33,246 nucleotides of DNA from the NCBI GenBank assembly GCA_020720045.1, contig DYPH01000018.1, forward strand, positions 11,294 through 44,539. Direction: 5' to 3'. Positions 1 to 33,246 of this stretch are shown here, in pieces (within the stretch, counting starts at the first letter, position 1; each line of letters opens with the position of its first letter). The notes below the pieces were generated by a model. It was not told the origin of the DNA. It did not search any database and worked only from the letters and a program-made list of their open reading frames with translations. Source of the stretch: Sorangium cellulosum. Its GTDB lineage: Bacteria > Myxococcota_A > Polyangia > Polyangiales > Polyangiaceae. Position numbers and translations under genes: made by a program.

Positions 1-52
1 GCCGCCCTCGGCGGAGCCTGCACGAAGCCGCCCTCGGCGGAGCCTGCACGAA
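1..52. repeat. Two perfect tandem copies of a 26-bp unit
   Basis: Bases 1-26 and 27-52 are identical. Each unit contains a GC-rich inverted repeat (GCCG..CGGC) followed by CCTGCACGAA. The array probably continues to the left of the window. No ORF is supported across it. It lies just upstream of a hairpin terminator, so it is likely intergenic. Confidence 0.85.
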
Positions 53-66
53 GCCACCAAAACGGG

Positions 67-97
67 AAACCCCACTTCCAAGCGGAGTGGGGTTTTT
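67..97. terminator. Rho-independent terminator
   Basis: A 9-bp stem, AACCCCACT pairing with AGTGGGGTT, with a 9-nt loop is followed on the plus strand by a T-run. It lies about 10 bp beyond the stop of the minus-strand PAP2 gene. It could end that gene and also a plus-strand gene left of the window. The U-tract is better on the plus strand. Confidence 0.75.
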
Positions 98-106
98 CGT
101 TTCTCT

Positions 107-826
107 TCAGGCGGTTGGGAGCCCGAGCCTTTCGCGAATCCACTCGACAAACCGCAGCGCTCCAAAGGCCATGAAGGGCGCTACAGCGACGTCGATCGTG
201 TAGTGGACCTTCTGGGCGAGCACGCAGAAGGCAATCGCGACGGCGGCGACCGCGAGGACGATCTTCACGCGCCCTTTCGGGACTCCAAACGCGGCGAGCG
301 TGAGGATGCTCGTGTGCCCGCTGAAGAAGAGATCCTTCGTGAGCGGCGCCTCGGCACCGAGCCCAAAGGCCTTCGAGAACGGGTCCTGAAGAACGATGAT
401 CCCGGTCGGCGCGTCGAAGGGGGCGAGGTACATGCAGATTGCACGCATCGCCACGAGGAACGCGTAGGCCTGGAAGCAGACGAGCAGGCGCTGAGGGGCG
501 AGGAACATCCGCGCCACGCCGAGCGCCGTGAAGCCGACGACCACAAAAAAGCTGACCCACGTGAGATCGACGGCGCGGAAGTGGGCGAGGAGTGGGTCGG
601 CGAGGATGACCCCCTGCCGGCTCTCCACGTGGTTGAAGAAGTCGACGGCAAAGTGGAGCAGGATCGTGTCGAAGACGATCGTGAAGAGGAGGTCGGCCCG
701 GAACCGCGGTTGCGCCAACGCAGCCCGCCACGAGGCAATAAACCGGGAAACGCCGTTCGAGGTCGATGGTGTGCGGTCTGCGCACTCCCCCGCCACCGTC
801 GACTGCTCTACTTCTCCCGAAGACAT
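107..826 (-). CDS. PAP2/sphingomyelin-synthase-like membrane phosphatase
   Basis: This is a polytopic inner-membrane protein of about 239 aa. Near the C-terminus it carries KDLFFSGHTS followed about 40 residues later by HYTIDV. These are the two catalytic His motifs of the PAP2 superfamily, in the spacing of the PAP2_C (sphingomyelin synthase-related) group. Several hydrophobic segments precede them. The likely reaction is hydrolysis or transfer of a phosphate or phospho-headgroup from a lipid; the substrate cannot be told from sequence. An ATG at 826 was chosen over a GTG at 868 because the first 14 residues look like spurious extension, although neither start has a convincing ribosome binding site. 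The gene stands alone, with a terminator just downstream. Confidence 0.7.
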   Translation of the reverse strand: MSSGEVEQSTVAGECADRTPSTSNGVSRFIASWRAALAQPRFRADLLFTIVFDTILLHFAVDFFNHVESRQGVILADPLLAHFRAVDLTWVSFFVVVGFTALGVARMFLAPQRLLVCFQAYAFLVAMRAICMYLAPFDAPTGIIVLQDPFSKAFGLGAEAPLTKDLFFSGHTSILTLAAFGVPKGRVKIVLAVAAVAIAFCVLAQKVHYTIDVAVAPFMAFGALRFVEWIRERLGLPTA

Positions 827-916
827 GGTCGGAGCGGCATAATCGGCGCCCTCGAAACGCGCAAGCACCAGGAAAAATGCTGGTGAACTGCGAACCGAGG
901 TTCGCAGCGTTCGCCG

Positions 917-3052
917 TCACGGCGAAAGGGCGCAAGACGTCCAGAGGCCATCTCGAAGGGGCGGAGCGCCAGCGACGGCGAAGTAGACGCAGCGGTCTAG
1001 CGCTTTGACGACGCGAATATTGGCGTCTTTTCCAAGAATGAGATTTGGAAGCCGCAGACCCGATTCTTGGTAGACGCGAAGGCCGTCGCTCGCGGAAACA
1101 AAGAGGTGATCGATGCCGCCGGTCGTCAAAACAGCGAGCTGAGGCGGCGTCAGTCGTACCGGTAGGGGGGCCGGCGGCTGGCGAAGAGGGGACACCGGCG
1201 TCGTGGCGGGGAGGTTCACCGCCGTTTCGAGGGAAAAAGTAGAGATTGACGCGGCATTCCCAAGGCTTCCGGCCCCCCGCAAGGCGAAACCACGCGTCGC
1301 TCCTGCAGCGAGTGCGAGCAGCGGCTGGGTCCCCGGTCGTAGGTTCGGCACCACGGAAAGTGCCGCCGGATCAAAGCGTACAAGCTCCCCCGTGGAAAGG
1401 CCTGCAAAGAGCAACGGAGACTGCCCACTCAATGCCAATAATGCTGTCGTTTGCGGGATCTCGAATGGCGGTAAAGTCGCCATCGCGCACTTAGAGATAT
1501 CGTCGAGCGTCCCCGCGCAAATACGCGGAAGGCCACTGTTCGACGTCGCCGCGAAGTAGCGGGTCGTCGTCGTTCCCGGCAGCGAGGTCGCTGCAGAGAG
1601 CGGTCCCGCGAGAGGCAAAGGGGGCCCCAACGACGCGGTGGGCACTCCCACGTTGAGATCGACGCGGAAGAGATAGTCGCCGTCCGGCATCCCCATGCAG
1701 TCGCTCAGAGCGACGGAAACGGCGGTCGTGTAGACGTTGGTGGCGTTGGCCGGCTCGACCGGAAAGATCTTTCCGACGCCCGGCTTCGCCCGGCAGAGCG
1801 GGCCCCACGCGCCGAGCCGAAAACTCGTATTTCCGCGCAAGTACGAGAGCTGCGTGTCACCGGTCTCCGTTCCGCCGAGGATCAACGCCTCGCCCTCGAA
1901 GACCGGCGCGACATCGACGATGGTCGGTTCGACGGTCCCGATCGGGAGCGGCGGCGAAAAAGGGAGCGGCGGAAGGGGACCGGCGTCGAGGGGTGCGACG
2001 ACCGGGTGCCTATTACGTGCATTCTGCACACTTGAGGAGGCATTGCAGAACGGCAGCTCAGGCGTCTTATTGCAGGATGCACCTTTTCCGTAGACGACAC
2101 CAGTGACATGTCCCCGCGAGATCGCGCCACAAATTCCCTCAGAAAGAACGATGTTGCCTGCCTGAAGATCGTAACCGACGCGAGCATCGAGTGGCGCAAG
2201 GCAGCGAACCTCACCACCAAGAAAAACGCATTGACCGTCGACGGGGGAGAGGCTCGGACGGGTGAGCGCGAGCGTGAAATCCCCGACGGGGGCCGGGGCG
2301 ATGCAGTGCCCAGCGGCATCATGCGTAAGCTCAAGATTACTGGCAGTTGCAAAACAGGCGGCAGCGTCAAAGCAGGCGGCGGATGGGTCGGTCCCTGCGG
2401 GGGCCCCTCCAAAAACGTTGCGCGGATCAAACCGCGGAAGTTCGTCGCCGAGGACGCGGGAAATCGGCGTGCAGACGCCGTCGACGCGGTCTTGGTCAGC
2501 GCCGCATGCCGATGTAATGCCGCCAATTCCGTAGGAGGCAGGTTGCAACGTTCCACCAAGCGACGGCGAACGCGTGAGCCCCAGCTCGGCGGCGTTGCCG
2601 CTCGCCCCCCCAAGATCTAGGTACGGGATCGCGACGCGGAGGAGATGAACCCCGTCGGTCGGCATCGCCGTCACGATGCGCCGCAGCGTCACGGCGGAGT
2701 CCTTCTTGAGCCCAACAAGTGCAATCTGCACACTTTCGACGACGCGCTGATCGGAGGCGACGCCAAACCCGGCGCCATCGTCCTCAAAGGCGGTCTGAAG
2801 CGTGATCGTCGACGGAAATCGCACCGCGCGCCCATCGGTCGACGGCGCGGCAGGGCGCACGATCGGCGCGCCGATCACGCGGCCATCGGCGGCGTTGGTG
2901 AAAACCATAGCGACCGCGTCGATGTCCTCGGGGACGATGACATCGGTCGAGAGCGCCAACGTGATCCCTGCCGGGTCCCGCTTCGCACACGACCCAGAAG
3001 CGGCGGCAAACGCAGCAGCGCAAAGCACCGAGAGCAGGCGAGTGTGACGCAT
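917..3052 (-). CDS. Large surface lipoprotein, paralogue 1
   Basis: The protein is about 711 aa. Its N-terminal hydrophobic signal ends in SGSC, a weak lipobox because position -3 is Ser rather than Leu/Ile, followed by AKRDPAGITLAL. The first ~60 mature residues and the C-terminus (GGIDHLFVSASDGLRVY) are closely similar to the next gene upstream, so the two are tandem duplicates. The protein is Cys-containing, rich in Gly/Ala/Pro, and has no recognisable catalytic motif. The C-terminal half reads like a beta-propeller or quick-look surface domain, but I cannot name it. Start: ATG at 3052 is preferred; an ATG at 3064 is in frame. Two copies of the TGCA-N3-TGCA repeat fall in it close together (2018 and 2071) and a third near the 5' end (2720). 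Confidence 0.75.
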   Translation of the reverse strand: MRHTRLLSVLCAAAFAAASGSCAKRDPAGITLALSTDVIVPEDIDAVAMVFTNAADGRVIGAPIVRPAAPSTDGRAVRFPSTITLQTAFEDDGAGFGVASDQRVVESVQIALVGLKKDSAVTLRRIVTAMPTDGVHLLRVAIPYLDLGGASGNAAELGLTRSPSLGGTLQPASYGIGGITSACGADQDRVDGVCTPISRVLGDELPRFDPRNVFGGAPAGTDPSAACFDAAACFATASNLELTHDAAGHCIAPAPVGDFTLALTRPSLSPVDGQCVFLGGEVRCLAPLDARVGYDLQAGNIVLSEGICGAISRGHVTGVVYGKGASCNKTPELPFCNASSSVQNARNRHPVVAPLDAGPLPPLPFSPPLPIGTVEPTIVDVAPVFEGEALILGGTETGDTQLSYLRGNTSFRLGAWGPLCRAKPGVGKIFPVEPANATNVYTTAVSVALSDCMGMPDGDYLFRVDLNVGVPTASLGPPLPLAGPLSAATSLPGTTTTRYFAATSNSGLPRICAGTLDDISKCAMATLPPFEIPQTTALLALSGQSPLLFAGLSTGELVRFDPAALSVVPNLRPGTQPLLALAAGATRGFALRGAGSLGNAASISTFSLETAVNLPATTPVSPLRQPPAPLPVRLTPPQLAVLTTGGIDHLFVSASDGLRVYQESGLRLPNLILGKDANIRVVKALDRCVYFAVAGAPPLRDGLWTSCALSP

Positions 3053-3094
3053 GCCGAACACCATGCCGGAGTTCGCGACAACACACGAATAGAT

Positions 3095-5329
3095 TTAGAA
3101 ACAGGTTTGAAAAAGCCCGGGTTTGATGCCGATGGTCTCGGCGCGAATCGCGTAAGTGACGCAATTTCCGTCAGCAATGATCTTGCCGACGGTGGGTGAA
3201 TCCGTCAGATTTGCGTAGCGGTTCCCAGACTGATCGTAAACGCGGAGACCGTCGCCGGATGCGACGAAAATGTAGTCGATTCCCCCGTGATTGAGCACCG
3301 CAAATCCTGGCGCCGTTTCGCCTTTTGAGTCATCCCAATTCGGCGGTGAAATCCCACCAATGAGACCCGAGAGCCCCTGCTCCTGCAACCCGGTTGCCAG
3401 GAAGGACGGAGAAAACCTACTGATCTCAAGGGTGGTGCGCTGGGCGGCGTACCGAGCGACATAGCCGGTGCGAGACGCCCCGGCGTCGGTCGAAAAAACT
3501 CCCCCGAGGGAAATCCCCATCGGAATCAGGTCAACGTTAGACTGCTGACCAAGGACTTCGTAGACGGCAAGGTTTCCGGCAAAGACCTTGCCATTTTTGA
3601 GCCCAATAAAGAGCCCTTCTGCGCCGACGTGAATCGCCGTCACCGGAACACTCGTGGGTGCGCAAAGCGGGAATTCAAACATCGCGACACCGGACGTGCA
3701 CAATTCGGAATTCGTCGTCCGATAATACTGAGGAACTCCGTTGAGGAAGACGTGGCCATGGGCGAGGTACGGATATCGGAGGTCGGTGACCGGCGGCTGG
3801 TAGATGCTGTAGTTATTGGTCGCCCCTAGCAGGGAAACGAGGCCCCCGGCCGTGACGCCGCCGTTCGACAACCCTACGGAAACCCAAAGGTCGGAAAGCT
3901 TGCCGACTACTCCGGCCGCAGGAAAAATGCGACCGTAGGTAGGCAGCGCGACCGCGCCCGACGGCCACGCGTTAAATACAGGGGTGGATTTTTCCACGCC
4001 GGCAGTCGTGTTGAGGAGTACGAGGCGTGTGTTGGCAGCGGCCAGCGGTTCGCCAGCGAGGGCGACGTAGCCGAGATCGGTGTGGACGAAATCGGAGATC
4101 GAGACCTCCGCGAGCCCAATCTGGGTCGCTGGGGGGAGCGCCCTCGGCAGCTGCGTGCCGCCATCCCCCGCTCCGCCATCGCCGGTTGCACCATCGCTCG
4201 CTGCGGCGTCTACGAGGAGCGCTCCGGCTTCCTGGTAGGAATTATTTGTATTCTGCACACTTGAGGACGGCCCGCAGAGGGGGAGCTCTGGCGTCTTCGT
4301 GCAGGCGGCCCCCTTCCCAGCGACGACGCCAGAGATTCGCTTTTCCCGGAACGCATCACAAATTCCTTGGGAAAGAACAATACTTGCCCCGTCGAAGCTG
4401 TAGCCGGTGCCGCTGTCGAGGGGGGCGAGGCAGGTCGCTTGGCCGCCTAGCGTGACGCAGGAGGGGGTCGTCGGTCCAGCGGCCCCCGGCTTGCGCACCA
4501 GGGCGAGCGTGAAGTCGCCGACCGGTGCGACCGCGGTACATTTTTTTGTCTTTTCATCCACCGTGATTGTGAGCAGTTCTCCGCTTTGAAAACACTCGGG
4601 AATCTTGAAACATTTTGCGTCGCTGTCGGTGCCAGTCTCCCCGCCGCCGAAGACCTTGCGAGCGTTGAAGCTTGGGAGACTCTGCCCCTCGACCTTGCCG
4701 ATTGGCGTGCACACTCCATCGACGCGGTCCTCGTCGTCGCCGCAGACCGACCGAATGCCGCCGATGCCAAAGCTTGCGAGGTTCACCGATGCGGGGGTGA
4801 GTGTTCCCGAGGAAAACGGGCGGGAAGTCAGGCCAAGCTGGCTCGAATCGCCGGTCGCGCCGCCGAGGTCGAGGTAAGGGATCGCGACGCGCAACAGGTG
4901 AACGCCGTCGGTCGGCATCGATGTCACGATGCGCCGAAGGGTGACCGCGGTGCCGGTTTCCGTTCCACCTTTGAGGCCAACAATGGCAATTTGTACCGCT
5001 TCGATCACACGACGATCGGAGGCGGTTGAAAAGCCGGCGGAGTCGTCTTCAAAGCGCGTTTGTAGCGTGATCGTCGACGGAAAACGGACGACATTTCCAG
5101 CTGCAGAGGGGGCAGCCGCACGGACAATCGGGGCGCCAATCACCCGCCCGTTGGACGCATCGGTGAACACCAGCGCGACGGCATCGATATCCTCCGGAAC
5201 GACGACGTCCGTCGAGAGAGCGAGCGTAATTCCCGCAGGATCCCGCTTCGCGCAGGAGGCAATCGCGAGTGCAGCCGCAGCCGCGACCGGTGCAAAACGA
5301 AGAAAATTCCTTGAAGCAACTCGGCGCAT
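3095..5329 (-). CDS. Large surface lipoprotein, paralogue 2
   Basis: The protein is about 744 aa. Its signal peptide ends in a canonical lipobox, IASC, so this is a likely outer-membrane lipoprotein. The mature N-terminus AKRDPAGITLALSTDV is shared with the downstream paralogue, as are the middle block SSSVQN and the C-terminal GGIDYIFVASGDGLRVY. The middle differs, with an acidic/Gly-rich linker near residue 390. The gap to paralogue 1 is about 42 bp, so they are probably co-transcribed. No enzymatic motif is seen. ATG 5329 was taken because the upstream in-frame start is a TTG. The function is unknown; the pair looks like a lineage-specific surface protein family that diverged after duplication. 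Confidence 0.8.
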   Translation of the reverse strand: MRRVASRNFLRFAPVAAAAALAIASCAKRDPAGITLALSTDVVVPEDIDAVALVFTDASNGRVIGAPIVRAAAPSAAGNVVRFPSTITLQTRFEDDSAGFSTASDRRVIEAVQIAIVGLKGGTETGTAVTLRRIVTSMPTDGVHLLRVAIPYLDLGGATGDSSQLGLTSRPFSSGTLTPASVNLASFGIGGIRSVCGDDEDRVDGVCTPIGKVEGQSLPSFNARKVFGGGETGTDSDAKCFKIPECFQSGELLTITVDEKTKKCTAVAPVGDFTLALVRKPGAAGPTTPSCVTLGGQATCLAPLDSGTGYSFDGASIVLSQGICDAFREKRISGVVAGKGAACTKTPELPLCGPSSSVQNTNNSYQEAGALLVDAAASDGATGDGGAGDGGTQLPRALPPATQIGLAEVSISDFVHTDLGYVALAGEPLAAANTRLVLLNTTAGVEKSTPVFNAWPSGAVALPTYGRIFPAAGVVGKLSDLWVSVGLSNGGVTAGGLVSLLGATNNYSIYQPPVTDLRYPYLAHGHVFLNGVPQYYRTTNSELCTSGVAMFEFPLCAPTSVPVTAIHVGAEGLFIGLKNGKVFAGNLAVYEVLGQQSNVDLIPMGISLGGVFSTDAGASRTGYVARYAAQRTTLEISRFSPSFLATGLQEQGLSGLIGGISPPNWDDSKGETAPGFAVLNHGGIDYIFVASGDGLRVYDQSGNRYANLTDSPTVGKIIADGNCVTYAIRAETIGIKPGLFQTCF

Positions 5330-5380
5330 GGCCGGCAAGATACCCGGAACGGGGAAGCCGGCAACGAGCCATTGCCCCGG

Positions 5381-5962
5381 CTACCCCATCGTCGCGCCGG
5401 AGAAGGCCCCGACCTGGCGGAGCGCTTCAAACAGCACGATTCCCACCGCATTGGCGACGTTCAAACTGCGAACGCCCTTCGCCGCCTCCGTCCCCTCGGT
5501 GGCGAGCAGGACGGTCGGGATCCCAAGCGTCTGCTCTTTGTAGGATGCAAGTAATTCTGCGACGAGCCCAACGCTCTCCTGACCGAAGATGAGCGCGTCG
5601 CCCCCGCGAAAGACGGCGTCCGTGTAGCTCTTCTCGGCGATCCCCGACAACAGATGCATGCGTGATGCAACGATTTCGCCGGCGGGGAGCGTTGCCGCGA
5701 ACGCCTCTACAAATGCCCGAAAATTTTCGTGAACGCGGACATCGACCAGATGCCAATAGTCGACGCCGGCCCGGCGAACCGCCTTCTCATCGAGGGAAAA
5801 ACCGAGGGGACGAACCAAGTGAAGCGGTGAACCGGTCGCTGCGCAGAGCCGGGCGACGCTTCCCGTGTTCGGTGGGATTTCTGGCGCAACAAGCACGACG
5901 TGGAAGGGCGGATCGACGGGGGAAATCCGAAGGCGTTTGGTCTCGTTGGTCGTTCGCGGCAC
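5381..5962 (-). CDS. trmL: tRNA (cytidine/uridine-34 2'-O)-methyltransferase TrmL-like (SPOUT family)
   Basis: The three SPOUT/SpoU motifs are present in order: EIPPNTGSVARLC, LIFGQESVGL, and RSLNVANAVGIVLFE near the C-terminus, which forms the trefoil-knot SAM site. Length and the EIPPNTG start match TrmL, which methylates the ribose of the wobble base in tRNA-Leu. The start is uncertain. Similarity begins about 15 residues before EIPPNTG, with no ATG there. A GTG at 5962 is offered; a GTG close to the EIPPNTG block is also possible. The longer frame to 6127 would overlap the antisense P460-like lipoprotein gene and is unlikely. Confidence 0.8.
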   Translation of the reverse strand: MPRTTNETKRLRISPVDPPFHVVLVAPEIPPNTGSVARLCAATGSPLHLVRPLGFSLDEKAVRRAGVDYWHLVDVRVHENFRAFVEAFAATLPAGEIVASRMHLLSGIAEKSYTDAVFRGGDALIFGQESVGLVAELLASYKEQTLGIPTVLLATEGTEAAKGVRSLNVANAVGIVLFEALRQVGAFSGATMG

Positions 5963-5987
5963 GGCGAAACCGGCTACCAAACGGAGC

Positions 5988-6548
5988 GTGCGAGGACCGC
6001 TCTTTTTTCGCCCTCTCTCCGCGACGCTTGGCGCGCTCGGTGTCACCACTGCCCTGCTCGCGTGCCCGGCGCCGGCGATGGATCCGGTCGGGTTTTCCCA
6101 TTCTGGCCGCGCTTCCGATGCTTCCATTTCGAAGGAACATCCAGGAGATGGCGCCGCAAATGCCCCAAAGCCGACGCTCCCCGAAGACGCGCGAAACGCC
6201 GCCGATCAGGTCGGCGAGGCCTTTCCGAGCGGCGGGCATGCCGGCTACCGCTTTCAGGGGACCCTCTTCGCGAATGCCGCCGCGCGCCCACTCCTTGAGC
6301 CGGGCCGGCGCGAGCCACCAATGGGGGCCCGCTTCGTGATGGCCCATGAGGAAAAACAGAAGGGGACGTGGATAGCGGGGCCGGTGTTTGTGATGACACG
6401 CGAGCGCGAGCGCTGGGCCTATTCCGCCTTTGATGCGCGCGGCATCAAACTCCCCCTCGAAGGGCATATTTGTGACTCTTGCCACACAAATAGCCCTAAC
6501 AACGGCGTATTTCCGGTGCCCCTTCCGATGGAAGGGCGAAAGCCCTAG
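5988..6548 (+). CDS. Cytochrome P460-like lipoprotein
   Basis: The protein is about 186 aa. A signal peptide ends in the lipobox ALLAC. The C-terminal half has the layout of the cytochrome P460 family: a small beta-rich domain followed by a single haem-binding CDSCH motif about 25 residues from the end. Such proteins are periplasmic haem proteins; a redox role is inferred and the substrate is unknown. The start is a GTG at 5988 with GGAG only one base away, so the true start may differ. It is divergent from trmL with a very short or overlapping gap, so the two 5' ends must share control sequence. Confidence 0.65.
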   Translation: MRGPLFFRPLSATLGALGVTTALLACPAPAMDPVGFSHSGRASDASISKEHPGDGAANAPKPTLPEDARNAADQVGEAFPSGGHAGYRFQGTLFANAAARPLLEPGRREPPMGARFVMAHEEKQKGTWIAGPVFVMTRERERWAYSAFDARGIKLPLEGHICDSCHTNSPNNGVFPVPLPMEGRKP

Positions 6549-6566
6549 ACCGGCTTCAAGGGGATT

Positions 6567-8627
6567 TCAATCCCGGTAGCGCTTGGCGAGTGGAGCCTCT
6601 TGAAAGCTTGCTTCGCCCCCTTTGACGGTTGCATGGCTCGCGACAAAAACAGGCCCCTCGGCGAGGATCGGCTTCTGTGCGGTGCGGTCCCAGGCCAGGA
6701 CGATGAGCTTTCGCGCGCCGCCTATACGTGCAAGGTGCACTGAATTCGTCGTATGGTCCCGAAAGAGGACGATGCGCTCGGCGGCAAACGCATCGACACC
6801 GAGGCGATCGGCGAGCCGGGCGAGGCGCGCGGGGGCGCGGAGGAGCTCTTCTTCGCGGGCGTCGACGGCGGCGCCTGCCGTGGCGGCCACGCTCCCCTCG
6901 GCGATGACGGTCAGCGTCTCCTCGAGATCGGTCAAGAGCGCGAAAAAGACCGGGTCTCGGCCGTCGGCGGGGAGCGCCGCCGCAAGAGAACTGCGTACCT
7001 GGCCGACGGTCGCCGCAAGGCCGACGAAGGTTTCCGGATCGGGCTCGACGACGACGAGGCGAGCGATCGGAAGCGGCGTTTCTGTCGCCCCGGTGAGCGG
7101 GAGCGGCGGGTAGGCGGGCGGAACGAGGCGACCGGCGAGACGGCCCCCCAGCCAGAGCGCAGCGCCCCCATCGGCCCGTCGGGCCGCGTAGAGTTCCGTC
7201 GACGAAAACGTCTGCGCGGCAAGCGTCTTCGGGACGGCTGACGCGGCGAGCGTCGTCGACATCCACGATCCCCACGCGCTCGCGTGGCGTGCGTCTGCAT
7301 CGTCGCTGGGGCGCAACGCAGCGAAGGGGGCAGTGCCGGCGAGCGCCGGGTTTTCCGAAACAAGTGCAGTAGGATAGATAAAGTCGTCGGTGCGTCCTGG
7401 GAGCGTTGCCAGGCGGGCCAACGCGTCCACATCGACGAAGGCCCGCTCGGCGAAGAGCCGGACGCCGAACGGAGGCACCGGCGTTCGCCGACGGGCGACC
7501 GTCCCTGCCGCGGCGGCCCCGCGCTTCGACGAGAGCCCCGCCTGCGCCTTCTTGCGGAAGCGGTCGACGACCACGACGTTGGCCGCCGGCGCCAAGTCGT
7601 TAGCAAGGAGCCCCTCCGCCTCGGCAAACGGGAGCAAATCGGCAAGAGCTGCGCCTACTTGCGGCCCTTCGGAAAAGGCAAAGACCCGATCGCAACGCAG
7701 CGCCGCCGCTTGGGCTTCGGGGTCTCGACGGAACGCACGCAGGAGAAAAATCGCGATTCGTGCGTTTCTTCGAGCCTCATCTACTGCAATTGTTCCCCCC
7801 TCGCCGATCGCCTGCAGATCGAGGCGTACCGAGGCGAGCCAGGCGAGCGCGAGCGCCGGATCGGGCCCCCGCTCGTCGTTCGCTCCGCGGCGCGGCGACG
7901 GCAGCGCCTCCCCATCGAGGATCTCCCCACCAAAAAGGCTCGGAGCGGCCGGCGAGCGTGCACGAAGACGAGCAATTTCGGCATTTACTAGCGTACCGAT
8001 GTCCCGTTCCACCGGCACCGCCGGCGCAAGGAGCGCCTGGGGAACGGCCAAGAAAGCGCGGCTCGCTCCGTAGGCGGCGACGAGATCGGGCGGGAGGTGC
8101 CCCGCTGCCGAAGCCTCTTCGCGGAGTGCGACACTCAAACGCGTCAGCAGGGCAGGAAGCTCCGGTTCAACAATGCGTGTTCTCGCCTCAACAAGTGCGC
8201 GCCCGAGGGCGGCCGCCGCGACCATGCCGACGCCATCGGTCGTGAGGAGGATCGGCCCTCCGCGCGTGAGCGGCTCCCGGAGTGCTTCGCCGAGGGTCGT
8301 CTCCTTGGAAGAAAGCAAACGAATCCCGTTCTTTGCGAGCTGCTCCCGGTCGTACTCGGAGAGGCTCGCAAAGGTACGGGCGGCGCCGCCGAAGGGGAGG
8401 ATCGCAGCCGGATCGATCGGTACGCGGGCCGCGCTCGGGAGCGGCGCAGGCGTCGCATCCCAGGGGAACGGGCGCCAACGATTCCAAGCCTCCGGCATGA
8501 CGACCGGCTTTGCCGCGACCGACGGTTTCGGAGGCGCCGCCTGTGGAGCGACTGCGGGGGGCGTGCCGCAGCCGTGGAGGGCCGCCAAGAAGGCGAAGGG
8601 CGCCAAGTTTCGAAGATTCCGCGTCAT
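6567..8627 (-). CDS. DUF3160-family lipoprotein
   Basis: The protein is about 686 aa. A signal peptide ends in LHGC (lipobox-like), followed by a Pro/Ala-rich linker. The block FASLSEYDREQLAKNGIRLL followed by a GGPILLTTDGVG segment resembles the start of DUF3160 proteins, which are secreted proteins of unknown role. The rest is alpha-helical and Ala/Arg-rich. No catalytic motif is recognised. It is convergent with the P460-like gene (about 18 bp apart) and divergent from the small plus-strand gene at 8658. One TGCA-N3-TGCA copy lies near its 3' end (6729). Confidence 0.7.
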   Translation of the reverse strand: MTRNLRNLAPFAFLAALHGCGTPPAVAPQAAPPKPSVAAKPVVMPEAWNRWRPFPWDATPAPLPSAARVPIDPAAILPFGGAARTFASLSEYDREQLAKNGIRLLSSKETTLGEALREPLTRGGPILLTTDGVGMVAAAALGRALVEARTRIVEPELPALLTRLSVALREEASAAGHLPPDLVAAYGASRAFLAVPQALLAPAVPVERDIGTLVNAEIARLRARSPAAPSLFGGEILDGEALPSPRRGANDERGPDPALALAWLASVRLDLQAIGEGGTIAVDEARRNARIAIFLLRAFRRDPEAQAAALRCDRVFAFSEGPQVGAALADLLPFAEAEGLLANDLAPAANVVVVDRFRKKAQAGLSSKRGAAAAGTVARRRTPVPPFGVRLFAERAFVDVDALARLATLPGRTDDFIYPTALVSENPALAGTAPFAALRPSDDADARHASAWGSWMSTTLAASAVPKTLAAQTFSSTELYAARRADGGAALWLGGRLAGRLVPPAYPPLPLTGATETPLPIARLVVVEPDPETFVGLAATVGQVRSSLAAALPADGRDPVFFALLTDLEETLTVIAEGSVAATAGAAVDAREEELLRAPARLARLADRLGVDAFAAERIVLFRDHTTNSVHLARIGGARKLIVLAWDRTAQKPILAEGPVFVASHATVKGGEASFQEAPLAKRYRD

Positions 8628-8657
8628 AAGGGGTAGGACCGGTTAGATCTGCCTTTG

Positions 8658-9038
8658 ATGGTCTTGGGCAAGAAACGCGGGCGTTTTCCCGGGGCGGAGC
8701 CGGCCGAACGCACTGGAATTCATGGGCTTTCGAGCCTTCGTGAACGGCGAGGCCGCCTGCCTCCGAAGCCGATCCCCCTCTACCGACGTATTCCCTTTCC
8801 GCTCCTGCGCGCCTTCCTTCTCGGCGCCGTCGCGCCGATCGCGGTCGCGTGGGCGATCGCGCGGAATCACCGGCACGAGGAGGAGCGGGTGCGTGCGACG
8901 CAGGACGCGAGACCGGCCCCAAGCGCCTTTTCTGTGCAATCTGCACGTACACCTGCCGCGACTGGCGGAGCACCCGGCGAGGTCTTTTACGACGTCGACG
9001 AACTCCTCGGCAGCTTCGGGAGTGACGCCGGCAAATAG
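8658..9038 (+). CDS. Small single-pass membrane protein, unknown
   Basis: The product is about 126 aa. A basic N-terminus (KKRGR..RERRGR) precedes one hydrophobic segment (FPLLRAFLLGAVAPIAVAWAI), then a charged region and a short acidic C-terminus (YDVDELLGSF). This is a cytoplasm-in topology by the positive-inside rule. No family is recognised. ATG 8658 was taken; there is no clear ribosome binding site, and a later start is possible. Support is the TM segment, codon use typical of the region, and the fit between a divergent and a convergent neighbour. It contains one TGCA-N3-TGCA repeat (8935). Confidence 0.45.
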   Translation: MVLGKKRGRFPGAEPAERTGIHGLSSLRERRGRLPPKPIPLYRRIPFPLLRAFLLGAVAPIAVAWAIARNHRHEEERVRATQDARPAPSAFSVQSARTPAATGGAPGEVFYDVDELLGSFGSDAGK

Positions 9039-9049
9039 CCGATTACACG

Positions 9050-10456
9050 CTACTTTAAGGGCGCGACTTTTTCGACGAGCGGCGCGAGCGCCAGCAGCTT
9101 CTCGGCGAGCGCCTTCGACGACGCCTCGGGGAGGTCGCTCACAAAGACGAGGCGCGTCCCCTGGGCGACGACGAGGAGCGGTTCGCTAATGCCGACGCCG
9201 TGGGCGGCATCGTCCTTCTGGCGGTCGACGACGCGGCGCGCGAGCTCCTGGGGGGCTGCTTCGTCGGCGAACTCGGCAATCCAGAGAAAAGCAGTGTGAC
9301 CGCGAGAGTTTACAAGCGTCTCTGCCCGATCGGCGCGGAGCTTTCCGGCGAGCGTTGCCCGGAGCGCGGCATCGGCGGCCATGTCGACGGCGGCCGGTTT
9401 GCGGAGGAGGCCGGCGAGAAAGTTTCGCGTCGCCAGTTCCCCAAAGACGGTCGCCTCGGTCCCGCGGAAACCGGGCGGCGCCGGGAGCGGCGGGAACAGG
9501 GGGCGCTCGTCCACTACCGCGATCCGGCCCGCGACTTCGCGGCCTGCGTGGACCTCGGCTCCCCGGACCGCGCCGCCCACGAGGCGCTCGCCGCCCGCCA
9601 GTAGAAACTCGGGGTGAAAGACCTCCGCAGTGCGGCGAGGCGGCCGTTCATACAGGGAATTCACGAGCGTAAAGCCGCCGCGCTCCCAGACCGTCGCCAC
9701 AAAGCGGGCCCCTTGCACGTAGGAAAACAACACCGACTCTCGCCGCGCGCGGTTCGATGCCCGGAGCGCCGGAGAGATCCCGCCGAGGTCTTCGAGCTCA
9801 TCGGCATCGCGCGCACTCCAGCCGGCTACTTCGTGGAGGGCAGTCGCACGGTTCTTGCCCGCACGGAGCGCTTCAAAGGCGATTCGTGTCGTCTCCGCAT
9901 CCCCCTCAACCAGCGCTCGGTAGGCGCGGCGCCGGTCGGCGTCCGGCTCCTCGGTGAAGCGCTGCAGGGTAAAATGCTGGTCTTGAAGCGCATGTGTCAC
10001 CTCGTGGGCGACGAGCCCCTCGACGAAGGCGTGCGTTTCATCCGGCGTATGTTTTGCGCTTTCGACGGCCGTCCACGAAGGCAACGTATCCCGGAGAAGC
10101 ACGACATGTGCGTATTCGTCGTAGAAAGCGAGGTAAATGTTCGCGTCATCTTTGGGGCGCTTTCCTCCGAAACGTCGCCCATCGTCGCGCGCAAAAGACT
10201 CCTCACTATGACGATTGAAGGCTTGATTGAATCCATCTTCATCCAGCAAAGAGACGGAGATCGGTTCCTTCTGGGGGAGTCCGCGCACGGCGGCGACGGT
10301 GCGCGCAATCGCGGCGACGTCGATGGTCGCCATCGGGTCGACGGGGCGAGCGGGGACGGGAAGCGCCTTGGGTGCAGGCTGCACGCCTCCGGAGCCGGCC
10401 TGCGGACGACAAGCGACCGCGCCGACAAGCAGGAGTAGCGCGAGCGCTTTATTCAT
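9050..10456 (-). CDS. Zinc-metallopeptidase-like lipoprotein
   Basis: The protein is 468 aa. Its signal peptide ends in GAVAC (lipobox). Around residues 150-156 is AHEVTHALQDQHF, a gluzincin-type HExxH zinc site; GDAET about 35 residues later is a good candidate for the third ligand Glu. The rest is typical of large exported proteins in this group. The likely role is an envelope peptidase, but substrate and activity are unknown. The start ATG overlaps the rsgA stop (ATGAATAA-type, 8 bp), so translation is probably coupled to rsgA. The 3' end is convergent with the small membrane gene, 11 bp apart. Confidence 0.75.
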   Translation of the reverse strand: MNKALALLLLVGAVACRPQAGSGGVQPAPKALPVPARPVDPMATIDVAAIARTVAAVRGLPQKEPISVSLLDEDGFNQAFNRHSEESFARDDGRRFGGKRPKDDANIYLAFYDEYAHVVLLRDTLPSWTAVESAKHTPDETHAFVEGLVAHEVTHALQDQHFTLQRFTEEPDADRRRAYRALVEGDAETTRIAFEALRAGKNRATALHEVAGWSARDADELEDLGGISPALRASNRARRESVLFSYVQGARFVATVWERGGFTLVNSLYERPPRRTAEVFHPEFLLAGGERLVGGAVRGAEVHAGREVAGRIAVVDERPLFPPLPAPPGFRGTEATVFGELATRNFLAGLLRKPAAVDMAADAALRATLAGKLRADRAETLVNSRGHTAFLWIAEFADEAAPQELARRVVDRQKDDAAHGVGISEPLLVVAQGTRLVFVSDLPEASSKALAEKLLALAPLVEKVAPLK

Positions 10457-11573
10457 CCCTTCCCCTTCTTGGGACTATTTTTACTCGTTTTTTTGAGCCA
10501 GGCGGCGGTCGGACGAGCCCATCCCGCGCCTTCACGAAGGCCTCGAGGCGCCCCTTGGGGAGCTTTTTCTTGCCGACGGCGACGCGCACCGCACAGCCAG
10601 GTTCGTCGCCGTGTTTGCAGTCCGAGTACCTGCATTCTGCAGCGAGTTCCGCGATCTCGGGGAACTGGCGAGCGAGGTGCTCGTCGTCTTCCGAGTAGAG
10701 GCCGACTTCGCGCATCCCTGGAGTGTCGATGACAAGGGCGCCGCCGTCGAGCCGGAAGAGTTCGCGATGGGTCGTGGTGTGGCGCCCCTTGCCGTCTTTT
10801 TCGCGAACGGCGCCGGCGCGCGCGAGCTCGCTGCCGGCCAGGCGGTTTAGCAAGGTCGACTTGCCAACGCCGGAAGACCCAACAAATGCAGTCGTTTCGC
10901 CACATTTCAAACGCTCGGTCAGCGCTTCGATGCCCCAGCCCTCGGTAAACGATGCAAGATACACATCTTCCGGCGGGAGGAGCGTGCGTGCCTCTTCAAG
11001 GATCGCCTCGCGGTCCTCGCAGAGATCGGCCTTCGAGAGGACGAGGATCGGCTTCGCCCCCCCTTCGCGGACGATGCGCAGGTAGCGTTCGATGCGCGCT
11101 GCGTTCCAGTCGCCGGTGGCCGCGCCGTCGCTGGGCCCGGCGAGCGCCGTCACGATCACGACGAGATCGACGTTGGCGACGAGCACCTGGGGGACGACCC
11201 CCTCCCCGGCCGCCTTGCGTACGAGCATCGTCCGCCGGGGGAGGATCGCCTCCAGGACAACCTCCCCCTCAGTGGCCGGAGAAACCACAACGAAATCGCC
11301 GACTGCCGGCGTATTTCGTGCGTCCTCCCGCATCGATTTGCGGTGCACTCCCGAGGCTTTGGCGAGCATGCGCGCCCCCTGATCGCCGTCGTCGACGACG
11401 ACGAACGCACCGCCGTAGTGCATGGAAAGTACACGGGCTGGTCGAACGTGAGCAGCATCGAGCCCGTACTCGGTGCAGAGTGCAGCAAAATCGTCAGCAA
11501 AGCGAGCGGGCGCGTACCCGTAGTCGGCGAGGGGCGCGTGCGGGGGAACGGCGGGATCCGAGACAGGGGTCAT
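10449..11573 (-). CDS. rsgA: Ribosome small-subunit-dependent GTPase A (RsgA/YjeQ)
   Basis: This is a circularly permuted GTPase that helps late 30S subunit maturation. Seen in order: an OB-fold-like N-terminal part, G4 (LSKADL), G1/P-loop (GSSGVGKSTLLN), G3 (DTPGM), then a C-terminal zinc site, Cys-x4-Cys-x-His-x5-Cys. The C-terminal tail is Lys/Arg-rich, suitable for rRNA contact. Length is about 374 aa from ATG 11573; the frame extends another 26 codons upstream without a better start. It is divergent from queE with a 52-bp gap and overlaps the downstream peptidase gene by 8 bp. It carries three TGCA-N3-TGCA-type sites, exact or near-exact. Confidence 0.95.
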   Translation of the reverse strand: MTPVSDPAVPPHAPLADYGYAPARFADDFAALCTEYGLDAAHVRPARVLSMHYGGAFVVVDDGDQGARMLAKASGVHRKSMREDARNTPAVGDFVVVSPATEGEVVLEAILPRRTMLVRKAAGEGVVPQVLVANVDLVVIVTALAGPSDGAATGDWNAARIERYLRIVREGGAKPILVLSKADLCEDREAILEEARTLLPPEDVYLASFTEGWGIEALTERLKCGETTAFVGSSGVGKSTLLNRLAGSELARAGAVREKDGKGRHTTTHRELFRLDGGALVIDTPGMREVGLYSEDDEHLARQFPEIAELAAECRYSDCKHGDEPGCAVRVAVGKKKLPKGRLEAFVKARDGLVRPPPGSKKRVKIVPRRGRDE

Positions 11574-11625
11574 GCGTGCTTGGGAAAATCCTGGAAACTT
11601 CGAGGGAACCGAGTAGACGGCCGGC

Positions 11626-12282
11626 GTGGCGAAAGAAGACACGCTCGTCATCCACGAGATCTACGCGAGCATCCAAGGGGAATCGACCTTTGCGGGGCTG
11701 CCGTGCACCTTCGTGCGCACAACAGGGTGCAACCTCCGCTGCTCCTGGTGCGACACGACCCATGCATTTTACAAGGGGCACCGGATGGCGCGCGGGGACG
11801 TCCTCGCGCGAGCGCTCGCAGAAAACACACCGCTCGTCGAGCTGACCGGCGGCGAACCGCTCTTGCAACCTGCGGTGTTTGTTCTGCTTCGCGAGCTCTG
11901 CGATGCCGGGAAGACGGTGCTCGTCGAGACCTCCGGCGAGGCCGATGTCTCGGGGGTTGACGCGCGCGTCCACAAGATCATGGATTTGAAAGCGCCCCTA
12001 TCTGGGGAAAGTTCCCGGAATCGCTGGAGCAACCTCGCCCATTTGACGCCGCGCGACGAGATCAAGTTCGTCCTTGCCGGCGAAGAGGATTACCTCTGGG
12101 CGCGCGACGTCATTCGCAGCAGGCAACTCGATAAAATTACACCGAATTTGCTAATGTCGACCGTCTTCGGAAACTTCTCCCCGAAGGACGTCGTCCCCCG
12201 CATCCTGGAAGATCGACTCCCGGTGCGCCTCCAGCTTCAAATGCACAAGTACATCTGGCCCGCCGACGCGACCGGCGTGTGA
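11626..12282 (+). CDS. queE: 7-carboxy-7-deazaguanine synthase (radical SAM)
   Basis: QueE makes 7-carboxy-7-deazaguanine from 6-carboxytetrahydropterin in queuosine/7-deazaguanine synthesis. The radical-SAM cluster motif is CNLRCSWC (Cys-x3-Cys-x2-Cys) near residue 33. IQGES..FAGLPCTFVRTTGC before it and ELTGGEPLLQ after it are signature blocks. Length (218 aa) is normal. The start is a GTG at 11626, at the expected position for the family. No other queuosine genes are in the window. It is the only gene going right before a decayed small gene. Confidence 0.93.
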   Translation: MAKEDTLVIHEIYASIQGESTFAGLPCTFVRTTGCNLRCSWCDTTHAFYKGHRMARGDVLARALAENTPLVELTGGEPLLQPAVFVLLRELCDAGKTVLVETSGEADVSGVDARVHKIMDLKAPLSGESSRNRWSNLAHLTPRDEIKFVLAGEEDYLWARDVIRSRQLDKITPNLLMSTVFGNFSPKDVVPRILEDRLPVRLQLQMHKYIWPADATGV

Positions 12283-12303
12283 GCGTGGAACACTCAAGCG
12301 CCT

Positions 12304-12589
12304 AGGTTTTCGGCTATTGGGTCGGACGACTGCTCGTCCTGCTGATCCCGCTCGCGATCGTTGCGCTCATTTTGACGAACGATCGTGCGCGTAAACGGAG
12401 GCTGCGCGAGGCCGCTCAGGCGCGTTGGGACGCGATCGTCGCACGCTTTGGGCCCGACGTAGGCGTACGCCTTTTCGCGGGGGACGTCCGCCTCGGCGAC
12501 AGCGCCGAGATGCTCAGCGCCGCCTTCGGCCCGCCCGGTGTGGCATCGCCCGCCAGGTCCGTCTCGTCGACGGAGTCCTCGCAGGCTAG
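12304..12589 (+). pseudogene. Remnant of a small membrane-anchored protein gene
   Basis: This fills the 327-bp space between queE and fbp. From a TAG at 12303 the frame reads a hydrophobic segment (LLVLLIPLAIVALIL), a basic stretch, then RFGPDVGVRLFAGDVRLGDSAEMLSAAFGPP. That resembles small membrane proteins that end in '..VEDGVVxG'. No ATG/GTG/TTG precedes the TM segment. The matching ending (RQVRLVDGVLAG, stop at 12587-12589) is in the next frame after about 12555. Both points suggest a broken gene; a sequencing error or non-standard start is the alternative. Confidence 0.45.
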
Positions 12590-12609
12590 CGGAAGGATTC
12601 GCGTATTGG

Positions 12610-13644
12610 TCAGGAAGTGCGGGTGCCCGTGAAGAAGTCGCGGAAGATGGAGACGTCCTCTTTGGAGCCGAGGACCAGCGACGTCCGCTGGTGGAGTTCC
12701 CGCGGGATCACATCGAGAATACGGTCTTTTCCGTCGATGGCCATGCCGCCAGCCTGCTCGAAGAGGAAGGCCATCGGGTTGGCTTCGTAGAGGAGGCGCA
12801 GTTTGCCCTTCGGGCTCTTCTTGTCGGCGGGATAGGCGAAAATCCCCCCTTTGATGAGCGTGCGGTGAGCATCGGCGACCATGCTGCCGACGTAGCGGCT
12901 CGTGTAGGGGCGGCCGTCGGTGACGTCGGTCTCTTTGATGTAGGCGGCCCAACGGCGAATTTCTTCGCTCCAGGAGGCGGAGTTACCGCCATTGATGCTG
13001 TAGGTCTTTCCGCGCTCGGGGCAACGGATGTTCGGCGCAGAAAGAAAGAACTCGCCGACTTCCGGGTCGAGGGTAAAGCCGTGAACGCCGCGCCCGGTGG
13101 AGAGCACAAAGATCGTCGAAGGGCCGAACACCACGTAACCGGCACCGACGATCTCGCGCCCAGGGGCGAGTGCATCGGTGGCATTCGGGTGGAGTTCCGG
13201 GTATTTGCGACGGAGCACCGCGAAGACGGTCCCGATGGAGACGTTCGTGTCGATGTTCGAAGACCCATCGAGGGGGTCGAAGAGCACGACGTACTTCCCC
13301 GGATGATCGGCAATGACCGCTTCGTCGAGTTCTTCGGAAGCAATCACTCCACAGTGACCGCTTCGCTGAAGAACGTTCAAAAGAACATCATTGGCGAACT
13401 GATCCAGCTTCTGGACCTTTTCCCCCTGGACGTTCGTCTCGCCGGTGTACCCGAGGAGCCCGGCGAGGCCGGCGGCGCGGACGCGGCCGTTGATGATGCG
13501 AATCGCCAGGGAAATATGATTGAGGAGCGAAGTGAACTCGCCGGTGGCGCCGGGGGCGGCGTGCATCCCGGTGAGGACGTGCTCGCGCAGGGTGGTGCCA
13601 ACGAGGTTGGGCATCGCTTGGGGGAAGGTGCTCGGGGACTCCAT
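12610..13644 (-). CDS. fbp: Fructose-1,6-bisphosphatase, class I
   Basis: The enzyme hydrolyses fructose-1,6-bisphosphate to fructose-6-phosphate, the committed step of gluconeogenesis. Length is 344 aa, normal for class I. Clear motifs: metal site DPLDGSSNID, upstream EE (ASEELDEA), substrate region SRYVGSMVAD, and KLRLLYEANPMAFLFEQAGG near the C-terminus. ATG 13644. It is divergent from the aldolase gene across about 160 bp, so the two gluconeogenic enzymes may share a control region. Function is very secure. Confidence 0.97.
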   Translation of the reverse strand: MESPSTFPQAMPNLVGTTLREHVLTGMHAAPGATGEFTSLLNHISLAIRIINGRVRAAGLAGLLGYTGETNVQGEKVQKLDQFANDVLLNVLQRSGHCGVIASEELDEAVIADHPGKYVVLFDPLDGSSNIDTNVSIGTVFAVLRRKYPELHPNATDALAPGREIVGAGYVVFGPSTIFVLSTGRGVHGFTLDPEVGEFFLSAPNIRCPERGKTYSINGGNSASWSEEIRRWAAYIKETDVTDGRPYTSRYVGSMVADAHRTLIKGGIFAYPADKKSPKGKLRLLYEANPMAFLFEQAGGMAIDGKDRILDVIPRELHQRTSLVLGSKEDVSIFRDFFTGTRTS

Positions 13645-13803
13645 CGCGCCGCGTTGTGAAGGAGCGGCCCCCGCAATTCAAGCGGCATTTTCCGCGCGTC
13701 TCGGTGGTGCTTTTCCCGTGGTCGCGCCCCCGGTCGGCGCGGTACCGTGCCGCGCCAAACGCGCCTGGGGCGTCCCCAGCGCGCCATTCTCCGGAGATCT
13801 TCC

Positions 13804-14727
13804 ATGGCTCACACCGACCGCGTTCGCGAAATCCTCTCCTGGTACGCCTCCGACAACCCGGGAACGAAGGCGAATCTCGCCCGTTTGCTCAACAGTGGAA
13901 AGCTCGCCGGCACCGGGAAGCTCGTGATCCTTCCGGTGGATCAAGGCTTTGAGCACGGGCCGGCCCGCTCGTTTGCGCCGAACCCCCTCGGCTACGATCC
14001 CAACTATCACGCCGACTTGGCGATCGCCGCCGGCTGCAACGCCTACGCGGCGCCCCTCGGGTTCATCGAAGCGGTTGCCGATCGCGTCGCTGGCGAGATC
14101 CCGCTGATCCTCAAGCTGAACAATTCGGACAGCCTCGCGAAAATGGATCAGCCGATCAGCGCGGTGACGGGCTCCGTCAAGGACGCCATTCGCCTCGGCT
14201 GCGCGGCGATCGGCTACACGATCTACCCGGGCTCCGGGCACCGGAACCGCATGTACGAAGACCTCCGCGAGCTCATCGCCGAGGCGAAAGCGCATGGCCT
14301 CCCGACGGTCCTTTGGTCCTACCCGCGTGGTGCCGGCCTCTCCAAGGATGGCGAGACGGCGACCGACGTCGCTGCCTACGCGGCCCAGATCGCCGCCCAG
14401 CTCGGCGCCCACGTGATCAAGATCAAGCCGCCTAAGGACTTCGTCGAGCAGGCCGAAGCGAAGAAGGTCTTCGAGAAGTACAGCATCCCGACGGCCACCC
14501 TTGAGGACCGCGTCCGCCACTGCGTCCAGGCCGCCTTCGCCGGCCGCCGGATCGTGATTTTCTCCGGGGGCGAAGCCAAAGGCACGGAGGAGGTTCTCGC
14601 GGAAGTTCGAGGACTTGCCAAAGGTGGCGCCTTCGGTTCGATCATGGGCCGCAACGCCTTCCAGCGCCCCCGCGAAGAGGCGATCAAGCTCCTTCAGGAC
14701 GTCATGGACGCCTTCGCAAACGCCTGA
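13804..14727 (+). CDS. fbaB: Class I fructose-bisphosphate aldolase (DhnA/FbaB type)
   Basis: This Schiff-base aldolase cleaves or forms fructose-1,6-bisphosphate. Seen: VDQGFEHGP near residue 40, GYTIYPGSG, WSYPRGAG, and KIKPP carrying the candidate Schiff-base lysine around residue 203, followed by IFSGGEAKG and SIMGRNAFQRP (phosphate-binding end of the barrel). Length 307 aa fits the archaeal-type/DhnA family. ATG 13804 is decided by GGAG at 13793-13796, 7 bases upstream. Together with the divergent fbp it forms a gluconeogenesis pair. The lepB gene starts 3 bp after its stop. Confidence 0.93.
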   Translation: MAHTDRVREILSWYASDNPGTKANLARLLNSGKLAGTGKLVILPVDQGFEHGPARSFAPNPLGYDPNYHADLAIAAGCNAYAAPLGFIEAVADRVAGEIPLILKLNNSDSLAKMDQPISAVTGSVKDAIRLGCAAIGYTIYPGSGHRNRMYEDLRELIAEAKAHGLPTVLWSYPRGAGLSKDGETATDVAAYAAQIAAQLGAHVIKIKPPKDFVEQAEAKKVFEKYSIPTATLEDRVRHCVQAAFAGRRIVIFSGGEAKGTEEVLAEVRGLAKGGAFGSIMGRNAFQRPREEAIKLLQDVMDAFANA

Positions 14728-14730
14728 TCG

Positions 14731-15657
14731 TTGCTCACCGATCACGGCCGCCCCTCCCGGCTCTGGGCGGCGATCCTCGCGATCGTCTGCCCGGGCCTCG
14801 GCCATCGGTACCTCGGCCGCCCGTTTGTCGCGTTTGCGACGGCGGGCGTCGCCCTTTTGTTGCCTACACTGATCCTTTTTCAATTCGCACAGGTCGTCGT
14901 CGCTTTAGGTCCGAAGACCGCTTACCTGATGCTTTTTCTGGCACCGGGGATGATCGCGACGCTCTCCGTGATCGACCTGTTTACGCGCTGGGATGCCGAC
15001 CAGGACGAAGTCGCACCGTTTCTTCCGCTGCTCCTCCACGCAGGCCTCTTCGGCGTTGCAGCAGCGGCGCTCGCGCTCGCCGTCCCCAGCTATTTTGTGG
15101 AGCGCTACGTCGTCCCGTCGACGTCGATGCTCCCGCTCCTTCGGCCTGGTGATGAGCTCCACGTCGATCGGCGGGTGGCGGTCGGCGACCTCCAGCGCGG
15201 TGACGTCGTGGTGCTCCGGGAGCCGGGACCGCCGGGGGCGAAGGAGTCATTTCTCGTAAAGAGAATCGTCGGTCTTCCCGGGGATTCCATCGCCTTCGTT
15301 GGGCAAGAACTCGCGGAAAGTCCGAGAAAGATCAGCCATTGTCTCGCTGGCGGAACCGGCGGCAGGCTCGAATGCATCGACGACCGTTGCTGGGCCCTAC
15401 CGGCGCCGAGCACGGAGACTTCCGCGTTTCGGACCGCCTACGAAGTGGCGCCGCCGCAGCTATTCGTCGCGGGGGATCTTCGCGAAAACAGTGAAGATTC
15501 GAGGGCTCGACTCCGACTCGGTCTCCCGCCGTTCGCCGTGGGGGACGTCGTCGGTCGTGTCATCGCCCATCGCGCGAAAGGGGGCGAGCTCGCCGCCATC
15601 GACGTAGATGCCGCCGGGGGGCCCTATCGGTGCGCCCCCCCTACGAACGCGAAGTAA
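14731..15657 (+). CDS. lepB: Signal peptidase I
   Basis: This membrane peptidase removes signal peptides from exported proteins. The N-terminal third has several hydrophobic segments, longer than usual. The catalytic serine is in VVPSTSMLPLLRPGD (about residue 132) and the general-base lysine in FLVKRIVGLPGD (about residue 177). GDLRENSEDSR is box E, with Leu in place of the usual Asn after GD. A Cys-containing insert (about residues 205-225) lies between boxes D and E. The start is a TTG at 14731, three bases after the aldolase stop, with no better start before the first TM segment. Confidence 0.92.
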   Translation: MLTDHGRPSRLWAAILAIVCPGLGHRYLGRPFVAFATAGVALLLPTLILFQFAQVVVALGPKTAYLMLFLAPGMIATLSVIDLFTRWDADQDEVAPFLPLLLHAGLFGVAAAALALAVPSYFVERYVVPSTSMLPLLRPGDELHVDRRVAVGDLQRGDVVVLREPGPPGAKESFLVKRIVGLPGDSIAFVGQELAESPRKISHCLAGGTGGRLECIDDRCWALPAPSTETSAFRTAYEVAPPQLFVAGDLRENSEDSRARLRLGLPPFAVGDVVGRVIAHRAKGGELAAIDVDAAGGPYRCAPPTNAK

Positions 15658-15697
15658 GTGGGGCGGGCGCCGACGGTTCGGCTAAGGATCCGGGGCT

Positions 15698-16471
15698 GTG
15701 GCAGCGAAAAAATCGTCCGCGTCGTCGTCTTCCAAGGGCTCTGCCGCCGGTCTTGTGATCGGCGTCCTGGTCGGTCTCGGTCTCCTCGGTGGGGCCATCT
15801 ACGGGCTCGCACGCCTCGAAAAGGGCTCCGCCGACGGCGGTGCCGGGAGCGCATCGGCGAGCGCAAGCGCAGCACCGAGCGCCGCTCCAAGTGGAGCTCC
15901 ATCCGCATCCTCCGCGCCGGCACCGAGCGCCAGCGCGACTCCCGTGCAAGATGCAGCGATCGCTGAACTCGACGCGACTTCCGTGCAGGATGCATCGATC
16001 GAGGTGACCGATGCGGGGTCGCCAACCACTGCGACCGATGCCGCGGCCGCAACGGGGGCAACCGCGGCCTCGGATCGCTCGGCCGCAGCTGCCGGCGTAC
16101 GCGCCGAGCTCGAAACGACGAGCCCGACGGCCGGCCTCGCACGCGGCGAGCGCCCAGGGAAAGCGACGAAAGAGGCGATCGCCTTCGCCGAAGAGATCTG
16201 CGTTTCGGCGGCTCCCGGGGTCGCGCGATGCGGAAGTCCTGAGAAAACCGTCGTTTCCGTCCACGCCCTCGAGCGTGACGGCTACAGCGGCCACGAAGCG
16301 CGCGTCGTCGCCCCGGCGGGGGCCAAGCCGAAGGACGGCGGCGCCGAGACTGATGCATGCATGGTGCAGGAAGTATTGAAGGTGTTCGACACACGCCTCG
16401 ACGCCGATCGCGGCGCACTGACCGACCTCGAAGGGCGCGCCTTCTTCACCTGCACTTTCGGCGCCAAGTAA
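15698..16471 (+). CDS. Single-pass anchored protein with low-complexity Ala/Ser/Pro linker
   Basis: The protein is about 257 aa. A short Lys/Ser-rich cytoplasmic N-terminus precedes one TM helix (AGLVIGVLVGLGLLGGAIYGLA), then about 100 residues of Ala/Ser/Pro/Asp linker, then a small C-terminal domain with three cysteines. The linker contains an imperfect duplication (ATPVQDAAIAELD / ATSVQDASIEVTD), and each half contains a TGCA-N3-TGCA site. The start is a GTG at 15698 with AAGGA about 10 bp upstream. No family is recognised. It lies between lepB and a lipoprotein gene 3 bp away, probably in the same operon. Confidence 0.6.
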   Translation: MAAKKSSASSSSKGSAAGLVIGVLVGLGLLGGAIYGLARLEKGSADGGAGSASASASAAPSAAPSGAPSASSAPAPSASATPVQDAAIAELDATSVQDASIEVTDAGSPTTATDAAAATGATAASDRSAAAAGVRAELETTSPTAGLARGERPGKATKEAIAFAEEICVSAAPGVARCGSPEKTVVSVHALERDGYSGHEARVVAPAGAKPKDGGAETDACMVQEVLKVFDTRLDADRGALTDLEGRAFFTCTFGAK

Positions 16472-16474
16472 CGG

Positions 16475-17617
16475 ATGTTGCGCGTATTTCTCCGCTGTGT
16501 CCCGCTTGTGACCATCGCCGCCTGCGGCCCTGCGGGCGCGAGTGGCCCCCGCGCTCCTACGCACGCGCAGGTGCAGGAGACGCCAGCCACCGCGAGCCCT
16601 GCCGCCATCGAGAAGGCATGGCTCGCGCTCGCGACCGCCGATCCCATCCTGGCAAAGCTCCGTGGGCTCCCCTTCCCCAATCCCGAAAGCGAGCACCTTC
16701 TTTCCCAGGAACTGCTCGCAACAAACACCGATCTTGGGACGCTCGGCGGGCGCCCCGATCGCCTCTCCTTCGGCCTCCGCGGGCGCTCCCTCGACGCGGC
16801 CCAAGCAGCCCTAGGCGGAAAGCATGCGCCGGCCGTGGAGCGAGAAATTGTCATCAGTCGCGCGAATTTGGCCTGGGAGCGCTCAGCTCCAGAGGCGCTC
16901 GGGGTGCTTCTTGAGGCGCTTGTCGCCGTCGGAAATACAAGCACTGCCGAGGCTTCTGTTCTGGATCGGTACCTGGCGGGGCGCCTCGCAAGTTTGGCGC
17001 CGGCGCTGAGCGCTCGCCAGGCCGATCGCTGGGACGCTTCTGCGATTGAAGCGGCTCTCGACGGCTTCGATGCCGTGATCGATACCGGCAAAGTTCCGGA
17101 GACGGCGCGGGCGGTGCTTGCGCTCCGTGACGAGGCGGAAAAGATCCGCATCGTGCCGACGGGGACGCGCACCGACCTCCTCGATGGGCGGATCGCCGCG
17201 GCGTTCCCGGGGGAGACCGTCGGTACGGCGACGATGGCGCTCGACGGAGCCCTGCCCGCACAAAATCAAAAGGTACGAGCACTTCTCGCAGCCGCAGGCC
17301 CCACGAAAGAGCGTGCATTCTGCACGGATACCGGGGACACCCTGGTCTACGAGTTCACCACTTTCCTGCCGCGAACGCATCGCCAGGTGAGCACGACGGC
17401 GATGACGCCCGAGGTGCTCGCGATCGTCGATCACGACCGCCGGAGCCTCGCCCGTTGGGGGCTGCGTGCGGCGATGGGGCGCGCGCTGCTGACCGATCCG
17501 GCGCGGGAACCGGTGCTCCTGGCGACGCTCGCGCCGGCCGAGCGCCACCGCATCCTTGCCATCGTCGCTGCCGATCCGTTGCTGCCGCTTCGTGCCCTTC
17601 TCGACGCGCCCCGTTAG
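16475..17617 (+). CDS. Lipoprotein of unknown function
   Basis: The protein is 380 aa. Its signal peptide ends in TIAAC (lipobox), followed by a short linker and a mainly alpha-helical, Ala/Leu-rich body. No catalytic motif is recognised. The ATG at 16475 lies 3 bp after the preceding stop, so the two are probably translated from one message. One TGCA-N3-TGCA repeat is at 17314. Codon use matches the neighbours. Confidence 0.65.
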   Translation: MLRVFLRCVPLVTIAACGPAGASGPRAPTHAQVQETPATASPAAIEKAWLALATADPILAKLRGLPFPNPESEHLLSQELLATNTDLGTLGGRPDRLSFGLRGRSLDAAQAALGGKHAPAVEREIVISRANLAWERSAPEALGVLLEALVAVGNTSTAEASVLDRYLAGRLASLAPALSARQADRWDASAIEAALDGFDAVIDTGKVPETARAVLALRDEAEKIRIVPTGTRTDLLDGRIAAAFPGETVGTATMALDGALPAQNQKVRALLAAAGPTKERAFCTDTGDTLVYEFTTFLPRTHRQVSTTAMTPEVLAIVDHDRRSLARWGLRAAMGRALLTDPAREPVLLATLAPAERHRILAIVAADPLLPLRALLDAPR

Positions 17618-17696
17618 GCGAAAATTCGACGTCTTTGTTGCGTTGCGTCGTCGTTTTGCCCCTTTGCACCAAGTGTCGGGCGACTAAGCGGTGCCC

Positions 17697-18752
17697 ATGG
17701 ATCTCTTCGGTCTCCTCTCCGATCATCAGTACGGTCAGGTCTTCGTTCAGGTCGACCCGGCGTCCGGGCTCCGCGCCATCATCGCGGTCCACGACAGCCG
17801 TCTCGGCCCCGCCCTCGGCGGTTGTCGGTTCATCCATTACGACCGCGACGAAGACGCGATGCGCGACGCCCTCCGCCTCGCCCGCGGCATGACCTACAAA
17901 GCAGCCATCAGCGGGCTGAATCACGGCGGCGGCAAGAGCGTCATCTTGAAGCCGCGCGGCGAGTTCGACCGGAAGGCGCTCTTCACGAGCTTCGGTCGCT
18001 TCCTGGAAGACCTCGGCGGTCACTACGTCACCGCGGAAGACTCAGGCACCTCCATGGAAGATATGGAGACGATTCGAGCAGTTACCAAGAACGTCACCGG
18101 CATCGACCCGAAGAACGGCGGCTCCGGCGACCCGTCCCCGTTCACGGCACTCGGCGTCCGCCGCGGCCTCGAAGCCTGTGTAGAATACAAACTTGGCCGC
18201 AAGAGCCTTGAAGGCGTCCACGTCGCGGTGAAGGGGGTCGGTCACGTCGGCTGGTACCTCTGCCGCGACCTCCACGCCCTCGGCGCCAAGCTCTCGGTCT
18301 CGGATATCGACGCCGCCCGCACCCAGGCCGCCGCCCAGGAATTCGGCGCGACCGTCGTCGACAACGACACCATCCACGCGCTCGCCTGCGACGTCTACGC
18401 CCCCTGCGCGCTCGGCGCGGGCCTCAACGACGAAACGATCCCGGCCATCCAAGCGACGATCATCGCCGGCGCAGCGAACAACCAGCTTGCCGAGAGCCGC
18501 CACGGCGACGAACTCCACAAGCGGGGGATCCTCTACGCCCCCGACTACGCGATCAACGCGGGCGGCCTTGTGAACGTCGCGGCGGAGGCGTCCGGCACCT
18601 ACAACGCGGATGCTTCGCGGGCGAAGGTGCTTACCATCTACGACACCCTCTTCACGATCGCCGAGCGCTCGGCAAAGACGAACGTCCCGACCTGGAAGGT
18701 CTCCGACGCGATGGCGGAAGAGCGTTTGGCGGCGGCGAGCAAGAAGAACTGA
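17697..18752 (+). CDS. Leucine/Glu-type amino-acid dehydrogenase
   Basis: This is an NAD(P)-dependent oxidative deaminase of the Glu/Leu/Phe/Val dehydrogenase family. GLNHGGGKSVI near residue 78 holds the catalytic lysine. YVTAEDSGTSMEDM and the GIDPKNGGSGDPSPFTALGV block resemble leucine dehydrogenase more than glutamate dehydrogenase. VKGVGHVGWYLCRDL is the Rossmann loop, and GAANNQL is also typical. About 351 aa, the size of leucine dehydrogenases. ATG 17697 was taken; an in-frame GTG lies two codons upstream. A good terminator follows 22 bp after the stop. Exact substrate (Leu, Val, Phe) cannot be set by eye. Confidence 0.88.
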   Translation: MDLFGLLSDHQYGQVFVQVDPASGLRAIIAVHDSRLGPALGGCRFIHYDRDEDAMRDALRLARGMTYKAAISGLNHGGGKSVILKPRGEFDRKALFTSFGRFLEDLGGHYVTAEDSGTSMEDMETIRAVTKNVTGIDPKNGGSGDPSPFTALGVRRGLEACVEYKLGRKSLEGVHVAVKGVGHVGWYLCRDLHALGAKLSVSDIDAARTQAAAQEFGATVVDNDTIHALACDVYAPCALGAGLNDETIPAIQATIIAGAANNQLAESRHGDELHKRGILYAPDYAINAGGLVNVAAEASGTYNADASRAKVLTIYDTLFTIAERSAKTNVPTWKVSDAMAEERLAAASKKN

Positions 18753-18773
18753 CTTCGCAAACAACACCCAAAG

Positions 18774-18812
18774 AAAAAGCCGCCCCGGGAATCCCGCGGG
18801 CGGCTTTTTTTT
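18774..18812. terminator. Bidirectional rho-independent terminator
   Basis: A GCCGCCC/GGGCGGC stem (18779-18785 with 18798-18804) has an inner CGGG/CCCG extension. It is flanked by five A on the left and eight T on the right. It ends the dehydrogenase gene on the plus strand and, 5 bp after its stop codon, the ATPase gene on the minus strand. Confidence 0.9.
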
Positions 18813-18816
18813 CGGA

Positions 18817-20040
18817 CTACTTGTCTCCGCTCCAGTCAAGCTTCTCGTCCTCCGTATTCGCGACGAGTCTCATAAAATCTCTCATGCCGGCCTCGCAAAA
18901 AACGTAGCGATCTCGAATTGCCTTTCCGTTCGCGTCAGTCTCGGTCTTGAGAATTTGATAGTCCTTCGACTTCAGTTGACTGAGGGCTTGGGCCACCGCA
19001 TCTCTTTTGGTGGCTTTCAGGGTCCTCCTCTCCACTTCCTTTCGGATTTGCTCCGTAGTCACGAATTCACTGTCGTGGAGGTGTCCCATGGCTAGCAAGG
19101 TCTGCTTTCGCCACTGAAATGGCCCGACTGTTTCGCACGCCTCGACGTATTGCTTTTTGAATCGCGCTGCGTTCCGGCGCACGTAGGTTAGGAGAGCGGC
19201 TTTGTAGTGGTCGAGCGTTGCGGTGCGGATAGATTGCGCGCACGCCGCCTCCGCGACTTCCAAGCATAGAAACTGGAGTATCGACGGAGACCCACCACTC
19301 GCTTTAACGACGGCGGAGCTCACTGTTCCGTCGCATCGGATGGACAGTCGCTCCATGCCATTTTGGACAACCATAGATGACTCTGCCTCCGAGAATAGAG
19401 GCACATGGACATCCGAGAGGACTCGAGAGATACCATTGTCTGTGGCGACGAGTCTGCTGGATTCGGCGGCGGTCCCAACGACAATTAGACCAAAATGGAT
19501 CGAAGACCGATTCGCGGCGCGCTTAATCAACTCCGCAACGGCTCGAACGAGGTCAGCTGACGCTCGATGCATTTCATCGAGTACGAGCACGACTTTTTTT
19601 TCTTCACAGAGTTGAAGAAGGAGTTCGTCGGTATTTCCAGAAACGGCAGGTACAAACGTTGCGGTACTGTCTACCGAAACCTTCCCAGTGACGCTCGCGG
19701 TCATTCCAGCTGCGGCGCCCAACGACGTCGCCACTTCCAATCCTCCTCGCGACGTCCGAGAGGCAAGTTTCTCTACCTCAAGCTTTGAAAATATCTCATT
19801 TTTGAGTCCTTCGGCACCCAATTGTGCAACATTTTCGAGATGGACAAGGCATCGCTGTTTTCTCCGAACGACACGAAGAACCATGGATGTTTTCCCAACA
19901 CCATAGTCGCCAAAAACGACCGGAACCAAACCACGTTCCAAGTCTTTTTCAATATCCTTTTCGGTCGAACGTGGAGCGTAGGCATGTCGTTCCTCAACTG
20001 AGGGACGTGCTGGTACAAAGACATCACTGGGCTTTTCCAT
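18817..20040 (-). CDS. AAA/STAND-like ATPase with C-terminal winged-helix-like region, downstream of the Ro/Y-RNA array
   Basis: The protein is about 407 aa. Walker A is GDYGVGKTS (residues 44-52) and Walker B is VVLVLDEMH (Asp near 155). A Gly/Ala/Thr-rich insert lies between them (about 100-135). The C-terminal third (HDSEFVTTEQIRKEVERRTLKATKRDAVAQAL region, then a YVFCEAGMRDF end) looks like a winged-helix domain. The overall layout resembles Orc1/Cdc6- or STAND-type P-loop ATPases used as switches; this is an inference. ATG 20040 is taken; the frame runs to a TTG at 20103. The gene is clearly lower in GC than its neighbours, a sign of transfer. It directly follows the RNA array with no terminator between, so it may be on the same transcript as the Ro gene. 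Confidence 0.75.
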   Translation of the reverse strand: MEKPSDVFVPARPSVEERHAYAPRSTEKDIEKDLERGLVPVVFGDYGVGKTSMVLRVVRRKQRCLVHLENVAQLGAEGLKNEIFSKLEVEKLASRTSRGGLEVATSLGAAAGMTASVTGKVSVDSTATFVPAVSGNTDELLLQLCEEKKVVLVLDEMHRASADLVRAVAELIKRAANRSSIHFGLIVVGTAAESSRLVATDNGISRVLSDVHVPLFSEAESSMVVQNGMERLSIRCDGTVSSAVVKASGGSPSILQFLCLEVAEAACAQSIRTATLDHYKAALLTYVRRNAARFKKQYVEACETVGPFQWRKQTLLAMGHLHDSEFVTTEQIRKEVERRTLKATKRDAVAQALSQLKSKDYQILKTETDANGKAIRDRYVFCEAGMRDFMRLVANTEDEKLDWSGDK

Positions 20041-20108
20041 CGCCTCAAGAGTCACCGGATATGGACGGGAGTGCAACAACTTTTGTGGGCCGCTAAACGT
20101 CAAAAGAA

Positions 20109-20232
20109 GGTGGCGGCGGGGTTTTCACCCGCATCTCCGGGATGGAATCGGTAACCCTTCTTCTTCGGCCCCAACGAACCAGTCGTGGGACGAGGGATTG
20201 AAAAAGGGACACTCCCAGCGTGTTAACCTGGC
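20109..20232 (-). ncRNA. Y-RNA-like element 5 (last of array)
   Basis: Reading the minus strand, a 4-bp D-arm-like hairpin (ACAC/GTGT, 20220-20223 with 20209-20212) is followed by the Ro-motif helix CCCTTTTTC (20208-20200) pairing over 9 bp with GAAGAAGGG (20163-20155). Next come GGGCCGA (20171-20165), ten bases, and TTACCG (20154-20149). A perfect 5-bp T-arm follows, GCGGG (20132-20128) with CCCGC (20120-20116) around loop TGAAAAC. The last seven bases (CGCCACC) find no 7-bp partner near the D-arm, so the acceptor stem is lost or differently placed. The T-run inside is part of the helix, not a terminator. Confidence 0.6.
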
Positions 20233-20242
20233 GTTCCTTAAA

Positions 20243-20324
20243 CGATAATCCTCTCCCATCGGCCCACCGGGGTGGACGAAAGTCGAAAGAAGATAACCCG
20301 CTCTTCCGTCTGAGCTACCGCTGC
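20243..20324 (-). ncRNA. Y-RNA-like element 4 with canonical tRNA 5' half
   Basis: The 5' part reads like a tRNA: GCAGCGG (20324-20318), TA, D-stem GCTC/GAGC (20315-20312 with 20303-20300), and D-loop AGACGGAA with the conserved GG. The Ro-motif helix ATCTTCTTTC (20294-20285) pairs over 10 bp with GGGAGAGGAT (20257-20248). GGGCCGA (20265-20259), N10 and TTATCG (20248-20243) follow. I see no T-arm or acceptor 3' strand after it. Element 5 lacks an acceptor 5' strand, so 4 and 5 may be one composite RNA with two Ro-motif modules. Six of seven bases of GCAGCGG could pair with CCGCCGC in element 5, but that would break its T-stem. Confidence 0.6.
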
Positions 20325-20348
20325 AAATTCACGAACGTTCCAAGGCAC

Positions 20349-20414
20349 TGTGACGGCGGGATTCGCGCCCGCAATTGACCTTTCGGCCCGTGATGAAAGT
20401 TTCACTACGTCACA
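20349..20414 (-). ncRNA. Minimal 66-nt tRNA mimic with GAAA-capped stem in place of the anticodon arm (array element 3)
   Basis: On the minus strand the acceptor TGTGACG (20414-20408) pairs 7/7 with CGTCACA (20355-20349). TA sits at positions 8-9. D-stem GTGA/TCAC has an 8-nt loop. The anticodon arm is a 4-bp stem, GGCC-GAAA-GGTC. T-stem GCGGG/CCCGC has the 7-nt loop CGCGAAT. There is no anticodon and no CCA. The half-motif GGGCCGA is present but the TTAYCG half is missing, so it may be a deletion form of the other elements or a distinct part. This is the cleanest complete cloverleaf-like fold in the array. Confidence 0.75.
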
Positions 20415-20433
20415 CGCATCCCCAATTGGGGGG

Positions 20434-20569
20434 TGCAGCTGGCGGGATTCGAACCCGCGGCACGGCGATCCATATTCGATAACCGTCTTTCGTCGACCCA
20501 CACGCGAACGCGCATGGATAAGGGGTGAGAAACGGTGTTTTTCCTGCTCTACCACTGAGCTACAGCCGC
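20434..20569 (-). ncRNA. Y-RNA/tRNA-mimic element 2 (YrlA-like)
   Basis: The acceptor GCGGCTG (20569-20563) pairs with CAGCTGC (20441-20435), 7/7 with one G-U. TA at 8-9. D-stem GCTC/GAGC has loop AGTGGTA. T-stem GCGGG/CCCGC has the canonical T-loop TTCGAAT. In place of an anticodon arm is a Y-RNA module: ATCCAT/ATGGAT stem (20519-20514 with 20473-20468), a UUCG-capped hairpin, GGGTCGA (20499-20493), N10, TTATCG (20482-20477). The N10 pairs back with ACCGTTTCTC (20536-20527), 9 of 10. After the acceptor comes A then C-rich sequence, no CCA. Its U8-A9-G10 is the stop codon of the Ro gene. Confidence 0.85.
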
Positions 20570-21852
20570 TTGCGAAACATCACGAAAGAGAACACGAAAG
20601 TCGTGGTTGTGGGATTTTCACCCGCATTTCGGAGCCCCTTCGATAAACCTCGCTCGTCGGCCCAACGAAGTTCTCGGATCCGGCGCTTCGCCGGGACGAG
20701 ACCAACAATTGGGCAAGGTCTTGAACGAGGACTCTTTCTCCGTGTACTAGAATTGTACGAAACCACGGTGCAGCCGTCGAGGGCGAGCATATGACGCTTC
20801 CCCGTCGGTTCAATCGTCTGAAAAGAGGCAAAGAATGCGTCATCCAGCGCCTTGATCAGTCGCGTATCCGGCTTCCAGGTCAACGAGCCTTTGTCGCCGC
20901 GCCCTTGCCCGTAGATGCCGGCGGCCGCAAGGACCGACAGCGGATGGATGCGCGCCTTCTTCAGTGCCCGCTCGTCGCGGAGGCGGTCGGCGATCAAGCG
21001 CCCGTGGCCGGCGTCCGTGAGCCCGAGCGCACCCAGACGCGCGAGGTTTCGGAGGAGGGCCGTGAGCGGAAGATCGGGGAGCAACGCTTCCCAAACCGCC
21101 TTATTTGCGAGGAATTGCGACGGGATCATCTCGTGCGTAAAGCGATACTTCGCGCAGAGTTGAATGACCTCCTCGGGGCTCGTCGCCTGCTGGAGGGCAT
21201 CGAAGGCGGCAAGCGTCTCCGGGAGGAGGCTCGCGTCGGGCGCCTTGCCGACGATCCACCCGAAGATCGCCTTCTGGCGGTCGTCGACGGGATGGGCGTG
21301 GGAGAGGCGCAACATGTCGCGGTGAGACCAGCCGTCCCGCTGGCGGTATTTCGTCGTTTGATAGACGAGATCCTTCTCCGCCTTCTGCGTATACCAGCGG
21401 GCGACCGCGGTACGGAGCGCGCGGCCGAAACCGCGAAAGCGGGTCGCGGCGTCGACGAAATGAAAGAGGTGGGTCGCCGTACGCGCAACCTGGGGCAGGG
21501 CCTCAAGGGCTGCGGCCCGCGTCGCCGGGTCCCCCGCGGAAGCCGCGTAGGCAAGGGCAAGGATCGCCGAGTCATTCTTGGGGGCGCGGCCGGTCACCGA
21601 GACGGAAACAATCCGCGAAACGGTCTTTTTCCCGTCGAGCGCGAGGCAGGCATCGAGGGCGCTGAGGGCGTCCTGCGCGGTCTTTCGTGCGGTCGCGTAG
21701 TAGGTCGGGCCGTCGGCGCCGAGGATGAGGAAGCGGTCGAGGCGCCCCCAGGCATCGAGGGCGAACACCGCGCCACCGGCATGGTTGGTCACGAGACCGG
21801 CGGTCGGGTTGGCAGACTTCGGGGCGAACAGGTCAAGAACAGCGCGGAACAT
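20560..21852 (-). CDS. rsr: Ro60-like TROVE protein, VWA domain missing
   Basis: This is an RNA-binding ring of the Ro/TROVE family; bacterial Ro binds Y RNAs and takes part in RNA quality control and stress survival. The N-terminus NPTAGLVTNHAGGAVFALDAWGRL and the block KYRQRDGWSHRDMLRLSHAHP (about residues 168-188) are family signatures for the HEAT-like ring and RNA-binding surface. Similarity runs to KRHMLALD (about residue 359), the first Asp of the VWA MIDAS motif. The expected V-S-G-S and the remaining VWA domain are absent. The last ~71 residues are translated array sequence, ending at a TAG that is tRNA position 8-10 of element 2. Start ATG 21852 has GGAG 8 bases upstream. It is either a truncated gene or a TROVE-only protein. 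Confidence 0.85.
   Translation of the reverse strand: MFRAVLDLFAPKSANPTAGLVTNHAGGAVFALDAWGRLDRFLILGADGPTYYATARKTAQDALSALDACLALDGKKTVSRIVSVSVTGRAPKNDSAILALAYAASAGDPATRAAALEALPQVARTATHLFHFVDAATRFRGFGRALRTAVARWYTQKAEKDLVYQTTKYRQRDGWSHRDMLRLSHAHPVDDRQKAIFGWIVGKAPDASLLPETLAAFDALQQATSPEEVIQLCAKYRFTHEMIPSQFLANKAVWEALLPDLPLTALLRNLARLGALGLTDAGHGRLIADRLRDERALKKARIHPLSVLAAAGIYGQGRGDKGSLTWKPDTRLIKALDDAFFASFQTIEPTGKRHMLALDGCTVVSYNSSTRRKSPRSRPCPIVGLVPAKRRIRELRWADERGLSKGLRNAGENPTTTTFVFSFVMFRKRL
20602..20767 (-). ncRNA. Y-RNA/tRNA-mimic element 1 (first of array, inside the Ro reading frame)
   Basis: The acceptor CGTGGTT (20767-20761) pairs 7/7 with AACCACG (20608-20602). D-stem GTAC/GTAC (20758-20755 with 20747-20744) has a 7-nt loop. 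The T-arm is GCGGG/CCCAC (one C-A mismatch) with loop TGAAAAT. The central module has CCTCGTTC (20730-20723) pairing over 8 bp with GAGCGAGG (20655-20648), GGGCCGA (20663-20657), N10 and TTATCG, plus a CCGGCG/CGCCGG hairpin. The element starts 8 bases after the codon where Ro similarity stops, so the Ro frame reads through it. Confidence 0.75.
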
Positions 21853-22060
21853 ATAGAATTCTCCGAGGGGAGTCGGCCCATCGCTGGGCAACCGTCTCAC
21901 GTCGTCGCCCCCCGCAGCTTCGCGGGTCGGCGTCGACCGTCCGCCGTTTTCAGCGGACGTCTGCCGTTCAGCAGCGCCCGTGCCAGCGGCTGTGGGGAGC
22001 CAGATTTCCTCGGTTTCTTGATGGCGGGCCTCCGCGAGCCCCCAAATTGCGCGCGTATGC
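21853..22060 (-). other. About 210-bp leader upstream of the Ro gene
   Basis: No gene is supported here. Two small hairpins are present: CCCGC/GCGGG at 21911-21926 and GTCCGC/GCGGAC at 21939-21958. The latter's minus-strand loop (TGAAAACG) resembles the T-loops of array elements 1 and 5. No matching D-arm, acceptor or Ro motif is found, so it is not called as another array member. GGAG before ATG 21852 is the ribosome binding site. Confidence 0.4.
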
Positions 22061-22085
22061 GCTAGGAATACTAGCCTATAGGCTA
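22061..22085. promoter_or_regulatory. Operator-like nested palindromes upstream of the Ro-array operon
   Basis: TAGCCTATAGGCTA (22072-22085) is a perfect 14-bp palindrome. It overlaps a second inverted repeat, GCTAG-N5-CTAGC (22061-22075), giving three GGCTA-type half-sites at a regular interval in an AT-rich patch. This is the only AT-rich stretch between the aldehyde-dehydrogenase terminator and the Ro start. A regulator site or promoter here is an inference. Confidence 0.45.
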
Positions 22086-22123
22086 ATTACGCGCCCATGA
22101 GCACGCGAACGGCGAATTTCCAC

Positions 22124-22154
22124 AAAAAAAGCCCCTGGAGGGCTCCAGGGGCTC
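22124..22154 (-). terminator. Strong rho-independent terminator of the aldehyde dehydrogenase operon
   Basis: On the minus strand an 11-bp stem (GAGCCCCTGGA with TCCAGGGGCTT) and short loop are followed by seven T. It lies about 70 bp after the DUF779 stop. A further hairpin, CCCTCCGC/GCGGAGGG, sits at about 22188-22209 between the two. Confidence 0.9.
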
Positions 22155-22226
22155 GCGTTCCAGGCCCCCGGTCCTTGTGGGACAGGCCCTCCGCGTGCAG
22201 GCGGAGGGGAGAGCACTCGAACGTAA

Positions 22227-22607
22227 TCAGGGTCGTGGGAGAGGGCCGGCGGCCGGCTCGCCAAGCACTTCGATTTCCTCGGTGGTGAGGATCTCGCTGC
22301 GGATCAGGAAGCGCACGCCGAGGGGCGACTCCAAGGAGAAGCCGGCGCCGCGGCCAGGGACGACATCGAGGACGAGGCGGGTGTGCTTCCAGTATTCGAA
22401 CTGGGCCGCCCCCATATAGAAAGGTGTATCTTCCACCATTCCGAGGAACACGTCGCGACTACCGATGCGGAAATCCCCGACTTTAAAGCACATCGGAGCG
22501 CTTCCGTCGCAGCAGCCGCCGCTCTGGTGAAAGAGCAGCGGCCCGTTCTCGCGGGTGAGGTCACGCACAAGCGCGAGGGCGACCTCGGTGGCGACGATGC
22601 GGCTCAC
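22227..22607 (-). CDS. DUF779 protein, partner of aldehyde dehydrogenase
   Basis: The protein is about 126 aa. It has the DUF779 signature HQSGGCCDGSAPMCF and VFLGMVEDTPFYMGAAQFEYWKHT (three close cysteines, probable metal site). DUF779 genes are regularly found just after exaC/acoD-type aldehyde dehydrogenases; the biochemical role is unknown. The start is a GTG at 22607, 8 bp after the dehydrogenase stop, where family similarity begins (VSRIVATEVALALV). The longer frame to 22775 overlaps the dehydrogenase and is not supported. Confidence 0.85.
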   Translation of the reverse strand: MSRIVATEVALALVRDLTRENGPLLFHQSGGCCDGSAPMCFKVGDFRIGSRDVFLGMVEDTPFYMGAAQFEYWKHTRLVLDVVPGRGAGFSLESPLGVRFLIRSEILTTEEIEVLGEPAAGPLPRP

Positions 22608-22615
22608 GACGCCGC

Positions 22616-24136
22616 TCAGAAGAAACCCATCGGGTTCGGATCGTAGCTGACGAGGAGGTTTTTCGTCTGCTGGTAGTGGGCGAGCATCATGGCGTGATTT
22701 TCGCGCCCGATGCCCGACTGCTTGTAGCCGCCAAAGGCGGCGTGGGCCGGATAGTGGTGGTAGCAGTTCGTCCACACACGGCCTGCTTCAATGGCGCGAC
22801 CGGCCCGGTAGGCGGTGTGCGTGCTGCGCGACCAGACGCCGGCGCCCAGGCCATAGAGCGTGTCGTTGGCGATGGAGATCGCGTCGTCGAAGTCGGTGAA
22901 GGAGGTCACGGAGACGACCGGGCCGAAGATTTCTTCCTGGAAGATCCGCATCTTGTTGTGGCCTTCGAAGATCGTCGGCTGGACGTAAAAGCCCGTTGCC
23001 AGGTCGCCGCTCATCTCGCCGACGGCGCCGCCGAGGAGGACCTTGGCCCCCTCTTTCTTCCCGATGTCGATGTAGGAGAGGATCTTCTCCAATTGATCAC
23101 GCGACGCCTGCGCCCCCACCTTGGTGTCGGTGTCGAGGGGGTTCCCCGGCTTGCTCTTGCCGACGCGCTCGATGGCCATCGGAAGGAACTTGTCGTAGAT
23201 CGACTTTTGAATCAGCGCGCGGGACGGGCAGGTGCAGACCTCCCCCTGATTCAACTTGAACATCGCGAAGCCTTCGAGGGCCTTCTGAAGGAAGTTGTCG
23301 TCCTGGGCGACGACGTCCTCGAAGAAGATGTTCGGCGACTTTCCGCCGAGCTCCAGGGTGACCGGGTTCAAGTTCTCAGAGGCGTACTGCATGATGAGGC
23401 GGCCGGTCGTCGTCTCGCCGGTGAAGGCGACCTTTCCGACGCGCGGCGAAGAAGCGAGCGGCTTACCGGCTTCAATGCCGAAACCGTTGACGATGTTGAG
23501 GACGCCCGGCGGGAGAAGGTCCCCAACGAGTTCCATCCAAACGAGGATCGAAACCGGGGTCTGCTCGGCCGGCTTCAAGACGATCGCGTTGCCACCGGCG
23601 AGGGCGGGGGCGATCTTCCAGGTGGCCATCAAGATCGGGAAATTCCAGGGAATAATCTGAGCAACGACGCCGATCGGCTCATGGAAGTGATAGGCGACGG
23701 TGTGCTCGTCGAGCTGGGAGATCCCGCCTTCTTGGGCGCGGATGCAGCCGGCGAAATAGCGAAAGTGGTCGATGGCAAGCGGGATGTCTGCAGCGAGTGT
23801 TTCGCGGACCGGCTTGCCGTTGTCCCAGGTCTCGGCGACGGCGAGGAGTTCGAGATTCGCCTCCATCCGATCGGCGATCTTATTGAGAATGTTCGCGCGT
23901 TCCGTCGGTGAGGTTTTGCCCCACGCGCTCTTCGCCTTGTGGGCGGCGTCGAGGGCGTCTTCGACGTCGCTCGCGTCCGAGCGGGGGATTTCGCAGAAGG
24001 TCTTCCCGGTGACCGGCGTCACGTTCTCAAAATACCTGCCGGCGCGGGGCGCCTTCCACTCGCCGCCGATGTAGTTGCCGTAGCGGCTCTTGAACGCGAT
24101 CTTCGAACCTTCGGTATTCGGTGCGGCGTAGATCAT
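22616..24136 (-). CDS. NAD-dependent aldehyde dehydrogenase (ExaC/AcoD type)
   Basis: This enzyme oxidises acetaldehyde or similar aldehydes to acids. About 506 aa. [20 protein letters not shown] and ELGGKSPNI give the catalytic Glu region. [17 protein letters not shown] carries the nucleophile Cys, with the doubled CTC of the acetaldehyde dehydrogenase II group. EEIFGPV near the C-terminus. ATG 24136 is decided by AAGGAG 6 bases upstream; the frame extends 25 codons further without a ribosome binding site. The divergent AcoR-type regulator and the downstream DUF779 are the usual partners. Control by that regulator through the inverted repeat at 24274-24299 is likely. Confidence 0.93.
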
Positions 24137-24273
24137 GGGGCTCTCCTTCGGTGGGACGTCGGTACGTGATTGCCCCATCTCTTCAGCGATTGTGCCAACG
24201 GCATGACGCACCGCAAAAGCCCATTTTCTCGGTGTTTTCTGTCTTCACGGCGGCGCGTCCAACGCGCTCCACC

Positions 24274-24299
24274 TGTCGCACCTGTTGCATTGTGCGACA
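24274..24299. promoter_or_regulatory. Activator site (UAS) for the AcoR-type regulator
   Basis: A perfect 8-bp inverted repeat, TGTCGCAC-N10-GTGCGACA, lies in the 301-bp space between the dehydrogenase and the regulator, about 140 bp from each start. Position and symmetry fit a Fis-type enhancer site. The best -24/-12 candidate toward the dehydrogenase is TTGGCAC near 24190-24200 (minus strand). Its -12 half reads CTGAA instead of TTGCW, so the promoter call is weak. Confidence 0.65.
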
Positions 24300-24437
24300 T
24301 AGGATTGGCGAAAGAGACCGGCGGGAAATGTGCAGCCGAGAGCTTCGCTGCGCGCTACCTTCTTCGCTTGGCTGTGCGGTTGGAGAGGGGCGTCCGTTCG
24401 CCGGTCACCCCTCGACGCGCGCCGAAGGGTTGCATGC

Positions 24438-26411
24438 ATGATGCACTTTCATGATCGCGGTGTGCAGTTCTGGCGCCGATTCTGCGAGCGGGAGTGGGAT
24501 GTCCGTCCCGGAGGGAACGCGCGCCTGGTCGCGTCCGAGACGTCTCTTGGCGATCGCGATGACGAGGCGGAGCTGGTCGCCCGTTGGCGCCGCGCCCGAG
24601 CGCTTGGCGCACGCCCCCTCGGCGGAGATCCGATTGTGGCCGTCCCCGACCGCGACTTGCTGGAGCGCAAGGAGAGACTCGCGCCTGTAACTACCCGTTT
24701 TCAGCGTCTTTTTGCCCCCCTCGAAGACGCCCTCGCCCGCGCCAGCGCCATCGCCCTCTTTGCCGATCCGGAAGGGGTGATCCTCAGTACAAAGGGGTGG
24801 CGCACCGTCGAGAGCCCGACGGCGCGCGCGCGCCTTGTGGACGGCTGTTCGTGGTCCGAAAAAGACCGCGGAACCAACGCCATCGGGACCGCCGCCATCG
24901 AGCGCGTCCCTGTCAGCGTCGTCGGCGCTGCTCACTTTGAAGCTCGAAATCACGCGCTTTTTTGCCATGCGGCGCCGGTCCTCGATCTTTTCGGCGAGGT
25001 CGTCGGCGTTGTCGACGTCAGCGGCCCTGTCGGCGCCTCCGACGCGGCGTTCTCGGCGGCGGTCCCGATGGCAGCGCGCGCCCTTGAAGAGGCGCTCGCC
25101 CATGACCTCTTCGCACGTACCATCGCCGGCGGTCTCCCCGCCGTGGAAGCCCGCATCGGCAACGATCGCGAGGCGACGCTCGTCGTCGACGGCCGTGGCC
25201 AGGTCGTCGCGCGGAATGTTGCATTCTGCACACTCTTTGGCCTCGCGCCGGAGGAGCCACTGACCGTCGAACGGCTCTTCGGCACCCGCTTCGACGCCGT
25301 CGCCAAATACGCCCGCGATTCACAGGTGCCGCTTGCCTTTGAGGTCGCCGATCGTCGCCTCGCCGTCTCCCTGGAACCGCTGCAAGACACACGCAATCGC
25401 GTCTTTGCGGTGATCATCCGCTTCCGCGATCGGGCGTTTCGGCAGGAAATCGTTCGCGCGCGCCCTTCGCCGACGCGCCCCGCCTCTTTTTCGCGCATCC
25501 ACGGGAGCGATCCCGCCCTCGCCGCGACCCTCGACAAGGCGGCTCGCATCGCCGCTTCGACACTCCCCGTCCTCCTCATCGCCGAAACGGGAACCGGCAA
25601 AGAACGGCTCGCTGCCGCGATTCATGGCGCCAGTCCGCGGGCCGTTTCCCCCTTTGTTGCCGTCAATTGTGCGGCGGTGCCAGCGTCGCTCCTCGAGAGC
25701 GAGCTTTTCGGTCACGCCCCGCGGAGCTTCACGGGCGCCTCCCGGAGCGGATCGAAGGGAAAAATCGCGGAAGCCGATGGGGGGACGCTCTTCTTGGACG
25801 AGCTTGGCGACATGCCGCCGGCGATGCAGGCAGCGCTCTTGCGCGTCCTCGAAGATGGCAGTTACTACCGCGTGGGGGAGGAGCGCCCGCGGAAGTCTCA
25901 ATTCCGATTGATCGCGGCGACTGGAGTCCCACTCGCCGACGCAGTCGCCGCCGGAACCTTCCGCGCCGATCTCTACCATCGCCTCGCCGGGGCCGTCCTC
26001 GCGATCCCGCCGCTCCGGGATCGGCGCGATCTCCCCGAACTCGCGACGGCGATCCTGGGGGAGCTCGCCGTGCCAGGCACCGACCCGAAGCGGCTCTCAA
26101 GTGCCGCCCTCGCACGCCTCACTCGGCATACTTTTCCCGGGAATATTCGAGAGTTGCGTATGGCACTCCACCACGCCGTCGTCCTCGCGGGCGAGCGTGA
26201 AATCGTCGACGTCGACGACCTCCCGGACACCCTTCAACCAGGCGCAACCAGCTTGGGTTTGAAGGTCCGCCGCGTCGTCGACGACGTGATGGGGCGCGCT
26301 CTCGACGCCTACGGCGGAAACGTCAGCGAGGCGGCGCGGCGCCTCGGCGTCTCCCGGAGCACCCTCTATCGGCGCGGCCTTACGCCGACCGACCGGCGCC
26401 GAGAACGTTGA
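24438..26411 (+). CDS. AcoR-type sigma-54-dependent transcriptional activator
   Basis: The protein is about 657 aa. An N-terminal GAF-like sensor (DRGTNAIGTAAIERVPVSV) is followed by a PAS-like region, an AAA+ sigma-54 interaction domain (Walker A AETGTGKERLA near residue 380; Walker B GGTLFLDELGDMP near 450) and a C-terminal Fis helix-turn-helix (GNVSEAARRLGVSRSTLYRR). The sigma-54 contact loop, usually GAFTGA, reads RSFTGA (near residue 429): FTGA is kept, the first two residues differ. ATG 24438 has AAGGG 8 bases upstream; the next codon is also ATG. The start overlaps a TGCA-N3-TGCA repeat. Divergent from the aldehyde dehydrogenase operon, which it probably activates. Its 3' end overlaps the glycosyltransferase gene by 32 bp, tail to tail. 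Confidence 0.92.
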   Translation: MMHFHDRGVQFWRRFCEREWDVRPGGNARLVASETSLGDRDDEAELVARWRRARALGARPLGGDPIVAVPDRDLLERKERLAPVTTRFQRLFAPLEDALARASAIALFADPEGVILSTKGWRTVESPTARARLVDGCSWSEKDRGTNAIGTAAIERVPVSVVGAAHFEARNHALFCHAAPVLDLFGEVVGVVDVSGPVGASDAAFSAAVPMAARALEEALAHDLFARTIAGGLPAVEARIGNDREATLVVDGRGQVVARNVAFCTLFGLAPEEPLTVERLFGTRFDAVAKYARDSQVPLAFEVADRRLAVSLEPLQDTRNRVFAVIIRFRDRAFRQEIVRARPSPTRPASFSRIHGSDPALAATLDKAARIAASTLPVLLIAETGTGKERLAAAIHGASPRAVSPFVAVNCAAVPASLLESELFGHAPRSFTGASRSGSKGKIAEADGGTLFLDELGDMPPAMQAALLRVLEDGSYYRVGEERPRKSQFRLIAATGVPLADAVAAGTFRADLYHRLAGAVLAIPPLRDRRDLPELATAILGELAVPGTDPKRLSSAALARLTRHTFPGNIRELRMALHHAVVLAGEREIVDVDDLPDTLQPGATSLGLKVRRVVDDVMGRALDAYGGNVSEAARRLGVSRSTLYRRGLTPTDRRRER

Positions 26412-27729
26412 TCCGCGTGCTCAGGCGCGAATAGCTGAGAATCGCTTCCGCGGCATTCGCAGCGCCGTCGACCCCCCCGTAGTACGCGCTCGCACGCTTC
26501 GCGGCATTTCGAAAGGTTGGGTCGACGCAAAGCCGGCGGACCGCATAGGGGAGGGCCGCTGTCGACGCAGAAGCCGGGGCAAGGCGCAAAGCCATCCCGA
26601 GGCGCTCAGCGACGGCGACGTTGAGCTCTTGCTCCCCATGCAGCGGAAATCCGACGAAGGGGATCCCGGCAGCGATGGCCGTCTGCACACTCCCCTGCCC
26701 GCCCATCAGGACGGCGGCGGAAACGCGCTTGAAGACCTTATCGCTCGCGAGGATCGGCTCTGCGAGGACGTCATCGGCTTCCAAATCGGCGACGTCGTGG
26801 ATGGTCTGCGCCACAAGGACCCGCGCCCCTGCCTCACGAACGCCAGCAACGACGTGGCGCACCAGCTGCTCGTCGCTGCTGGTGAGCGCCACGTAGACGA
26901 CCGGCGAAGAACGGTCGTCGAGGAAGCGCTCGACGCGCGGCGGGAGCGGGAGGTCAAGGCGTGCATAGAGAGGGCCCGTCATCCGAAACGAGGCCCCAGG
27001 CCGCAGCCCCCACAGCCACGGCCGCCAGGACTCAACCTTTTCTTTCGTTATGCCGAGAACTTCCGGGACATCGGTTACCAGCGTCAAGTCGCCACAAAGG
27101 AGGGCGGCGAAGCTCGGAACGCCAGCAACACCGAAGGAGGCCGCCGCACGATTGAGGCACGCGACCGGCGCCCGCATCCAGCGAGTCGCGCGATTGGCGA
27201 GGGCCCGCTGGACGAGATGAGGGAGGCGGTGCATCTCCTTCACGATCGGGTTGACCGGGGCCGGGCACAACCCCGCAGCAAGGACGGGCGGCACGAAACT
27301 CCCGCCGTGGGACGTAGCGAGGGGGATCCGGCAAATCTGGGTAGAAATCGCCGCCGAAAGCTGAAAGCCGCTAACCACGATTTCCGGCACAAGCTCATGA
27401 AACAGCTCAATTTCTTGACGAATGAGAGCCGCAAGAACGGTGTCTTCGTAAAAGGGTAGGTCTTCCGCGCCGACGGAAAGAAGCGCCGCGAGGAAGCGAC
27501 GATGAAACTCGGCCGACTCGCCGGCCTGCGGAGGGAGTGCGAGCGGACGAAACGGGACGGGACCTCCGCGAAGGAGGTGCGCATACGGCCCGTCGAGGGC
27601 GGCGATCGTGACGGTGGCCCCCACCTGATGAAGCGCGTTTGCGATCGCAAGCATTCGCGTTGTTTCTGAAAGAAATCCAGTATTTGGAAGGAGAAGAATC
27701 TTTGCCTTTGACGCGGCCATCGTCGACAT
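26380..27729 (-). CDS. UGT/MGT-like glycosyltransferase (GT-B fold)
   Basis: The protein is about 449 aa. N-terminal KILLLPNTGFLSETTRMLAIANAL is the GT-B acceptor-domain start seen in MGT-type enzymes. The C-terminal donor motif LMGGQGSVQTAIAAGIPFVGFPLHGEQELN matches the UGT signature (HGG..S..EA...G.P.V..P...EQ..N), but the usual first His is replaced by Met. It would transfer a sugar to a small molecule or lipid; donor and acceptor are unknown, and the His change could affect donor binding. Start ATG 27729 is the first Met of MSTMAASKAKILL; 27720 is possible. It is head to head with a MarR gene starting at 27728. Confidence 0.8.
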   Translation of the reverse strand: MSTMAASKAKILLLPNTGFLSETTRMLAIANALHQVGATVTIAALDGPYAHLLRGGPVPFRPLALPPQAGESAEFHRRFLAALLSVGAEDLPFYEDTVLAALIRQEIELFHELVPEIVVSGFQLSAAISTQICRIPLATSHGGSFVPPVLAAGLCPAPVNPIVKEMHRLPHLVQRALANRATRWMRAPVACLNRAAASFGVAGVPSFAALLCGDLTLVTDVPEVLGITKEKVESWRPWLWGLRPGASFRMTGPLYARLDLPLPPRVERFLDDRSSPVVYVALTSSDEQLVRHVVAGVREAGARVLVAQTIHDVADLEADDVLAEPILASDKVFKRVSAAVLMGGQGSVQTAIAAGIPFVGFPLHGEQELNVAVAERLGMALRLAPASASTAALPYAVRRLCVDPTFRNAAKRASAYYGGVDGAANAAEAILSYSRLSTRINVLGAGRSA

Positions 27730-28246
27730 GAACAATATATTACCTATGCAACCGAACGTAGCAAACATCATCGCGGCCGACCTCGAGGGGGCGGCACCGA
27801 CGACCCGCGCAAGGGTCTCCGCGTTCCGCCTGGTGCTCGCCGTCGCGAGCGACTTCCGCGCGGCCATGGATCGGCGCTATCGAGAGAGCGGCATCACGAC
27901 CCAGCAGGCGGCCCTCCTTGCGATATGCCTCGCCGCGCCCGCACCGCTCCGCCAAGGGGAACTCGCCCTTCGACTCGGCGTGAGCCAGCAGAACGTCCGC
28001 CAACTGACCAATTCGCTCGTCCGCAAAGGACTTCTCGTCGAACGAGTCGACCCCGCCGACCGGCGCGCGAGGAACTTTCAGGCGGAGGCGGCTGCGGCAG
28101 CGCTCTTCGAGGCCCGCAACCAGGGGGATTTTGAAGAGATATCGACCTGGTTCGACGGTCTGAGCGACGACGAGGTCCTGCACTTTGGGACCGTCCTCGC
28201 GAGGCTCCTCGGGCGGGCCCACCGGGGGCTGCGCCCGGCGAAGTAG
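27728..28246 (+). CDS. MarR-family transcriptional regulator
   Basis: The protein is about 172 aa. The winged helix-turn-helix GELALRLGVSQQNVRQLTNSLVRKGLLVERVDPADRRARNF is classic MarR, with the wing DPADRRAR. MarR dimers usually repress neighbouring genes and respond to small ligands. The start codon overlaps that of the divergent glycosyltransferase, so the AT-rich bases 27730-27745 (with the palindrome AATATATT) must serve both. A second in-frame ATG at 27746 is possible. The glycosyltransferase is the likely target; this is an inference. Confidence 0.88.
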   Translation: MNNILPMQPNVANIIAADLEGAAPTTRARVSAFRLVLAVASDFRAAMDRRYRESGITTQQAALLAICLAAPAPLRQGELALRLGVSQQNVRQLTNSLVRKGLLVERVDPADRRARNFQAEAAAAALFEARNQGDFEEISTWFDGLSDDEVLHFGTVLARLLGRAHRGLRPAK

Positions 28247-28281
28247 CAAAACGCCGATGCCGATCGTCGGGCGACCGTGGG

Positions 28282-29199
28282 TCACCCGTCGCGGACAACT
28301 CCGGGGAGCTCGTCCCGGAGGGGATGCTCACGGTCGCTAAAGGGGTCGGCGTGCATCAGGACCTTCGTCTCCGGTCCGACAATTTCGCGAATTTGCCCCT
28401 GGAGATCGACGAACAGATCATGGACGACCGCCGTCGGCGTGTCTCCGGGGACAATGACGTGAAAATCGACGACCGGCCAGCGACCGCCCCGCGTACGAAG
28501 GTCGTGGAAGGAAATAATTCGCCCCGCAACAATCCCCTCAAGGACGCCTTTTACTTTTCGAACTTCTTCCGCGGGCAAGCTTCCGTCCATGATCACGTGG
28601 AGCCCGTCACGAACCACGCGAATGCTCGAAACGACCATGAAAACGGCGATGCCGGCGGAGAAGACGGCGTCGACGTAGGGCCACCCGGTCACCTTTGCGA
28701 CGAGGAGGGCCGCGAGTACGCCGAGGTTGACGTAGACGTCGGTGAGGTAGTGGAGGGCGTCCGCGGCGATGACCACACTCTTGGTCGCCGCTGCGACCTT
28801 TCGGAGGTAAGCGACGGTAGCACCAGTGACCATAAGCAGCGGAATCATCACGATAATTCCGAGCATACCGTCGTGCGGTTTCTCGCCGATGAGGACTTTG
28901 TGAACTGCCTCGTAGAGAAGGAAGAGCCCAGCGGAGAAGATGAAGCCCCCCTCGAACATCGCCCCCAGACCTTCGACCTTCGCGTGCCCGTAATTGTGTC
29001 CCTCGTCAGCGGGGCGGGCAGCAAGGCGGACCACGAAGAGATTTACCGCCGAAACGCAAAGGTCGCCGACCGAGTCGACCGCGGAGGCGAGCATCGCCAT
29101 GCTGTGACTGCGAAGGCCGACCGAAAACTTCACGATCGCCCCAAAGATGGAGCAGGCGATTGCGATTTGAATGGCGCGAACTTCACGAGCGGTCGTCAT
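28282..29199 (-). CDS. Cation diffusion facilitator transporter (FieF/YiiP-like)
   Basis: This is a metal/proton antiporter of the inner membrane, about 305 aa. Six hydrophobic segments are followed by a cytoplasmic C-terminal domain (PVVDFHVIVPGDTPTAVVHDL). The metal site reads Asp-x3-Asp in TM2 (SAVDSVGDL) and His-x3-Asp in TM5 (DALHYLTDV), the DD-HD type of zinc/iron FieF. ATG 29199 starts at MTTAREVRAIQIAI where family similarity begins; the frame to 29436 is not supported. Metal specificity is inferred from the site. Confidence 0.9.
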   Translation of the reverse strand: MTTAREVRAIQIAIACSIFGAIVKFSVGLRSHSMAMLASAVDSVGDLCVSAVNLFVVRLAARPADEGHNYGHAKVEGLGAMFEGGFIFSAGLFLLYEAVHKVLIGEKPHDGMLGIIVMIPLLMVTGATVAYLRKVAAATKSVVIAADALHYLTDVYVNLGVLAALLVAKVTGWPYVDAVFSAGIAVFMVVSSIRVVRDGLHVIMDGSLPAEEVRKVKGVLEGIVAGRIISFHDLRTRGGRWPVVDFHVIVPGDTPTAVVHDLFVDLQGQIREIVGPETKVLMHADPFSDREHPLRDELPGVVRDG

Positions 29200-29238
29200 C
29201 GGCGTTTCCGAGGCAGTAGCGGAGTTTCTACAAAGAAG

Positions 29239-29271
29239 AAACGCCGCATTCTCGAAAGAGAAGCGGCGTTC
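29239..29271 (-). terminator. Rho-independent terminator after the DUF4340 gene
   Basis: An AACGCCGC/GCGGCGTT stem continues as TTCTC/GAGAA capped by a GAAA loop (plus-strand reading). On the minus strand it is followed by a T-rich tail (TTTCTTCTTTG). It lies about 50 bp after the DUF4340 stop. Confidence 0.75.
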
Positions 29272-29320
29272 TTGCCTTTGATTTTCAGTTACTGAGGGCG
29301 CTGTCGAGGAGACGTCCCCG

Positions 29321-30391
29321 TCAGGGGTGCCCTTCCGGCATGCCCATTCCCGGCGGGAGTCCCCCCATGCCGCCCATGTCGGGGGGCATCTGGAGGCCGG
29401 GCGGCGGGGCGCCGCCCGCGTCTTTCGCGCCAGCATCGGGCGGCACCTGGAACTTCGTCGGCTCGGCAGTCGCCCACTCGGCGGGCCAGCTCGGGATCAC
29501 GAAGATCGTCGGATTTCCGTCTTTCATTGCGTAGCGCGTGCCGCCGGTCGCCGCCTTGCCGAGCTTCACGGTGAATTTCCCGGCGTTGTCCTTGAGGGCG
29601 AACGTGACGGTCGCCTCGGGGGCGTCCAGGCCGGTGTCGCTCGCCGGCTTTCCGTCGCCGAAGTCGGCGGCGTCGAGGTGGTTGAAGGCGCGGACAAGGT
29701 CGTCGACCTTTGACGCATCGAACTTCTCAATCGCCTTCCCCTTGAGCGTCCCGCCCCACTTGTCCCCCTTGGTGAAGGAGTAGTCGCCGGACTTGTTCGT
29801 CAACGTGATCGAGGAGACGTTCGCGTCTTCAAACTTGAGAATCTCGGTGTCCCGCCACGCCTTCACATCTTTCGAGAAGACGAAGCCGTTGAAGCCGGTC
29901 ACCGCGTAGACAGACGGCTTTCCGCCGAGGATCACCATCTGGCCACGGCTGCCTTGCTTGCCGATGGTCCAGTCGGCTTTGGTATCAGCCCCCTTCTTCG
30001 CGACGATATGAAGGGCCTTCTCGGGGCCGAGCTCATAGAGCTTTTTCATGTCGTCGGTGACGTTTTGAGCAATGATATCCGTGAGCTTGACGTCCTTCAG
30101 GTTGTCGAGCGCCGACTTCACCGCCTGGGCATTTGCCGCGTAGGCAACCGGCTTCTTGAGGACCCACTTGTCCCCTTCCTTCGCCAGCACGACCTCTTCG
30201 TCGACGTCTTTGCCGTCTTTGCGGACCTGCCGCGTGACCGAGAGTGTGTCGACGTCTTCAAGCCCTTCGATCTTCGGAAGATCGACCTTGGCCGACGAGA
30301 CGACGACCTTCTTGTCCTCCTGGGTCTTCATGTAGGCAAAGCCGCCAAGCGCCAGAAGAATCACACCGCCGATAAGAAGTTTCTTGTCCAT
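29321..30391 (-). CDS. DUF4340 protein of a Gld-type ABC system
   Basis: The protein is about 356 aa. One N-terminal TM helix (LLIGGVILLALGGFAYM) precedes a repeated beta-rich body with the DUF4340 pattern: KEGDKWVLKKPVAYAAN, VKSALDNLKDV, then a second similar half starting near SFTKGDKWGGTL. The C-terminus is Pro/Gly/Met-rich (PPGMGMPEG). DUF4340 genes often follow gldG/gldF in Myxococcota and Bacteroidota-like ABC clusters. It acts in the envelope; exact role unknown. ATG 30391, about 100 bp after gldG, with a hairpin between. Confidence 0.85.
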   Translation of the reverse strand: MDKKLLIGGVILLALGGFAYMKTQEDKKVVVSSAKVDLPKIEGLEDVDTLSVTRQVRKDGKDVDEEVVLAKEGDKWVLKKPVAYAANAQAVKSALDNLKDVKLTDIIAQNVTDDMKKLYELGPEKALHIVAKKGADTKADWTIGKQGSRGQMVILGGKPSVYAVTGFNGFVFSKDVKAWRDTEILKFEDANVSSITLTNKSGDYSFTKGDKWGGTLKGKAIEKFDASKVDDLVRAFNHLDAADFGDGKPASDTGLDAPEATVTFALKDNAGKFTVKLGKAATGGTRYAMKDGNPTIFVIPSWPAEWATAEPTKFQVPPDAGAKDAGGAPPPGLQMPPDMGGMGGLPPGMGMPEGHP

Positions 30392-30439
30392 AACGTTGAT
30401 TGTCGTTGCCCGAAAATACGTTTGAAGGAGAAGGGAGAA

Positions 30440-30469
30440 GTCCCGTTTCCGGCAGACCGAAAACGGGAC
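30440..30469 (-). terminator. Hairpin between gldG and the DUF4340 gene
   Basis: On the minus strand GTCCCGTTTTCGG pairs with CCGGAAACGGGAC around a 4-nt loop, followed by a pyrimidine-rich tail (TTCTCCCTTCTCC). The tail is a poor U-tract, so it may be a partial terminator or an mRNA-stabilising hairpin at the end of gldG. Confidence 0.5.
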
Positions 30470-30487
30470 CTCACTCGCAGAAGAAGA

Positions 30488-32362
30488 TCACGCCAGGGAG
30501 ACGTCTTCGCGAGCCTTCATGCGAAGTTGGCGACGCACGAAGCCGAAGATCGCGAAGAGAAGCGGCAAGCCCAACGTCAGGATGTACCCGACGCTGTTCT
30601 GCTTCTTCTTTCGCGCCGCCTTCATGTCTTCGTCGCGCTTCTTCAGCTGGTCGTCGGTCTCATCACCGGTGAAGGTAAGCTTCGAAAGGTCTTCGTAGAC
30701 GAGCGGCGGATCGGCTTGGATCTTGGCCGCGGTCGCGACGAGGTCGCTGTCGCCGGAGAGCCAGTCGAGGCTGTTCTTGAAGGTGATCAACGTCGAGGTC
30801 GCGTTCGTCTCGAGGAAGCCTCCGGCGATCGTCTGGAGGTCCTTGTCCCCACCGCCGCCGCCGAACTGGGCCATCTGGCCGCCCATGTCCGGGCCGTTGC
30901 CGGCGCGGGCGAACGGGTTGGCGAAGAACTGCGGCGAGGCGACGACCATCACGCGGGCCGCTTTTTCCGCCTTCGCGGGGGTGTTGATCCCCATCTTGTC
31001 GCCGCTCGGGAACGCCGTGCCGAGGGTCCCCTCGACGGCGGCCGCGATGCCGTACTGCTCGAAGGCCTGCTTGTCGTCCTTCGCCTTCTTCATGAAGGAT
31101 TCCCAGGTCTGGAAGGGGCGAAGGTCGACGCTGTCGGTCGTCGCGCGGAGGGAGCGCGGCGAGGTACGGGCGACAATTCGGAAGGCGTCGCCGCCGAGAT
31201 CCGGCTGCTTTTCCTTGTGAATGATGACCGAGGACGGGAACGGCATCGACAGCGGCTGGCTGCGGAAGAAGGGGACGAAGCTGGTGTCGAGGAAGCGATC
31301 CCCGGGGCCAGCGCCGGGCATTTCCTGGGGGACCGGCACTTGCGGGAAGCGGACCGTGGTCGCCCCCATTTGGGTGCGGACCGGGACGCGCATCGCGAGA
31401 CCGAAGTCGACGACGACGTCCTTGCGGAGCTCAATCCCGTAGCCATCGAGAAGCTTCTCGAGACCGTGGGTGTTGAGCGAGGCCTGCATGGAGGCATCGG
31501 AGGCCTTCACATTCGCAGCACCGGCGAACACGGCGAGGCTCTTCCCCTTGAGAACAAACGCGTCAATACGACGAAGTTCTTTCTCGGTAAGGTCTTTCCC
31601 CGGCTGGGTGATGATGAGGCCGTCGAGTTCCTCGGGGACCTCCCCCTCGCCGCCCTTCAGATCGACTTCCTGAATTTCGTAGAACGGAAATTTCTGAAGG
31701 ATAATCTGCTGGATGCTCGGCCCAGGCCCCTGTCCCGGCTGGGAGGGGGTGAGGTTCGCTTCCGTGAGCTTGATTTCATCGTGACCGGTGAGAACGCCAA
31801 CTTTGTGTTTGACGTTATCCCCCTTGTCGCGAAGTTCGCGGATCTTGTTCGTGATCCAGAACTCGAGACCTTCCGTCTGCCCGGGATTGAGCGGGAGGAC
31901 GTCTTTCTCAGTTCCGTATTTGAGAACGAGGCCCATGTAGCCCTGGGCGACGCCGAGTTTGTTCTCGCCGCCTTCGTTCCCTTCGGCAAGCTGGACTTCG
32001 GGGACGCCCGCGTCTTTCGCCGCCTTCTTCTCTTCTTCGGTCTTCGGCTCGATGATCACGAAGTCGAGCTTGCCGCCCGAGGCCTGCTTGTACTCGGTGA
32101 GCATGTCGCGAAGGTCGCGCTCGAAAGCGTCGAGCTTGGGCAAGCCGCGCGTGACGTACGCTTCGACCTTCATCTCCTGCTTCATCGAGCGGAGGAGGCT
32201 GCCGGAGCCCTTGGAGAGCGAATAACGCTGGTCTTTCGTGACGTCTTTGCGCGCGTACCCACCGATGCCGGAGAGGACGTTCGCGGCGACGAGGATACCG
32301 CCAGCGATCAAGAGGAGAGCGCCGCTCTCGGCGGCCGCTTTTTGCTTACGTTCCATGGCCAT
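30488..32362 (-). CDS. gldG: GldG-like ABC transporter auxiliary protein
   Basis: The protein is about 624 aa. An N-terminal TM helix (ALLLIAGGILVAANVLSGIGG) is followed by KDQRYSLSKGS, typical of GldG, a large periplasmic domain (VEAYVTRGLPKLDAFERDLRDML... GVLTGHDE...), and a C-terminal TM helix (YILTLGLPLLFAIFGFVRR). It partners the GldF-type permease and an ABC ATPase in envelope transport; in gliding bacteria such genes are needed for motility, but here the substrate is unknown. ATG 32362, 6 bp after the permease stop; a second ATG two codons on is possible. Confidence 0.87.
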   Translation of the reverse strand: MAMERKQKAAAESGALLLIAGGILVAANVLSGIGGYARKDVTKDQRYSLSKGSGSLLRSMKQEMKVEAYVTRGLPKLDAFERDLRDMLTEYKQASGGKLDFVIIEPKTEEEKKAAKDAGVPEVQLAEGNEGGENKLGVAQGYMGLVLKYGTEKDVLPLNPGQTEGLEFWITNKIRELRDKGDNVKHKVGVLTGHDEIKLTEANLTPSQPGQGPGPSIQQIILQKFPFYEIQEVDLKGGEGEVPEELDGLIITQPGKDLTEKELRRIDAFVLKGKSLAVFAGAANVKASDASMQASLNTHGLEKLLDGYGIELRKDVVVDFGLAMRVPVRTQMGATTVRFPQVPVPQEMPGAGPGDRFLDTSFVPFFRSQPLSMPFPSSVIIHKEKQPDLGGDAFRIVARTSPRSLRATTDSVDLRPFQTWESFMKKAKDDKQAFEQYGIAAAVEGTLGTAFPSGDKMGINTPAKAEKAARVMVVASPQFFANPFARAGNGPDMGGQMAQFGGGGGDKDLQTIAGGFLETNATSTLITFKNSLDWLSGDSDLVATAAKIQADPPLVYEDLSKLTFTGDETDDQLKKRDEDMKAARKKKQNSVGYILTLGLPLLFAIFGFVRRQLRMKAREDVSLA

Positions 32363-32368
32363 GACGAC

Positions 32369-33199
32369 TCAGCTCCACTTCCGGGATTCGAGGTTTCGGA
32401 AGGCGACCAGCGAGCAGAAGACCGCGATCGAAACGAAGTAGACGACGGCGCGGGTGTCGACCACGCCGCGGGCGAACGGCTCGAAACGGCTCTGGAAGGA
32501 GAAGAACGCGAGCACGTCTCCGAAGGTCCCCTTCACCGACTCCACCGCCGAACCGATCGCATAAAGGGCGACCAGCGTGGCCATCGAGAGGAAAAACGCG
32601 AGGATCTGGCTATCGGTGAAGCTCGAGAACATGAGCCCGATGGCGACGCCGGCAGCGCTCATGAGGAAGAGGCCGAGGATGCCGCTCCAGAAGGGGCCCC
32701 AGTCGAAGTCGCCCATTTTCATTCCTGAAAACATCAGGAGCGGATAGGCGGCGAGAAGCAGAATCTGCACACCGACGACCGCGAGCGACGCGAAGTACTT
32801 TCCGAGAATAACTTCGGAATCCTTCACCGGCATCGTGATGAGGAGTTCGATGGTACCGAGGCGCTTCTCTTCGGAGAGAGACCGCATCGTGAAGAGCGGA
32901 ATCGTGAAGAGACAAAGGGCCCAGGGGACGATCGTCAAAAGACGATTCATGCTGGCGCGGTCAAGCTGCCAGACGCCACCTTGGTACATGAAGAAGTAGA
33001 CACCGGCGAGCATCAGCGTCACACAAATGACGATGTAGGCGACGGGCGTGTTGAGATAGCTCGCAAATTCGCGGGTGAAGATCGTCCAGACGTTCTTCCC
33101 GAATCCGGCGCGTTCGTGAGTGAGTCCGCCGGGTGTGGAGGCTGACTTTGCTTCCTTCACCGGGAGATCTTTTTCGTTATCAGCGGTGGCTTCGCTCAT
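32369..33199 (-). CDS. ABC-2-type permease (GldF-like)
   Basis: The protein is about 276 aa with six hydrophobic segments. The first loop carries NVWTIFTREFASYLNTPVAYIV, and RSLSEEKRLGTIELLITMPVKDSEVILGKY is the coupling block of ABC-2 permeases of the GldF/NosY group. ATG 33199 is preferred because GGGTGAG lies just upstream; a GTG at 33208 is in frame. It sits between the partial upstream gene (a gap of 5 bp) and gldG (6 bp), so the set is one operon. Confidence 0.87.
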   Translation of the reverse strand: MSEATADNEKDLPVKEAKSASTPGGLTHERAGFGKNVWTIFTREFASYLNTPVAYIVICVTLMLAGVYFFMYQGGVWQLDRASMNRLLTIVPWALCLFTIPLFTMRSLSEEKRLGTIELLITMPVKDSEVILGKYFASLAVVGVQILLLAAYPLLMFSGMKMGDFDWGPFWSGILGLFLMSAAGVAIGLMFSSFTDSQILAFFLSMATLVALYAIGSAVESVKGTFGDVLAFFSFQSRFEPFARGVVDTRAVVYFVSIAVFCSLVAFRNLESRKWS

Positions 33200-33204
33200 G
33201 GCGC

Positions 33205-33246
33205 TCACCCTTTCTCTTCTTCTTCAGCGTCTTCGTCTTCGTCGTC
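33205..33246 (-). CDS. C-terminal end of upstream gene, probably the ABC ATPase (partial)
   Basis: Thirteen codons and a stop at the window edge read DDEDEDAEEEEKG, a very acidic tail. The position just before the permease is where the ABC ATPase of Gld-type systems lies. The rest is outside the window, so the ATPase call rests on gene order only. Confidence 0.5.
   Translation of the reverse strand, partial: DDEDEDAEEEEKG

Follow-up and report, generated by a model that had tools for sequence, protein, structure and literature searches.

The window, by which we mean the whole 33,246-nucleotide stretch of Sorangium cellulosum DNA analysed here, carries a Ro60/Rsr gene, a tandem set of putative tRNA-mimic Y RNAs and an AAA_22-type ATPase gene. 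Pfam searches, a covariance model and inspection of the sequence agree with the original prediction that all of these parts lie on the minus strand, close to where it had placed them.

The TROVE part of the Ro gene (20772-21852, minus strand; GC 67%) likely starts with the ATG at 21852 and ends at the residues LALD, the point at which the VWA domain starts in relatives. Of the two parts that mark a Ro60/Rsr member, the TROVE (HEAT-repeat) domain is present (Pfam E 2.6e-41, 142.7 bits, cut-off 23) and the C-terminal VWA domain is absent: Pfam's vWA_Ro60 does not match the window protein, whereas it matches the intact 572-residue Ro protein of a congener of approximately 95% identical DNA (G001) with E 8.5e-64. 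The NCBIfam Rsr model matches the window protein with E 1.5e-75 and 254.6 bits, below its cut-off of 900, and the intact G001 protein scores likewise below that cut-off, at 489.6 bits. The predicted model of the window protein matches solved Ro60/Rsr structures (best E 5.9e-21) and PDB Ro60 matches the G001 protein with E 1.3e-113; no PADLOC model matched the Ro protein at E<=1. Compared with G001, a 671-base deletion has removed the VWA end of Ro and most of the first Y element, leaving a junction (20771-20776, minus strand) with two bases of exact microhomology. Past this junction the frame reads on through Y element A for approximately 70 residues (20560-20771, minus strand) that are predicted to be unfolded, and its stop codon falls within the initial ten bases of element B. 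The loss of the VWA domain had been noticed in the original prediction and is borne out here; judged against the congener it appears to be a deletion and no designed feature, so that the window gene reads as a truncated descendant and not as an intact Ro60/Rsr member. In the other 16 matching relatives the open Ro frames are 528-616 residues long, except in one (G010) where a contig edge ends the frame; their VWA domains were assigned by family search in G001 only and by reading in seven further translations.

The truncated gene might still function as a TROVE-only Ro for those Y RNAs that remain. Its TROVE part is intact, and a fold is predicted for it (pLDDT >= 90 at 198 of 430 residues of the window model); over 360 codons it differs from G001 by 37 synonymous and 2 non-synonymous codons, a dN/dS of 0.016, although this value mostly reflects the time before the deletion. 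Against this stand the unfolded tail, the loss of several Y RNAs, the longer frames in relatives and the fact that the VWA domain belongs to the closed ring in solved Ro structures, and we consider a TROVE-only protein of this kind unlikely. We give little credence to the notion that the deletions are errors of the draft assembly: the genome is in 357 contigs and repeat arrays can mislead assemblers, but the breakpoints have one or two bases of exact homology where a collapse needs a long repeat, and the flanks align cleanly to G001.

The array has seven elements in G001. Its counterpart in the window, on the same strand as Ro, has features of a tandem set of YrlA-type Y RNAs. It comprises a full YrlA, a long YrlA, a mini-cloverleaf and two remnants that are fused; what was originally the first element is mostly deleted. 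Element A (20601-20767, minus strand; covariance-model match of 49.5 bits) contains in its apical part a dispersed palindromic repeat (20667-20708, minus strand) with at least 42 further matches in the genome, as counted after scoring 40 of 194 first-look candidates; a transposase search for this palindrome returned two weak Y1_Tnp matches, one of them barely above cut-off. Element B (20434-20569, minus strand; 102.8 bits) is a full YrlA with acceptor, D arm, Y module and T arm. In element C (20349-20415, minus strand), a 67-nt mini-cloverleaf without a match to the covariance model (R1), a GAAA tetraloop hairpin replaces the anticodon arm or Y module. Element D (20226-20324, minus strand; model match at 20217-20321 with 47.5 bits in one search and at 20214-20324 with 50.7 bits in another) has lost its T arm and 3' acceptor strand, element E (20109-20225, minus strand; model match at 20108-20228, 43.5 bits) has lost its 5' acceptor strand and part of its D arm, and the two are remnants fused through a 44-base loss. 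Accordingly, of the five tRNA-like or Y-like elements that had been predicted all five sites are present, but D and E are broken, A is in part a dispersed palindrome and an earlier first element is mostly gone. When scored for acceptor, D and T arms around a Y module, B was full, A scored lower, C lacked the Y module and D and E were broken. Fold z-scores were modest for B (-1.82) and C (-1.66, equalled or bettered by 14 of 200 shuffles) and gave no signal for the D and E remnants (0.43 and -0.62). No Rfam family reached its gathering score on the window elements, the tmRNA model scoring 27.5 bits on B (cut-off 47).

A wider comparison of 80 Ro loci supports the assignment of these elements to Y RNAs. 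Within 3 kb, the Y motif (GGGYCGA / TTAYCG, taken from the original prediction and from these loci) occurs 210 times on the Ro strand versus 16 times on the opposite strand. An alignment (A2) of 34 hand-picked rows, i.e. window element B and 33 of the 76 elements found, consists almost entirely of elements with 7/7 acceptor and 4/4 D pairs and favours shorter elements, 43 of the 76 being excluded. The predicted stems covary, with double changes at 24 of 30 pairs versus 15.0 in shuffles and Y helices that are 92, 74 and 96% paired, although one strand of the upper Y helix, the 3' side, is fixed by the search motif and the structure was drawn after viewing these sequences. All 85 covariance-model matches at E<=1e-9 fall on the strand of Ro; 34 are rows from which the model was built, the remaining 51 being new. 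Tandem sets comprise up to five model matches per locus. A loose count of tRNA arms was barely above chance (88 of 210 motifs versus 75.5 in shuffles) and is superseded by a strict count of acceptor, D and T arms (42 of 210, versus a shuffled mean of 1.9 and maximum of 4).

In several phyla, Ro genes lie among Y RNAs and tRNA genes arrayed on the same strand: 33 of the 80 Ro loci have at least five tRNAs, and 552 of the 553 tRNAs at Ro loci are on the Ro strand. Distant relatives often have Ro within clusters of spare tRNA genes, a hint that it may help the cell to deal with damaged tRNAs. These true tRNA clusters, together with an ARAGORN call of tRNA-Leu for part of one G001 element, could suggest that the array in the window is a decayed tRNA cluster rather than a set of Y RNAs. 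However, the Y module is conserved and covaries across phyla, the strict arm count is far from that in shuffles and the elements are conserved between the two species, which makes this explanation very improbable.

The ATPase gene (18817-20103, minus strand), an ORF of 428 codons, matches AAA_22 with E 2.4e-8 and has a winged-helix-like end; prediction from the single sequence gave a poor model (mean pLDDT 40), in which that end has a pLDDT of 70-85. It is followed by a terminator-like inverted repeat and a T run (18768-18815), read from the sequence as in the original prediction and conserved in G001, which the terminator scan does not list because 12 bases separate its arms, more than the loops of 3-8 that the scan takes. 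No strong terminator lies between the parts, as had been claimed, but the scan gave one weak terminator-like site within the array (20605-20593); over the whole region there were 6 such sites versus a shuffled mean of 4.3 (sd 2.5). The proposal of a single defence or sensing operon that unites Ro, the mimic array and, as responder, the ATPase draws on the common strand, the lack of a strong terminator and a weak match of the ATPase to the candidate-defence model PDC-S59 of PADLOC (E 8.6e-8), but it can hardly be maintained, since the ATPase has no match in G001 and none in the 89 other Ro locus records (88 places, many ended by contig edges; tblastn E<=1e-5), only one weak match (22%) in 58 other relatives, at least 12 weak matches regardless of Ro neighbourhood in 376 other genomes of the phylum (26% identity for the best listed, with up to four candidates scored per genome), and a GC of 53% versus 67% for Ro, the different composition already pointed out before. 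Across the sample of homologous loci the ATPase is thus missing throughout and the array is not. We therefore rejected the ATPase as part of the Ro unit, and with it its role in an RNA-based sensor, and judge the gene to be an orphan neighbour unrelated to the Ro locus.

Upstream of Ro there is a 14-base palindrome, TAGCC-TATA-GGCTA (22072-22085, minus strand), a candidate enhancer (UAS) of a sigma54 activator, and a sigma54-type -24/-12-like site, TGGCACGGGCGCTGCT (21970-21985, minus strand), which is conserved in G001 and has one mismatch to the -24/-12 consensus. The G001 counterpart of the palindrome is TAGCC-AATT-GGCTA. The pattern TAGCC-N4-GGCTA occurs once in G001, before Ro, and at three places in the genome of the window (G000), including that in the window; the control, the same pattern reversed, has 17 and 20 occurrences, respectively. 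In G000, rtcR, rtcB and rtcA lie side by side on a different contig from the Ro locus (family search: RtcB 2.4e-127, RTC cyclase 5.4e-70). The promoters of the rtc cluster and of Ro in G001 have in common a 7-base half-site and a sigma54-like box; relative to the rtc half-site, each half of the window palindrome carries one differing base, and there are two mismatches in the rtcBA box. In 16 other rtcR loci the half-site was not found, save for one distal copy (L139). Sigma54-like sites with at most one mismatch occur within 1.5 kb upstream of Ro in 4 of 80 loci (opposite strand, 1 of 80), and sites with two mismatches in 17 loci (opposite strand, 13), so the regulatory link is not general and we rejected a general sigma54 promoter before Ro. 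Among 59 genomes searched, RtcR is present in 6 of 8 with a close Ro, being missing in G032 and G010, and in 15 of 51 others. One locus (L041) has rtcA, rtcB and rtcR directly before Ro, and RtcB-like genes (25-60% identity) are found in 11 of the 80 Ro loci. It is plausible that RtcR, encoded elsewhere in the genome, is the sensor rather than the ATPase.

YrlA Y RNAs were reportedly described by Chen et al. in 2014. The elements resemble YrlA in having acceptor, D and T arms around a Y module, and differ in their tandem sets of up to five model matches, in the 67-nt element without a Y module and in the one with an inserted dispersed palindrome. In Salmonella, rsr-yrlBA-rtcBA is under RtcR/sigma54 control (PMC9879122, PMC7790460); the locus described here has in common with it Ro60, tRNA-like Y RNAs, a candidate sigma54-like promoter and a genome with RtcR, RtcB and RtcA, but rtcBA lies on another contig, there are more Y elements (seven in the congener) and the VWA domain is lost in the window. 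YrlA tethers Rsr to PNPase (PMC8394870). In archaea, a TROVE gene lies inside 20 of the 29 tRNA clusters of one study (PMC6333295), the same arrangement as here, although ours are bacterial with Y RNAs interspersed, and the term 'Y RNA' is absent from the main text of that paper. Dense extra tRNA sets for most isotypes are also known as tRNA array units in mycobacteria and in the plasmids and phages of these bacteria; the main texts of the two papers concerned (PMC12803027, PMC5966550) do not contain TROVE, Ro60 or Y RNA. Some jumbo phages likewise encode both a TROVE protein and many tRNAs (PMC7824862, PMC8504454); in the passages on the Ralstonia phage the two are mentioned separately and Y RNAs are unnamed. 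The literature searched, as far as its texts were accessible, held no description of bacterial Ro-Y-tRNA arrays or of Y-only tandem arrays, which we regard as a variant of a kind already known.

Taken together, we consider it fairly probable that Ro60 and its Y RNAs form one arm of an RNA-repair regulon under RtcR control, and that this locus was recently damaged in the window strain, with Ro deprived of its VWA domain, Y RNAs gone or fused and the ATPase unrelated. Cleavage of tRNAs would leave RNA ends with a 2',3'-cyclic phosphate that activate RtcR, which together with sigma54 would turn on rtcBA and also, by way of a related enhancer, the Ro-Y locus. The Y module of the Y RNAs would then be bound by Ro60, while their tRNA-like part would recruit PNPase, as has been published for YrlA, and so allow the degradation of RNAs that are damaged or misfolded. 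Several mimics may also soak up tRNA-attacking enzymes, and the extra tRNA genes in the arrays of many relatives could refill the tRNA pool. In the window strain, an ATPase gene would have come to adjoin the damaged Ro locus.

More tentatively, Ro60 of Myxococcota, Chloroflexi, Verrucomicrobia and others might belong to an inducible 'tRNA rescue kit', in which Ro60, several tRNA-mimic Y RNAs and extra tRNAs covering most isotypes make up one same-strand array that is co-induced with rtcBA upon tRNA cutting; the window genus would have reduced this kit to the mimics alone, as decoys for tRNA-cutting enzymes. Sorangium cellulosum, Minicystis rosea and Desulfonema magnum, for which complete genomes are available, are candidate species for testing. 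The same-strand arrangement of Ro60, tandem mimics and extra tRNA sets in several phyla, together with a promoter element that Ro and RNA repair may have in common, suggests that tRNA damage is what connects them.

The palindrome, TROVE gene, tRNA-like elements, ATPase gene and terminator-like repeat of the original prediction were all confirmed in place on the minus strand. The source genome (G000) is a 6.34 Mb draft in 357 contigs, and the closest relative compared was a congener (G001) with an intact Ro60 locus, whose contig shows no difference from JAAFHJ010000052.1 (a Myxococcales MAG) across 12,128 bases; the main aligned stretches of the two Ro loci share 94-96% identity. Relative to G001, in which the Ro frame of 572 codons includes a vWA_Ro60 domain (E 8.5e-64), 671 bases are missing from the window, bearing out the loss of the VWA domain. 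At the deletion junction, where exact microhomology amounts to two bases, ‘LALD’ is joined directly to the first Y element's 3' end; from there the frame stays open across Y element A for about 70 codons. Structure prediction gives an unfolded tail and a well-folded TROVE part, the best structural matches of the predicted model being solved Ro60/Rsr structures. Over 360 codons the TROVE parts of the two genes differ at 37 codons synonymously and at two non-synonymously (dN/dS 0.016), indicating that the Ro gene was strongly constrained until lately. A search across G000 for a second Ro gene gave no match. Beyond a terminator-like site (22154-22129) that sets it apart from Ro, the neighbouring region at 22227-26411 holds aldehyde dehydrogenase and DUF779 genes adjoining a divergent sigma54 activator gene (Sigma54_activat, HTH_8).

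Read from the sequence, the G001 array comprises seven consecutive elements, of which the first directly follows the Ro stop, elements A to E come next and another full YrlA closes the row. Our covariance model of YrlA-type (tRNA-mimic) elements recovered five of the seven at E<=1e-9; it gave element A 47.3 bits and did not match element C. In the window most of the first element has been lost, a 44-base loss has fused D with E, and the closing full YrlA is absent. Window element B is a full YrlA with a 7-bp acceptor, D arm, Y module and T arm (102.8 bits by the model), and the 67-nt element C (20349-20415) is by predicted fold a tRNA-like mini-cloverleaf, kept in G001. Element C lacks both a Y module and an anticodon arm and carries a GAAA tetraloop hairpin in place. 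A palindromic repeat of about 42 bases lies within element A (20667-20708), occupying the apical part of its RNA in both species; it recurs at G000:C287:1914-2214 (L038), and G000 holds at least 42 further matches, some in tandem. This arrangement resembles the insertion of a small mobile palindrome into element A that left the fold unbroken.

Covariation was scored at 30 pairs in an alignment of 34 elements chosen by hand, of which one was window element B and the other 33 came from 80 named Ro loci. Double changes occurred in 24 of the 30 pairs (15.0 in shuffles) and 93.9% of cells were paired (74.2% in shuffles), a figure halved by a one-base slide. Nearly all rows were selected for having the acceptor, D and T arms complete, a choice that in part produces the covariation of the tRNA arms; the three Y helices, 92, 74 and 96% paired, played no part in row selection, except that in the upper one the 3' side is fixed by the element-finding motif. 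When RNAalifold was run on this alignment with no structure supplied, its consensus contained the upper Y helix and all three tRNA arms and lacked the lower Y helices.

The proposal that the ATPase belongs to the Ro locus was not borne out: it has no match in G001, and none in 89 Ro locus records. Two of these records cover the same G001 place, and among the 80 named loci just 38 extend 5 kb to both sides. At the ATPase position G001 has the further YrlA and a small, different gene. This gene, of 214 codons (L029 12092-12736), has only a weak PuhB-like match and no relative among the other Ro loci. One other genome of 59, G000 included, gave a match to the ATPase (G058, weak, 22%); 13 of 377 genomes of the phylum matched, including G000 (best other 26%), as did one plasmid record (24%) and no phage record. 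The gene has a low GC content (53%) and its product a weak match to a candidate defence model; on these sequence comparisons we treat it as a presumably unrelated newcomer beside Ro.

A close Ro is present in seven other relatives; in four it lies within a tRNA cluster (20, 29, 35 and 13 tRNAs by ARAGORN), and in G001, G048 and G010 (whose contig is 7 kb long) it has none or one tRNA near it. In two relatives that carry a distant Ro, 12 and 20 tRNAs lie there. The named loci are the best 80 of 340, phylogenetically not independent and retrieved with two VWA peptides, so that VWA-less Ro genes could not appear among them. Of these best 80, 33 have at least five tRNAs, 23 at least ten, 11 at least 20 and 29 none, with 552 of 553 tRNAs on the Ro strand. 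At least one Y motif lies within 3 kb of Ro in 71 and at least four in 24, and 18 combine at least three Y motifs with no more than a single tRNA, as in the window's genus. The covariance model matched at E<=1e-9 in 45 of 79 named loci, with at least three matches in eight. Grouped by us from record titles, loci with at least five tRNAs number 14 of 20 in myxobacteria, 8 of 9 in Verrucomicrobia, 4 of 24 in Chloroflexi and 0 of 5 in Alphaproteobacteria. Minicystis rosea (CP016211.1, L085) has 54 tRNA genes of 20 isotypes in 21.6 kb around Ro. These genes (7756-21007) all share one orientation around Ro60 and the Y RNAs, many isotypes being present in two or more copies. Genomes with an array at Ro hold 86 (G032), 67 (G004), 64 (G014) and 60 (G019) tRNAs, or 51, 38, 44 and 47 after subtraction of the array, and those with no array there hold 50 (G000), 40 (G001, 90% complete) and 59 (G048); the extra set is thus obvious in G032 and less marked in G004 and G014, and the G019 total does not show it.

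A link between the Ro locus and RNA repair is possible. In G000, on a contig other than that of Ro, rtcR (RtcR and Sigma54_activat domains) is adjoined by rtcB and rtcA, and in both species two direct TAGCCAA copies, 20 bases apart, lie in the promoter of rtcBA together with a sigma54-like box that has two mismatches. The G001 Ro promoter carries TAGCCAATTGGCTA, and its sigma54-like box has a single mismatch; the window palindrome, TAGCCTATAGGCTA, retains the symmetry with each half one base off. Counted over whole genomes, the paired direct motif is found once in G001 and twice in G000, against 0 and 1 for the reversed control; the palindrome class is found once and three times, against 17 and 20 for its reversed control. 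In one locus (L041) rtcA, rtcB and rtcR directly precede Ro, and 11 of the 80 named loci contain an RtcB-like gene close to Ro. Against the link, the sigma54 box before Ro is not general across Ro loci, RtcR is absent from two of eight close-Ro genomes, and among 16 other rtcR genes the half-site turned up only as one distal copy.

The association of Ro60 with tRNA-like Y RNAs is already known, and YrlA is reported to tether Rsr to PNPase (PMC8394870). A TROVE gene is reported in 20 of 29 archaeal tRNA clusters (PMC6333295), and jumbo phages may carry TROVE proteins and many tRNAs (PMC7824862, PMC8504454). We identified no description of bacterial Ro-Y-tRNA arrays or Y-only tandem arrays in the searched literature, whose coverage was incomplete. 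Judged by comparison with its congener, the window locus is a damaged example of a Ro-Y array.
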